Assembly: GCA_017620255.1 (NCBI GenBank)
Contig: JAFZQU010000039.1
Location: 1-54,785, forward strand
DNA: 54,785 bases
Direction of reading: 5' to 3'
Source of the DNA: Lachnospiraceae bacterium
Lineage (GTDB): Bacteria > Bacillota > Clostridia > Lachnospirales > Lachnospiraceae
The notes below the pieces were generated by a model. The model saw only the letters and a program-made list of their open reading frames with translations, was not told where the DNA came from and searched no databases. Position numbers and translations under genes: made by a program. This document shows, piece by piece, positions 1-54,785 of this stretch (its first letter is position 1; the number at the start of each line of letters is the position of its first letter).

Positions 1-23
1 AAATTTTTTTAAAAAATTTTTTT

Positions 24-54
24 TTAAGACTTTTTGGCGTCTGTATCGTATAAT
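24..54 (+). promoter_or_regulatory. Possible promoter of the GG-leader peptide gene
   Basis: A perfect TATAAT lies at 49-54, downstream of long A and T tracts (1-25) that look like an UP-type upstream element. No good -35 box sits at the usual distance; TTAAGA at 24-29 would leave a 19-bp spacer. The call rests on the -10 box and on the position 55 bp before the start codon. Confidence 0.35.
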
Positions 55-108
55 AAAATGGAAGCAGAAAACGCATCCTAAGATGCAGCGCAGGAAAGTG
101 AGGAGTAT

Positions 109-375
109 ATGGACGAGAACAAAAAGATACCGGATGAAGAACTTGAAAAGGTGAGCGGCGGTATGATCTTTGACGCCACAGGCAGGCCGGAGGCAGATCC
201 TTTCAATCCGTGGGAAGTTTTGAACAATGACAATTGTGAGATCCTTGCGCGTTTCCCGACCAGGGATGCGGCGTGCGAGTATGCCAAGAGAGTATACGGG
301 CCGTATTCTTACAATTATCAGGAAGTAGACTGGGATACCGTGCAGAGATTGCGTGCCAACCCGAACACATACTGA
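109..375 (+). CDS. Small protein with double-glycine (bacteriocin-type) leader
   Basis: 88 aa. The first 18 residues form an acidic, lysine-containing leader ending in E-L-E-K-V-S-G-G (G17-G18), the pattern of double-glycine leaders that C39-peptidase ABC exporters cut. The following 70 residues are not glycine-rich or strongly hydrophobic, as class II bacteriocins usually are; they hold one Cys (C45), a segment resembling RDAACEYAKRVYG and several Tyr and Trp. The start at 109 is preceded by AGGAG only 3 nt away and by AGGAAAG at 92-98, either of which could serve. The gene stands alone: its terminator follows at once, and no exporter, immunity gene or modification enzyme is next to it. The core could be a secreted signal, a bacteriocin or a modified peptide; I do not recognise the family. 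The gene call is fairly sure, the function is not. Confidence 0.75.
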   Translation: MDENKKIPDEELEKVSGGMIFDATGRPEADPFNPWEVLNNDNCEILARFPTRDAACEYAKRVYGPYSYNYQEVDWDTVQRLRANPNTY

Positions 376-414
376 ACAGGCCCAAACAACAGCTTAGGCG
401 AAACGGTCATCACA

Positions 415-447
415 ACCGGAGCATCTGTATAGACTGCTCCGGTTTTT
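415..447 (+). terminator. Rho-independent terminator after the GG-leader gene
   Basis: Perfect 9-bp stem, ACCGGAGCA at 415-423 and TGCTCCGGT at 435-443, with an 11-nt loop, running into five T. It lies 40 bp after the stop codon of the small peptide gene. Confidence 0.85.
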
Positions 448-482
448 CCATGCAAAAAGCTGATTTTTGTGCAATGTCACAT

Positions 483-513
483 CTTGCGCGCAAGTGACGG
501 TTTGTAGTATAAT
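483..513 (+). promoter_or_regulatory. Promoter of the 2613-aa protein gene with overlapping palindrome
   Basis: TATAAT at 508-513 and a poor -35 (TTGCGC, 484-489) with an 18-bp spacer. The -35 lies inside a perfect 12-bp palindrome, CTTGCGCGCAAG (483-494), whose arms extend further as GTCA and TGAC with a 3-nt offset. That placement suits a repressor or activator site. The ribosome site AAGGAG is at 555-560. Confidence 0.5.
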
Positions 514-566
514 CAACCAATACTGACACCGTTATTTAACTTTCATAAAAAATCAAGGAGATCATA

Positions 567-3500
567 ATGGAAAAGATCAGGAGACTGTTAAAACCGGTAT
601 CGCTTATTCTGACGGCAGCACTGCTCGTGACGGGCATGCCTGAGATCGTATCGGCGGATCCGGGGGATGCCGACTGGGTGCAGGAGTATTCCTACCGGTA
701 TGATGAGAATGCAAAACTGATGAGCGAACCCGGAAACAACCTTGCGGGTGTTTATGTGGCAAAGGCGGTTCCCGGAGCAGACAAGGCAAGTACCACGCTC
801 GGTATCCCGAGTCTTGCCAAGCAGAATCTGGAGAGCGCGCCCACCACCGAGTCGCCGGCTATCATCCAGGGTGCGGCGGTGCCTTTTGAGAAGCGTGTCA
901 ATGACAGTTCCACCATCCGTTTTGACAAGATCAGCGATGAACCGGTCTGCGCGCCCTATACTTACTTCCGTTATGAACTGATGGAAGAGAACAACGCCAA
1001 CGGCACCGGTTCCCATACGAAGATCTCCGGATTTGACGGAACCTATGTGATCATCCGTGTGGATGTATCCGATCTGCTTAAGGATCTGCCGACGGATCAG
1101 GTCAGCTACCTGCATGTGAAACAGACAGGTAACGCGGCTATGCAGGTCCTGTACGGACAGGATAAGGCTTCTGATACGGACAGTGAGGGCAATCCTTCCT
1201 ATGTGAAATTCTCCTATAACACGCAGGGAGCACAGGCTGCATGCTTTTCCCTTGATAATGATTCTGCTTCCTTAAAAGATACGGACGGACAGCACACTGA
1301 CAAACCGTATGTGGACATCATCCTGCTTTCTTCCGGTACGCTTGTGGAAGGAGCTGACAAAGGCGGGGCGGAATCGGCGGCGAATCCGATCAAAGCCAAT
1401 TTCCCGATCAGTTTCTACGTAGACCAGATACCGGACTATGATCCTTCGATCGAATGGGATGAGTCCACCAAATCCATCATCAACACGGAAACACGTGAAG
1501 CAGTGCAGCCAAAACAGATTGATGAAGGCGGCACCACCATCACTGTCACACCCGATGAGATGATGATGGACAAATACTATAACGAAAAGGCCGCTACGGA
1601 GCAGGGTCAGAGCTTTACGGTTACCGGCTATACCGTCATGGGAGATGACCTGGAACTGGAAGCGGAGATCGACGAGATCCGGGAAGATGCTTCCACGGAA
1701 GAAGAATACTGGTCCTTAAGGCGTGCCATGGATTATCAGGAGTTTGATAACCATACGATCCGTCTGATCTGCGAAGCGCCGATCCTGGACGGACTGCTGC
1801 TGGATGATACGGATGATTCGGACGGTGAGAGCAACCGTCACGTCGTGCTGGATGTCAACAGTTTTGATATCCAGATCGCCAATAATACGGAAACCAAAGC
1901 TGCAGGACTCACCGTACAGGGCGGGGCGACCCTGACGATCATGGATGGCTCCAATACGACCGGTGCGGAGCTGGCGGTCGGCAACAATGCCAACATGCTG
2001 ATCCAGGGAGAAGGCAGCCGCCTGATCATTGATGAAACCTGTCAGTTGGAAGTGGAATACGATTCCGCATCCCAGGCAACGCCGCCGGAGGGTGAGCCGC
2101 AGCAGGAACTGCCGGATCTTTCCGAGGGCAGCCTGATCATCCGGGACGGCGGTGAAGTGATCAATGAAGGCGTGATCACCGTGGAAGGAAAAGAAGGCAA
2201 GGCGCAGGATCCCGTGGATGCACAGACTGTGATCCGGGATTATAAGGATGCAAAACTGACGATCGGAAGCGAAGGGAGACTCACAAACGAAGGATGCATG
2301 CTTGTGAACGGTTCCCTGTATAACCTCGGTACGATCGTAAACAACGGCCGTTATACAGACCTGATCACTTCCGATGACCCGGATAAGGGGATTTTTACTT
2401 ACCACAAAGGTATTCAGTTTTCCTGGAAGGATGATGTCACGCAGGGAAGAACAAACGGCGGATTCATGTATAACGGCATGGATGAACAGTTCAATGAATA
2501 CGATGATGCCGAGCTGATCAATAACGGTGATATTGTTCTGGTTCCCGGTTACCTGCAAAATGCCGGCAATCTGACGAATAACGGCAATATCTATTTGTCT
2601 GCGGTCAATGAAGTCATGATCCCGATCACGGCCACGCAGGATGCGCCGACCGTGACGGAAGAGCGCTTTGATCTGGGATACTATGAGGACAGTTATTTAG
2701 CAAACTATGAAAACGCCACGTTCACGAATAAAGGAAGCGTACGCACGGCTGATTTTGAGATCGTGAGCAACGGACGTACAGGCAACATCCGGTCTGAGGT
2801 GAGCCCTGCACTGGATCAGTTGAATGTATATAACTGCGGTACGCTGTCCAATGAAGGAAACGGTGTGATCGCTGCCAATCTGCTTGAAAATCAGGGCACG
2901 ATCGAGAACAGGGACAACGCTGCTTTTGGTGCGCAATACACGGTAAACGGCAAGAAACAGAACGTGACGACCAAAGTGCTTTTGTCATACGACGGCAGAA
3001 ACGGGGGCGGATCGTTACGCGACCTTTCTTCGAAAAAAAATACGACAGATGTTTATAACGGTGCAAAGACCGTTGAAAACAAAGCAAATGTCTGGACATA
3101 TGACGATGTGAAGGCATTCAGTGTCCAGCCTTCGTCTGCATATGTCGGAACCGGCGCAACGGTTGACTGGACGGTGAAGGCAGAGCCGGAAACGCAGGGA
3201 ACGGGCGTGAAATATCTTGTGGATCTGTATTTGGATAATACGGGTGTGCCAATCGACCGCTATGCACTTCCTGCGGGAGCGGAAGGCATCAAGGTGACGA
3301 GCCCGGCGGCACCTGCACTGTCGGATACAAACCTGTCCTACACATTCAGCACGATCGGCACGAAGCCTGTCAGTGCACAGTCCATTCTGCACGTAAACAG
3401 CCCTGATGAGGCAGACAATAATGAATTCGGTATTGTCAGACCGACTGCGATGCAAAACCTGGTATATAACGGTGAACCGCAGAAGCTGGTAACCTATGGG

Positions 3501-6500
3501 AGTGCAACAGAAGGAAATCTGTTCTATAAGGTCGATGACGGGGATTATTCCCCGGATCGTCCGACGGCTGTGGATGCAGGCACCTATGCGGTGACCTACA
3601 AGGTTTGTGCAGGCGATACAGCGAATACGGATGTGTTATGCCCCGAGGAGACCATCTCTGTCACGATCGCAAAAAGCCCTCTGTATCTGGCGGCGGACGA
3701 TCAGGCCAGCAAGAAGGGGCCTGGCAGTGAATTGCAGATATTAACCTATACCGCATTTGGTCTGGTTGAGGCGGATAAGGGTCCCGGAAAACTGAACATT
3801 TCGCTCAGTCTGCCGGATGGAACGACAGCAGATTCCGCTGTCGGTGCATACCCGATCACGCTTACCATAGATGAGGAGTACGCTGCAAAGAATTATGAAT
3901 TCACGGATGCGGATGGTGAGAGCAGGATCTCAAACGGGACCTATTTCATTACAAACGGAACCGTGGATCTGTCATCGCCTGCGCCGATGCCGACTCCTAC
4001 GCCATCTCCTACACCGACTCCGATCCCCGGTATCAAGTCGAAATTTACCGGCTATGAGAACATGAACGAGTCGATCACGCTTAGCGCCAAGTACCTGAAG
4101 GACGAAGACCACGCTGATAAGACAACGGTCGCTGAAGTATATTACAGCGATACGATCGAACTGGATGCGGATAATTACAAGACTGACGGGACGCAGATGG
4201 GTGTTTCGTATGCGGCAGTCGGTACCGACAAGACGGTGTATTACTATATCAGGACCACATCGGATGAGAAGACGCCTGAAGGGGAACCGGTGGTTTTGGA
4301 TACACTGGCTGGAAGCCAGCGCGTTGTGATCGTCAAGGCGGACCAGAAAACGCCCGGTATCTATCACGAAACAGATAACAAGGAAGGCATTGATTTTGAG
4401 CCCGGATTTAAGAATGAACGGGGCAGACTGATGTTCCCGAATTATAAGCCGCGTGAGACAGAGTACGAGTACCGCCGGGCTGACTGTGATCAGTATACGC
4501 GTATCGTTACCGCACAGATCGATGTGGCACCGGGATATTATTACTACATCAGAAGGATCGGGGACGCACGCAGAAATCCGAGCCCGGATACAGAGATATA
4601 CGTTGCGGATACAGGCGCAGATGTACCGGTTTTCTTCAGCGCAAATGCCGGGGACTTTGGTGAGGATGATGAGCATAACCCGATCAAAACAAAAACGGTA
4701 GATGTCGGCTACGGGAAAGTGATCAGTGATGATATGATACCTGAGCCGCCCACGCGTGACGATGGTGTCACATTTGCCGGATGGGAACAGGACGGAAAAC
4801 CTTTTGATTTTGCAAATACACCCATTACATCCCCGATCAGACTGGAAGCGGTATGGAATGTCAATACATATACGGTTACCTTTGACCCTCATGGAGGATC
4901 TTATGTGGATCCACAGCGCGTGGAGGAAGGCAAGAACGCCGCGCGGCCGGAAGATGTCACATACACAGGCTATAGCCTTGACAAATGGGTCGTTCAGGGA
5001 ACAGAGACAGCGTATACGTTTACTGAGGAGGTCCGTGAGAATATCACACTGGAAGCAGTGTGGAAACCGGTCACGTATAAGGTCACATTTAACAGCAATG
5101 GCGGAACCGGCGGGACTATGGCCGATCAGTCCTTTACATATGATGAAAGAATGCCGCTTGACAAAAACACCTTCACAAGAGAGGATCATGTTTTTGCCGG
5201 CTGGGATACCAAGGCTGACGGTAAGGGAACAGATTATTCGGATGAGCAGCCGGTTTGGAACCTTGCTTCAGAACAGGACAAAACCATCACGCTTTATGCG
5301 CAGTGGAAGAAACTGCTGAGTAGTGATGATGGTACGACTCCGTCAGACGGTATCACGGTAACGGTCGCAAATGCAGCAAATCTGATCTATAACGGCAAGG
5401 CTTTGAGACCTTCCGTGATCATAAAAGACGGCGGGACTGATATCACGAAGTATTGCAGCTTCGTGTATGAGAACAATGTGAATGCGGGTACCGCCAAAGT
5501 CACAGCTACGGTAAAGAGCACAAATGCGCCTTATGCAGGAAAAATCAGTCAGGAATTCACGATCCGAAAAACTGAGATGGACAACGACAGTGACCTTGGT
5601 GAATTCAGGCAGTATCTGTATTCCGATGCGGTCAGTGATCAGATCGATCTGATGGCTTATCTGCCGTCTGATGCGGGAGAGACGACCTGGGTGATCGAAC
5701 GGGATGAAGCCGGCGGGTTTAAGTATGACACGAATCCAGATGTGGCGGGAGGTATACTGTCTTATGCCGTAGCAAAGGCAGAAAGCGCCGGCGGTAATGC
5801 GACCATTTACGCGAAAGCCACCATGACGAATTATAAGGGGTCGGCTGAAGAAACCGTTACGATCGAGATCGAGCTCGGGCAGGTCGGCCTTACGATCGCA
5901 GAAAAAGTGGGTCGTGAATATGTGAGCACCGGATTGGATATGCGCATGACGGCCGGTAACAAGACAACCTTTGCGGCCATGTTTGCAGAGGGAGCCTTTG
6001 AAAATCAGCGCGTCAGATGGACAAGCAGCAATCCGGCTGTTGCCACGGTAACGCAGGATGGTAAAGTGACGGCGCTTGCACCCGGTCAAACGGAGATCAC
6101 GGTTGAATGCGAAGATGACGCAGATGATGAGAAGGATGCATTCTGCGACCTGACCGTTCTGGAACCGGTAACAACATTGACCCTGGATCAGAAGAGTTAT
6201 TCGATGGGCACGGGCGAGGTCATTGAACTGTTTGCTTCGGCCGTACCGTTTACGGCAGACAGGACCTTATCCTGGAGCGTCAATAACGCCAATGCGAAGA
6301 TCGTCAGCATTTCGGATGATACGATGTGTGCGCGGATCGTAGCAGTGGGTGCGGGAAGCGCCAAGGTCACGGCGGCAGCGACAGACGGCAGCAAAAAGAC
6401 AGCAGTCTGCAATCTCTCGATCGGTAATCCGGTCGGACAGTTCACGATCGCAGCCAAAGGAAATGCAAAAGCACTTGCAGTCGGCAAGACCCTTGGATTT

Positions 6501-8408
6501 ACGATTGACTGGAAGGGCAGCAAACCGAAGAACAGCAACGTGATCTGGCAGGTCAGAACGCCGTACGGGGACAGCGATGTATCGAAGATCGCAACGATCT
6601 CGCAAAAGGGTGTTCTGACAGGCATTTCGGAAGGCCTGGTACGCATTACGGCGATCAGTGTATCAAATCCGGAAAAGACGGCCAGTGCGGAAGTCGCTGT
6701 TTATGTACCCATCAGGAAAGCATCGCTGAATGTGACGAGCGGGACACTGAGCCAGGCGGACAGAGACAAATATCTGGATCTGGATGCGTTTGTCACCCCT
6801 TCCGTTGCAGGAAGCAAGGTGACGGGCGTGAACCTCGGAACGGAACCGACCGTTAAATATGAAGTGGATCCGAAATATGCGGGACTGTTGTCTGTTGACA
6901 GCATGGGGCGTGTGAAGATCAAAAAGAACGTCGATGAAAGTACGACAGCCAAGAATATCCCGGTTTATGCAACGATCTCGGCGTTTGATAACTACAGCAA
7001 AAAACTGACGTGCAAGGTAACGATCAAAGAAGCAAATAAGTTAAAAGGCGTGAAACTGTCTGCCACGAAACTGACGATCGGGGAAGGCAATCTGGCCGAG
7101 ATCAGTGCATCCCCGGATCCGGTGAACGCAGACGGTGACCAGACGATCTTCTGGGGCTCGGATGAACAGTCTGTCAGTGATAATAAAGACGTGGCAGAGA
7201 TCATTACCAAAACAGAAAATAAAGTGATCAGGCATTATGTCTGGGCGAAGAAAGCCGGAACGGCCAACATTACGATCCCGGCCGTACAGACTGTGGATGG
7301 TAAAACGGTTTCCGCGACCTGTAAAGTAACCGTAAAGCCGTCTGTTAAGACGATCGACTTTAAGGATATATCCAGGCTGGAAGAGGACGGATTGGCTGTC
7401 GGTAAGACCTTTACCCTGAAACCGCAGTTGCTGGATGCAGATGGCAAAACTGCCACAACGGAACTTGTTTATACGACTTCCAACGAGAAGATCGCGACAG
7501 TGAACGAAAAGGGTGTGATCAAGGCAGTGGCACCGGAAAGACCGGGAGATGCGGGTGTGGTCACCATCACCGCCACATCCACGGACATAAAGAAAGACGG
7601 AGCTGCTCCGGTAAGCCGTAGTGTCACCTTCCGTGTATATGCGCCGGTATCCAAGGTGGTTTTGGATAAGACCAAGCTGACGGTAGGCACGCGTGATAAA
7701 GATCATGATCTGTGCGGTAACCGGTACGGCAAGATCAGCATCGCGACCCTGCTTCCGGAAAATGTGACCAACGCGAAGATCAGCTGGGTTGCGGATAATC
7801 AGAATGTGAAGATCCTTGCCATCGATCAGGCAAAGAGCGCAGCAGATGACGCATATGATGAAGCCTTTGAAGGTGCAGGCCAGGAGGCGATCACAGATGC
7901 CGGAGAGGCCCTGGCTGTCATGGGTATGACCCCGGGCACCACGAAGCTGAGCGGTGTGACTTTGGATGGAACCAATAAGAAAGTCACCTGTACGGTAACG
8001 GTCCGCGGAGATGTAACGAGACTGGCCCTGAAGGAACAGGCCGGACAGAACGGATACAAGGATGTCAAATTTGTGAGGGATGACACAGGCGCTGCAGTTC
8101 CGAAGCCGTGGATCGAGTATGAGTCCACCATGAAACCCGGCACCAGCATGACGCTGACACCGCTTGCAGATATCAACGAAGTGAGCGCGTCGGATGCGAA
8201 CCTGAAGAAGACCTACAGTGCCTATGCGAAGTTTACGGACACAAGCGTTTCCTACCTGAGCCTGAATCCGGACATCGCTACGGTCACAAATAACGGCAAG
8301 ATCAGCGTGAATAAGGATGCGGAGAATAATGCCGAGGTGAATATCCTGGTATTCAGCGCTGCCGGGAACAAGGCGTCCAAGCTGACGATCACGGTGAAAA
8401 ATCCGTAA
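567..8408 (+). CDS. Giant secreted repeat protein (beta-helix-like, InlB repeats, Ig-like Big_2 domains)
   Basis: 2613 aa. It opens with a Sec signal peptide (basic n-region, hydrophobic stretch about 11-24, cleavage probably after VSA-30). In order: an unrecognised N-terminal region; about 430-790 with repeated N-x-G and NNG turns spaced like rungs of a parallel beta-helix; an Ig-like MBG/YDG-type domain near 960-1040 (YNGEPQKLV, DAGTYAVTYK); a Pro-Thr linker near 1139-1155; three Listeria-Bacteroides repeats near 1375-1585 (each ending in L-x-A-x-W); another MBG-type domain near 1595-1670; and a long run of Big_2-type Ig domains from about 1775 to the end (typical V-A-T-V-x-x-x-G-x-V-x-A). 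I see no LPXTG, SLH or C-terminal membrane anchor, so how it stays on the surface, if it does, is unclear. The likely role is an adhesin or extracellular scaffold; no catalytic domain is visible. Start chosen by AAGGAG at 555-560. Confidence 0.85.
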   Translation: MEKIRRLLKPVSLILTAALLVTGMPEIVSADPGDADWVQEYSYRYDENAKLMSEPGNNLAGVYVAKAVPGADKASTTLGIPSLAKQNLESAPTTESPAIIQGAAVPFEKRVNDSSTIRFDKISDEPVCAPYTYFRYELMEENNANGTGSHTKISGFDGTYVIIRVDVSDLLKDLPTDQVSYLHVKQTGNAAMQVLYGQDKASDTDSEGNPSYVKFSYNTQGAQAACFSLDNDSASLKDTDGQHTDKPYVDIILLSSGTLVEGADKGGAESAANPIKANFPISFYVDQIPDYDPSIEWDESTKSIINTETREAVQPKQIDEGGTTITVTPDEMMMDKYYNEKAATEQGQSFTVTGYTVMGDDLELEAEIDEIREDASTEEEYWSLRRAMDYQEFDNHTIRLICEAPILDGLLLDDTDDSDGESNRHVVLDVNSFDIQIANNTETKAAGLTVQGGATLTIMDGSNTTGAELAVGNNANMLIQGEGSRLIIDETCQLEVEYDSASQATPPEGEPQQELPDLSEGSLIIRDGGEVINEGVITVEGKEGKAQDPVDAQTVIRDYKDAKLTIGSEGRLTNEGCMLVNGSLYNLGTIVNNGRYTDLITSDDPDKGIFTYHKGIQFSWKDDVTQGRTNGGFMYNGMDEQFNEYDDAELINNGDIVLVPGYLQNAGNLTNNGNIYLSAVNEVMIPITATQDAPTVTEERFDLGYYEDSYLANYENATFTNKGSVRTADFEIVSNGRTGNIRSEVSPALDQLNVYNCGTLSNEGNGVIAANLLENQGTIENRDNAAFGAQYTVNGKKQNVTTKVLLSYDGRNGGGSLRDLSSKKNTTDVYNGAKTVENKANVWTYDDVKAFSVQPSSAYVGTGATVDWTVKAEPETQGTGVKYLVDLYLDNTGVPIDRYALPAGAEGIKVTSPAAPALSDTNLSYTFSTIGTKPVSAQSILHVNSPDEADNNEFGIVRPTAMQNLVYNGEPQKLVTYGSATEGNLFYKVDDGDYSPDRPTAVDAGTYAVTYKVCAGDTANTDVLCPEETISVTIAKSPLYLAADDQASKKGPGSELQILTYTAFGLVEADKGPGKLNISLSLPDGTTADSAVGAYPITLTIDEEYAAKNYEFTDADGESRISNGTYFITNGTVDLSSPAPMPTPTPSPTPTPIPGIKSKFTGYENMNESITLSAKYLKDEDHADKTTVAEVYYSDTIELDADNYKTDGTQMGVSYAAVGTDKTVYYYIRTTSDEKTPEGEPVVLDTLAGSQRVVIVKADQKTPGIYHETDNKEGIDFEPGFKNERGRLMFPNYKPRETEYEYRRADCDQYTRIVTAQIDVAPGYYYYIRRIGDARRNPSPDTEIYVADTGADVPVFFSANAGDFGEDDEHNPIKTKTVDVGYGKVISDDMIPEPPTRDDGVTFAGWEQDGKPFDFANTPITSPIRLEAVWNVNTYTVTFDPHGGSYVDPQRVEEGKNAARPEDVTYTGYSLDKWVVQGTETAYTFTEEVRENITLEAVWKPVTYKVTFNSNGGTGGTMADQSFTYDERMPLDKNTFTREDHVFAGWDTKADGKGTDYSDEQPVWNLASEQDKTITLYAQWKKLLSSDDGTTPSDGITVTVANAANLIYNGKALRPSVIIKDGGTDITKYCSFVYENNVNAGTAKVTATVKSTNAPYAGKISQEFTIRKTEMDNDSDLGEFRQYLYSDAVSDQIDLMAYLPSDAGETTWVIERDEAGGFKYDTNPDVAGGILSYAVAKAESAGGNATIYAKATMTNYKGSAEETVTIEIELGQVGLTIAEKVGREYVSTGLDMRMTAGNKTTFAAMFAEGAFENQRVRWTSSNPAVATVTQDGKVTALAPGQTEITVECEDDADDEKDAFCDLTVLEPVTTLTLDQKSYSMGTGEVIELFASAVPFTADRTLSWSVNNANAKIVSISDDTMCARIVAVGAGSAKVTAAATDGSKKTAVCNLSIGNPVGQFTIAAKGNAKALAVGKTLGFTIDWKGSKPKNSNVIWQVRTPYGDSDVSKIATISQKGVLTGISEGLVRITAISVSNPEKTASAEVAVYVPIRKASLNVTSGTLSQADRDKYLDLDAFVTPSVAGSKVTGVNLGTEPTVKYEVDPKYAGLLSVDSMGRVKIKKNVDESTTAKNIPVYATISAFDNYSKKLTCKVTIKEANKLKGVKLSATKLTIGEGNLAEISASPDPVNADGDQTIFWGSDEQSVSDNKDVAEIITKTENKVIRHYVWAKKAGTANITIPAVQTVDGKTVSATCKVTVKPSVKTIDFKDISRLEEDGLAVGKTFTLKPQLLDADGKTATTELVYTTSNEKIATVNEKGVIKAVAPERPGDAGVVTITATSTDIKKDGAAPVSRSVTFRVYAPVSKVVLDKTKLTVGTRDKDHDLCGNRYGKISIATLLPENVTNAKISWVADNQNVKILAIDQAKSAADDAYDEAFEGAGQEAITDAGEALAVMGMTPGTTKLSGVTLDGTNKKVTCTVTVRGDVTRLALKEQAGQNGYKDVKFVRDDTGAAVPKPWIEYESTMKPGTSMTLTPLADINEVSASDANLKKTYSAYAKFTDTSVSYLSLNPDIATVTNNGKISVNKDAENNAEVNILVFSAAGNKASKLTITVKNP

Positions 8409-8444
8409 CCTTGAAATTTCAAAACTCGTAAATTTCAAATAGCC

Positions 8445-8486
8445 AAATGCGCTCTGATGTCGTATAATGACAAAGGAGCGCATTTT
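8445..8486 (+). terminator. Terminator whose loop contains a TATAAT box
   Basis: 10-bp stem AAATGCGCTC (8445-8454) and GAGCGCATTT (8476-8485) followed by a short T run, placed 37 bp after the 2613-aa gene. The 21-nt loop contains TATAAT at 8463-8468, 26 bp before the tRNA, so the same element may end one transcript and supply the -10 box of the next. No convincing -35 is visible. Confidence 0.55.
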
Positions 8487-8494
8487 CGCGCTAT

Positions 8495-8567
<73 letters not shown>

Positions 8568-8569
8568 GT

Positions 8570-9889
8570 ATGAAATGGATAGTGATAGTTGATGATGATG
8601 CGGTGAACCTGCAGGTGGCGGGACATCTGCTGAGCAAAGCGGGTATGCGTGTCACGGCTTTTAAGTCGGGACAGGCTTTTATTGACCAGATCGCAAGCGG
8701 AAATCTGCCTGATCTGGTCCTTTTAGATATCCGGATGCCGGGGATGGACGGATTCGAGACGCTGAATCTTCTGCGCGAATACGAGCGTTCCGCCGGCCTT
8801 GAGGAGACGCCCGTGATCTTTCTGACGGCCGATGAGGATTCGGGATATGAAAATCGCGGCTTTGCGCTGGGTGCTTCCGATTACGTTCACAAACCGTTCG
8901 ATCCGACGATCCTGATCCGCAGGATCCGCAACGTCCTAAACAAACAGGAACGCATCAGCGAACTGATGACAGAGGCTACGATCGATAAGCTGACGGGGTT
9001 CTTAAACAAAGCCGCCGTAACGGAACATTTCCCGTCTCTGATCGGGGAACCGGGCTGTCTCATGATGGTCGATCTGGATTCGTTCAAACTCGTGAACGAT
9101 CTTTACGGACATGACATGGGTGACCGCCTTTTGATCGCATTTGCAAACATCATGCGCGAAGAAATGCCGGAAGGTGGCGAATGCGGCCGTGTGGGCGGTG
9201 ATGAGTTTACGCTGCTTTTACCCTGGGTGACCGAGGAACATGTCGCGGCTGATTTTATCGATATCATAAACCGCCATCTGCTTGAAGCGGCCAGGAAACT
9301 GATGGGCGAAGATATGGATATCCCGCTCGGTGCATCTGCCGGTGCTGTCTTTGTGCCTGCAAAAGATACCGATTACGACGAACTGATCCGGCGTGCGGAC
9401 AAGGCCCTCTATGTGACCAAGCGCGACGGTACACACGGGCTGCGGATCTACAGCGAGATGATGGCAAACGAACATGCGGAATCCGATCTGCAGAAACTCT
9501 CTGCGATCCTTGGGGAGCGTAACATCCCGGATAAGGCTTATGAACTTGACCGGAATGCTTTTGCCTACGTTTACCAGTTTGTGATCCGTTATATCACCAG
9601 GAATCATCAGAATGCCTGCAAACTGCTCTTTACGATAACGGCGGATGAGGCGGATGAGAAAAAGTATCATGAGGCCTGCGATCTTTTTGACGAACACTTA
9701 AAGCAATGTCTTCGCAAGTCTGATGTCTATACAAGAAACAGTGCCAACCAGTTTTTTGTTTTCCTGACGGATATCCGGCAGGAATATATTCATACGGTGA
9801 TCGAAAAGATCGTTGACAGGTGGTATGAACAGTACGGCCATCTTGTGAAACTGAATTACGAGACCGAATATGTAAGCATGGAGAGTTGA
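8570..9889 (+). CDS. Response regulator with GGDEF (diguanylate cyclase) domain
   Basis: 439 aa. Residues 1-120 are a receiver domain with acidic pocket D8-D9-D10, phospho-acceptor D53 and K108. A GGDEF domain follows (about 135-290) with an intact G209-G-D-E-F213 motif and the metal-binding D in VDLDSF, so it should make cyclic di-GMP from two GTP. The inhibitory RxxD site normally nine residues before GGDEF is absent (PEGG there), so product feedback is probably lost. The last 150 residues look like a second, degenerate GGDEF-type fold without the motif. The ATG is at 8570 because the receiver strand KWIVIVDDD begins there; it lies two bases after the tRNA and has no ribosome site of its own, so the mRNA may become nearly leaderless after tRNA 3' processing. 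A partner kinase is not adjacent. Confidence 0.88.
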   Translation: MKWIVIVDDDAVNLQVAGHLLSKAGMRVTAFKSGQAFIDQIASGNLPDLVLLDIRMPGMDGFETLNLLREYERSAGLEETPVIFLTADEDSGYENRGFALGASDYVHKPFDPTILIRRIRNVLNKQERISELMTEATIDKLTGFLNKAAVTEHFPSLIGEPGCLMMVDLDSFKLVNDLYGHDMGDRLLIAFANIMREEMPEGGECGRVGGDEFTLLLPWVTEEHVAADFIDIINRHLLEAARKLMGEDMDIPLGASAGAVFVPAKDTDYDELIRRADKALYVTKRDGTHGLRIYSEMMANEHAESDLQKLSAILGERNIPDKAYELDRNAFAYVYQFVIRYITRNHQNACKLLFTITADEADEKKYHEACDLFDEHLKQCLRKSDVYTRNSANQFFVFLTDIRQEYIHTVIEKIVDRWYEQYGHLVKLNYETEYVSMES

Positions 9890-9893
9890 TCCT

Positions 9894-10844
9894 ATGAAAC
9901 GGCGGCCGTATTCCTATATGGGGCCCCTGGCGTTCATCGTCGGGATGCTGCTTTTATACCGCTTTGCGATCCTGCCGGGCAGAAGTCCCGTCAGCAGCCT
10001 GGCGGAGACAGTCGTGCAAACGGACGGGGATGATTTTTCCTGCACGTTTGACGGGATCAGCCATGATGTGATCCTGGATCTGCCGGAAGAACCGGCCGGC
10101 GCAGCGCTTATCCTGATGCTGCACGGATACGGGAACAGCGCGGAAAGTTTCCGTGCGGATACGGGCTTTGAAAAGGATGCAATAGGGCGCGGATATGCGG
10201 TTGCCTATGTGACCGGCGCGCCGGATCCGAACGATGCAACTTCGGCAGCAGGCTGGAATTCGGGTGTTGGCGATTCGCCAAACCGCGACGTGGATTTCCT
10301 GGATACGCTTGCACAGTATCTGCAGGCTGCCTACAAACTTGATAAAAAACGTACCTTTGTTGTCGGCTTCAGCAACGGCGCGTTTATGGCGCACCGGCTC
10401 GCCGTGGAAGATCCCGATACCTTTGCGGCAGTAGTGAGTGTCGCGGGCATGATGCCCGAGAGTATCTGGGAGTCTTGCGGCGGTGCGGAATATGCTCCCG
10501 CCGGGCTTTTCCAGATAACCGGCGAAAAGGATGATGTTGTCCCCAAACATTCCGATGGCAGTGCGAAGTATGCCAAAGCACCCGCGATCGAGGATGTTGT
10601 GGATTATTATGTTTCAACGAACGGCCTTATTCTCTTAGACACAGTGGATGTCGGGAAGAAGGCCGTTTTGTCTAAATTCGGGGTTTCGGGGGATGCTCCG
10701 GCAGGAACTTCCAAGGGCGGTTCACGGCAGGTTTGGAATCTTTTTATCGGGGACGGCCGCCATTCCTGGCCTGATGAGAGCACTACCGGCATAGATATCA
10801 ATACGCTGATCCTGGACTACCTGGATACGGAATCAGCAAAATAG
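9894..10844 (+). CDS. Membrane-anchored alpha/beta-hydrolase of the PHB depolymerase/feruloyl esterase (LpqC-like) family
   Basis: 316 aa. One N-terminal membrane segment (about 9-29) places the catalytic domain outside the cell. Family marks: oxyanion-loop motif LHGYGNS; nucleophile elbow G-F-S160-N-G; acid probably D213 or D214 in GEKDD; catalytic His probably H290 in GRHSWPDE. The family cleaves ester bonds such as polyhydroxyalkanoates, acetyl-xylan or feruloyl esters; for a fibre-degrading gut bacterium a carbohydrate esterase role is plausible but inferred. The start lies 4 bp after the GGDEF gene, with GGAG at 9880-9883 inside the end of that gene, so the two are probably co-transcribed. 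A 15-bp tandem repeat begins right after its stop codon. Confidence 0.82.
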   Translation: MKRRPYSYMGPLAFIVGMLLLYRFAILPGRSPVSSLAETVVQTDGDDFSCTFDGISHDVILDLPEEPAGAALILMLHGYGNSAESFRADTGFEKDAIGRGYAVAYVTGAPDPNDATSAAGWNSGVGDSPNRDVDFLDTLAQYLQAAYKLDKKRTFVVGFSNGAFMAHRLAVEDPDTFAAVVSVAGMMPESIWESCGGAEYAPAGLFQITGEKDDVVPKHSDGSAKYAKAPAIEDVVDYYVSTNGLILLDTVDVGKKAVLSKFGVSGDAPAGTSKGGSRQVWNLFIGDGRHSWPDESTTGIDINTLILDYLDTESAK

Positions 10845-10846
10845 AG

Positions 10847-10906
10847 TGATTTGTATTGAGTTGATTTGTATTGAGTAAATTTGCATTGAGATGATTTGGA
10901 TTGTTG
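10847..10906 (+). repeat. 15-bp tandem repeat, four units
   Basis: Units start at 10847, 10862, 10877 and 10892. The first two are identical (TGATTTGTATTGAGT); the third and fourth differ at a few bases. The last unit runs into the first ATTGTTG of the 63-bp array that follows. It begins three bases after a stop codon and is non-coding on both strands as far as I can judge. Confidence 0.8.
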
Positions 10907-11219
10907 GCGATCTTGGGTTTACATAATGCTGCACATCAACAAAATAAAGGCGAATAGATTGAATTGTTGCCGCCATTGATTTACATAATTCTCGCAATAA
11001 ACAATTCTTCATGAGAGTGGACAAATTGTTGACTTGTGCGGTGGATAAATACGGCCGGAGGCAACAATATCTTACAGACTTTAGAGAATTGTTGACTTGA
11101 CCACTGAGACAGCAAGATCGGGGGCAACAATATGAAATGGAATGTGAGAAATTGTTGGTTCGTTCGAATTGGGAATATATAGAAGACAACAATAACAGAC
11201 AGAACAAACAAATTTGTTG
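10900..11219 (+). repeat. Array of about five degenerate 63-bp repeats with conserved ATTGTTG and CAACAAT boxes
   Basis: ATTGTTG occurs at 10900, 10963, 11025, 11088 and 11151, with a last TTGTTG at 11214: steps of 63, 62, 63 and 63 bp. The inverse box CAACAAT occurs at 11062, 11125 and 11187, with decayed copies near 10937 and 10999, again at 62-63 bp steps. Each unit can form a 7-bp stem with a loop of about 30 nt, while the sequence between the boxes is poorly conserved. Sixty-three bp is six helical turns, so all boxes face one side of the DNA. The array fills the 395-bp non-coding stretch before the 1860-aa protein gene. A weak promoter (TTGTTG 11152-11157, 18 bp, TATATA 11176-11181) lies in the last unit. 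Confidence 0.75.
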
Positions 11220-11239
11220 TGTAAGTGGAGGAATGCAGG

Positions 11240-14200
11240 ATGGAACAGAGGAAGGGACAGATGGTCAAGCAGGAGAATAAGCGGATGATGAAGCGGAAAA
11301 TGAGGCAAACATGGAAAAGGCTGTTGGCCGGTGCGATCGCATTTGCGCTCGTTGCGACAGGGAATGCGTTTGTCATGACAACATATGCCGCGGATCCCGA
11401 ACTGCTGTATACGCAGAACGCAGGAAAAGTCAACGATGCAGAGAATGTGGGAAATATAAATAAAGCAGAGGATCCTGAGAACGCGGAAAACATAGTGAAT
11501 GTTATCGGAGATGCAGACAACGCGCAGGATTCTGAAGATGCGGAGATGTCGGATAATCAGGCTGATACAGAAGATGCCGGACTTGGGGACGACATTGATA
11601 ACGCGGACCCGGCATATGAACAGATTTTTGATGAAAACAGTGAAGAAGAACCGGTTGAGACGCAGGAGGACTCTGACGGGGAACTTCTCGGAGCAACGAT
11701 TGCATCGGGCTTTTGCGGCGCGAATGAGGGCGGAGAAAATCTGACATGGAAAATAACGGGGACATCTACAAATTATACACTTACGATTTCCGGTACGGGT
11801 GCTATGGCGGATTACGAACTGGATTCCTATAGTACCGATGCGCCTTGGTTTGACTATTTGGACAAGGTAAAAAAGATCGTAATTGAAAACGGTGTTTCTA
11901 CGATCGGCTATCAAGCTTTTGCTTATGCCGGCAAGGTTGAAACAGTTGAAATACCCACTACGGTCACTTCAGTCGGGGTTGATGCCTTTTATTATTGTGA
12001 AGCACTGAAAAGTATTACGATCCCTTCCTCAGTTACGATCATACGCAGTGCGACATTTTGCGGTTGCAGTGCTCTCACAACTGTCAGTTTGCCGAACGGT
12101 ATCACGAAAATCGATTATGCGGCATTTAACAACTGCGTCAATCTGAAAAACATCAATGTTCCTACTTCATTAAGGGACATTGGTGAATCTGCTTTTAGCG
12201 GATGTACTTCCATGCCGGGTATTGTTTTGCCGGAAGGATTAAAGACGATCGGTGAATACGCATTTAATGATTGTGACGGTTTCACAAAACTGAACATTCC
12301 ATCCACATGCACAAGCCTCGGCAGAGGAGCTTTTTTGGGGTGTGGAAATATTACCGGAACTATTACGATCCCAAGCGGTACATCGGTTATTCCTGCACTT
12401 GCATTTGACGGTTGCGAAAAAATAGAGAAATTCATTCTTCCGTTTGGTCTGCAAACCATCGGGGAGAGTGCTTTTTATAGTTGTCAGGCCCTAAAGTCGA
12501 TCAACATACCGGAGACGGTGACTTCAATCGGGAAAAGTGCTTTTTCATTGGATATGCAGCTGCAGGAAATAGAGATTCCGGCCGGTATAACCACTATAAA
12601 GTGGGGAACATTTATGTCCTGCACCAAGTTGGAAAGGGTAACGATCCCATCCAGTGTTACTAAAATCGAAGAAAATGCATTTAAGAGCGTTGGACCATAT
12701 AATAATGTTACGGGACAGCGTGATCGCCTCCATGTATACTATGGCGGAAGCGAGAATTCCTGGCGGGAAGTGGATGTCAAGACAGATAATGACAGTCTTT
12801 TGCTTGCAACGATCCATTATGCAAGAGACCCGGAGACGATTCTTGCACCGACTCCGGTTTCACCGTTACATGGTGCCATGAAAGCCTCTATCGTTGAAAA
12901 CGGATTTAGAAAGTTTGAACTGAAACTCACATCTTCTGAAAAGATCGAGAGCTTTGATGTTGCGCGTGGAAGTATCCGTATTTGTCGTTTTGATACAGGA
13001 GAAAAGGTATGGGAGCTCAGGTATAACAATTTGGCAACCTTGTCTGATAACGTTTTTTCAACGACGATCCATACGGGCGATTTGGATTACAACACCAAGT
13101 ACTATATCCTTTTGGATGATGATTTCTTCTGGCTGGAAGACAAAGATAAGTGTCTGGGTATCCACGACAAGCATACATGGGTATTTACGACACAACGTTC
13201 CGCGAAGATAAAGGAGATCATTCTGAAGGCAGGAGAGGGAAGTGTAAGCGAAGGTACGCTATATACCAACGAAAACGGGAAACTGGATTCCATCCCTGAG
13301 GCAACAATCGATGACGGCAGAAGATTCGGCGGGTGGTTTACGGATCCTAATTTCGGGGAAAAAGTTGATACATCATATGTTTTCACAGATGATGCAACTA
13401 TCTACGCACGGTATTTTGCTAATAATGAAATCATCTATACGGAGGATATGGCTCCGGTCAACAATACCCTAAAGTATTACCAATCAGTGAAAGATTTTCT
13501 GGCGTTTCACATTACACTCTCTCAAATGACCAAATCAATTATCGATCTGAAAACAGCGATTTATTTGGGGCTAAAAGAGGGAGCATTTTGTTATGGCGCT
13601 TCCTGTGCCATAGTAGCGGCAAAAATGGGAAGTCTCTCGCTGGACAAATTTGGGGCAAATACTTTTCATGATCTCGATTTTTCCAGAAAAGATGTCCGAA
13701 GCTTAATGACCATTTATCAGTTGCAGCAGAACACCAATGCTGCAACAAATGAGCAATACAGATTCGGAAGACTGTCAGATGCCGAGAAACTGCAGAACGT
13801 TGTTAATAAAGCAAGAAATGTTCCCAACAACGGACCTGCTGTGCTTGTAATTGAAACGGAGAAAAAATATGAGAATCACGCAATTGTCATTGACGGATTA
13901 CAGGAAGGCAATTGTGCAGAAGAAGGCTATTATTATACAGTTAAAACATATGATATCAACATCGCTGAGGGAGTTGTAAACTCAATTCATAGTTGGAAAC
14001 CATCTTATAGTTACTTGTACATTTCGCAGGATTACAGCAAATGGACAATGAACAATGCTGTCTATTTTCCAACGATGCATGGCACTCCTATTCCGGCAAG
14101 TATGATCAAAATGTGTTTCAATGATGAGCATATAATAAACTCGCATAAGTATATGGAGCCAAGTCTGATCGCCAATTTCATTTCGGTTTCTATGGATACA

Positions 14201-16822
14201 TGGATTAATGCTTCTGTGACTATTGATGGGAACACATATAAACTGTCAGAGCTTAATGACACAACTGATTTATTTGTAATGAGCCCTATCGGTGGTGATA
14301 CAGAAGATGAGTACAAGGTATTCCTTCCCGATGAATTCTCTAATGTCGGATTGTTTTCAGAAGATGATGGCGTTGCCGCGACATTCCGTTTTCAGGATGC
14401 AAACGTTTCGGTACAGACCGATTCCGAAGCCGTGGTAAATGCAACCCCCGATCTCGACCAACTCGTTGTCACAGGCAGCGGCACGGATGAATATGCGGGC
14501 GACTATAAACTGACAACCATAGCGGATGAAGAGAACGGTGCAACGGTAAGCGTTGAGGGCTCAACACGCGGGGATGTGACGTTTGAAAGATCCGGAGATG
14601 AATACGTACTGAGCGCTGACGGAAGCCATAATTCCACGATCACGATCGACCAGAACGGTATTACGGACAGATATCCCTGTGTCAATCAGGTTACGGTCAT
14701 GATGAAAAAGGACGCAGAGAGCGACAGGGTATGTCTCTATTCCGATGAAAACGAGGATGGCACGTATGAAACACAGCTACAACCGGTAGACGGATTGTGG
14801 GCATCCAATGTAAAAGACCTGACATATACAGGAAAGGCAGTCACGCAGCCGGAACTTCTGGTGTTCCATGATAACCTTTTACTGAAAGAAGGAACGGATT
14901 ATACCGTAAAATACAAAAACAATACAACAGCATATACCATTGCGGATATGTCAAATCTCAGTAAAACAGATAAGAGTAAAGCCCCGTCTGTCACGATCAC
15001 AGGGAAGGGCAGTTATAGCGGTAATGCAACTGTTTATTTCTCGATCCTGCCGGCCCCGATCAACAGTGCATCCGTGATGACAGACAGGATCGTGATTGCT
15101 TCCAATGCGAAAAAGGGAGTCGCCCCGAATCCGGAACTGCAGTTTGGCGGTAAAGCATTGAAGGCAGGCAAGGATTTTACGGTAACCTATTACACACGTG
15201 CCGAATGGGATGCGCCTGAAAACGGGATGCCGACTCCGACTGTAGCACCGATCAAGACAGCAGGCGAGTATGTCATGCAGATACAAGCCGTTGTAAACAG
15301 CAGCTTTACGGGGACACACGATCAGGTTGTGCCGGTAATCATCACGGATGCGGATGAAACGGTCTCCTTAAGTGCACGCACCATTAAGACGGTCGGGAGT
15401 ATTCCCAACGTGGGTTACACCGGTGCAGAGGTGAACGTTGAATCTGCCTTTCAGGGAGACCAGCCATCCGTGCGGATCACCGATGGTGAATATGCCCTGC
15501 AGTATGGAGAAGACTTTAAGATCTCAAAATATGTCAATGCGGTAAAACCGGGGAAGGCGACTGTGGTAATAGCGGGAACCGGAAAGAAAAATGCCACGAC
15601 CGGACACAGTTATGTCGGAGAAATGAAGATCGGGTTTACGATCGTCTCAGTGTATGACATGAAGAATGCCGTCGTGGAAAATGTTGCAAAAACCTATGTC
15701 TATCCGGGAAGCGATGTAACGATCGATACGGTCAGCGTGAAACTGCCCGGATACAAAGGCGGTGAACCGCTGGATCCTGCAGAGGATTATGCGATCACCT
15801 ACAGCGGAAACGGAAAGCCCGGGAAAGCAAAAATGACAATTTCCGGTAAAGGGATGCTTTATGGAAGTAAGACGGTAGATTTTACGATCGTTGCTTATTC
15901 ATTGACTGATGAGACCGCCGGGATCGAGATCGCTCCGTCGTCCCTGAATGCGGATGGAAAAGTGACCTATCATAAGGGGGGCTGCAAACCGGAGGTCATC
16001 GTAACACGTAAAGACGGTAAAGGCACCCTTGCAGAGGGGAGAGATTTCACCGTTAAATACAGCAATAATGCGCAGTGTTATGATGAAACTGGTACGAAAA
16101 AAACACCGCGGGCGACGATCACGGGAAAAGGAAACTATAAAGGCAGTCTTTATATAGAATTCCTGATCTCGCCGGGTCCGCTCAGCGCATGCACGATGAC
16201 GCTTGATGATAAGGTGGCGTCCGCAAAGAAGGGCGGCTGGGTTTCGGTACCGAAGGTAACCGATCCCGATGGCAAAGTTTTGAAGTCAAAAACGGATTAT
16301 CACCAGAATGTGATCTATGCGACAGATCCTGAATTTGAAAACCAGCTGGATGTCAAAAGTATTCTCAATCTGCCGGCCGGAGCAGACAGTGCGACGGTCT
16401 ATGTCAAGGTGACCGGTATCGGAAATTATGCAGGTACGGAACCTGCATGTGTATTAACAGGAAGTTACCGCGTTGTCCGGAATGATATCAGTAAGGCAAC
16501 AGTTGATTTTGTTTATGATGATGCCGGCGGAAAATCTTTCAAACTCACAGGGAAAGACATCACGCCGGGGAAGAACGGAACCGCTTATGCCGATGCGATC
16601 ATAGTCACCTTTGGCAAAACGAAGACCGTTCTAAATGCCGGAGAGGATTACGAGATCGTGGGCTATGAGAACAATAACAAAACAGGTACAGCTAAAATCA
16701 CGATCCGGGGAGCCGGTGCTTACGGCGGAAACAAAACGGCATCGTTCAAGATCGGAACACGTTCGTTTACAGGCATCAACCTGAAGCGGATCCGTGATCT
16801 GGTTGCGCTGTTATTTGATTGA
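11240..16822 (+). CDS. Secreted BspA-type LRR protein with embedded cysteine-peptidase-like domain
   Basis: 1860 aa. Start at ATG 11240 rather than GTG 11225, because GGAGG (11227-11231) then lies 8 bp upstream. A long basic n-region precedes the signal peptide, with cleavage probably after TTYAA near 46. An acidic, Asp/Glu/Asn-rich segment (about 50-150) leads to BspA-type leucine-rich repeats (about 160-495, AF-x-x-C units), an Ig-like domain (about 535-655) and an InlB-type repeat (about 657-727). Next comes a papain/C39-like domain (about 750-940) with C784 in GAFCYGASC, H880 in NHAIVIDG and D905 in VKTYDIN, in the right order for a catalytic triad. The C-terminal 650 residues are MBG-type Ig repeats (TYTGKAV, TITGKGSYSG). 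The peptidase reading is from motif order only. The gene shares its signal region with the next gene, 32 bp downstream, so the two are paralogous and probably one operon. Confidence 0.85.
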   Translation: MEQRKGQMVKQENKRMMKRKMRQTWKRLLAGAIAFALVATGNAFVMTTYAADPELLYTQNAGKVNDAENVGNINKAEDPENAENIVNVIGDADNAQDSEDAEMSDNQADTEDAGLGDDIDNADPAYEQIFDENSEEEPVETQEDSDGELLGATIASGFCGANEGGENLTWKITGTSTNYTLTISGTGAMADYELDSYSTDAPWFDYLDKVKKIVIENGVSTIGYQAFAYAGKVETVEIPTTVTSVGVDAFYYCEALKSITIPSSVTIIRSATFCGCSALTTVSLPNGITKIDYAAFNNCVNLKNINVPTSLRDIGESAFSGCTSMPGIVLPEGLKTIGEYAFNDCDGFTKLNIPSTCTSLGRGAFLGCGNITGTITIPSGTSVIPALAFDGCEKIEKFILPFGLQTIGESAFYSCQALKSINIPETVTSIGKSAFSLDMQLQEIEIPAGITTIKWGTFMSCTKLERVTIPSSVTKIEENAFKSVGPYNNVTGQRDRLHVYYGGSENSWREVDVKTDNDSLLLATIHYARDPETILAPTPVSPLHGAMKASIVENGFRKFELKLTSSEKIESFDVARGSIRICRFDTGEKVWELRYNNLATLSDNVFSTTIHTGDLDYNTKYYILLDDDFFWLEDKDKCLGIHDKHTWVFTTQRSAKIKEIILKAGEGSVSEGTLYTNENGKLDSIPEATIDDGRRFGGWFTDPNFGEKVDTSYVFTDDATIYARYFANNEIIYTEDMAPVNNTLKYYQSVKDFLAFHITLSQMTKSIIDLKTAIYLGLKEGAFCYGASCAIVAAKMGSLSLDKFGANTFHDLDFSRKDVRSLMTIYQLQQNTNAATNEQYRFGRLSDAEKLQNVVNKARNVPNNGPAVLVIETEKKYENHAIVIDGLQEGNCAEEGYYYTVKTYDINIAEGVVNSIHSWKPSYSYLYISQDYSKWTMNNAVYFPTMHGTPIPASMIKMCFNDEHIINSHKYMEPSLIANFISVSMDTWINASVTIDGNTYKLSELNDTTDLFVMSPIGGDTEDEYKVFLPDEFSNVGLFSEDDGVAATFRFQDANVSVQTDSEAVVNATPDLDQLVVTGSGTDEYAGDYKLTTIADEENGATVSVEGSTRGDVTFERSGDEYVLSADGSHNSTITIDQNGITDRYPCVNQVTVMMKKDAESDRVCLYSDENEDGTYETQLQPVDGLWASNVKDLTYTGKAVTQPELLVFHDNLLLKEGTDYTVKYKNNTTAYTIADMSNLSKTDKSKAPSVTITGKGSYSGNATVYFSILPAPINSASVMTDRIVIASNAKKGVAPNPELQFGGKALKAGKDFTVTYYTRAEWDAPENGMPTPTVAPIKTAGEYVMQIQAVVNSSFTGTHDQVVPVIITDADETVSLSARTIKTVGSIPNVGYTGAEVNVESAFQGDQPSVRITDGEYALQYGEDFKISKYVNAVKPGKATVVIAGTGKKNATTGHSYVGEMKIGFTIVSVYDMKNAVVENVAKTYVYPGSDVTIDTVSVKLPGYKGGEPLDPAEDYAITYSGNGKPGKAKMTISGKGMLYGSKTVDFTIVAYSLTDETAGIEIAPSSLNADGKVTYHKGGCKPEVIVTRKDGKGTLAEGRDFTVKYSNNAQCYDETGTKKTPRATITGKGNYKGSLYIEFLISPGPLSACTMTLDDKVASAKKGGWVSVPKVTDPDGKVLKSKTDYHQNVIYATDPEFENQLDVKSILNLPAGADSATVYVKVTGIGNYAGTEPACVLTGSYRVVRNDISKATVDFVYDDAGGKSFKLTGKDITPGKNGTAYADAIIVTFGKTKTVLNAGEDYEIVGYENNNKTGTAKITIRGAGAYGGNKTASFKIGTRSFTGINLKRIRDLVALLFD

Positions 16823-16854
16823 TCGTATGAAGTTTGCTGCAAGGGAGAAGTGAG

Positions 16855-19800
16855 ATGAAACGTATCATGAAGAGGTTACTGGCAGGATGGCTTGCGCTTG
16901 CACTGGTTGTTACGGGAAATGCATTTCCGGTAACGACTTTGGCTGCAGAAATTGGGCAGACTGCGGAAGCGGAAACCGTTGCGGAGGATATGTCTGTCGG
17001 AACGGAAGATGTTCTTGTGGAGTCAGAAGGTGTTACGGATGAACCGGAAGAGGCCGAGGCTGTATCTGAAGATGCGGCCGATGAGGAAGCATACACTGCA
17101 GATGATGACGAACCGGCCACACTGCAGGTTGCAGAAGACGGGGATGAAATTGATCCTGACGATACAGAATATCTTCATGTCTACTATGTTGCGGAAGAGG
17201 GTGATGTGACCGGACTACCGGTGGATGATACGGACTATCAGAGCGGCGACAGTGTTACGATCGCTATGGAGCAACCGAGCCGTGAGGGTTATTCTTTCAT
17301 GGGCTGGAGTCCGACGGGAAATCCGGTTGAACAGTATACCGGCGGATATACGATCACGATCACCGAAGATCTGATTTTGACTGCGGTCTGGAATATGCTG
17401 GAAACGGAAGAACCCGAAGAGGATCCGGATGGAAATGAACGGCTCACCCTGACTCCCCATGAACAGAGTATCATTGAGGCAATTGACACATATGTAGATT
17501 CATTAGGCGGAGTATTCCCCAACAGCTACAAAGGTGTGGCATGGCAATGCTGTGCTTTTACATTGTATGTATGGGCAAACATCTACGGCAAAAGCTGGAA
17601 GGAAGATCCGAATATGTGCCGGCAGTATACTTCGAACCGGACACTGGAAAACCATGAGATCTATCAGTTCTTAAGAGAACATGACGCCCAAGCCGGGGAT
17701 ATCCTCTGGTGTCATTATCCTTACTCAGCAAAAAAATATCAGTTAACGCATAACATGATCATCCTGGAATATGATGAGACATCGATCACGCTGACTGATG
17801 GTTATGAGAAAAACGGACAGGGCGTGGTAGATGCAAATCATAAAAAGGTTAAATACACGGATGCCTACCGAAACAAGTTTTTTAACGGCAGCTGTTATAT
17901 ATCTCTCTATCACGTCACAGACGCATCCCTGATCGGTGCACCGGAACCACCCGTATATAACGGAAAATGCGGTGATAATCTGACATGGACACTCACACCA
18001 AACAGTAACGGCAGCAGGTATTATACCGTCACGATCTCCGGAACCGGTGCTATGTATGACTATGCGAAGGATGAGTATGACACATCCGGGAAAGCGCTGC
18101 CTCCCTGGACCTTAAATATGAAAAGTCATAATTATTACAATAACTCTTATGCTTCGATAAGCAGGGTTGTGATCAATTCCGGCCTCACTAAGATTGGCTC
18201 CTGCGCGTTTGCCGGACTTGGAGACAATGTTGATTGCATCATCAGCATTCCGGCTACCGTTACGGAGATCGGCGAGAGTGCCTTTGCATATTCAGGTTTT
18301 AGCGGCAGTCCGACTATTCCCAATAGTGTGACAAAGATCGGAAAGCGTGCCTTTATGAGCACGAAAATCACAAGCGTGACTTTCGGCAGCGGCCTCACAG
18401 AGATCCCGGACTATTGTTTCTGCGATTGTGAGAGACTGAACGGAACCATTACAATACCCGGAAATATAACAAAAATCGGCGAGGATGCCTTCAGCGTATC
18501 AACATACACGGAGGTCCCGAATACCAGGACTGTGACATGGCATGACGGGATCAGGGAGATCGGTGAGCATGCATTCTGGAATAACACCGGACTTATTATC
18601 GCAGCACCGATCTTGCCGGCAAACCTTGAGAAACTGGGAATGGGAGCTTTTGAGAATTGTACATCTCTGACAGGAAAACTGATTGTACCGGGCACACTCA
18701 AGGAAATCCCGCTTTATGTATTTCGAGGCGACACCGGTTTGACGGGGCTTGAGATCCAAAAAGGCGTTACAACTATTGGGGGCGGATCTTTCTACGGATG
18801 TAAGAATATCGAAGGAACACTTGCTATCCCGGCGGGAGTTGTTTATGTACAGGAAGCCGCTTTTAAAAACTGTGAAAAGATAAACGGTCTTTCGTGGGCA
18901 AAGCGAAGAGCGGGAGCAGAAAAAATATCTCTCGGCCGGGCGGCATTTGAAAATTGCAAGGCCTTGCAGGGGGACCTGGTTTTGGACTGCGATGATGTCA
19001 GCCTCAGTCAGGCGGACAGAACATTCATGGGAACGGGTTATACGCAGATCTATCTGGATGGCAGATGGTCCAAAATGACCATCAGGTACCTGAAAGGGAA
19101 AGAAGAGAATGGAAGCTATGACTCCTATGTGGAAGATGATGTGATCGATGAACCGGTTGCCACCTTCCCGCAGAATGCGACGCTCTACTATGACAGCAGG
19201 CTTTATCAGCCGGATCAGTATGAAGGGTTTGATAACGAACAGACCATCCGGGAAGCATTGACGAAACTTAAATACACGTTTTATGCAGGCTCTACCATAG
19301 GCCATGAACCTGGTTACGATGTTGCGGAAGCTAAGCCGGACAATCCGGGTCTCAACTATATCGCCGGTGCCGATTACGGGGACGGTATAGAACTGGTTCC
19401 TTATGCACCGGCGTATGCAAACATCCGTTGGGTGGATAACACGCTGACGGAATACAGTGCCGCGAACGATGCATTTATAACAGGATACGATCACAGCATT
19501 GTCGATATAAAATCCAATGGGGAGAAAACAAGAATTTACGTCACTCCTCTTAAACCCGGCCGTACCACCTACACCGTACAGGTCATGACCCAGCAGAGCG
19601 GCATACACACCGCAACCGGCACGATCACCGTGTCCGATGCCAATTCTGTGCATGGAGTCTGGCTGGATAAATACAGTCTTTCCCTGAACAAGGGTGCAAA
19701 GTATACGCTGAAGGCTACGGTCCTACCGGCAAACGCAAGGAATAAAGCGGTCACCTGGAGCAGCAGTGATGAAAGCGTTGCAACGGTCAGTGCAAAAGGG

Positions 19801-22032
19801 CTCGTGACGGCAGTCGGTAAAGGAAAAGCAACCATCACGGTAACGACCAGGGAAAACGGGTTTACCGAAACCTGTACCGTGACTGTAAAAGCAGACAGTT
19901 ACAAGGTCCGCTTCGACGGCAACGGGGCAGATGGCGGTTCCATGGCGGCCATGGATTACGATTACGGAAAGACTTACAGCTTGCCAAAGAATGCTTTTTC
20001 CAAAAACGGAAGCGTTTTTGACGGTTGGTGTACGGTTGCAAACCCAGATGAGAATGATCCCGGCGTCCGTTATGCCGATAAGGCCTCCGTTACGGATCTG
20101 GTTGAGAAAAACTATGCCGCAGATCCGGGTATTACGTTGTATGCACAGTGGAAGCCGGACAAGACCTATACGATCGCCTATGATGCCAATGCAAAGAAGG
20201 CATTCGGGTCCGATGTGAAAGGCTATATGTACGATGTCAGCGATCTGGAGTATACGGATACGGTTCCCGTATACATCAATTTCTATGAAGCCAAAGGCTG
20301 CACATTCGCCGGCTGGAACACCAAAGCAGACGGAACCGGAAAAGCCGTGGAGCCGGATACGGAGGTCACGTTGTCTGCAGATCTCGGTGTCAGCGAACTG
20401 GCTAAACCGGGTGTTGGCAAAATCACACTCTATGCACAGTGGACACCCAATACCTATGTGGCGACCTTTGATCTGAATGACGGTGGTACGCATACGGCAG
20501 AGTTTGATAATAAGACATTCGGGACCAGGCTGCTTGGAACGGACGAGGGATTGGATGCAAACCAGGCAGGGTTTACGTTTGGAACGGCAGTGTCAAAGCT
20601 TCCGACAGCCAAGAGAAACGGTTATGCATTTGGCGGCTGGTGCACAGACAGTGCCTGCACGACTCTGCTTAAATCCATTCCGAAGACGCAGACCTCCAAT
20701 CTGACACTCTATGCGAAGTGGACACCGTGGAAATATACCGTTACATATGACGGAAATAAAAATCAGGGCACCCCGAAATTTACCGTCAGCGGTTCCACAT
20801 CCAAAACAACGGCAAACTACGGAGAAGATCTGCGGATCAGTCCGAACGGTTTTATCAATAAGGGATATGAGTTTATAGGCTGGACTACCGTGAGTGGCAG
20901 TGCAACACCGGATCCAAATCTGACTGCGGCTAAAGTTGCAGACGGAATTGTGGAATGGACGGTTGTGCAAACCGTTAATGGTTTTGTGATCGATAAGAAC
21001 AGTGCATCCCTGAAACTGTATGCGGTGTGGAAAAAACTGGATCATTATACTATCGACTATAAAGTTGTTCCGCCTGCGATCAGAAATGAGAGTGACAGTA
21101 ACAAATATGATGCGACCTATGTGTATGGCGAGGGCCTTGACCGCGCACTTCCGACACCTGTCTGGGCCGGATATAAGTTCGAAGGCTGGTATGAAGATGC
21201 GACTCTCAAAAAACAGGTAAAGCAGATCGACAAGAAGACGTTTGGAAATCTGACCCTGTATCCGAAGTGGAGCGCCTCATATCGGGTTGTATTGCATGAC
21301 GGAGAGACAACTCCGAAAATACTTGCCGGATATACATATAACAAAGAGAAGGCACTTCCCGCGAATCCGTTCAAGAATGATAATGCGGCTTTTATGGGAT
21401 GGAAACTTAAAAACGGCGACGCTGTAAAATACGCCGATAAGGAGAAAATCAAAGCGCCGGAGCTGATACCGAACCCGGGTGACAATGTACTGACACTGGA
21501 TCTGTATGCGGTCTGGAAGAGTGATTTTACCTATACACTGGACCTGGACGGCGGCGTTTATCCCGCAGGTGAGAAGAACAAACTTCCGGCAGGCGTAAAT
21601 GCTTACACTTATGCACAGGTCAAAGCATCGGCGATCAACATGCCAAAGAATGTCATAAAAGACGGCTATAAATTCAATGGTCTGATCGATCAGGCAACCG
21701 GTAAGAAGATCACAAGCATCACCAAGACGACCTGCAGGGATTATGTGATCAAAGCCGACTTTACACCGCAGACCTACCAGATCACTTATAACGCGAACCT
21801 GCCTAAGGGCGCAAAGGGCGGCGGAAAGATGGCGACGCAGAAACTGACGGTCGGCCAGCCGGCAACCTTAAGCCCCAATGATTTTTATGCAAACGGATAC
21901 ACGTTTGTGGGATGGGCTTTGGATGCAAATGCGTTGTGGCCGGAATACGAAGACGGGGATGCGTTTGATTTTGGCGCAGCCGGATATAAGAGTAAAGTCA
22001 CGCTTTATGCGATATGGGCTAAGTTTCAATAG
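16855..22032 (+). CDS. Secreted CHAP/NlpC-like, LRR and InlB-repeat protein
   Basis: 1725 aa. Start at ATG 16855, with AGGGAGAAG just upstream. The signal peptide ends near LAAE-32 and closely resembles that of the previous gene (RLLAG...VTGNAF). In order: acidic spacer; one InlB-type repeat (about 106-182); a CHAP/NlpC-P60-like hydrolase domain (about 199-356) with C232-C233 in WQCCAF, H299 in LTHNMI and D315 in LTDGY, plus the common AGDILW strand; BspA-type LRRs (about 369-742); an unrecognised region; a Big_2 Ig domain (about 929-1012); and about ten Listeria-Bacteroides repeats to the end (G-x-x-F-x-G-W and L-Y-A-x-W). CHAP and NlpC domains cut peptidoglycan peptides or cross-bridges, so a cell-wall hydrolase or host/microbe-surface function is plausible. 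No sortase motif is seen. Confidence 0.85.
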   Translation: MKRIMKRLLAGWLALALVVTGNAFPVTTLAAEIGQTAEAETVAEDMSVGTEDVLVESEGVTDEPEEAEAVSEDAADEEAYTADDDEPATLQVAEDGDEIDPDDTEYLHVYYVAEEGDVTGLPVDDTDYQSGDSVTIAMEQPSREGYSFMGWSPTGNPVEQYTGGYTITITEDLILTAVWNMLETEEPEEDPDGNERLTLTPHEQSIIEAIDTYVDSLGGVFPNSYKGVAWQCCAFTLYVWANIYGKSWKEDPNMCRQYTSNRTLENHEIYQFLREHDAQAGDILWCHYPYSAKKYQLTHNMIILEYDETSITLTDGYEKNGQGVVDANHKKVKYTDAYRNKFFNGSCYISLYHVTDASLIGAPEPPVYNGKCGDNLTWTLTPNSNGSRYYTVTISGTGAMYDYAKDEYDTSGKALPPWTLNMKSHNYYNNSYASISRVVINSGLTKIGSCAFAGLGDNVDCIISIPATVTEIGESAFAYSGFSGSPTIPNSVTKIGKRAFMSTKITSVTFGSGLTEIPDYCFCDCERLNGTITIPGNITKIGEDAFSVSTYTEVPNTRTVTWHDGIREIGEHAFWNNTGLIIAAPILPANLEKLGMGAFENCTSLTGKLIVPGTLKEIPLYVFRGDTGLTGLEIQKGVTTIGGGSFYGCKNIEGTLAIPAGVVYVQEAAFKNCEKINGLSWAKRRAGAEKISLGRAAFENCKALQGDLVLDCDDVSLSQADRTFMGTGYTQIYLDGRWSKMTIRYLKGKEENGSYDSYVEDDVIDEPVATFPQNATLYYDSRLYQPDQYEGFDNEQTIREALTKLKYTFYAGSTIGHEPGYDVAEAKPDNPGLNYIAGADYGDGIELVPYAPAYANIRWVDNTLTEYSAANDAFITGYDHSIVDIKSNGEKTRIYVTPLKPGRTTYTVQVMTQQSGIHTATGTITVSDANSVHGVWLDKYSLSLNKGAKYTLKATVLPANARNKAVTWSSSDESVATVSAKGLVTAVGKGKATITVTTRENGFTETCTVTVKADSYKVRFDGNGADGGSMAAMDYDYGKTYSLPKNAFSKNGSVFDGWCTVANPDENDPGVRYADKASVTDLVEKNYAADPGITLYAQWKPDKTYTIAYDANAKKAFGSDVKGYMYDVSDLEYTDTVPVYINFYEAKGCTFAGWNTKADGTGKAVEPDTEVTLSADLGVSELAKPGVGKITLYAQWTPNTYVATFDLNDGGTHTAEFDNKTFGTRLLGTDEGLDANQAGFTFGTAVSKLPTAKRNGYAFGGWCTDSACTTLLKSIPKTQTSNLTLYAKWTPWKYTVTYDGNKNQGTPKFTVSGSTSKTTANYGEDLRISPNGFINKGYEFIGWTTVSGSATPDPNLTAAKVADGIVEWTVVQTVNGFVIDKNSASLKLYAVWKKLDHYTIDYKVVPPAIRNESDSNKYDATYVYGEGLDRALPTPVWAGYKFEGWYEDATLKKQVKQIDKKTFGNLTLYPKWSASYRVVLHDGETTPKILAGYTYNKEKALPANPFKNDNAAFMGWKLKNGDAVKYADKEKIKAPELIPNPGDNVLTLDLYAVWKSDFTYTLDLDGGVYPAGEKNKLPAGVNAYTYAQVKASAINMPKNVIKDGYKFNGLIDQATGKKITSITKTTCRDYVIKADFTPQTYQITYNANLPKGAKGGGKMATQKLTVGQPATLSPNDFYANGYTFVGWALDANALWPEYEDGDAFDFGAAGYKSKVTLYAIWAKFQ

Positions 22033-22135
22033 CAAGGAGCGCTTATTGCATCCGGAATGTTAAATAATTTGTCCGTTTATGGTAAGATGAATATATGAAT
22101 TGTCTTTTCAAAGCTAATGAGATGGCGAGGAAACT

Positions 22136-22720
22136 ATGCATTCAATCAACGGATATGATTTTCAAAATGAAGAAGATGTGGATATCGCGCGGGAGGAACT
22201 GAACAAGATTCAGTATATTTCCGACAAACTGACGGATGACCCGGCGGCGATCCTGACGGTCTACAACAAGATGATCGACAGCAAGATCTTTATCACGCCG
22301 ATCGGCGTGGAATATCTGCGTCAGTTGCAGGGCTACCTCCTGCGGAGTTCGGAGATCGATGATGCGCAGGTGCAGGATGTGCCTGTGCTGATCTCCTATC
22401 AGGAAGCGCTGCATTATAAAGATGTGGAGCAGGCGCTGCAGCAGGCGAGACAACAGCAGGGAAGAGAACTGCCGAAGAAGAAGGCGGAAGAGCCGGAGAG
22501 CAATACGGACAAGATCAAACGGCGTTACCGCTTCTCGCTGATCACGATCGCAGTCCTGGCTGTCATGGTCATTGCGATGTTTGTTATTGCGCTGAATTCC
22601 AATACGCCCAATATCATCAATTACCGCACGGAAATTGAAAACGAATATGCTGACTGGGCGCAGCAGTTATCCGAAAAGGAAGAGGAACTGCGGGAGAGGG
22701 AGAACGCGCTGCAGAAATAG
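22136..22720 (+). CDS. Single-pass membrane protein with coiled-coil tail, unknown function
   Basis: 194 aa, family not recognised. Residues 1-130 are soluble, charged and helix-rich, with an acidic start and a Gln-rich stretch (QALQQARQQQ). One strong membrane helix spans about 131-153, then a short Glu-rich coiled-coil tail (about 165-194). With no signal peptide, the large N-terminal part probably faces the cytoplasm and the tail lies outside. The gene has GAGG before its ATG and ends 10 bp before the response-regulator start, whose ribosome site begins on its last base, so the two are almost surely co-transcribed. It may therefore take part in signalling, but nothing in the protein says how. 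Confidence 0.7.
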   Translation: MHSINGYDFQNEEDVDIAREELNKIQYISDKLTDDPAAILTVYNKMIDSKIFITPIGVEYLRQLQGYLLRSSEIDDAQVQDVPVLISYQEALHYKDVEQALQQARQQQGRELPKKKAEEPESNTDKIKRRYRFSLITIAVLAVMVIAMFVIALNSNTPNIINYRTEIENEYADWAQQLSEKEEELRERENALQK

Positions 22721-22730
22721 AGGTGATCGC

Positions 22731-23405
22731 ATGAAAATTCTTGTCGTAGATGATGAAAGCCGGATCCGCAAACTGGTCCGGGATTTCCTGGCTAAAAAAG
22801 GATATGAGGTCGTGGAAGCGCAGAACGGACAGGAAGCGGTCGACCTGTTTTTTGAAACGAACGACTATGATCTGATCATTCTGGATATCATGATGCCCGT
22901 TATGGACGGCTGGCAGGTATGCCGCGAGATCCGTGAGTATTCCAAGGTACCGATCATCATGCTGACCGCAAAAAGCGATGAACGCGATGAACTGATGGGA
23001 TTTGAACTCGGCGTCGATGAGTATATTTCCAAGCCGTTCAGCCCGAAGATCCTGGTCGCACGCGTGGAAGCGCTGTTACGCCGCGTGAACGACGGCGAAG
23101 ATGACGGGGGCAGACTGGAAGCCGGCGGCATTGTGGTCGACAAGACGGCCCATGTGGTCACGATCGATGACAAACCGGTGGATCTGAGTTTCAAGGAATT
23201 CGAGCTGCTGACATATTTTATGGAGAATCAGTCCGTGGCACTCTCGCGTGAGAAGATCCTGAATCATGTCTGGAATTACGACTACTTCGGGGACGCACGC
23301 ACGATCGACACCCATGTCAAGAAGCTGCGCAGTAAGATGGGAGATAAAGGCGACTACATCAAGACTGTGTGGGGAATGGGTTACAAATTTTCCGCAAATG
23401 ACTGA
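22731..23405 (+). CDS. OmpR/PhoB-family response regulator
   Basis: 224 aa, normal length for the family. The receiver domain (1-120) has D7-D8, phospho-acceptor D52, T79 and K101. The C-terminal winged-helix DNA-binding domain (about 130-222) shows the typical FKEFELL, the second helix with REKILNHVW, and the recognition segment ARTIDTHVKKLRSKMG ending in IKTVWGMGYKF. Start at ATG 22731, with GAGGTG 6 bp upstream. In related bacteria such a regulator is commonly followed by its kinase; here the RiPP operon promoter comes next instead, and the only sensor kinase in the window is 25 kb downstream. It is thus an orphan by position, and its target genes are unknown. Confidence 0.92.
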   Translation: MKILVVDDESRIRKLVRDFLAKKGYEVVEAQNGQEAVDLFFETNDYDLIILDIMMPVMDGWQVCREIREYSKVPIIMLTAKSDERDELMGFELGVDEYISKPFSPKILVARVEALLRRVNDGEDDGGRLEAGGIVVDKTAHVVTIDDKPVDLSFKEFELLTYFMENQSVALSREKILNHVWNYDYFGDARTIDTHVKKLRSKMGDKGDYIKTVWGMGYKFSAND

Positions 23406-23429
23406 GCGAGCAAAAGCACCGTCCTACGG

Positions 23430-23458
23430 TTTACAAAACCCGATCCGTGAAGTATAAT
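23430..23458 (+). promoter_or_regulatory. Strong promoter of the RiPP operon
   Basis: TTTACA (23430-23435), 17-bp spacer, TATAAT (23453-23458). Transcription should start near 23465, giving a leader of about 18 nt with GGAGGG (23471-23476) six bases before the precursor start. The short leader leaves no room for a riboswitch. Confidence 0.75.
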
Positions 23459-23482
23459 ATAAGACAGTATGGAGGGCGCATT

Positions 23483-23683
23483 ATGGATAAACTTTCTGTA
23501 TTTTCCGAAAAAGCAAATATGCCTCTTAAGTTGGCAGAGGTAAAGGTTGGCTGTGATATAAATTATATCAAGCCTGACAGTCAGTGGTTTGACCGCAACT
23601 GGTCCAACGGAGCAGCTTGGTCCAACGGCAATACCTGGGGCAAGGGTTGGCTCGATAACGGTTGGAACAACGGTGGAAAATAA
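23483..23683 (+). CDS. Candidate RiPP precursor peptide with six W-x-x motifs
   Basis: 66 aa, starting at ATG 23483 behind GGAGGG; an in-frame upstream ATG at 23447 lies before the promoter -10 and is unlikely. The N-terminal half (1-33) looks like a leader: charged, with a hydrophobic strand-like stretch LKLAEVKVGCDINYI and one Cys (C24). The C-terminal half (34-66) is composed almost only of W, N, G, S, D, K and A: tryptophans at 35, 40, 46, 52, 56 and 61, each followed two residues later by D, N, N, K, D and N, and mostly spaced by Gly. Such W-x-N/D/K motifs are substrates of radical SAM/SPASM enzymes that make three-residue cyclophanes, and W-G-K is also a known radical SAM crosslink site. 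There is no GG cleavage site. It heads an operon with two radical SAM genes and an acyl-activation set. Confidence 0.85.
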   Translation: MDKLSVFSEKANMPLKLAEVKVGCDINYIKPDSQWFDRNWSNGAAWSNGNTWGKGWLDNGWNNGGK

Positions 23684-25031
23684 CTATTACGAGTATGAAA
23701 GCCTTTGGCGGTTCTTTGCCGACAGTGTGGAGAAATACGGTGATTCCGCGCTCTTTTGCAAAGAGACGGATACTGTTTCCTATCGGGATTTTAAAGAAGA
23801 TGTCCTGAAACTGACGCATTTTTTTACGGGAATCAAACAAAAAAAGATTGTGATTCTCACCGTAGATCCCGTGCGCTTTGCGGAGGCTTTTTTTGCTACT
23901 GTATTTAGCGGTCATATTGCATGTCTTTTTTCTCCGGAATATTCTGTTCCGGAGTTTTTATTGGACGGATATCTGTTTACGGATAATGAAGTGATCTCGG
24001 TTTTTCCGTCACTTGTGGAAATAGCGGAAGAACCCGTTATAACGGATCCGGATGCTCCGCGTATTGTTGTATTAAGTTCCGGTACAACGGGAAAAACGGA
24101 TGGGATCGTCTTAAGTGAGCGCAATGTTTTAAAGAATCTTTATTCAATCCTTAAGTTCTATTACTTCAGTCCGGGGGAGAGGCTTCTGCATGTTCTTCCT
24201 TATTGGCATATGTTTGGGCTCATGGGTGATCTTTTTATGGCGGCCTGCTGTGGAGCAGCGATCTGTCTGCCCGTGTCCGGCGCCGGGGTCCTGAAGGCGA
24301 TGAGAGATTTTAAGCCGGAGATCATAAATATGCCCCCGGCCATGGCAGATATGCTCTGTGAACTGATCGGGAAAGAAGGAGATGTCAGCGCTGTGACGGG
24401 AGGATGCTTAAGGCGCGTTATGTGTGCCGGGGCTCATCTTAACGAAAAGACATCTGACAGACTTCTCGGATACGGGATAAAACCGCTTACGGCCTATGGG
24501 ATGACGGAGTGTTCCCCCTGCATCAGCGTGATGCCGGAAGGAAAGCTTGTCAGGGGAACGTCAGGGGTGCTTCTTGACTGCTGGGAGATCCGTCTTTCCG
24601 ATGGAAACGAGATCCTTCTTCGCGGCGACTGCGTGATGCTCGGTTATATTGATGAGGCGGCGACGAAGGAAAGGATAAGGGACGGATGGTTTCATACCGG
24701 GGATATCGGCAGCATAGATGAAGAAGGATATCTTACCGTCTCGGGCAGGGTAAACAGTCTTCTTGTTTTTTCGAATGGGGTAAAGTGTTTTCCTGAAAGA
24801 GCGGAAGAGAAGATAAATCTGCTTCCTTTTATTTTGGAAAGCAGAGTGGCAAAAGTCACGGATAGGATCGGGGATCATCCGAAGCTCATCATTCATACTG
24901 AAAACGAAGCCGGCATAAACAGAGAAGAGGTCGATCGTATCATGAAGGAGTTTCGTGTATTTCCGTATGAAACAGAGTATACGGATTCGGCATTGCCCAG
25001 AAACCGCCTTGGAAAGATGATAAGGGAGTGA
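23673..25031 (+). CDS. AMP-forming acyl ligase (ANL superfamily), acyl-ACP loading candidate
   Basis: 452 aa if started at GTG 23673, which overlaps the precursor stop by 11 bp; a longer in-frame start at 23589 would lie inside the precursor and add unrelated residues. Adenylation motifs: P-loop S135-S-G-T-T-G-K141; LPYWHMFG; AYGMTE; DGWFHTGD with D344; SGR; and catalytic lysine K448 in RNRLGKMIRE. It is shorter than usual acyl-CoA synthetases (500-550 aa). It should activate a carboxylic acid (fatty, aryl or amino acid) as adenylate and pass it to a thiol, most simply to the ACP encoded two genes later. Overlap with the precursor gene implies translational coupling. The substrate cannot be read from the sequence; an O-succinylbenzoate-CoA ligase-like relative is the nearest alternative reading. 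Confidence 0.82.
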   Translation: MENNYYEYESLWRFFADSVEKYGDSALFCKETDTVSYRDFKEDVLKLTHFFTGIKQKKIVILTVDPVRFAEAFFATVFSGHIACLFSPEYSVPEFLLDGYLFTDNEVISVFPSLVEIAEEPVITDPDAPRIVVLSSGTTGKTDGIVLSERNVLKNLYSILKFYYFSPGERLLHVLPYWHMFGLMGDLFMAACCGAAICLPVSGAGVLKAMRDFKPEIINMPPAMADMLCELIGKEGDVSAVTGGCLRRVMCAGAHLNEKTSDRLLGYGIKPLTAYGMTECSPCISVMPEGKLVRGTSGVLLDCWEIRLSDGNEILLRGDCVMLGYIDEAATKERIRDGWFHTGDIGSIDEEGYLTVSGRVNSLLVFSNGVKCFPERAEEKINLLPFILESRVAKVTDRIGDHPKLIIHTENEAGINREEVDRIMKEFRVFPYETEYTDSALPRNRLGKMIRE

Positions 25032-25038
25032 GGATCAT

Positions 25039-25596
25039 ATGGGAGAGATGAGATTTGTAAGATATGACAGCAGAAAACATATGGATATTCTGCATAATAT
25101 CATGATGAATTCCGAGCAGCAGTATCTTTTTCTCGGACACAACAACATCAACAGTGTGCAAGAGTTCGGGGAATGGGTAGACCGGCAGCTTCGCGGGTAT
25201 TATTACAATTTTTATCTCATTGAGATGGATGAAAAGATTGTCGGATATGTCTGCGGCTGTAATTATAATTCCATCAACAGGAACTGTTCCCTTACAACTT
25301 ATATCTGTGATGAATGGCAGGGGAGCGGGATCGGTGCTCTGGCCACGATGAAGTATATTGATGAGTTTTTCCGCTATCATCCAATCAGAAGGATCTATTG
25401 CGAAGCATATGAATACAATGAGGCAAGCCTCAATACGATCCGCTCCGCCGGTCTTACGGAATACGGAAGAAATCCGGAATACCGGTATTTCCAGGATAAA
25501 TACTACGATCTCATCCTCTTTTCCATGTCGAGGGATGAATATATGGAGAAATACGCCGATCCCTTCTGGAGTGCCGAAAGGAAGAATGAAAGATGA
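25039..25596 (+). CDS. GNAT-family acyltransferase
   Basis: 185 aa. GNAT fold signs: the acyl-CoA/ACP binding segment Q-G-S-G-I-G-A (motif A) after strand SLTTYICDEW, helix ATMKYIDEFF, then motif B with N-x-A-S-L-x-T-I-R-S-A-G-L, as in RimJ/RimL/SpeG-like enzymes. It starts 7 bp after the ligase and its stop overlaps the ACP start (ATGA). Placed between an acyl ligase and an ACP, it most likely takes an acyl group from the ACP (or CoA) and puts it on an amine; in this operon the precursor peptide (its free N-terminus after leader removal, or K54/K66) is the obvious candidate. GNATs that acylate RiPPs are known from selidamides and goadvionins. A small-molecule target or self-protection by acetylation remains possible. 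Confidence 0.8.
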   Translation: MGEMRFVRYDSRKHMDILHNIMMNSEQQYLFLGHNNINSVQEFGEWVDRQLRGYYYNFYLIEMDEKIVGYVCGCNYNSINRNCSLTTYICDEWQGSGIGALATMKYIDEFFRYHPIRRIYCEAYEYNEASLNTIRSAGLTEYGRNPEYRYFQDKYYDLILFSMSRDEYMEKYADPFWSAERKNER

Positions 25597-25835
25597 CAAT
25601 GGATGAACTGACAAGGGTGGTCGAAGAACATATCAAAAAACCGACCGGTGTAACCCTTGATGCGGACGTAAAATTAAAGGAAGATCTGATGATGGATTCC
25701 TTTTCTCTCATCATCCTTTTCAGAGATCTTGAGGTGAAATGCGGAAGAGATCTTGATCCCGTGCTTTTGGGTAAAGTGCGCACCATAGGAGATCTGTATC
25801 ATTTACTCACAATTGAAGGGAGCAGTGATGAGTGA
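25593..25835 (+). CDS. Acyl carrier protein
   Basis: 80 aa, normal size. The phosphopantetheine attachment site is S36 in M-M-D-S-F, with helix 2 following (SLIILFRDLEVK) and acidic surface residues before it (VKLKEDL). It needs a phosphopantetheinyl transferase encoded elsewhere. The start overlaps the GNAT stop by 4 bp, and its 3' end overlaps the next gene by 8 bp. No ketosynthase or other chain-building enzyme is present, so it probably carries one ready-made acyl unit loaded by the ligase rather than serving fatty-acid or polyketide extension. Confidence 0.85.
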   Translation: MTMDELTRVVEEHIKKPTGVTLDADVKLKEDLMMDSFSLIILFRDLEVKCGRDLDPVLLGKVRTIGDLYHLLTIEGSSDE

Positions 25836-26118
25836 GCGTTTCCGGATAAGAAAGTATGCTTATGATCAGAAGAATCTTTTATTCTTGTCGCCTTACTGTG
25901 TCATTAATTATGATGGCGGATGCCTTTGTATCTGGCAATCGGTCTTTGATCTTACGCTGAAACTTCACTGTAAAAGAACTTTTTCCGAGGAACTTATTAA
26001 GCGGCTTTCCAAAGGCATTACCCGGGACGGCTTAAGAGAGGTTTTATCTTCGGCTCTGTCATCAGGGGAAGCGGACGATCTTATTGGAGAGTGCATGAGA
26101 GCGGGGATCATTGAATGA
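25828..26118 (+). CDS. Small RRE-like (PqqD-like) protein, putative precursor-binding partner
   Basis: 96 aa, taking ATG 25828; GGAGC precedes it inside the ACP gene. The N-terminal part has alternating hydrophobic strands with a turn (YCVINYDGGCLCI), and the rest is helical (ELIKRLSKGI, LREVLSSAL, DDLIGECMRAGIIE), an order of strands then helices like PqqD/RRE domains that bind RiPP leaders. The strand-turn pattern C-V-I-N...G-x-L-C-I also resembles the N-terminal segment of the next gene product (C-M-I-I-N...G-T-T-L-C-V), so it may be an extra copy of that domain. The final ATGA overlaps the start of the radical SAM gene. Sequence similarity is too low to be sure by eye; it could also be an unrelated small helper protein. 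Confidence 0.6.
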   Translation: MSERFRIRKYAYDQKNLLFLSPYCVINYDGGCLCIWQSVFDLTLKLHCKRTFSEELIKRLSKGITRDGLREVLSSALSSGEADDLIGECMRAGIIE

Positions 26119-27479
26119 TCAGGGAAGAAAGAACAGTAAAAAAAGATCTGGGGGATCTTCATATTGCTGATCTTTCTGTTTTTTATGCAGAAAAAGGATG
26201 CATGATCATAAATCCTTCTTCCGGCACCACCTTATGTGTGGAAAAGAAAGTCGCGGATGACCTGGCAGAAGGGAAGATATCCGATGATCTTGCTTTTGTC
26301 CTTACGCAGCGTGCCATGGCAGAATATGAAGGTGCCAGGCCTGTAAGGGAAGAGGCGCTCGAGGCGAATCCTTCTTTTTTCCTCATTGATATCACAAAAA
26401 GCTGTAACCTGAACTGTGTCTACTGCTTTAGGGAATTAAGCAGGAGCAGTCATCAGATGACCGATGAGATGCTGGATCGGATCGTAAACAGCATTTCGGA
26501 CCATGCATTGAGGAATTCCGGTCAAATGATCGGCGTTCAGGTATGGGGTGGAGAACCGCTTCTTCGGGCTGACAGGATAAAAAGAATAAAGCAGATATTC
26601 AATGAGCGTAAAGTCACGGTTGACTTAAGCATCGAGACTAACGGAACACTGATCACGGATGAGATTGCCGTAATGCTCAAGGAAAATGACATCCGTGTCG
26701 GAATCAGCATAGACGGGGATGCATTCATCCAAAATCGGCAACGTCCATTTGCTGACGGAACGGATTCATACAATAGTGTATTGCGCGGGATAAAAGCCCT
26801 TAAAGATGCCGGGGTGGAGGATTTCGGGACCATCACGGTTGTGACCTCCCATACGCTTGATAGGATAGAGGATATCCTTGATCATATGGTAAAAGAGCTT
26901 AAAATCCTGCATCTGAAGTTCAATATTATGCGGGAGATCGGAGAAAACCGCACCTTTTCGATCAGCGAGGACAGGATAGGAGAATATCTTGACAGGCTAA
27001 TCAGGAAGATCAAGGAACTGTATGATGAGGGGTATTCCGTTTCCGAAAGCAATATCCGGCAGAAGATAAGGAATCTTCTCATAAGAGCAAACGATAATAT
27101 TTGTGACGCAAGAGGCTGCCAGGGAGGTTACAGGATGATATCCGTAGACGCGGATGGAAAGGTCTATCCCTGTGAACTGACTGATGTTGAGGAATTTGTG
27201 ATAGGAGACATCCCGGTGGATAAAGACGCGGACTTTGATAAAATGGTCGAAGATGCGTCAAATAAAAAAGAAGGGTATTTCGCGGAGAGGGATAATGCCG
27301 AATGCCGGGATTGCCCCTGGTGGTATTACTGTCGGGGCGGCTGTCGCTCGGCTGCATATTTTAAACTGGGTTCGGTCCGGCCCGTGGATCCTGTGACCTG
27401 CAGATTCAATAAGGAATTATATCCACGCATCGTGGAACTCATTCTGGATGAGCCGGAGTTCGCATCCTCCATGATGTAA
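26115..27479 (+). CDS. Radical SAM/SPASM peptide maturase
   Basis: 454 aa. Residues 1-90 form a small N-terminal domain resembling an RRE. The radical SAM core starts with C97-x3-C101-x2-C104 (CNLNCVYC) for the SAM-binding [4Fe-4S] cluster and has the GGEP motif in VWGGEPLL. The C-terminal SPASM domain is complete: C335-x12-G-x4-C353, then C397-x2-C400-x5-C406-x3-C410, then C429, with an extra C330. This is the layout of anaerobic sulfatase maturases and of RiPP enzymes that make thioethers, C-C crosslinks or cyclophanes. The likely substrate is the Trp-rich precursor at the head of the operon; one Cys in that peptide makes thioether chemistry unlikely, so Trp crosslinking at W-x-N/D/K is favoured. 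The enzyme acts in the cytoplasm under strict anaerobiosis. Confidence 0.9.
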   Translation: MIREERTVKKDLGDLHIADLSVFYAEKGCMIINPSSGTTLCVEKKVADDLAEGKISDDLAFVLTQRAMAEYEGARPVREEALEANPSFFLIDITKSCNLNCVYCFRELSRSSHQMTDEMLDRIVNSISDHALRNSGQMIGVQVWGGEPLLRADRIKRIKQIFNERKVTVDLSIETNGTLITDEIAVMLKENDIRVGISIDGDAFIQNRQRPFADGTDSYNSVLRGIKALKDAGVEDFGTITVVTSHTLDRIEDILDHMVKELKILHLKFNIMREIGENRTFSISEDRIGEYLDRLIRKIKELYDEGYSVSESNIRQKIRNLLIRANDNICDARGCQGGYRMISVDADGKVYPCELTDVEEFVIGDIPVDKDADFDKMVEDASNKKEGYFAERDNAECRDCPWWYYCRGGCRSAAYFKLGSVRPVDPVTCRFNKELYPRIVELILDEPEFASSMM

Positions 27480-27512
27480 GAGATTTTGCATTTTGTTCAT
27501 TTGGAGAGAACT

Positions 27513-28466
27513 ATGAGAACAATGTATCTTGCAGTTGGTTATAACTGTAATCATAACTGCTTTTTCTGTCCTTGTGGGAAAAAAGAAAGAAGAGTAAAGA
27601 AGGCATCCCTCGACGAGCTGGAAGAGGCAGTCGATCTTGCTGTGAGGGAGCAGCACGTCGAAAGTATTACGATATCGGGAGGAGAGCCGACGCTTCATCC
27701 CGGTTTTCCGGAACTGATCTCATTCTGCCTTGATAAAGGCCTTGAAATCTGCATTCTTTCCAACGGTGAAAACTTCTTTCACAGGGAAAGGATAAGAGAC
27801 TTTTTCGGAGAACCCGGCCGTGGCAGGATTGAAGTGGTGACAGCCCTTCACAGTTACATTCCCGCTGTCCATGAAGAACTAAACGGAACAAAGGGAAGCT
27901 TCGAAAGGACGATACAGGGACTTAAAAACCTGGTGGAAGAAAACATCCCGGTGACCGTAAAACATATTTTATGCAGCAGGAACCATAAAGATCTTCCGGA
28001 CTTTGTTGATTTTATATTTGAGACATTCGGAGGAAAAACAGCGATGGAATTTACCGGAATGGATTACTGTGGGCTAAAAAAAGAACAGGCGGATCAGATT
28101 CATGCGGGATTCCGTGAAATGGGGATCATGCTTGAAAAGGCGCTCGACAGGATCGATTTTTACCGAAAGGAATACGGTGTATTCCGTCATGTGGCCGTGT
28201 CCGATTTTCCATTATGCAGCACAGACCCTCTTTATTGGAGATTTTTCGCTTCCTCTTCGAGAAACGGAACAGCAAGCTATGCAGCACCTGATGAAAATGC
28301 GGGGAAGGTTTGGCAGATTTCTGATATGGACGGGGACTGCGGATTATTCTATGAAGAATGCAGGGACTGCCTTATGAAGAGGGATTGCCCCGGGGTCTGG
28401 AGGTATGCATCTATATATTATCCGGACGGGAAAAAGGAGGGAATCAGGACGATCCACGCGGTATAG
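27513..28466 (+). CDS. Second radical SAM enzyme with short Cys-rich C-terminus
   Basis: 317 aa from ATG 27513, preceded by GGAGAG; a longer TTG start at 27486 has no ribosome site. The radical SAM cluster motif is C12-x3-C16-x2-C19, with an additional C21, and the GGEP motif appears in ISGGEPTLHPG, like MoaA/SPASM-family cores. The C-terminus has four cysteines (C276, C283, C286, C292) fit for one auxiliary cluster, a shortened SPASM or twitch-type domain. No B12 or methyltransferase signs. It lies 33 bp after the first radical SAM gene and probably makes a second change in the same peptide (for example epimerisation, another crosslink or oxidation), or prepares the acyl group. The exact reaction cannot be told from the sequence. 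Confidence 0.82.
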   Translation: MRTMYLAVGYNCNHNCFFCPCGKKERRVKKASLDELEEAVDLAVREQHVESITISGGEPTLHPGFPELISFCLDKGLEICILSNGENFFHRERIRDFFGEPGRGRIEVVTALHSYIPAVHEELNGTKGSFERTIQGLKNLVEENIPVTVKHILCSRNHKDLPDFVDFIFETFGGKTAMEFTGMDYCGLKKEQADQIHAGFREMGIMLEKALDRIDFYRKEYGVFRHVAVSDFPLCSTDPLYWRFFASSSRNGTASYAAPDENAGKVWQISDMDGDCGLFYEECRDCLMKRDCPGVWRYASIYYPDGKKEGIRTIHAV

Positions 28467-28493
28467 GCTATAAATTCGAGACGCTGAAGACAG

Positions 28494-28544
28494 TTGAAAT
28501 ATCCCCCTGTAGTGGTATAATATAAATAACATTACAGGGGGATA
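28494..28544 (+). promoter_or_regulatory. Promoter and inverted-repeat operator of the DUF3990/HTH pair
   Basis: TTGAAA (28494-28499), 16-bp spacer, TATAAT (28516-28521). A 15-bp inverted repeat brackets the -10: TATCCCCCTGTAGTG (28500-28514) and CATTACAGGGGGATA (28530-28544), differing at one position. The right arm also contains the AGGGGGA ribosome site of the next gene. This is the layout of an autoregulated toxin-antitoxin operon: a repressor bound to both arms would block RNA polymerase. Confidence 0.75.
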
Positions 28545-28548
28545 CTTT

Positions 28549-29220
28549 ATGCGATTATATCATGGATCCGCTGTTATTGTAAGGAAACCGTCATACGGGA
28601 CCGGCAAGCCGTATAACGATTACGGCAGAGGATTTTACTGCACGGAGGATATCGATCGGGCCAGAGAGTGGGCTGTCGATAAGGAACGGGATGGGTATGT
28701 TAACTGTTATGAGATTGATTTTACTGGGCTGAATCTGCTTGACCTGAATTCAGATGATTACTGTATTCTGCACTGGATCACTTTGTTGCTGCAGAACAGA
28801 AGAATCGAACTGGAATCCCCTCTGGCAACGGAAGCGTATCACTATCTGTGTTCGCGTTATTCACTCGATATGTCCGGAGTGGATGCTGTAAAAGGATATA
28901 GAGCGGATGACAGTTATTTTTCCTATGCACAGAATTTTGTGAATGGGCAGATGTCTGTGCCACAACTTGCGAAGGCCTTGAAGTTGGGACAATTAGGGCA
29001 ACAGATCATGATAAGAAGCCGTAAGGCCTTTGGCGCTCTTTCGTTTGTGTCAAGCGAGAGTGTGTGTGCGTCCGAATGGTATTTACAGAAGAAGTTCAGG
29101 GATTCGGCTGCCAGAGAAGCATACAGGAAGATGAACAAAACTGACTACAGGCGTGGGGAACTGTATATGATGCACATTATCGATGAGGAGGTGGGACCGG
29201 ATGATCCGCGCTTACAATGA
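28549..29220 (+). CDS. DUF3990-family ADP-ribosyltransferase-like protein, putative toxin
   Basis: 223 aa. The N-terminus carries the DUF3990 signature: LYHGS with H5, then D-Y-G-R-G-F-Y30-C-T, then A-x-x-W-A, as in the H-Y-E group of ADP-ribosyltransferase folds in which His and Tyr hold NAD+. The rest is helical with several Trp and Tyr and no membrane or signal segment. The ATG at 28549 has AGGGGGA 6 bp upstream. The gene overlaps the HTH gene by 20 bp and has its own operator-promoter, as expected of the toxin in a toxin-antitoxin pair. The target (protein, nucleic acid or small molecule) is unknown, and toxicity is inferred from context. Confidence 0.72.
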   Translation: MRLYHGSAVIVRKPSYGTGKPYNDYGRGFYCTEDIDRAREWAVDKERDGYVNCYEIDFTGLNLLDLNSDDYCILHWITLLLQNRRIELESPLATEAYHYLCSRYSLDMSGVDAVKGYRADDSYFSYAQNFVNGQMSVPQLAKALKLGQLGQQIMIRSRKAFGALSFVSSESVCASEWYLQKKFRDSAAREAYRKMNKTDYRRGELYMMHIIDEEVGPDDPRLQ

Positions 29221-29836
29221 ACTGTATTTGTCCGATGCACGGAGGACGTTGGCAAACTGTTTTGATTATGCGACTAACAGCCTGGAGATTCCGTTTGAGA
29301 AGTTTTATATGATGTTTGCCAACAGTGATCTGGCCGGAAAGTTTGAGGAAGGCGACCCGTTTATCGTGTCAGGGAAATCCGGAATCGAACTGGCTCTTCT
29401 TGTTGTGGAGAAGAATTCGGGCGTGTATGAATATATAGACAGGAAGTATGGAGACGGCAGGAGCAGGGAATACTGGGCCGGTTGGGCAATAGCTTTTTAT
29501 CAGTGGTACAGCGCCTGTACTTTCAGACGACTTCATGAGGACGTTCCGGTATCAGATATCGTCGCCATGTATGATAAGTATCATGAAATGGATGTTATGC
29601 ACTTTGTTGACAGGATAGAGGAACTCAGGCGGAAGGCAAGGCTTGAGACATATGTAAAAAAAAGCAGGGAAATGAGAGGCTACAGTCAGAGTGAACTGGC
29701 GAAAATGACAGGAATCCCGCTTAAGACATTGCAACACTATGAACAGGGAACAAAATCATTAGACAAAGCGAATGTATCCTACGTACTTTCCCTCTCACAT
29801 GCATTGGAATGCAGCCCGGAGGATCTTATCAGATAG
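29201..29836 (+). CDS. HTH (Xre-type) protein, putative antitoxin of DUF3990
   Basis: 211 aa from ATG 29201, chosen because GAGGAGGTGGG (29185-29195) lies just upstream inside the DUF3990 gene. The N-terminal two thirds include a segment FYxMFANSDLAGKFEEGD...GKSGIELALLVVEK like the small DUF3791-type partners of DUF3990 proteins. The C-terminal 65 residues are a lambda-repressor-type helix-turn-helix (YSQSELAKMTGIPLKTLQHY). It would bind the inverted repeat before the operon and neutralise the neighbour, as in type II systems; the fusion of a partner-binding part with a DNA-binding part fits that double job. It could alternatively be a plain transcriptional regulator. Confidence 0.75.
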   Translation: MIRAYNELYLSDARRTLANCFDYATNSLEIPFEKFYMMFANSDLAGKFEEGDPFIVSGKSGIELALLVVEKNSGVYEYIDRKYGDGRSREYWAGWAIAFYQWYSACTFRRLHEDVPVSDIVAMYDKYHEMDVMHFVDRIEELRRKARLETYVKKSREMRGYSQSELAKMTGIPLKTLQHYEQGTKSLDKANVSYVLSLSHALECSPEDLIR

Positions 29837-29873
29837 AAAAAGCGAAAGAACTACAGAAAACAGAGGTGGATGG

Positions 29874-31265
29874 ATGACAGAAGGAAAAAAGCAAAAAATC
29901 ATCATGGCGCTTCCGGTGCTTTTGCTGTGCCTTACGGCATGCGGGCAAATGCAGGCCGGACCGGGTGCGAAGGCGCAGGGGTTGGTTGAAAACGTCACTG
30001 AAGCGGTTGTACCGGGAGTGACTGAAGAAGAGACCGGGACGGCAGAAGCAGCCGTAGAAACGGAAGATGAGAAAATCGTATACCCTTATGCGCAGATCTA
30101 TCTGGATGAGGCGGATAACCTGTATAGGGATGGAAAAGCGGACCGGTTTGTGCTGACCGACGTGGATGGGGATGAGGTGCCGGAACTGCTGGCAGTATGT
30201 TCGGAAGGCGTAAGTTTCTATGATACCGTGTTCCTTTATACGGTTTACGGGGACGAGCTTCGTTTACTGGAAAGCAACCTGGCAGGAAGGTTCAGGTGTC
30301 ATCTGGAATATTCTGAAGGAAACAACCTGATCTATACCGGCGGCGGAAATGATGTACTGTTTGAGCGTCTGGAAGAGATAGAAAACGGGGAGATAAAGGA
30401 ACTGCTGACTCTGGAGCAGGGGAAAGCGCCGGTGGATGCAAACGGGGACGGTGTCTATGATGATGACGTATGGGAACCGTATTATTCCGTTGACTATGAC
30501 AACACTTCCCGGGAAGAGTATTACGGAAAGATCTGGGAGAAGATTTCGGCGCTGAATCCGTTCACACGCGTGGAATATGACGGCATGCATATCCTCACAT
30601 TTGCATGGAAGGACGGAGAGATAGAGGAGAGAGAAACCGAGGTCAGACCGTATCTGACATATGCTGAGATTACGGAGGAACTTGTGGGACTTGGTGCGGA
30701 TACGGACGCTTTGCAGCATGCGGATGAATCCACAGACGGAGCAGGGAGCAGTGATAAGAAAGCTGCTGCGCTGCTGCTGGATTTTGCCGGCGGGAAGATC
30801 CCTGCGAAGCATGATGATAAATCCTATATGGTCGATGACCTGTTCATGTACGGGAATATCTGGGAGAGCTACCGCTTTGGCGGATGTGCGGATCTGGACA
30901 ATGACGGCGAAGATGAACTGATATTGAGCGGCCCGTACGGCGGGATCTATCTGGATGCCTTAAACGGTGCCGTGTATGAACTCACCTGCGGCTTCGGCAC
31001 TTCTGAAGTGGTCTCCTATGTGGAGTTCGAGGGCGCAACCTGGATCGTGCACAGAGATACCATGCACCAGGGGCGGAGAATGTATTACTTCACCAAATAC
31101 GACGGGCATGAGAATATCGTCGATTCATTTGAACTGAACGCGGAATATTGGGACAACCCGGACGATACATACGATGAGAACAGTGATTTTACCTTCCGGG
31201 GTAAGAAGATCACGATGGAAGAATATGAGGCGCTTCTGGAAGAGATCTTCGGCACCGCGTCATGA
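29874..31265 (+). CDS. Lipoprotein with acidic calcium-like loops
   Basis: 463 aa from ATG 29874 (AGAGGTGG upstream). The signal peptide ends in the lipobox L-T-A-C23, so the mature protein is anchored to the outer face of the membrane by a lipid. A low-complexity Glu/Val linker (about 30-62) leads to two similar parts with D-x-D-x-D-G-type loops: DVDGDEVPELL near 86, DANGDGVYDDD near 188, and DLDNDGEDELI near 344, reminiscent of FG-GAP/VCBS blades or calcium loops. No enzyme motif is seen. A related lipoprotein lies at 34134-35210, with the YbjN-like and AAA+ genes between them. Function unknown; calcium-dependent surface folding is a guess from the loops. Confidence 0.78.
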   Translation: MTEGKKQKIIMALPVLLLCLTACGQMQAGPGAKAQGLVENVTEAVVPGVTEEETGTAEAAVETEDEKIVYPYAQIYLDEADNLYRDGKADRFVLTDVDGDEVPELLAVCSEGVSFYDTVFLYTVYGDELRLLESNLAGRFRCHLEYSEGNNLIYTGGGNDVLFERLEEIENGEIKELLTLEQGKAPVDANGDGVYDDDVWEPYYSVDYDNTSREEYYGKIWEKISALNPFTRVEYDGMHILTFAWKDGEIEERETEVRPYLTYAEITEELVGLGADTDALQHADESTDGAGSSDKKAAALLLDFAGGKIPAKHDDKSYMVDDLFMYGNIWESYRFGGCADLDNDGEDELILSGPYGGIYLDALNGAVYELTCGFGTSEVVSYVEFEGATWIVHRDTMHQGRRMYYFTKYDGHENIVDSFELNAEYWDNPDDTYDENSDFTFRGKKITMEEYEALLEEIFGTAS

Positions 31266-31273
31266 TTTTTCCG

Positions 31274-31302
31274 TTGCCCAACTATCCCCGTTATTGTATA
31301 AT
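31274..31302 (+). promoter_or_regulatory. Promoter of the YbjN-like gene
   Basis: TTGCCC (31274-31279), 17-bp spacer, TATAAT (31297-31302), 40 bp before the start codon; AGGAGGG at 31328-31334 is the ribosome site. Confidence 0.65.
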
Positions 31303-31341
31303 GGAAGAGCATTCAACAAACAAAAACAGGAGGGTTACAAC

Positions 31342-31758
31342 ATGGCAGTAGAGGCGGCTAAAGCGTTTCAGGCGCTGATGGAATCAAGAGACTTTAATCT
31401 GCAGTTTCTCGATGAAGATGAGAGCGTGATAAGGCTCGGCTTCAACCTTGACAATACAAGGACGGATGTGTTCGTTTTCTTTGATGAAGACAACAAGAGC
31501 GTTCATTTTGAAGGAAGGGATTTCGTGAAGATCCCTGCTGACAAAACGGATTTGATCTACAAACTCTGCAATGACTGCAATAACACGTTCCGCTGGATCA
31601 AATTCACATGGGACGAGGAAGACGGTTATGTGGCGGCGAAGGCAGATGCGGTGATCGATCTCGAAAGCTGCGCGGAAGAATGCTATGAGATCGTTGTACG
31701 GATGTGCGGGATCATTGACGAAGCATATCCCATGTTCATGAAAGCACTGTGGGCATAA
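31342..31758 (+). CDS. YbjN-domain-like protein
   Basis: 138 aa from ATG 31342 behind AGGAGGG. The layout (helix AAKAFQALMESRD, then strands with FNLDN...DVFVFFDEDNKSVHF, then a helix LIYKLCNDCNNTFRWIKF, more strands, and a last helix EECYEIVVRMCGIIDEAYPMF) is that of YbjN proteins, which have a type III secretion chaperone-like fold and no known catalysis. It has its own promoter and is followed 91 bp later by the AAA+ gene. Its name is based on fold pattern; the function in this group is not known. Confidence 0.7.
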   Translation: MAVEAAKAFQALMESRDFNLQFLDEDESVIRLGFNLDNTRTDVFVFFDEDNKSVHFEGRDFVKIPADKTDLIYKLCNDCNNTFRWIKFTWDEEDGYVAAKADAVIDLESCAEECYEIVVRMCGIIDEAYPMFMKALWA

Positions 31759-31849
31759 GGCCAGTCAGCATAATTCCATAATGGATATGAAGCGAACGGC
31801 AAAGAGGTATTCTTTGTCGTTTGCTATAAAGGTACTAAGGAGAAGGATG

Positions 31850-34099
31850 ATGGAAACGATCAAAAACCAGATATACAGACTGGCTTTGCATTACTGCAGG
31901 AACGAGGAGGCGGCCTCGCCGGAAGAGGTGCTGTACGGTCTTGCAAAACTGAGTTCCTTAAGTGACATGGCGCTCGGATATCTCCTGAAGGATGTGAAAG
32001 TCGACGATCCGGATGACGTGCGCAAGTGCGTCGAAGAACTCAGGGCAGAACTGAAGGAAAGAGATCTGGATGCGGAACTGATCAAGAACGGGATGGAGCA
32101 GATCCTGCCTTATGTTGCAGGACAGGAAAAGGGCAGTGCTTTTCAAAAAGCCGCAGATACATATGATGAGAAGACACCGGTCAAGAAGATCGTATCGGAT
32201 GTGGTTTCAGCGATTGACGCCGAGGAACTGAAGGTGTTCAAGGTCGGTATGGAACTGAAGAATGTGTCTGAATACGGCAGAACGCTGCAGGATCAGACAG
32301 AGACAAAACGTGAAGCTGCTCCGAAAGCACAAAAAGAGCAGCACGATACCGCGCAGGCGGAGCGAAAGAACAGGAAAGCAGAAAGTACGGAAAAGAAAGA
32401 AAAAGAGAACGGGAAACCGGAGGCGGAAAAGCCGCCCGAGATCGAGATCTTTTCCGAAAAGCTCAATGCCTATCTGAAGGAACTCGAAAACATTGTTCCC
32501 AAGTTTGTCGAGGCCGGTAACGAGGAGATCCTCTGGAAGCAGTCCATCATCGTAGCCATTGATGACGGGTACGGGTTCAGCAGTTTCTTAAAACGCATGG
32601 AACAGATCTATAAATCTTACGATCTGATCGGCGGCAAAGGCGAAAAGAGTATCATCAAAGAGATCAGAGCCGTATCCGGAGAACCCGAACATGTCGGAGA
32701 TACCATGATCCCCGGGATTGAAAAACTGGTCATGGATTACGGGGATATAACGGATAAAAAGAAGGCCTACTCCATCCTTGCCATTGATATCAGCGAGGTC
32801 AGCGGAGAGGTAAATTCGCCTGATTTTAAAGGACTTTTAAGGTGCATCGAACAAAACTGTGATTCCGTCCTGGTGGTCTTCAGGCTCCCTTATATGGAAC
32901 CGCATGTGGTCGCACAGATCGAGGCGTCCATTTCCGATGTGCTGGCAACGGACAAGATCACGGTTCCCCCGGTATCCATGGCGTGCATGCTCGATTATCT
33001 GCATAAGCGTGCCAAAACGGACGGGTTTGCATTTGAAGAAGGATGCGACGAGTACCTGGAGCAGGGGATCATATCCGAAAAGAACGACGGACGTTTCTAC
33101 GGATTCAAGACGCTCAACAAACTGTTGGACAGCGTGTTCTATAAGAAACTCAAAGACGGTACGGACGGGAAGAACCTGAACAAACGCATCAGTGCCGAGG
33201 ACCTGAAGAAATATATCAACGTGGAAGAGCAGGTCCTTGACCACGAGCAGACGGCCAAAAACATGGTCGGCGTGGAAGAGATCCTCAAGCAGATCGACAA
33301 GGCCATCAACCAGGTCAAGATCCAGCAACAGCTGCAGAAAAAGGGAAGCAGTGCGGAAAGACCTGCGATCCATATGATGTTCCGTGGCAATCCCGGTACC
33401 GGCAAGACCACGATCGCAAGGATCGTTGCAGCCAAGATGAAGCAGGCGGGGATCCTGAAAAAAGGTCACTGTTTTGAGATCAAGGGCAGGGATCTGTGCG
33501 GCAGATACGTCGGTGAGACAACGCCCATTACCACGAAATACTGCAGGGACGCCTACGGTTCCGTCCTGTTCATCGATGAGGCTTATGAACTGTATCGCGG
33601 CGAGGAATCCAGCGTGCGCGATTACGGACGCGAGGCGCTCGCGGCACTGGTCGCGGAGATGGAAAATCACAGGGATGACATGTGCGTGATCTTTGCCGGC
33701 TACACGGATGAAATGAACGTCATGCTCGGCGGCAATCCGGGTCTTAAGAGCAGGATCCCGATCTATATTGATTTTCCCAACTACACCAGGGAACAGCTCG
33801 AAGAGATCTTCTTCAAGATGATGGACGGGAAGTTCGAATATGAAAAAGGCCTTAAGGAATGCGTGCACACGTTCTTTACATCCTTAAGTGATGATGTCCT
33901 TGAGAGCAAGGAATTCAGTAATGCGAGATTCGTAAGGAATCTTTTTGAAAGCGTCTGGGGCGAGGCTGCCATGCGCTATGACCTGAGCGATGACGACAAG
34001 CTGATCATCCGTGAAAGCGATTTCAAGGCAGCGGCAGAGAGAGCGGACATCGCTTCCATGGTACCGAAGAAGACGCGTCCGATCGGTTTTACGGTGTAG
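31850..34099 (+). CDS. CbxX/CfxQ (SpoVK)-type AAA+ ATPase
   Basis: 749 aa from the second of two adjacent ATGs (31850), 7 bp after AAGGAG (31837-31842); 31847 and 31781 are alternatives with worse spacing. The first 490 residues are charged and mostly helical, with a Lys/Glu-rich low-complexity stretch near 150-210, and are not recognised. The C-terminal AAA+ module has Walker A G513-N-P-G-T-G-K519-T, Walker B VLFID576-E577, a sensor-type N/Y segment IFAGYTDEMN, and the arginine stretch GLKSRIP typical of CbxX/EccA-like proteins. These ATPases remodel protein complexes (Rubisco activase CbbX, type VII secretion EccA, sporulation SpoVK). No Rubisco or type VII genes are near, so the client is unknown; the neighbouring YbjN-like protein is a candidate partner. 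Confidence 0.85.
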   Translation: METIKNQIYRLALHYCRNEEAASPEEVLYGLAKLSSLSDMALGYLLKDVKVDDPDDVRKCVEELRAELKERDLDAELIKNGMEQILPYVAGQEKGSAFQKAADTYDEKTPVKKIVSDVVSAIDAEELKVFKVGMELKNVSEYGRTLQDQTETKREAAPKAQKEQHDTAQAERKNRKAESTEKKEKENGKPEAEKPPEIEIFSEKLNAYLKELENIVPKFVEAGNEEILWKQSIIVAIDDGYGFSSFLKRMEQIYKSYDLIGGKGEKSIIKEIRAVSGEPEHVGDTMIPGIEKLVMDYGDITDKKKAYSILAIDISEVSGEVNSPDFKGLLRCIEQNCDSVLVVFRLPYMEPHVVAQIEASISDVLATDKITVPPVSMACMLDYLHKRAKTDGFAFEEGCDEYLEQGIISEKNDGRFYGFKTLNKLLDSVFYKKLKDGTDGKNLNKRISAEDLKKYINVEEQVLDHEQTAKNMVGVEEILKQIDKAINQVKIQQQLQKKGSSAERPAIHMMFRGNPGTGKTTIARIVAAKMKQAGILKKGHCFEIKGRDLCGRYVGETTPITTKYCRDAYGSVLFIDEAYELYRGEESSVRDYGREALAALVAEMENHRDDMCVIFAGYTDEMNVMLGGNPGLKSRIPIYIDFPNYTREQLEEIFFKMMDGKFEYEKGLKECVHTFFTSLSDDVLESKEFSNARFVRNLFESVWGEAAMRYDLSDDDKLIIRESDFKAAAERADIASMVPKKTRPIGFTV

Positions 34100-34133
34100 C
34101 GGACGGTATAATAACAGGAAAGAGATTGAGAAG

Positions 34134-35210
34134 ATGGAAAAATCAAAAGTTGACCTTTATAAGATCGGTGTATGCTTTCTGGCAGCCCTGCTGCTGACAG
34201 GCTGTGGGAAGACGAGTGATCTGGTGTCAGGTCTTGCGGATAAATACGCGGACACAGAGACTGCGCAGGAGACAGCGCAGGATACGGAAGACACCTGGCG
34301 GGAACCTGAAACGGACGAGACTGCAGATGATCCTTCAGAAGATACGGAAGCTTCGGCAGAAGCGGAACCGGTAGAGAAGATGGATCCGCAGGAAGCAGAG
34401 GCCGCCCTGAAGGAAGTTCTGGTAGCGAAGGCCGGGATCGGTGAGGATGAGATCCGGATCTTCCATGTGGATGATTTTGACGAAGACGGGATATATGAGG
34501 CGTTCTCCCTTGTCGGCTCGGAGCCTGAATATGATTTCACGGATTACGGGCTTGTGACGGGCGATCTCTGGTACATACAGGGGGATAACTGCGAAAAACT
34601 GACGGAAGGCCAGGGCATGGGGCTGGTTGCAACAGACCGGATCATGGATTTTGGCAGCAGGAAGTATATTCTGTTTGAAGAAGCCTATGCGACGGCGATC
34701 ATCACGTTTGCATATTATGTGGATAACGGGAAGGCAATCGAGACACCGTTTTCGGGACTCGGAAAGATTAACAGGGAAGAGGGCTCGAATGATTTTACCG
34801 TGACCTTCGACAGATATGATGCCCACTATGATCCGGAACTGGGGGATATGATCGGACACACCTGGAAGGATTATTATTTCTACTATGATCCGGCGGCGGA
34901 GAAGGTGTATGAATACGCGGGTGCCGAGATCACAAAGGATATGGCGAAGGAGCTTGCCGGCACGGATATCGTGGCCCAGTGCCTCGGACCGGATGACAGG
35001 CTGCAGAATATCCTGTACCGCGGCAACGGCGTGATCCATATCAACTACTCGCTAACGGATGAGAACGGCGGGATCGACTATAAACACCGCACCTGGAAGA
35101 TCGATCAGGGTGCATTCTTCGGCGATTTCGGTGAAGAAACGGATGAAGAGATGGGTGGCACCTATCAGGCCACCATCTGCCCGGAGATCGCGGTGTATCC
35201 GCAGCTGTAA
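34134..35210 (+). CDS. Lipoprotein, unknown function
   Basis: 358 aa from ATG 34134. Signal peptide with lipobox L-T-G-C24, so membrane-anchored on the outside. An acidic Asp/Glu/Thr-rich linker (about 40-85) precedes a globular part with one D-x-D-x-D-G-type loop (DDFDEDGIYEAF near 112) and many aromatic strands (YYFYYDP). Similar in plan to the lipoprotein at 29874, so the two are probably paralogues. A TATAAT at 34107-34112 could give it its own promoter, without a clear -35. A strong terminator follows 79 bp after the stop. Confidence 0.78.
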   Translation: MEKSKVDLYKIGVCFLAALLLTGCGKTSDLVSGLADKYADTETAQETAQDTEDTWREPETDETADDPSEDTEASAEAEPVEKMDPQEAEAALKEVLVAKAGIGEDEIRIFHVDDFDEDGIYEAFSLVGSEPEYDFTDYGLVTGDLWYIQGDNCEKLTEGQGMGLVATDRIMDFGSRKYILFEEAYATAIITFAYYVDNGKAIETPFSGLGKINREEGSNDFTVTFDRYDAHYDPELGDMIGHTWKDYYFYYDPAAEKVYEYAGAEITKDMAKELAGTDIVAQCLGPDDRLQNILYRGNGVIHINYSLTDENGGIDYKHRTWKIDQGAFFGDFGEETDEEMGGTYQATICPEIAVYPQL

Positions 35211-35288
35211 ATGCAATTTACGGCCACTTAACCCTCATATTGGACCGAATAGACCAAAGCGGTTGTTTTGCATTCTGTCACATATTAC

Positions 35289-35317
35289 AATGGAAGTCAC
35301 TCTTCCATTGTTTTTTT
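35289..35317 (+). terminator. Rho-independent terminator
   Basis: Perfect 8-bp stem AATGGAAG (35289-35296) and CTTCCATT (35302-35309), 5-nt loop, then G and seven T. It ends the transcript of the AAA+/lipoprotein group before the 3504-aa gene. Confidence 0.88.
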
Positions 35318-35382
35318 ATTTGTAATAAAAGACAATATACCGTTTTACATAGAAGAAAGCTGAAGATCGAAAGGAGCACAAT

Positions 35383-38300
35383 ATGCGCAAACTGAAACGG
35401 ATGTCAAAAGCGATCACAAGTATGGTACTCACCCTTGTTATGGTGACGGGACTGATCCCGGAATCTGCCCTGAGTGCCCTGCAGGTATATGCAGATCCTG
35501 TAGAGACGAGCGGAGACTGGACAAACTATGCGGCGGATGCTGTGGAACCGGAGGGGGATGTCTACATGATCTCCACGGCCGCAGAGCTCGCGTGGCTTGC
35601 AAATGTTATCAATGGAACAGCTGCGGCAGACAATCCGGTCAACCAGGGCGGGATCACTTTCAAACTGGGGGATGATATCGATCTTTCTGCGCATTACTGG
35701 ACTCCCATCGGTAAATTGTTCGCCAATAAGTTTTGCGCGGTATTTGACGGAAACGGACATACCATCAGAGGCATGTATGTGGGAACGCAGGCCAGTCCGT
35801 ACGAAGGCACCGATGCCGGTCTGTTCGGTTATGTGGCAGGTTCCGTCAGAAACGTAAGGATCACGGATTCGGCAGTTTACGCACAACCGCCCAGTGGGAA
35901 TTATTTGGCAGATGCAGGGCTTGTTGCCGGTCGTGTCAGCGGAGCAAATGCCATTGTAAAAAACTGTGACGTTTCAGGTACGGTCGGTAATGCCGGTACT
36001 GTCGGACAAACAGGTGAGATAGCCACAAAGAAGAGAAATGCAAGCTCCGGCGGACTTGTAGGTGACATCCAGCAGGGAACGGCGGAAGCCTGCCGCGTGA
36101 ACGTATCCCTTGTGGCACTGGAATCTCCCAGTGATCATTATTACTCATTTGGCGGTATTGCCGGTACCATTGCCCAAACCAGCGATTCTACGATCCTAAA
36201 CTGTGTAAGCAATATGACGCTGAGTCTTCCGGAGGGCATGGATCTTGGAAGGGTGGGGGCAGGTGCCCCCTTTGCCACAGGCAAACAGTGCGCCCTCAAA
36301 AACTCCATCGTAAGGGCAGATCTTGGCGGAGCACTCGGCTTTTCCGGTGCTATATCAAGCCGCAGGTGTACCTGCTGGATCGAAACGAATTTTAAAGCGG
36401 AAGAGGACGGCAATTATGTGCTGAAGTCTCCGAAATACACATATTACGGAACCCTTACGGATGAGCCGGTTGAGATGACGGAAGTGCAGATGAAAGAAGT
36501 TTCTTTTGCCGCCACTCTCAATTCGAAGGCAACGAGTACGGTTGGCCTTAGCAATCCTCTTACCTGGAGTATTGATGAGAACGAAAATGACGGTTTCCCG
36601 AACCTTGCAGATGCCGGGGTTGCAGAGGCACAGGCCACCTATTATCTGGTTACCTTTAAGTCCCACGGAACGGTGTATCAGAGTGTCAGTATCGAGAGCG
36701 GGCAGAAGGTCACAAAGCCTTCGAATCCTCCCGCCCCATCTGAGGATGCAACTTTCCTCTACTGGTATAAGGACAATCCGTCGGTAGCCTATGATTTTAA
36801 CACACCGATCACGGCAAATACCACGCTTACCGCGAAATGGAAAGGACAGGAGTTTACAGTCCGTTTTAACACAAACGGCGGCTCCTATGTATACCCGCAG
36901 ACGGTGGAGGGCGGCGAGACACTGAGTGAGCCCGTAACGGTCAGAAAGGGGTATTCTTTCGCCGGCTGGTTCACGGATGCCGGCTGTACGGAACAATGGA
37001 ATTTTGATACCGAAGTAGCCTCCAACATGACACTTTATGCGAAGTGGGATCTTCCGGTTTCGGATGTATCCGTATCCGGGCGGATCACGGATGAGGAGTC
37101 CGGAGACGGGATCAGGAACGCCACTGTAAAACTGTCCGGCGGACGGAACGCCATCACGGATGAATTCGGCTATTACCGGATCCAGGGCGTGCCTGCCGGA
37201 ACCTATACGATCACTGCTTCTGCGTTTGGTTATAACGATAAATCCAAAGCGGATTTTACCGTGGGTACGGTATCCACGGGCTATGATGCGGCGCTTACAC
37301 GCAAAGAAGGCGGTGGAGGAGGCGGAGTGGACACCGCTAACATCTATGCGACCATCAGTTGCGTCTATTCCGGCATCATGCTGGACGGCGTGGAGATCAA
37401 GGCTGTCGGCGACGGGGACCTGGGCACCTACAGTGCCTATACGGCAAACGGCGGACAGGCTACCTTTACGGGAATTCCTGCCGGCTGGTACACCTTCCAC
37501 ATCAATGAAGCCGGTCGTCCCGGTTGGGAAAGCTACGTGTCGGCGAAGAAGCAAATTGCGGGCGATCATCAGTTGAACTGCGCCCTGAAGCCGAATTACC
37601 AGTCGCTGAAGATCAATGTGATCGGATCCTTCGATCCGAAGTCCAACAAAGCAAATGTGCCGCTTTCCGGCAAAGAAGTCACCCTGATCGGCGTGGATCC
37701 GGCGGATGAGGATAACGAACTGATCCATATTCCCGCTCACACCTTGAATGACGGATCCGTAACGGTTGAGAAACTGGTTCCCATCACGTGGAAGATCTCC
37801 AGTTCCGATTTTGCTTATGAAGAGGATGAAGTAACTGTCACTTCGGATGGCGCCGGAAAGCTTTCCGAGAAGGAAGTAACACTGACGCTTCCGTTTATAG
37901 AATCCTCCCTGTCAGTGAATCTGACATCCGTCTATAACGATCCGGATCTTTTCAAACGGACGGAAGAGAATAAAAACACGCTGCCCGATGTGACCCTGGC
38001 CGGTGTTACCGGAACCATGACAGAAGGGATCGTGCGGAGCAGTAAACCGGACGCTGCCGGAAAGGTTCTGTTTACAGGGCTGTTCCCCGGTAATTACAAC
38101 CTGAGTGCCAACGGCAGAGTCATGCGAGTGGTTGACATAAAATCCGGAGCCGATCAGAAGGAAATCTTCGGCGACCCCAATGACGGTGATTTCAGCCGCT
38201 TCGGCAGAAAACATTTCGATGTTGATTTTCACGGAACGGGAACCGGATCCGTGGCCCTTGGCATGCGCGCAAACGCAACCATTGAGATGGATCCCGCCCC

Positions 38301-41300
38301 GGTGAGCTTTTCCGGAATTCTTTACAAAACAGACATGGATGAGAAGGGCGAGATCTCAAGTGAACCGTTGAAAAACGCAAAACTCATCATCAAACCCTCT
38401 GCCTACTATCCGCAGAGCGGTGCCAATACGGAAGGATATGAGATCACAACGGATGACGGCGGACATTATGCGATCACCATGGCACCGGGCCTGTATGGCG
38501 TGGAAATGGAGAGCACGTATGACGGATACTTTGGCGGAAAACTGATCTATCATGAGGGCAACTCAGACGGCTATCAGGGTCCATGGGGATGGCCCTGCAC
38601 CGGAAAGTGGACGGGCACAAAGGCTTCGGCCGTTGCCTGGATGACAGGCGATGAAAGCCTTGCATACGGCGATATCGGCGGCATGAGTTTGTCTTCCGGC
38701 ACGGTTGTTGCAGACCTTGAGATCATGGAGAAGAAGATCAACTACTCCGCAGGTTCTCCCGGCAGCACCGTCATTTATGACAATTTGACTTGGTATAATC
38801 TGATGATCGGTCGCGAAATGGCTGAAGAGGCCACGCAAGACGACCGGACGACGGTACGGTATAATTATGATTATTACGAAAACACATATGAATACATGAA
38901 TTATCATCCCGATACCAGGGGAGCCATTATCAAACTTACGGGAGATGCGGAAAAGACGGTTGAGATGACCGGAAAGACCTTCCCGTATGTATTTCATGAA
39001 CTCTCTCCCGGTGATTACGGACTGGATTATACGATATCGGATGCCTTCTCCGAACTGGAAAGCTCTGTATCCTGGGGTGGAAATATCAAATTCTTTGATT
39101 TCCCCTCCCCCGGTAAGTTGCCATACTCATTCCCGGAGGATTATGCAGAAAACGGGAATCCCTGGCCGCTGTCGACGAAGAATTCCGGCCTGCATATCGA
39201 TGCCAAAGACGGACGCCGGACCTTTAGGGATATCCACGACAGTATACAGTTTAAGTTTTATAACGCAGAATATTACGGCGGTTTTGGTGACGGGGGGACC
39301 GAACAGTCGGATTATGAAAGAAATGTTGCCGAGCATGGCGGGGAGGGGAGCGATCTTCTCTACAGGAATGCCGATGGAACGATCGGCAACCTGGCGGACG
39401 GAGTTTATCCGGATGAGCCGGATCAAATGGAGATAGAACGCCAGTATTTGGATGCACTTCCGGATGATGCTACACAGGAACAGATAAAAAACGCGCGTAA
39501 TGCGGCATATCAGGCTTATGTGGCCCAGCATGAGCAGTGGGAGAACGAAAAAGAAGCCAGGGGGTTCCCGAAGCCGGGCTGCCGATATGAATTTGTGGCC
39601 AAAGAGCCTTACTGGGATGAAAACTATGATTATGGCTGGAATTACCTGTTTGAAAAATATCTTGTAGGCTATTCCACCAGCAAGATCCCGGACAGACTGT
39701 TTTATTATCAGTATAAAGTAACCAATCGTAACAAACCGTTGCCGGACGGAACGGTCACGCTGTATTTTTGCGCTCCGAAAGGCAGAGGATTTGTATTTCT
39801 CGGTAATCTGAATTATATCCGCGACAGGGAAATCCATGAAGATCTGTACAATTCCGATCTCTGGTTCTCTGTAACGCTCGATAACAGAAATAAAGGCGCA
39901 ATATACTGCGATGTCAATTTCCTGCATCCGGATCAGAGTTCATCCAACGTTAGCATATTGACCAAAGAACAGGTCACACACCTGTTAAATCCGCGTACGA
40001 TCGCTGTAAAAGCTGTAGAAAAAGGCAACCCGTCAAATGTTCTTGATGACGTTGAAGTGACCGTCACTTATGCAAACAAGAATTTCAGCTCCGCATCACC
40101 GACGCCCGAACAGACATGCTTCGGCAGTGTTACGGAAGTGACTGTGCCGGGTGATGAATATGAGTGGGAATGCCTTGATCATACACAGACGCTAAGTTCA
40201 TATGATGACGGGACAAAGACAGAGACATTTTATGTACCGTTTACAAGGAAGCCGTATTCCGGGGAATTTGTGATAAAAGACGACGCCGGTAATCCGGTGG
40301 CAAATGCGTCGATCACACTTACCGGTAAATCTGTGGGACAGCCGATCACGTTGTTTACGGGCCCGGATGGAAAAGCGACGGCATACGACTGTCTGACATA
40401 TCAGGATTATGATGTGCATGTCACCTGTCCCGGATATTCCTTCCACAACATCAAGCTTACAGCGGAAGAAGTGCGCTCGGATGAGGTGAAGAATGATGTT
40501 TTGACAAGAGATGAGCAACCGGTATTTGACGAAGAGGCGGTCAGCATCAACCGAAAGGGCGCGTTCCTTCCGGGGGTCAATTTCAGCGGCAGCAGCAATT
40601 CCATTGATTTCCTCATAGATACGGCGATCACGAACGCAAAGGACAAGCCGCTCTACTATACCGTAAATGCAAAGATCAAGACGGCTCCGTTGGATTCGTT
40701 GCTGGAGGTGCTCTTGATCGATAAGAGAACATTCAGGAACCCTGACTTTGGGGATGTGCCGGAAGCGCTTGTCACCCCGGCCATGGACGAGGATCATTAC
40801 AATCCTTCCCTGGCCTGGGAATGGGGGGCAAAACTGGAAAAGGGCGAACTCGGCAATGTTTATTACAGGCGTTTTTCGGGTGACGAACCGTTTGTTCCCG
40901 AGAAGGATGATTATGACCGGAATGTATATGAGATCGAAAAAACCCTCCCGCTGTGGGAACTTCCGCCTGACGGGTTTGAACCCTGCCTGCTGGCCGTGAC
41001 ATCCAATCACGCGATGCAGATCTATGAGTTTGATTACTCGGGAGAAGAAGCGGACGACCAGCTGGTAGGGATCAGACTGGATGGCGACAAAGCCGCGATG
41101 CTGAACAATATCACGCTCCTTGCCAATGCGCAGGCCCTCGGGGGCCCGGCGGTGGAAAAACTGGAAGAACTGACCGAGCCTACCGGTTCCATCATTCCGC
41201 TTCCTTCGTTTGAAGCAGGCATTGAAGAGGAAGACGGCTTCTTAAGCTACGATTACACCGTGGAAATGCAGCTTCTGCAAGGCAAGAAGTCTGTTTCCGA

Positions 41301-44300
41301 TGCGGAAAAATCATACATGGCGATCCTGCCCAGTACCCTTGGGATCATGGCCAAAGGCGGCTGGAAGATGGGGGTTGACGGAGAAGAGCGGAAAGTGACG
41401 AACAGCTTCCATGTCACGGTTGAAGGGAAAGACATGGATGCCCTCGACTATCTGCCGTCGGCATTCGAAGCGCTTCCCGTCAAGGTGGAATTTGACGAGG
41501 ATCATATGCCGAGTGGTACGATCACACTCGCCGCAGCGGACACCAAAGATAAGAATAACCATAACACGGAGGAGGAATACTCTTTAGGGATCAACGGACA
41601 GGTACACATCGTTGCCGAAGTCAGTGCCTTTTCCTCCTTTGCGGCAGTCCTTCCCGTCGGGCCTGTCCTTGCATCCCTTGAAAAGAGCGGGGCTCTGGAT
41701 ATCGGCGCAAAGGTGCAGGTGGCAGTCGGTGCGGACGGTACCTATAAGTATAAGATCATTAACGGGGAAGAGGACGAGACACAGCACGAGATCGAATTCA
41801 CGCTCGGTGCAGGCGCAGGGATCGGATTCTATGCGAAGGCCTTCGGCGGAGCGCTGGGTGCCGAGGCAAACCTGAAACTCACCGGCGACAACGATAAACT
41901 GGAAGACATGGTAACAGTCAGCGCCTCCATCGGCACGGAGCACGGCTTCAAGATGAACCGGATCGATGGAAAGGTGCAGGCGGATGCCCATATCGAGATG
42001 AAGACCTGGCTCATTAATGGTGAGAAGGACTTCAAATTTGTGGAGATCCCCTTCAGTTACCAGTTCGGCACCGAGACCATGTTTACGCTGACGGAGATCC
42101 AGATCGAGGACAACTTAAAGAGCAGGAATGATTTTGAGGCGTCCACCTTTAACGGACAGCCGGAGAATGTTGTCGAAAAACTCCTTCCCATTGGCGGTTA
42201 TGCGACGGATGAAGACGGGGCCGGGACCTTTGTCTATACGGATATGAGTTCAAAGGGCGGAAATGTCCGTCTGATGCTCGCTACCTATGCGGGGGATCAG
42301 ATCTGGAACACACCGGTGAGCGTTACGGCAACTGCAGGCCTGATCCCCGGATTTGATGTGATCTCCATAGGAGATGAATATATTGTGGTATGGTCGGAGA
42401 TCGCGGCAGCGGATATGATGAAGACCTGCCCGCCTTCCGTGCTCAGATATTCTGTCGGCAAGGTCAGTGGCGGCGCATGGACAGGCAGTGCACAGACCCT
42501 CGGAACCCTGCCTTCGGAAGTGGCAACGAAACTGCTGCTTGTCAGTGATGCCGATTCCGTATACCTGACAGCACTTAAGACAGCGGAAGGTGTATTTGCG
42601 GAAAAATGGAATGTGAGCGGATATAAATACACAGGTTCCGGTTGGAGTAACGAAACGGTGATCGCACAGAACGAGACGCTTTATGATATTTCCGCCTGTG
42701 CGGCAGCAGGAACCCTGTTTGTATCCTATGTAACGGATGATAAAGTGCTTCATGCCAAGAGGTGGAGCAGCGGTGTTACCGAAAAGACATATACCGCAAC
42801 CGGATTTGAAACAGCCCTTGCATCCGATGATGCGGCGCCTTACCTGATCAGTGAATCGGAAGACGGCCTGACACTGCGAAGCTTTGACGGCGGAAACTGG
42901 GTCGTAAAAGGTGCCATCGACAACACGCGTAATGCGGGCAATCCGTCTCTCGCCATGTTTGCCGGCAACCTGGCCTTAAGCTTTACCGACGGGAATGCAG
43001 GATCCCTGTACAGGGTTGTCTGCGGCAGGGACGGAGGCATCCTGAATGAGCGCAGTAAAGTGAAGAGCGTAACAAGCGAACACAGATTCAGAGACACGAC
43101 GATCACGGAAGATGACGGTCAGATCCTTATTTTCACGGTATCGGACGGCGAAACGGATGATCTTGCCGTATACGGGGCAGAAGGCAGCCAGACGGAACCT
43201 GTTGTGATTACCCATGCACCGAAAGCGATCGAAGGACTCACCTATACCCACGAAGCACAGAGACTGGTGAGCGCCGGGACTGCGGATGGCGGTAAGATCA
43301 AATATGCCGTTGTCAGAAAGGGAGCGGAAGCACCGAAAGAGTCCGACTATAAGGAAACACTTCCGACAGCCGTGGATGCGGGAACCTATTCGGTATATTA
43401 TAAACCGGTGGCGGATGCGCAGCATTCGGAGATCGTACTGATCGAAACACCCCATATCGACGTTACCATCGGCCGGGCAGAACTTTCCTATACCATGCTT
43501 TCCATCGTCAAACCCGTGATCACCGTGAACGGCGCGATCCCGGCCGGAACGAAATACCGTCCGGAACTGGTGGTAAAGGACGGTGCGGTAGAGCTGATAC
43601 AGGGCAGGGACTACAGGATCGACCTGACTTCGGATACGGTTGCGGGTGATTTTGGCACATACCTCATCCGGATCAACGGTACGGGCAATTATATGGGTGT
43701 TGCAGCAGCCTGGTGGAAGGTCATGCAGGTGGAAACATGTGATGACGACGGACAGGAGTTTGCGCATTCCGTTATCGCATCGGTTGTCTATGACGGCACA
43801 AGTCATACGCCGGATCCTAAGATCATCTGGATGGGACAGGAACTGGAGAAGGATGTTGATTATACACTGAGTTACAAGAACAATATCAACGCTTCCGGAT
43901 CGGATGCCGGAAAGAATGCACCCACCATCACCGTGAAGGGGAAGGGACGCTATAAGAATACCATGACTTTCCCGTTCACCATTTCGCCAAGGAATATCAG
44001 CGCCGAAGATGGTTTTGCGGAAGCATTTACGTATACCATCGAGGATAAGCAGGAGAACGGCAGAGTCATTAAATCCAAACCGGTGATCCGCTTTACGGAC
44101 GGGGCCGGCAAAGTCGTGACACTGAAAGAAAACAAGGATTATACACTCGCCTTCAGACATGAAAACGGGGATACGGAGCCGAAGGTCGCGGGCCTTGTCA
44201 CGGTGACCGTGACCGGTATGGGGAACTTCACGGGAAGGTCGGATATCACCTATCAGATCATTGAAAAGAGTGATGCACTCAAGAATGCAGGGATCGCTGC

Positions 44301-45897
44301 GATCCCGGATGTGACCTATAAGGGAAGGGCGCTCACACAGCAGGAGGTGGAAGACCTGATCCATGTCTACACTTCCAAAAATGCGGATGCTCAGCCTGTG
44401 GATGAAGCGTGCTATACGGTTTCGTTCAATCCGGCGGATACGATGAAAACAGGGAAAGTCACAGTCAGCGTTCACGGAACGGAAGGTTACGGAGAACTGT
44501 GGAAGACTGCTTCCTTCAAGATCGTTCCGAAACCGGTGATGGACGGGGATACAGAGCAGGCCCGGATCGACTTTAAGTACGGTGATGTGGAAACATATAC
44601 CGGAGCTGCGCTAAAGCCTGAGATCGAAGCATATGATACCGACACGGGAGAATGGATCCCTGTATCGGACTATTCGGTCAAATACACGAACAACACCAAT
44701 GCGGCGACTGCGGATGCGACCAAAGAAGTAAGAGGACAGATGGTGAGCATCGCGCCCACGGCAACCGTTACCTTCAAGGGCAACTACAAGGGAACGCTAT
44801 CGCTGCCGTTTACCATCGCGCCTCTGGAGGTGGATGAAGATGAATTATCCGTTGCTCAGGCGGATCTCAAGGACAGCGGAAAGGAGATCGACGAGACAAG
44901 CCTGAAGCCGACTGTGAAGATCGGCAAGACGTCGCTGAAAAAGGATAAGGATTACAGGATCTTAGCATTTGCACCGGATCCGGATCTGCAGATGCAGACA
45001 GCGACAGTGGAACTGTTTGGTAACTATGCGGGAGAGAAGGATTTCCGTTTCCGGATCTACAACAAGGACAGTATGGTGAATCTCTCGGATACGGCTCACT
45101 TCTTTGTGGATGTACATGCGGAGGGGCTCGTCTATAACGGGAACAAACTCATGCCGCAAGTTACGGTCACTGCAACGGTAGGCAATGAAGAATGGGAACT
45201 TGTTCCGGACAGGGATTACACCCTTTCCTGCAGCAACAATGTGAATGCAGGCAAGCCCGGAGATAAGAAAGTGCCCACATGGAAGGTTGTCGGAAAAGGT
45301 ATTTATAAGGGCAACCAGAGCAGGGCGTTTACGATCGCGGCGAAGGAATTAAGCGACGAGACCTGCACCATCACAGTGGCGGACGGCAAATACAACAAGG
45401 GTAAAGAAGTGAAACCGAAAGTCACCGTCGTTGATAAGACGACGGGCAAGGCGCTGAAGAGCGGAACCGATTATACGCTTGGTTATGCGAATCATAAAGA
45501 GAAAGCGGAAGCGGACGATGCGTTGGCACCTTCGGTGATCATCGAAGGGAAGGGCAATTACTCCACAGCCGGTCTCGGCTTTACGGGGGATGTGCTTGAG
45601 AAACACTTCCGTATCTATGAAACGGATATCTCTGCGGCCAAAGTGGTGGGGATCAGTGCGGCAACTTATACCGGATCGGCCATCAGACCTGCGGACTTCA
45701 CGGTCTATCCGGATACAAAGAGCGCGAAGGATAAAGTGAATGCGCTGACGGAAGGCGAGGACGGAGACTATGTGGTTGAATATGGAGAAAACATAAACGT
45801 GGGCTTTGGAACCGTCACCATCAAAGGTGTTCCGGGAAGTAAATACGGGGGATCACAGGTGATCAAGTTTACGATTCTGCCGAAACTGTTCAACTAA
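35383..45897 (+). CDS. Giant secreted multidomain surface protein (GLUG, InlB, carboxypeptidase-regulatory-like and MBG repeats)
   Basis: 3504 aa, the longest gene here. Signal peptide with cleavage probably near VYA-38; AAGGAG at 35371-35376. In order: GLUG-like beta-helix region (about 50-325: FDGNGHTI, GLFGYV, GGLVG, GGIAG); two Listeria-Bacteroides repeats (about 420-556); a run of carboxypeptidase-regulatory/Cna-B-like sandwich domains from about 560 (SGRITDEESGDGI, GYYRIQGVPAGTYTI), interrupted by a poly-Gly hinge near 643-648, with another at about 1626-1710; a large unrecognised middle; a glycine/alanine-rich segment near 2080-2240; a beta-propeller-like region about 2260-2605 (repeated D-x-x-Y/W-strands); and MBG-type Ig repeats from about 2610 to the end (YNGNKLMPQ, TWKVVGKGIYKGN). 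No sortase or SLH anchor. Probably an adhesin or matrix protein; no active site is seen. Confidence 0.85.
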   Translation: MRKLKRMSKAITSMVLTLVMVTGLIPESALSALQVYADPVETSGDWTNYAADAVEPEGDVYMISTAAELAWLANVINGTAAADNPVNQGGITFKLGDDIDLSAHYWTPIGKLFANKFCAVFDGNGHTIRGMYVGTQASPYEGTDAGLFGYVAGSVRNVRITDSAVYAQPPSGNYLADAGLVAGRVSGANAIVKNCDVSGTVGNAGTVGQTGEIATKKRNASSGGLVGDIQQGTAEACRVNVSLVALESPSDHYYSFGGIAGTIAQTSDSTILNCVSNMTLSLPEGMDLGRVGAGAPFATGKQCALKNSIVRADLGGALGFSGAISSRRCTCWIETNFKAEEDGNYVLKSPKYTYYGTLTDEPVEMTEVQMKEVSFAATLNSKATSTVGLSNPLTWSIDENENDGFPNLADAGVAEAQATYYLVTFKSHGTVYQSVSIESGQKVTKPSNPPAPSEDATFLYWYKDNPSVAYDFNTPITANTTLTAKWKGQEFTVRFNTNGGSYVYPQTVEGGETLSEPVTVRKGYSFAGWFTDAGCTEQWNFDTEVASNMTLYAKWDLPVSDVSVSGRITDEESGDGIRNATVKLSGGRNAITDEFGYYRIQGVPAGTYTITASAFGYNDKSKADFTVGTVSTGYDAALTRKEGGGGGGVDTANIYATISCVYSGIMLDGVEIKAVGDGDLGTYSAYTANGGQATFTGIPAGWYTFHINEAGRPGWESYVSAKKQIAGDHQLNCALKPNYQSLKINVIGSFDPKSNKANVPLSGKEVTLIGVDPADEDNELIHIPAHTLNDGSVTVEKLVPITWKISSSDFAYEEDEVTVTSDGAGKLSEKEVTLTLPFIESSLSVNLTSVYNDPDLFKRTEENKNTLPDVTLAGVTGTMTEGIVRSSKPDAAGKVLFTGLFPGNYNLSANGRVMRVVDIKSGADQKEIFGDPNDGDFSRFGRKHFDVDFHGTGTGSVALGMRANATIEMDPAPVSFSGILYKTDMDEKGEISSEPLKNAKLIIKPSAYYPQSGANTEGYEITTDDGGHYAITMAPGLYGVEMESTYDGYFGGKLIYHEGNSDGYQGPWGWPCTGKWTGTKASAVAWMTGDESLAYGDIGGMSLSSGTVVADLEIMEKKINYSAGSPGSTVIYDNLTWYNLMIGREMAEEATQDDRTTVRYNYDYYENTYEYMNYHPDTRGAIIKLTGDAEKTVEMTGKTFPYVFHELSPGDYGLDYTISDAFSELESSVSWGGNIKFFDFPSPGKLPYSFPEDYAENGNPWPLSTKNSGLHIDAKDGRRTFRDIHDSIQFKFYNAEYYGGFGDGGTEQSDYERNVAEHGGEGSDLLYRNADGTIGNLADGVYPDEPDQMEIERQYLDALPDDATQEQIKNARNAAYQAYVAQHEQWENEKEARGFPKPGCRYEFVAKEPYWDENYDYGWNYLFEKYLVGYSTSKIPDRLFYYQYKVTNRNKPLPDGTVTLYFCAPKGRGFVFLGNLNYIRDREIHEDLYNSDLWFSVTLDNRNKGAIYCDVNFLHPDQSSSNVSILTKEQVTHLLNPRTIAVKAVEKGNPSNVLDDVEVTVTYANKNFSSASPTPEQTCFGSVTEVTVPGDEYEWECLDHTQTLSSYDDGTKTETFYVPFTRKPYSGEFVIKDDAGNPVANASITLTGKSVGQPITLFTGPDGKATAYDCLTYQDYDVHVTCPGYSFHNIKLTAEEVRSDEVKNDVLTRDEQPVFDEEAVSINRKGAFLPGVNFSGSSNSIDFLIDTAITNAKDKPLYYTVNAKIKTAPLDSLLEVLLIDKRTFRNPDFGDVPEALVTPAMDEDHYNPSLAWEWGAKLEKGELGNVYYRRFSGDEPFVPEKDDYDRNVYEIEKTLPLWELPPDGFEPCLLAVTSNHAMQIYEFDYSGEEADDQLVGIRLDGDKAAMLNNITLLANAQALGGPAVEKLEELTEPTGSIIPLPSFEAGIEEEDGFLSYDYTVEMQLLQGKKSVSDAEKSYMAILPSTLGIMAKGGWKMGVDGEERKVTNSFHVTVEGKDMDALDYLPSAFEALPVKVEFDEDHMPSGTITLAAADTKDKNNHNTEEEYSLGINGQVHIVAEVSAFSSFAAVLPVGPVLASLEKSGALDIGAKVQVAVGADGTYKYKIINGEEDETQHEIEFTLGAGAGIGFYAKAFGGALGAEANLKLTGDNDKLEDMVTVSASIGTEHGFKMNRIDGKVQADAHIEMKTWLINGEKDFKFVEIPFSYQFGTETMFTLTEIQIEDNLKSRNDFEASTFNGQPENVVEKLLPIGGYATDEDGAGTFVYTDMSSKGGNVRLMLATYAGDQIWNTPVSVTATAGLIPGFDVISIGDEYIVVWSEIAAADMMKTCPPSVLRYSVGKVSGGAWTGSAQTLGTLPSEVATKLLLVSDADSVYLTALKTAEGVFAEKWNVSGYKYTGSGWSNETVIAQNETLYDISACAAAGTLFVSYVTDDKVLHAKRWSSGVTEKTYTATGFETALASDDAAPYLISESEDGLTLRSFDGGNWVVKGAIDNTRNAGNPSLAMFAGNLALSFTDGNAGSLYRVVCGRDGGILNERSKVKSVTSEHRFRDTTITEDDGQILIFTVSDGETDDLAVYGAEGSQTEPVVITHAPKAIEGLTYTHEAQRLVSAGTADGGKIKYAVVRKGAEAPKESDYKETLPTAVDAGTYSVYYKPVADAQHSEIVLIETPHIDVTIGRAELSYTMLSIVKPVITVNGAIPAGTKYRPELVVKDGAVELIQGRDYRIDLTSDTVAGDFGTYLIRINGTGNYMGVAAAWWKVMQVETCDDDGQEFAHSVIASVVYDGTSHTPDPKIIWMGQELEKDVDYTLSYKNNINASGSDAGKNAPTITVKGKGRYKNTMTFPFTISPRNISAEDGFAEAFTYTIEDKQENGRVIKSKPVIRFTDGAGKVVTLKENKDYTLAFRHENGDTEPKVAGLVTVTVTGMGNFTGRSDITYQIIEKSDALKNAGIAAIPDVTYKGRALTQQEVEDLIHVYTSKNADAQPVDEACYTVSFNPADTMKTGKVTVSVHGTEGYGELWKTASFKIVPKPVMDGDTEQARIDFKYGDVETYTGAALKPEIEAYDTDTGEWIPVSDYSVKYTNNTNAATADATKEVRGQMVSIAPTATVTFKGNYKGTLSLPFTIAPLEVDEDELSVAQADLKDSGKEIDETSLKPTVKIGKTSLKKDKDYRILAFAPDPDLQMQTATVELFGNYAGEKDFRFRIYNKDSMVNLSDTAHFFVDVHAEGLVYNGNKLMPQVTVTATVGNEEWELVPDRDYTLSCSNNVNAGKPGDKKVPTWKVVGKGIYKGNQSRAFTIAAKELSDETCTITVADGKYNKGKEVKPKVTVVDKTTGKALKSGTDYTLGYANHKEKAEADDALAPSVIIEGKGNYSTAGLGFTGDVLEKHFRIYETDISAAKVVGISAATYTGSAIRPADFTVYPDTKSAKDKVNALTEGEDGDYVVEYGENINVGFGTVTIKGVPGSKYGGSQVIKFTILPKLFN

Positions 45898-45916
45898 CAA
45901 CCGATACGCACTTTTC

Positions 45917-45955
45917 TTACTGCCTGAATAGTGTTACTATTTAGGCAGTAATTTT
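45917..45955 (+). terminator. Rho-independent terminator after the 3504-aa gene
   Basis: 16-bp stem TTACTGCCTGAATAGT (45917-45932) against ACTATTTAGGCAGTAA (45936-45951) with one G-T pair, a 3-nt loop, then four T. Confidence 0.75.
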
Positions 45956-45973
45956 GTGTCAGAATGAGGAACT

Positions 45974-47317
45974 ATGGAAGATCGTGATTTTAATCTGAAA
46001 AGCTTGTTTCTCTTTGTGCTGCCGGCCATCATCACTTATCTTTTCAACGGCTTTTATTCGATGGTGGACGGGGCGTTCATTGAGAAGTTTGTGGGACCGT
46101 ATGCGGTCGCGGCGATCAGCCTCTATTACCCGGTGCTGAATCTCGTGCTGGGACTCGGTTTAATGATCGGTGCAGGCGGCAGCGTGGCACTGGCTGCGCT
46201 GCAGGGAGAAGGCGATCAGAAGACGGCAGATAAGCTGTTTACACAGCTGGTCATGGTCGCCCTGTCTCTCGGTGTGCTGATCGCTGTGTTCGGGGACCTG
46301 TTTCCGACAGGCATTGCGCACCTGCTTGGTGCGACAGACGGAAACATCGCCTATTTCATGGATTATTACCGGATCATGATCTCCACAACGCCCGTGCTTA
46401 TTTTTGCCGCGATCGTCATGCCTTTCTGCCTGGCGGAGGGGAAAGTGGTCGCGATCTCTGTTGCTTCCGTTCTTGGCGGTATCACCAATATCGTATTGGA
46501 CTATGTGTTCATGGGGGTACTGGGTATGGGGATCGAAGGTGCGGCTGCGGCCACGATGATCGGTTATGCGATCCCTGTTGCCTATGCGCTCTTTTTCTAT
46601 CTGAACCTGAACGGAAAAGGCAGTTCTTTCAGGTTCCGCGTGGCAAAACCCATGGTGAAGCGTGTCGTTTTATCCATGTACAACGGATCCTCCGAAATGG
46701 TCTCAAACCTTGCCAACGGAGTGACGGCACTGATCATGAATCATCTGGCCTATCGTTTCTACAGGGAAGCCGGCGTGAGCGTGGTTTCTGTTTTTCTGTA
46801 TATCCAGTTTATGATCATGGCTGTTTTTATGGGCATGACATCCACGGTGGAACCGCTGATCTCGTATCATTACGGAGCAAAGGATTATGAACGCGGCAGA
46901 AAGATCTACAGTTTGTCCATGCAGCTGACGGTCATCTTTACCGTGGTGCTGACGGTTGTGATGGGGCTCTTTTACAGGAACTTTGTCGGGATCTTTTTTG
47001 AGAACGCAGGAGAGCAGCAGATCTTCTATGAGATCGGATGTGTCAGTTTGAAGTTTGCGATCCCGGCGTGCCTTTTGACCGGATTCAATATCCTGATCTG
47101 CGGCCTGTTTACAGCCTATGGGAACGGGACCGTTTCGGCGATCCTCTCCATCCTTCGGACGCTGGTATTCCTTGTGGCCGCCATGTACACGCTTCCGCTG
47201 CTGCTGCCCAATGACGGATTATGGCTGTCGTGGTTTGGAGCGGAACTGCCGGCCCTGATCGTGAGCGTTATTCTGCTGTCGCATTATAAAGAAAGGTATT
47301 ATCTGAAAAGGACATGA
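45974..47317 (+). CDS. MATE-family multidrug/metabolite exporter
   Basis: 447 aa with about 12 hydrophobic helices in two similar halves, the usual size for MATE proteins. Helix 1 and its loop show FNGFYSMVDGAFIEKFVG followed by AAISLYYP, a MATE hallmark, and the second half has the matching PLISYHYGAKDYER segment. It uses a Na+ or H+ gradient to expel cationic or amphipathic compounds; the substrate is not predictable. Its stop overlaps the antiporter start by 4 bp (ATGA), beginning a chain of four coupled genes. GAGG lies 4-9 bp before the ATG. Confidence 0.9.
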   Translation: MEDRDFNLKSLFLFVLPAIITYLFNGFYSMVDGAFIEKFVGPYAVAAISLYYPVLNLVLGLGLMIGAGGSVALAALQGEGDQKTADKLFTQLVMVALSLGVLIAVFGDLFPTGIAHLLGATDGNIAYFMDYYRIMISTTPVLIFAAIVMPFCLAEGKVVAISVASVLGGITNIVLDYVFMGVLGMGIEGAAAATMIGYAIPVAYALFFYLNLNGKGSSFRFRVAKPMVKRVVLSMYNGSSEMVSNLANGVTALIMNHLAYRFYREAGVSVVSVFLYIQFMIMAVFMGMTSTVEPLISYHYGAKDYERGRKIYSLSMQLTVIFTVVLTVVMGLFYRNFVGIFFENAGEQQIFYEIGCVSLKFAIPACLLTGFNILICGLFTAYGNGTVSAILSILRTLVFLVAAMYTLPLLLPNDGLWLSWFGAELPALIVSVILLSHYKERYYLKRT

Positions 47318-48588
47318 CTAATTTTCTGACGTATGCAGTCATCCTGCTGGGACTGATCGTGGGGATCGGTTTCATCAACGAAAAAAAGATCAAACTGACC
47401 TACGAGATCGCCCTGATGCTCTTTTCCGCCGTGATCGGTGCCCTGATCATGGGAGCGGATGCCCTGATCAAGGATGAGACGGTCAGCACCCTGCTCTATG
47501 ACATACAGGTATTCGATCTGGAAGATTTCCTGATGAAGGGCGTGCTGTGCTTTATGCTCTTTGCAGGGTCTTTCCGCATGCGCTTATCGGACTTTAAACG
47601 TCTGGCACGTCCCATCGGTGTTTTATCCATTCTGGCGACGCTGCTTGGTGCGGTCATTTACGGCGGGCTTTTTTACGGAGCTGCAAGGCTCTTTGATCTG
47701 CCCTTCACCCTGCCGATGTGCCTGATGTTTGGAAGCATCGTTTCCCCCACTGACCCCATCGCTGCAACCAGTATCCTGAACAAATTCGGACTGCCTAAGG
47801 ATACCAGTTTTGTCCTGGAGGGTGAGTCGCTCTTAAATGACGGTGTCGGTGTGGCAATCTTTGTCTGCTTTTCGAATCTCGTAAAAGCGCAGCAGCAATC
47901 CGGCAGCGGATTCTTTACCGTATTCTTCCGGGAGATCCTCGGAGCCGTTGCGATCGGCGGTGCTGTTTCCCTGCTGTGTTTTGTGCTTTTCACGCATCTT
48001 ACGGATAATAAACGGCGCATCTACTTAAGCCTGTTTACCGTGGCCCTTTCCTACAGCCTCTGTGAGCTCTTTGACTGTTCCGGCGCGATCGCATCCGTTG
48101 TCTGCGGATCGATATTCGCCTCTTTACGGGAGCGGGAAGAAGAAAAAAGAGGGGGCTGGGACCTGGGTGATTTTGACGCCTTCTGGGAGACCATCGACAA
48201 TCTGCTGAACTCGATCCTCTATGTGATCCTCGGGTTCTCCTTTATGCGGATCCTGCAGATGCCAAGAGTCATCCTTCTGTCCCTGACGGCCATCCTTTGT
48301 AATACGTTTGGACGTGCAGGCAGTGTGTTTGCTTCCACGGCTCTCATGGGACCGCTTCCGGACGGGTTTAGGGCGAAGGATTTCACGCTGCTCTTTACCT
48401 GGGGCGGACTCAAAGGCGGGCTTTGCATCGCGCTTGCCATGAGCACGGCGTCCATGATGCCTGCCGGGGATTATCATATCGTACTTGGCTGCACCTATGC
48501 GATCGTATTCTTTACCACCATCGTGCAGGGGCTGACCATTAAAAAACTGTACGGACAGATCACGAAGAAGAGGAAGGCAAAAGCATGA
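47314..48588 (+). CDS. CPA1-family Na+(K+)/H+ antiporter
   Basis: 424 aa, about 12 membrane helices. Family motifs: G-S-I-V-S-P-T-D-P-I-A (residues near 145-155), the transport-site region, and E-G-E-S-L-L-N-D-G-V-G, as in NhaP/YjcE-like cation/proton antiporters. The long hydrophilic C-terminal tail found in some members is absent. It overlaps both neighbours by 4 bp. With the MATE gene upstream it links ion homeostasis and efflux, possibly under control of the kinase that follows. Confidence 0.9.
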   Translation: MTNFLTYAVILLGLIVGIGFINEKKIKLTYEIALMLFSAVIGALIMGADALIKDETVSTLLYDIQVFDLEDFLMKGVLCFMLFAGSFRMRLSDFKRLARPIGVLSILATLLGAVIYGGLFYGAARLFDLPFTLPMCLMFGSIVSPTDPIAATSILNKFGLPKDTSFVLEGESLLNDGVGVAIFVCFSNLVKAQQQSGSGFFTVFFREILGAVAIGGAVSLLCFVLFTHLTDNKRRIYLSLFTVALSYSLCELFDCSGAIASVVCGSIFASLREREEEKRGGWDLGDFDAFWETIDNLLNSILYVILGFSFMRILQMPRVILLSLTAILCNTFGRAGSVFASTALMGPLPDGFRAKDFTLLFTWGGLKGGLCIALAMSTASMMPAGDYHIVLGCTYAIVFFTTIVQGLTIKKLYGQITKKRKAKA

Positions 48589-50060
48589 TCCGGCGTTCCA
48601 TTAAAAACCAGTTTGCACTGATCTTTTCCGTGCTGCTTGCACTTGCGATCGTGGGCTGTTTTCTGGCCAACACGCTATTGCTTGATAATTTTTATATAAG
48701 CAGCAAGAAAACGGCACTCTTAAGTGCTTATGCGCAGATCGACCTGACGGCGGCAGCAGGGGATATCCGCTCGGATGATTTTTCCGTCACGTTTGAGCAG
48801 ATCGCGGCCAGGGATAACCTGGAGATCCTGATCCTTGACTCCGACACGAAAACGATCCTCTCAACGGTCAAAGACAACCGGAATCTGACGGACCGTCTTT
48901 TGGGATATTTTTTCCGCGGGACCGATACGGCGGATACGCTCTATGCGGGAGAGAACCTTTATATACAGCGCAGTTTTGACGATTATCTTCATATGGAGTA
49001 TATGGAACTATGGGGGCTGCTTCGGAACAATAACATGATATTTATGCGCACGCCGCTTGCTTCAATCCAGGACAGCGTCAGGATCGCAAACCGGTTTCTG
49101 GCGTACGCAGGTATCTGCGTGATCGCGGTCGGCATCGTGCTGATAAGCTTTTTTGCAGGAAAAGTCACGGGCCCCATCATGAAACTCGCGGATATTTCGG
49201 AACGCATGGCAAGGCTTGATTTTGACGCAAAATACGAGGAAACGCAGCGCTCCGATGAGATCGGCGTTTTGGGACGATCCATAAACAAGATGTCCGAGAA
49301 CCTGGAATCGACGATCTCCGAGCTGAAGACGGCGAACAACGAACTGCAGATGGATCTGGCACATAAAAACGAGATCGAGAACATGCGCCGTGATTTTATC
49401 TCCAGTGTCTCACACGAACTGAAGACACCGATCGCCGTGATCCAGGGATATGCGGAAGGCTTGAAGGACTGCGTGAATGATGACGAGGAGAGCCGGAATT
49501 ACTACTGTGAAGTGATCATGGATGAGGCTGCCAAGATGAACCGGATGGTGCAGCAGCTGCTGATGCTTGACCAGATCGAGAGCGGGCGGGATGCGGTATC
49601 GTTTGAACGGTTTGACCTGATGAAACTTGTCAGGGACTGCGTGCAGGCGACGGAGATCCTCATAAAACAGAATGAGATCGAAATACACACTGATCCGGAT
49701 ACGCCCGTTTTCGTGTGGTCGGATCCGCTAAAGATCGAGCAGGTCGTCAACAATTACCTGTCAAATGCGATCCATTACGCAAAAGGGGATAAGGTGATCG
49801 ACATCACTGCCGAAAAGAAAGACGGGAAGATCCGCCTCAAAGTATTCAACACGGGCGACCCGATCCCCGAAGAATCGCTTGACCAATTGTGGACAAAGTT
49901 TTATAAAGTAGATAAGGCGCGTACGCGCGAATACGGAGGAAGCGGCATCGGCCTTTCGATCGTGAAGGCGATCGCCGAGTCAATGAACCGGGAATGCGGC
50001 GTGATCAATTACGATAACGGCGTGGCATTCTGGTTCGATCTGGAACAGGGGGAAGAATGA
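48585..50060 (+). CDS. Sensor histidine kinase with HAMP domain
   Basis: 491 aa. Two membrane helices (about 8-30 and 171-192) frame an extracellular sensor of about 140 residues; a HAMP linker follows, then a HisKA domain with H277 in SSVSHELKTP and a HATPase_c domain with the N box (NNYLSNAIHYA), G1 (NTGDPIPEES) and G2 (GGSGIGLSIVKAI). Length and plan match OmpR-type partner kinases. No response regulator is next to it, whereas the window has an orphan OmpR-type regulator at 22731-23405; they could be a separated pair. It overlaps the antiporter by 4 bp upstream and the lipoprotein by 4 bp downstream. Confidence 0.92.
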   Translation: MIRRSIKNQFALIFSVLLALAIVGCFLANTLLLDNFYISSKKTALLSAYAQIDLTAAAGDIRSDDFSVTFEQIAARDNLEILILDSDTKTILSTVKDNRNLTDRLLGYFFRGTDTADTLYAGENLYIQRSFDDYLHMEYMELWGLLRNNNMIFMRTPLASIQDSVRIANRFLAYAGICVIAVGIVLISFFAGKVTGPIMKLADISERMARLDFDAKYEETQRSDEIGVLGRSINKMSENLESTISELKTANNELQMDLAHKNEIENMRRDFISSVSHELKTPIAVIQGYAEGLKDCVNDDEESRNYYCEVIMDEAAKMNRMVQQLLMLDQIESGRDAVSFERFDLMKLVRDCVQATEILIKQNEIEIHTDPDTPVFVWSDPLKIEQVVNNYLSNAIHYAKGDKVIDITAEKKDGKIRLKVFNTGDPIPEESLDQLWTKFYKVDKARTREYGGSGIGLSIVKAIAESMNRECGVINYDNGVAFWFDLEQGEE

Positions 50061-50875
50061 GGGAAACCGCAACGAAGAGACGAAACAGAAGACGAAAAAG
50101 CATCGCGATACTGCTCTGTGTTTTGATGATGCTTTCTTTGAGCGCCTGCGGCATGTTTGCCAGCCTGGACCTGACGGAGGAACAGTCGGGACTGATCGCG
50201 GAATACGCGGCAGGGCTTCTGAAAAAATATGACAGGAACGGTTTAAGACTGATGAATCCGGACGCGGTAAAAGAACCGGAGCAGGTGGAAGTGGTCGATG
50301 CCGTGGAACCTGCCATGCCGGAGGAAACGCCTGTGGAAGATGTGGCGCCGCCCGATCAGGAGGAACCATCCTTTGAAGATATGCAGGCACTGCAGAACGC
50401 CGAGGACATGAGCGTCGAGGATGTCAGCGGGGAAGAGGAGATCTACTCGGCCATGCCGATCGGCAGTTATCTTAACCTGCAGGGCATTGACGTCACCTAT
50501 AAGGAGATGGAGATCTGCGACACCTATCCGGACCATCCGGATAATTCCTGGCTGATCTCGATGTCCGCAAGAGAAGGAAAGAAACTGGTGGTCCTTCGCT
50601 TCAGTCTGACAAATACAGGCGATGCGGATGCGGACTGTGATATCTTAAACGCCGGCAGACAGTACAGGCTGATCGTCAATCATGAAAAACGGATCAATGA
50701 GACCGTTACCGTTCTGATGGACAGTTTCAGCCAGTTTAATTCCACGATCCCTGCGGGCGGGACGGAAGAAGCCGTTCTGATCTTTGAACTTGACCGGGAT
50801 CTGGCGGATTCCATTTCCGCACTGGATCTTATGATCAAGGACGGACAGGGCTCGGAAACATTCAGACTGTTCTGA
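50057..50875 (+). CDS. Lipoprotein co-encoded with the sensor kinase
   Basis: 272 aa. Arg-rich n-region, hydrophobic stretch, lipobox L-S-A-C31. A Pro/Glu/Val-rich linker (about 75-125) leads to a C-terminal domain of about 140 residues with strands LVVLRFSLTNTGDADADCDI and PAGGTEEAVLIFEL, like DUF4352/telokin-type immunoglobulin folds of Gram-positive lipoproteins. It starts inside the kinase stop (ATGA overlap). Lipoproteins encoded beside kinases often modulate the sensor domain; that role here is inferred. Confidence 0.75.
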   Translation: MRETATKRRNRRRKSIAILLCVLMMLSLSACGMFASLDLTEEQSGLIAEYAAGLLKKYDRNGLRLMNPDAVKEPEQVEVVDAVEPAMPEETPVEDVAPPDQEEPSFEDMQALQNAEDMSVEDVSGEEEIYSAMPIGSYLNLQGIDVTYKEMEICDTYPDHPDNSWLISMSAREGKKLVVLRFSLTNTGDADADCDILNAGRQYRLIVNHEKRINETVTVLMDSFSQFNSTIPAGGTEEAVLIFELDRDLADSISALDLMIKDGQGSETFRLF

Positions 50876-50905
50876 TCAAACCAAACGGATAGAATACATA
50901 CAGAA

Positions 50906-52732
50906 ATGAATCGTAGAAACAATTCCTTTCAGAATCTGAAATATGCGTTAAAACAAGTATGGGAAGCAGATAAACTGCTTCTCATATTTACGCTGTTCAA
51001 AAACTCCATTGAGCAGATCTTCTATGTGTTCTTTTTCGTCTATCTGACGAAATACATTTTCAACTGCATCGAACGGAATATCCCATACACGAAGCTGTTC
51101 CGCTTCCTTCTGATCGCATGCTCCCTGCATGTCGTTGTCCACTTTATCTGCGGATGGTACGAAGCATACAGAAAAGTCAAAACACCGGAGGTATACCGGC
51201 AGATCTTTCATCGCGTGATGGATCTGTCAGATACGTTGGAACTCAAAGATTACGAGTCGCCCGAATTCTATGATAAATATGCGAGGGCACTCGATCACTG
51301 CGTGGATGACGCGATCGATATCGCGATCAAAACGGGCGTTTATATCGGTAACGTGGTTTCAACCGTGATGTCTCTCATTATTGTGATCTCCGTGGATCCT
51401 GCCTTTCTGTTCTTTTTGATCGTGCCGATCTTTTTCAGTTTCTATTTCGGCAAAAAGAACGCAGCGGCACATTATGACAGAGAGAAGAGCATCACGCGGG
51501 ATAAGCGGATCGCCGATTACGTGAAACGTGTTTATTACGAGAAAAAGTATGCGGCTGAGATCCGCCTGTTTGATATCAATTCCCTGATGCTTGAGAGACA
51601 GGAAGAAGCAGTGGAAAAGATGGAGAAAGTCTCCTTAAAATACAGACTGAAGTCCGCATTCTATTCCTTCCTGATGCGCGGCAGCTATTCGATCCTTGCC
51701 GGTGTAGTCGCATTCTTCTATGTGGTACTCAAGGTGCGCTACGGGCAGGTATCGGATATGTCCAGTTATATCGCGATGATCACTGCCATGGCTTTCTCGA
51801 CGGATCAGCTAAAGGATGCGGTCGAAAACAGGATCTTCATCAACAACCAGTCCAAACTGTTCCAGAACTTAAGAGATTTTCTGGAGCAGGAGGGTACGGA
51901 AAAAGAGAGCAAAACCGTTCTTACGGAGATCGAGTCCGTGGAACTGAAACACGTGACTTTTACGTATCCGGGCGCTGAAACGCCAACGATCCGTGACGTG
52001 AGCTTCAAATGGAACAAGGGAAGCAAGCTGGCGATCGTCGGATACAACGGTGCAGGTAAGACCACGCTGATCAAACTGATCATGGGACTGTATCCTGTCA
52101 CAGACGGGCAGATACTCGTGAACGGAGTGGATATTCTGAAGATCGATCAGGACGCCTACCGGAAACGGGTCGGCACTGTATTCCAGGATCTGCAGGTGTT
52201 TGCCATGACGCTTGCGGAAAATGTTCTGATGAAGCGGCCTGAAAATGATGCGGAATATGAAAATGCCCAAAAAGCTCTTCTGAATGCGCAGTTTGATGTT
52301 ACGCATCCGGGACTTACGGCTGGGCTTGATACCGTGATCAGCCGTGAATTTGACGAGAAAGGTTTTGTGCCTTCAGGCGGCCAGGCGCAGAAGATCGCGA
52401 TCGCAAGGATCTTCGCGCAGAACCCTGACATGGCGATTTTGGATGAACCGTCCTCTGCCCTCGATCCGTTGGCGGAATACAACATGTATAACAATATGAT
52501 GAAACTTTCCGAAGGGAAGGGCGTGATCTTTATTTCCCACAGGCTTTCTTCCGCGAGAATGGCAGATAAGATCTTTCTGATGAAAGACGGCCGGATCGTG
52601 GAAGAGGGAAGCCATGAGGAGTTGATGGATCTGAACGGGTTCTATCATGAGATGTTCCTGCTGCAGGCAGAGAACTATCAGGACAGCATCCCTGAAGAAA
52701 TGTTGAAAGGAGCGGCGGCTTATTATGGATAA
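50906..52732 (+). CDS. ABC exporter half-transporter A (membrane + ATPase)
   Basis: 608 aa. Six membrane helices in the first 330 residues, then an ATPase domain with Walker A G379-Y-N-G-A-G-K385-T-T, Q-loop VFQDLQ, signature P-S-G-G-Q (first residue changed from the usual L), Walker B MAILDEPSSALD and switch histidine ISHRLSS. No N-terminal C39 peptidase, so it does not cut GG leaders. It overlaps the next ABC gene by 8 bp; the two should form one heterodimeric exporter, as in many peptide, lantibiotic-resistance or drug exporters. The ribosome site is weak (no clear GGAG), so translation may depend on the preceding gene. Confidence 0.88.
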   Translation: MNRRNNSFQNLKYALKQVWEADKLLLIFTLFKNSIEQIFYVFFFVYLTKYIFNCIERNIPYTKLFRFLLIACSLHVVVHFICGWYEAYRKVKTPEVYRQIFHRVMDLSDTLELKDYESPEFYDKYARALDHCVDDAIDIAIKTGVYIGNVVSTVMSLIIVISVDPAFLFFLIVPIFFSFYFGKKNAAAHYDREKSITRDKRIADYVKRVYYEKKYAAEIRLFDINSLMLERQEEAVEKMEKVSLKYRLKSAFYSFLMRGSYSILAGVVAFFYVVLKVRYGQVSDMSSYIAMITAMAFSTDQLKDAVENRIFINNQSKLFQNLRDFLEQEGTEKESKTVLTEIESVELKHVTFTYPGAETPTIRDVSFKWNKGSKLAIVGYNGAGKTTLIKLIMGLYPVTDGQILVNGVDILKIDQDAYRKRVGTVFQDLQVFAMTLAENVLMKRPENDAEYENAQKALLNAQFDVTHPGLTAGLDTVISREFDEKGFVPSGGQAQKIAIARIFAQNPDMAILDEPSSALDPLAEYNMYNNMMKLSEGKGVIFISHRLSSARMADKIFLMKDGRIVEEGSHEELMDLNGFYHEMFLLQAENYQDSIPEEMLKGAAAYYG

Positions 52733-54536
52733 GAATGAAAACACCGTTTCCTTAAAACGCATGCTTTCCAACACGCTCTTTATGATCAGATATGCTGCGC
52801 GATACGATAGGCCGCTGATCATTAAGATCATGCTGCTCTTTGTCTGCTCCGAGGCCGGCTGGGCATTGTATTCCACGTTTATCGTCAGGACGATCATCAA
52901 CGGACTGACGGGAAATGCTGCGATCTCTAAGATCGTCATTGTCCTTTTGGCATCGCTTGTGCTTGTGATATGTCTGGAATGGATCGACCAGCTGATCGAT
53001 GAATGGTCAAAGGCGAAACTGATCCGTCTAAGCGGCATCATCCAGCGCGACCTGATCGAAAAGAACAGCAAAATGGATCTGATCTACTATGATGATCCGG
53101 AATATTATGATACGTACGTGATCGTGGCCGGTAATGCAGACGGTATGATCGAGAAGACGGTCATGATCGTGAGCAGGATCTTAGCCGGGATCGCAGGACT
53201 CAGTGTAGCGGCCGCCCTGATCGTGGACATCAACCCTGTGCTCGCGATCTTTCCTGTCGCCGGATTTATCATCAACCTGCTGACACGATTTAAGATCGAA
53301 CGCCTGGAATACCAGTGGAACATTGCGAACAGAAAAGCACTGCGGAAGGCAGATTATTCCAAGAGGGTCTTCTACCAGCCGGAATTTGCCAAAGAATGTA
53401 AACTTACCGATGTCAAAGTGCCGCTCCGTATGCAGTTTGATGAAGCGTTAAAAGAAGCATCCGATGCCGGCAGAAAGTATGCACCGGCTCTGACCTGGGT
53501 CTCGCTGCTCAACTGGACCTGTGTCTTTACCGTATTTTCGTTCTTTGCGGTACCGGCTTATCTGGGCTATCTTGCCCTGCAGCTTCGTACGATCGCACTC
53601 GGTGAAGTGGCTTCTGCAAACAATGCGTCCAACTTCGTCAGAGGAAACCTCAACCGCATCAACTTCTGCCTGGTTGATTTTCAACAGATCGGGCAGTATG
53701 CGGAAAAGTTCAGAAATCTCCTGGCCTATGAGCCTATGATCGAAAACGCCGAAGGGCTGACGCCGGATGAAAGTGCACAGGCGCTTGTTCTTGAAGACAT
53801 GAGTTTCCGTTACCCGCACGCCGACAAGGATACGCTGCAGCATATTTCTCTTTCCATAAAACCGGGAGAGAAGATCGCGATCGTCGGGGAGAACGGTGCA
53901 GGCAAAACGACTTTTGTTAAACTCCTGATGCGGCTGTATGATGTGACTTCGGGCTCGATCCGTTACGGTACGCATGATATCCGGGAATACGCTACCTCTG
54001 CATACAGGAAAAAGATCAGTGCGGTATTTCAGGATTACAATATCTATGCCGGGACCATTGCGGAAAATGTACTGATGCGAAAGGCGAAGCCGGAAGATGA
54101 AGGTAAGATCCTGGATGCACTGAAGAAGGCTGATTTTGCAAAGAAACTGAAACATCTGCCCGACGGGATCGAAACGAAACTCACCCGTGAGTTTGACGAA
54201 GACGGGACTAACCTGTCCGGCGGGGAAAGTCAGAAGATCGCGATATCGAGAATCTTTGCAGGCAGCGGCGGGCGCAGGATCTCGATCCTGGACGAGCCGT
54301 CCTCGGCGCTCGATCCGGTTTCCGAATACAAACTGAATAAGAACCTGATCGAAAGTGCCGGGAATGATACGATCATCTTTATCTCACACAGACTGTCAAC
54401 GACCCGGATGGCGGACCGGATCTATCTGTTTGAAAAGGGTTCCATCCTCGAACAGGGAACACATGAAGAACTCATGGAACAGAACGGAAGATACCGTGAG
54501 ATGTTCGACCGCCAGGCGCAGAATTATCTTGTGTAA
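52725..54536 (+). CDS. ABC exporter half-transporter B (membrane + ATPase)
   Basis: 603 aa. Membrane part about 1-330 and ATPase domain with Walker A G388-E-N-G-A-G-K394-T-T, Q-loop VFQDYN, canonical signature L-S-G-G-E-S, Walker B RISILDEPSSALD and switch histidine ISHRLST. It begins behind AAAGGAG inside the end of partner A and overlaps it by 8 bp, so equal amounts of both are likely. Partner A has a non-canonical signature and this one the standard form, suggesting the asymmetric ATP sites known from heterodimeric exporters. The substrate is unknown. Confidence 0.88.
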   Translation: MDKNENTVSLKRMLSNTLFMIRYAARYDRPLIIKIMLLFVCSEAGWALYSTFIVRTIINGLTGNAAISKIVIVLLASLVLVICLEWIDQLIDEWSKAKLIRLSGIIQRDLIEKNSKMDLIYYDDPEYYDTYVIVAGNADGMIEKTVMIVSRILAGIAGLSVAAALIVDINPVLAIFPVAGFIINLLTRFKIERLEYQWNIANRKALRKADYSKRVFYQPEFAKECKLTDVKVPLRMQFDEALKEASDAGRKYAPALTWVSLLNWTCVFTVFSFFAVPAYLGYLALQLRTIALGEVASANNASNFVRGNLNRINFCLVDFQQIGQYAEKFRNLLAYEPMIENAEGLTPDESAQALVLEDMSFRYPHADKDTLQHISLSIKPGEKIAIVGENGAGKTTFVKLLMRLYDVTSGSIRYGTHDIREYATSAYRKKISAVFQDYNIYAGTIAENVLMRKAKPEDEGKILDALKKADFAKKLKHLPDGIETKLTREFDEDGTNLSGGESQKIAISRIFAGSGGRRISILDEPSSALDPVSEYKLNKNLIESAGNDTIIFISHRLSTTRMADRIYLFEKGSILEQGTHEELMEQNGRYREMFDRQAQNYLV

Positions 54537-54545
54537 AAAAAGTGC

Positions 54546-54574
54546 TTGACGGGCAATTTCATTAGTGTTATAGT
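54546..54574 (+). promoter_or_regulatory. rRNA operon promoter
   Basis: TTGACG (54546-54551), 17-bp spacer, TATAGT (54569-54574), followed by a boxA-type sequence, the usual start of a rRNA operon. Confidence 0.75.
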
Positions 54575-54577
54575 ATA

Positions 54578-54610
54578 GCAGTTGCGGCTGTAATGGCCTG
54601 CAACTGCTTT
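54578..54610 (+). terminator. Hairpin with T run between the ABC genes and the rRNA leader
   Basis: Stem GCAGTTGCGGC (54578-54588) against GCC-T-GCAACTGC (54596-54607, one bulged T) followed by TTTT. It sits right at the expected rRNA transcription start. It may end the ABC transcript, act as an early attenuator of the rRNA operon, or both. Confidence 0.5.
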
Positions 54611-54785
54611 TGTTCCTTGAAAACTAAACAGTACAACCAACCCTGAAATTTGCGACATATCCGCGAAGCGGATGTGCCGCCCGGTAATTGCGAAGCAATT
54701 ACAGAACGGCGCCGCGGAACAGATATATCGCATTAATTCCAAAATTTCGAACAAAACCTAACAGTAAAAACGAATTAGCTAGCGC
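54611..54785 (+). promoter_or_regulatory. Leader of an rRNA operon (boxA and processing hairpins), cut by the window edge
   Basis: TGTTCCTTGAAAACT at 54611-54625 matches the boxA antitermination element of Bacillus/Clostridium rRNA operons (TGYTCTTTGAAAACT). Two GAA-loop hairpins follow: ATCCGC/GCGGAT (54659-54673) and the perfect 8-bp GTAATTGC/GCAATTAC (54684-54702). The mature 16S start is not reached; it should lie shortly beyond 54785. Confidence 0.7.

Follow-up and report, generated by a model that had tools for sequence, protein, structure and literature searches.

A seven-gene operon in a Lachnospiraceae bacterium that may encode a cyclophane-bearing, acylated peptide

What is made by an operon in which two radical SAM enzymes stand beside a Trp-rich peptide and a set of genes for acyl activation and transfer, and does the product belong to a described family? 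The operon occupies positions 23430-28466 on the forward strand of the window, by which we mean the whole stretch of DNA analyzed (54,785 nucleotides from a Lachnospiraceae bacterium). A sequence-only reading had listed a 66-aa Trp-rich peptide, a ligase, a GNAT, an ACP, a small protein and two radical SAM enzymes behind a promoter. ORF calling and family searches recovered the promoter and all seven ORFs, and the family labels assigned there to the ligase, GNAT, ACP and both radical SAM enzymes were each matched by a profile (PF00501, PF13302, PF00550, PF04055 in both radical SAM proteins, and PF13186 in rSAM1).

23430..23458, + strand: sigma-70-type promoter, TTTACA-N17-TATAAT (11 of 12 consensus bases)
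23483..23683, + strand: precursor peptide, 66 aa (ORF; similar precursors in L009, L018 and L019)
23673..25031, + strand: ANL (AMP-forming) acid ligase, 452 aa, GTG start (PF00501, E 1.4e-40)
25039..25596, + strand: GNAT acyltransferase, 185 aa (PF13302; homologues in L009 and L019)
25593..25835, + strand: acyl carrier protein (ACP), 80 aa, phosphopantetheine Ser36 (PP-binding, PF00550)
25828..26118, + strand: small conserved protein, 96 aa (no family match in NCBIfam or Pfam)
26115..27479, + strand: rSAM1, radical SAM/SPASM enzyme (PF04055 and SPASM PF13186)
27513..28466, + strand: rSAM2, HxsC-like radical SAM enzyme (PF04055; best family TIGR03977)

Overlaps and gaps had been put at 33 bp or less, and the junctions between consecutive genes measure, in order, -11, +7, -4, -8, -4 and +33 bp. 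The GTG start of the ligase lies inside the peptide gene, overlapping its end by 11 bp. For rSAM2 the start is the ATG at 27513; an alternative TTG start at 27486 is also listed. The promoter call also held: the site lies 24 bp before the peptide start, and its exact string occurs once in the whole window. Promoter-like sites as a group are not clearly in excess (22 between 21000 and 31500 versus 16.5 +/- 4.1 in shuffles).

We identified three distant relatives of the operon in other genomes (L009, L018 and L019). Each of the four loci has both radical SAM enzymes, the small protein and a precursor rich in Trp, and three of them (the window, L009 and L019, in distinct genomes and three different gene orders) also encode a GNAT, a ligase and an ACP. 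The sequence-only reading had proposed looking for the same seven-gene order in other genomes; the exact order occurs in none of the three relatives. L009 and L018 share the order small protein, rSAM1, rSAM2, precursor. Enzyme homologues consistently lacking a Trp-rich small ORF, which the sequence-only reading had named as evidence against itself, were not the pattern seen in the rSAM1 clade, where every locus has one. Radical SAM/SPASM homologues at L005-L008 (26-32% identity; the SPASM domain of L006 is slightly below cut-off) fall outside this clade, and short ORFs with more than one W-x-[ND] were absent from the 2.7-4.0 kb examined for each. Plasmid records gave 662 matches to the window rSAM1 and 539 to that of L019, all below 60% identity; there is no apparent member among the 15 and 8 listed, which reach at most 29.4% and 25.6%, respectively. 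Viral sequences gave a single short rSAM1 match (residues 86-180, 31%). One copy of the cluster lies near genes resembling recombinase and conjugation genes; together with the rare and scattered distribution, this suggests that these peptides have moved horizontally. L009 and L018 carry a U32 pair, one of them UbiU-like. A 589-aa protein of L019 was considered as a U32 protein and rejected, as only its C-terminal half resembles the smaller U32-associated protein (E 9.3e-6); it gave no match to the UbiU-like one.

The window precursor comprises a leader (residues 1-34, containing KLSVFSEKA) followed by a Trp-rich core with the units WFD, WSN, WSN, WGK, WLD and WNN, and it ends in GGK. When the four precursors are pooled, Asn or Asp stands at Trp+2 for 28 of 30 scorable Trp residues, against a mean of 6.3 in shuffles, none of which reached 28 in 100,000. 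No other Trp-to-[ND] offset from -5 to +6 exceeds 9, and the middle residue of the units varies. The L018 precursor taken alone gives p 0.087. At least five W-x-[ND] units were found in only three of 2073 short ORFs (30-160 aa, 253 kb), namely the window peptide and the precursors of two relatives, so the window peptide is not a chance ORF; the fourth precursor and one unrelated ORF in the same set have three units each. By BLAST the window precursor has no match to that of L019 and only E 2.6 to that of L018, and it scores 15.7 bits against the GrrA model (cut-off 31). Both this spacing and the HxsC-likeness of rSAM2 are new relative to the sequence-only reading.

With moderate confidence, we read the product as a triceptide-like RiPP, with cyclophanes formed by rSAM1 and an amine, on the C-terminal Lys or the freed N-terminus, acylated from an ACP-bound acid. 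Once the ribosome has made the precursor, rSAM1 would most likely form three-residue cyclophanes through a C-C bond between the indole of Trp and C-beta at i+2. The acceptor would be Asn or Asp, or Lys in the WGK unit, giving up to six small rings in series. The HxsC-related rSAM2 would add a second radical modification, and the 96-aa protein probably assists precursor binding. The ligase would adenylate a carboxylic acid and load the ACP, from which the GNAT would pass the acyl group on to the modified peptide. The receiving primary amine would most likely be that of the C-terminal Lys side chain, otherwise the N-terminus after leader removal. We infer this chemistry, including the acid, the acceptor and the order of steps, from the genes, and would place the peptidase and exporter elsewhere in the genome. 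The earlier proposal of a peptide both cross-linked and acylated gains support from the joining of both modules in three of four loci, with acylation itself as the predicted step.

Several features bear on the acyl half of this pathway. The ligase and GNAT are homologous across the window, L009 and L019, and the ligase motifs, its lysine K447 and Ser36 of the ACP are invariant in all three. In genome G432 the window ligase finds the cluster ligase at 318 bits and the next best match at 128. The ACPs are each ACP-like, even though pairwise BLAST gives no match for two of three pairs and E 0.054 for the third. The nearest solved relatives of the GNAT are diamine and spermidine N-acetyltransferases, enzymes whose substrates are terminal alkyl amines. 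GGK is the end of the precursor wherever the acyl module is present (three loci), against DRW at L018, the single locus lacking it; the core of the L009 precursor has no Lys other than the C-terminal one.

The acyl set may instead act on the peptide with something other than a fatty acid and at a site other than the C-terminal Lys, for example by capping the N-terminus with an aryl or amino acid, or by using a building block carried on the ACP elsewhere on the core. The ACP weakly resembles the petrobactin carrier AsbD (21.1 bits), the nearest solved ligases are 4-coumarate-CoA ligases, and passages of PMC13060382 describe GNATs that acylate RiPP N-termini as well as Lys and Orn side chains. 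We consider this alternative unlikely, given that the GGK end tracks the module in the four loci (three with it, one lacking it) and that the GNAT resembles diamine acetyltransferases.

At L018, the ligase, ACP and cluster-type GNAT are all absent from the 20 kb read, which starts at a contig end, 2.4 kb ahead of the cluster. Another GNAT gene (PF00583), 0.4 kb upstream of the cluster, was rejected as the cluster GNAT, having no alignment to the cluster GNATs. The genome of L018 (G141) also has a condensation/carrier/adenylation gene trio on another contig (L017). The ligase match in G141 was set aside because it is part of this trio and scores 140-167 bits to the cluster ligases. Given this GNAT and the trio, acyl supply in trans is possible for L018.

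Turning to the rings, rSAM1 carries the radical SAM motif CX3CX2C (C97, C101 and C104) and the full SPASM cysteine set, and these cysteines are invariant in the four loci. The loci form a clade (support 97/99) that is not joined to GrrM, in a tree that carries long-branch warnings. No NCBIfam cut-off is reached in the operon, and the scores of the window rSAM1 lie close together for sulfatase maturase (151 bits), PapB (150), DynA (142), GrrM/OscB (138.4) and HxsB (136), so its reaction is not fixed by sequence alone. For GrrM/OscB (TIGR04261, cut-off 310), L009, L018 and L019 score 100.9, 111.4 and 81.3 bits. Alignment of rSAM1 to a plasmid-encoded GrrM covers 337 columns (E 8.5e-30), and that to the HxsB profile is similar (E 2.8e-27). 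Viperin-like PADLOC matches (rSAM1 60.2 bits, rSAM2 46.7 bits) were taken to reflect general radical SAM similarity. With near-equal family scores and a tree position that does not favor GrrM, rSAM1 could perform a different chemistry at Trp (for example hydroxylation, C-O or C-N bonding, or a cross-link with Lys or a second Trp), the W-x-[ND] spacing having some other cause. We find this quite unlikely, since the i to i+2 Trp-Asn/Asp arrangement is a known cyclophane unit and is kept in nearly all Trp residues while the middle residue varies.

Cyclophane formation by rSAM1 is the reaction that the triceptides (XncB, OscB/GrrM, MscB) would predict. There too a SPASM radical SAM enzyme lies beside a small precursor with repeated W-x-N/D, and the characterized enzyme OscB forms a bond between C7 of Trp and C-beta of an Asn or Asp at i+2 (PMC11002830). 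In the plasmid locus of the GrrM aligned above, annotated GrrM/OscB, a small ORF with WLN, WSN, WNN and WSN units lies upstream. Triceptide cores are marked by aromatic-X-X units with a cross-link acceptor such as Asn, Asp, Arg or Ser in third place; the W-x-[ND] units of the four precursors fit this, and the window operon likewise has a SPASM maturase beside the precursor. Unlike triceptide loci, it adds an HxsC-like enzyme, a small partner protein and the ligase/ACP/GNAT set, and it misses the GrrM/OscB cut-off.

The second radical SAM enzyme points to the Hxs system (HxsD-HxsB-HxsC-HxsA). HxsC is the best family for rSAM2 in all four loci (TIGR03977; window 118.6 bits, range 110.8-123.7, below the cut-off of 267.9), and the window protein has four C-terminal cysteines (C235, C283, C286 and C292). 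We know of no report of the reaction catalyzed by HxsC-type enzymes. Both systems pair two radical SAM enzymes, and the hxsD-B-C-A order is paralleled by the gene order of L009 and L018. The operon precursors carry W-x-[ND] units and, in contrast to HxsA of L024 and L023, no His-x-Ser repeats, and the annotation of the three Hxs stretches examined shows no ligase, ACP or GNAT. Lacking a His-x-Ser precursor and missing the HxsB and HxsC cut-offs, the operon was not assigned to Hxs, and we retain only a kinship of rSAM2.

The 96-aa protein had been labeled RRE-like, a label that Pfam and NCBIfam did not confirm; its L009 and L018 copies are also without a family match, and the PqqD model found nothing across the operon's contig. 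Shallow profiles (hhalign, 4 versus 2 sequences) gave no alignment to HxsD. In L019 a homologue forms the C-terminal part of a fusion with rSAM2, in keeping with a possible role as precursor-binding subunit. Mycofactocin (MftA-B-C) similarly has a partner protein of about 100 aa adjoining its SPASM enzyme and its short precursor; its precursor and partner genes differ from those here, and no similarity between the 96-aa protein and MftB was detected.

The GNAT might also be a self-protection enzyme, as are some GNATs of such clusters according to passages of PMC13060382, with the ligase and ACP making a separate small molecule. This appears improbable: GNAT, ligase and ACP occur together in all three loci having any cluster-type member, and the window operon has no further gene that would use an acyl-ACP. 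That the RiPP and acyl sets are unrelated neighbors, as the bare L018 locus and the varying gene order might suggest, is very improbable when ligase, ACP and GNAT genes all occur with the RiPP genes in three genomes and those of the window are packed into a single run with overlaps of 4-11 bp.

An acylated, cyclophane-bearing peptide would resemble the selidamides and other GNAT-lipidated RiPPs (kamptornamide, phaeornamide, nostolysamide; lipolanthines, goadvionins) in having a GNAT in the cluster, and passages of PMC13060382 report acylation of a side-chain amine in this group. Those named are lanthipeptides; the operon instead uses radical SAM enzymes with its own ligase and ACP. The sequence-only reading knew of no described class with these genes; in the papers that we searched there was likewise no peptide family with the combination, and family searches matched no characterized pathway. 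To our knowledge, no earlier RiPP joins radical SAM cyclization to carrier-protein acylation.

The operon possibly represents a new RiPP class. Tentatively, and with somewhat less than even confidence, we propose a class of "acyl-triceptides" in anaerobic gut-type bacteria, combining ladders of Trp-Asn/Asp cyclophanes, an HxsC-type modification and acylation at GGK by a ligase-ACP-GNAT relay; UbiU-like U32 proteins of the relatives may hydroxylate the peptide without oxygen. If this is correct, one compact seven-gene operon would combine acyl tails with rigid rings closed by C-C cross-links, both of drug interest. It would also offer substrates on which an HxsC-type enzyme can be tested, as well as a GNAT fed by a carrier protein and with a candidate acceptor.

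The operon at 23430-28466 contains seven open reading frames, encoding a Trp-rich peptide, an ANL ligase, a GNAT, an ACP, a 96-aa small protein, a radical SAM/SPASM enzyme (rSAM1, 26115-27479) and an HxsC-like radical SAM enzyme (rSAM2, 27513-28466), with junctions of -11, +7, -4, -8, -4, and +33 bp. Reading the ORFs of the window bore out the gene order and junctions of the sequence-only reading, and Pfam backed the families it had assigned to the ligase, GNAT, ACP, and both radical SAM enzymes. The small protein matched no family in NCBIfam or Pfam. The 3' end of a promoter (TTTACA-N17-TATAAT) lies 24 bp upstream of the peptide start. A second promoter (28494-28521, 11/12 consensus positions) precedes the next gene, which makes 28466 the most likely end of the operon.

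Relatives were sought with rSAM1 as the probe. At 1e-30, matches occurred in 1 of 37 genomes of a genus sample (the window's own) and in 6 of 397 genomes of a family sample: the window, a true relative in genome G141 (37% identity; locus L018), and four further radical SAM/SPASM proteins (26-32%) that do not fall in the rSAM1 clade. A pattern-limited scan of an 84,980-species collection returned one locus, L009 (45%), from an Oscillospiraceae assembly from water deer; in a sample of that genome's order, 2 of 394 genomes matched at 1e-45, the genome of L009 and G785 (32%; locus L019). No further rSAM1 relative was found in a class sample of 381 genomes, and three more samples (394, 192, and 195 genomes, samples that may overlap in content) queried with the L019 or L009 rSAM1 added nothing. 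No cluster member was among the matches listed for plasmids, and none was seen in viral contigs. Four members are thus known from all collections searched, and so few matches indicate that, within what was searched, the system is rare and scattered. The four rSAM1 proteins share 32-45% identity and form a single clade (support 97/99), separate from HxsB, MftC, GrrM, and the four 26-32% homologues; the underlying tree has 16 rows and came with long-branch warnings.

Gene content of the three relative loci
L009: kinase-like protein, small protein, rSAM1, rSAM2, precursor, third radical SAM protein, 274-aa protein, U32-family protein, GNAT, ligase, ACP, glycosyltransferase
L018 (G141): small protein, rSAM1, rSAM2, precursor, FkbM methyltransferase, 277-aa protein, UbiU-like U32 protein (62 bits versus a cut-off of 440)
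L019 (G785): HD-domain protein, GNAT, precursor, rSAM2-small protein fusion, rSAM1, 589-aa protein, ligase, ACP

All four loci carry the RiPP set (rSAM1, rSAM2, small protein, and precursor), and three carry the acyl set (ligase, ACP, and GNAT) as well, arranged in three different ways. No cluster-type ligase, ACP, or GNAT was detected in 20 kb at L018 (tblastn, E up to 0.1), a stretch that starts at a contig end 2.4 kb ahead of the cluster and holds an unrelated GNAT gene (1527-2033). Elsewhere in G141 (L017, G141:C83:7000-15000), consecutive condensation-domain, carrier-protein, and AMP-binding genes (937-4114) look like an unrelated peptide or acyl synthetase set. Beside the RiPP genes of L009 (5187-6988) and L018 (6144-7996) are a U32-family member, with TrhP or UbiU as best NCBIfam match far under cut-off, and an adjacent smaller partner that scores weakly or not at all as U32; this arrangement recalls the UbiU-UbiV oxygen-independent hydroxylases. 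The L019 copy is flanked by serine-recombinase-like (4123-5766) and conjugation-ATPase-like (18010-19501) genes, both named by eye from their translations.

In each of the four precursors, a short leader precedes a Trp-rich core. The pattern [LIFV]-x-[VI]-F-[SK]-x-[KA], composed after the precursors had been seen (shuffle rate 0.04-0.26%), fits three of the leaders but not that of L019, which has KKFDVFKAPA. BLAST links the window to L009 (E 0.001) and L009 to L018 (E 0.006) and L019 (E 5e-8), all three resting partly on repeats, and the remaining pairs gave nothing significant. Among 31 Trp residues, 30 have a +2 residue, which is Asn or Asp in 28 (the exceptions are WGK in the window and WDH in L018), and other offsets from Trp carry 0-9 Asn or Asp. 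Shuffled cores averaged 6.3 W-x-[ND] units and reached 28 in 0 of 100,000 trials. Taken singly, the window gives p 0.0023 and L018 p 0.087, and L009 and L019 each give 0 of 20,000 shuffles. Outside the four precursors, none of the 2073 short ORFs in 253 kb has more than three units.

These units are the substrate units of OscB (GrrM/OscB), which cross-links Trp C7 to C-beta of Asn or Asp in W-x-N and W-x-D (PMC11002830). Beside grrM on Phaeobacter piscinae plasmid pP18_a (L042:2624-2974), a small ORF recorded as hypothetical has C-terminal WLN, WSN, WNN, and WSN units and is likely a GrrA-type precursor. Because the four precursors carry the same W-x-N/D units, the likeliest reaction of rSAM1, judged from sequence, is formation of three-residue cyclophanes, which would join Trp to the Asn or Asp two residues on. 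NCBIfam profile scores of rSAM1 do not single out GrrM. For rSAM2, HxsC is the best family at all four loci (110.8-123.7 bits versus a cut-off of 267.9), and three HxsC proteins share its C-terminal cysteine layout. The small protein may bind the precursor as a subunit, a role to which its size, its position, and its fusion to rSAM2 in L019 point, but comparing it with PqqD, HxsD, and MftB yielded nothing.

The ligase retains its SSGT and TGD motifs and the motif of its C-terminal lysine. The ACP retains Ser36, and the GNAT is nearest to diamine and spermidine N-acetyltransferases. GGK is the C-terminus of all three precursors from loci with the acyl module; in L009 this Lys is the sole one downstream of the first Trp, and the core from the locus without the module has none. 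Together, these features suggest a relay in which an acid would be converted to acyl-AMP, then acyl-ACP, and finally transferred to a peptide Lys.

The operon looks like part of an inserted stretch, since homologues of the response regulator (22731-23405) and histidine kinase (48585-50060) genes are 1.5-4.0 kb apart in six of six genus relatives versus 25.2 kb in the window; these relatives come from the genus sample, where no genome but the window's own had rSAM1. Between regulator and kinase (23406-48584) are the operon, a DUF3990 pair, an AAA protein, a 3504-aa ORF, a MatE transporter, and a Na/H exchanger. The pair (28549-29836), a DUF3990 gene and, after it, an overlapping HTH gene, has its own 11/12 promoter and matches two of PADLOC's candidate defence models, PDC-M42A at 129.9 bits and PDC-M42B weakly, at 30.4 bits. 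Upstream of the operon lies a very large ORF (16834-22032, 1732 aa) with repeat-like sequence; inspection by eye suggests that it encodes a surface protein.

Among the matches listed for the open-access literature, PMC9062424, PMC13060382, PMC11002830, and PMC12230676 included, none described a radical SAM RiPP whose cluster also has a ligase/ACP/GNAT set; the last of these papers lists a triceptide rule in antiSMASH 8.0. As far as gene content goes, the evidence supports the earlier interpretation of the product as a cross-linked, acylated peptide. The best classification of the system is as a triceptide-like one that carries an additional acylation module, and there is a fair chance that it is a RiPP class of its own.
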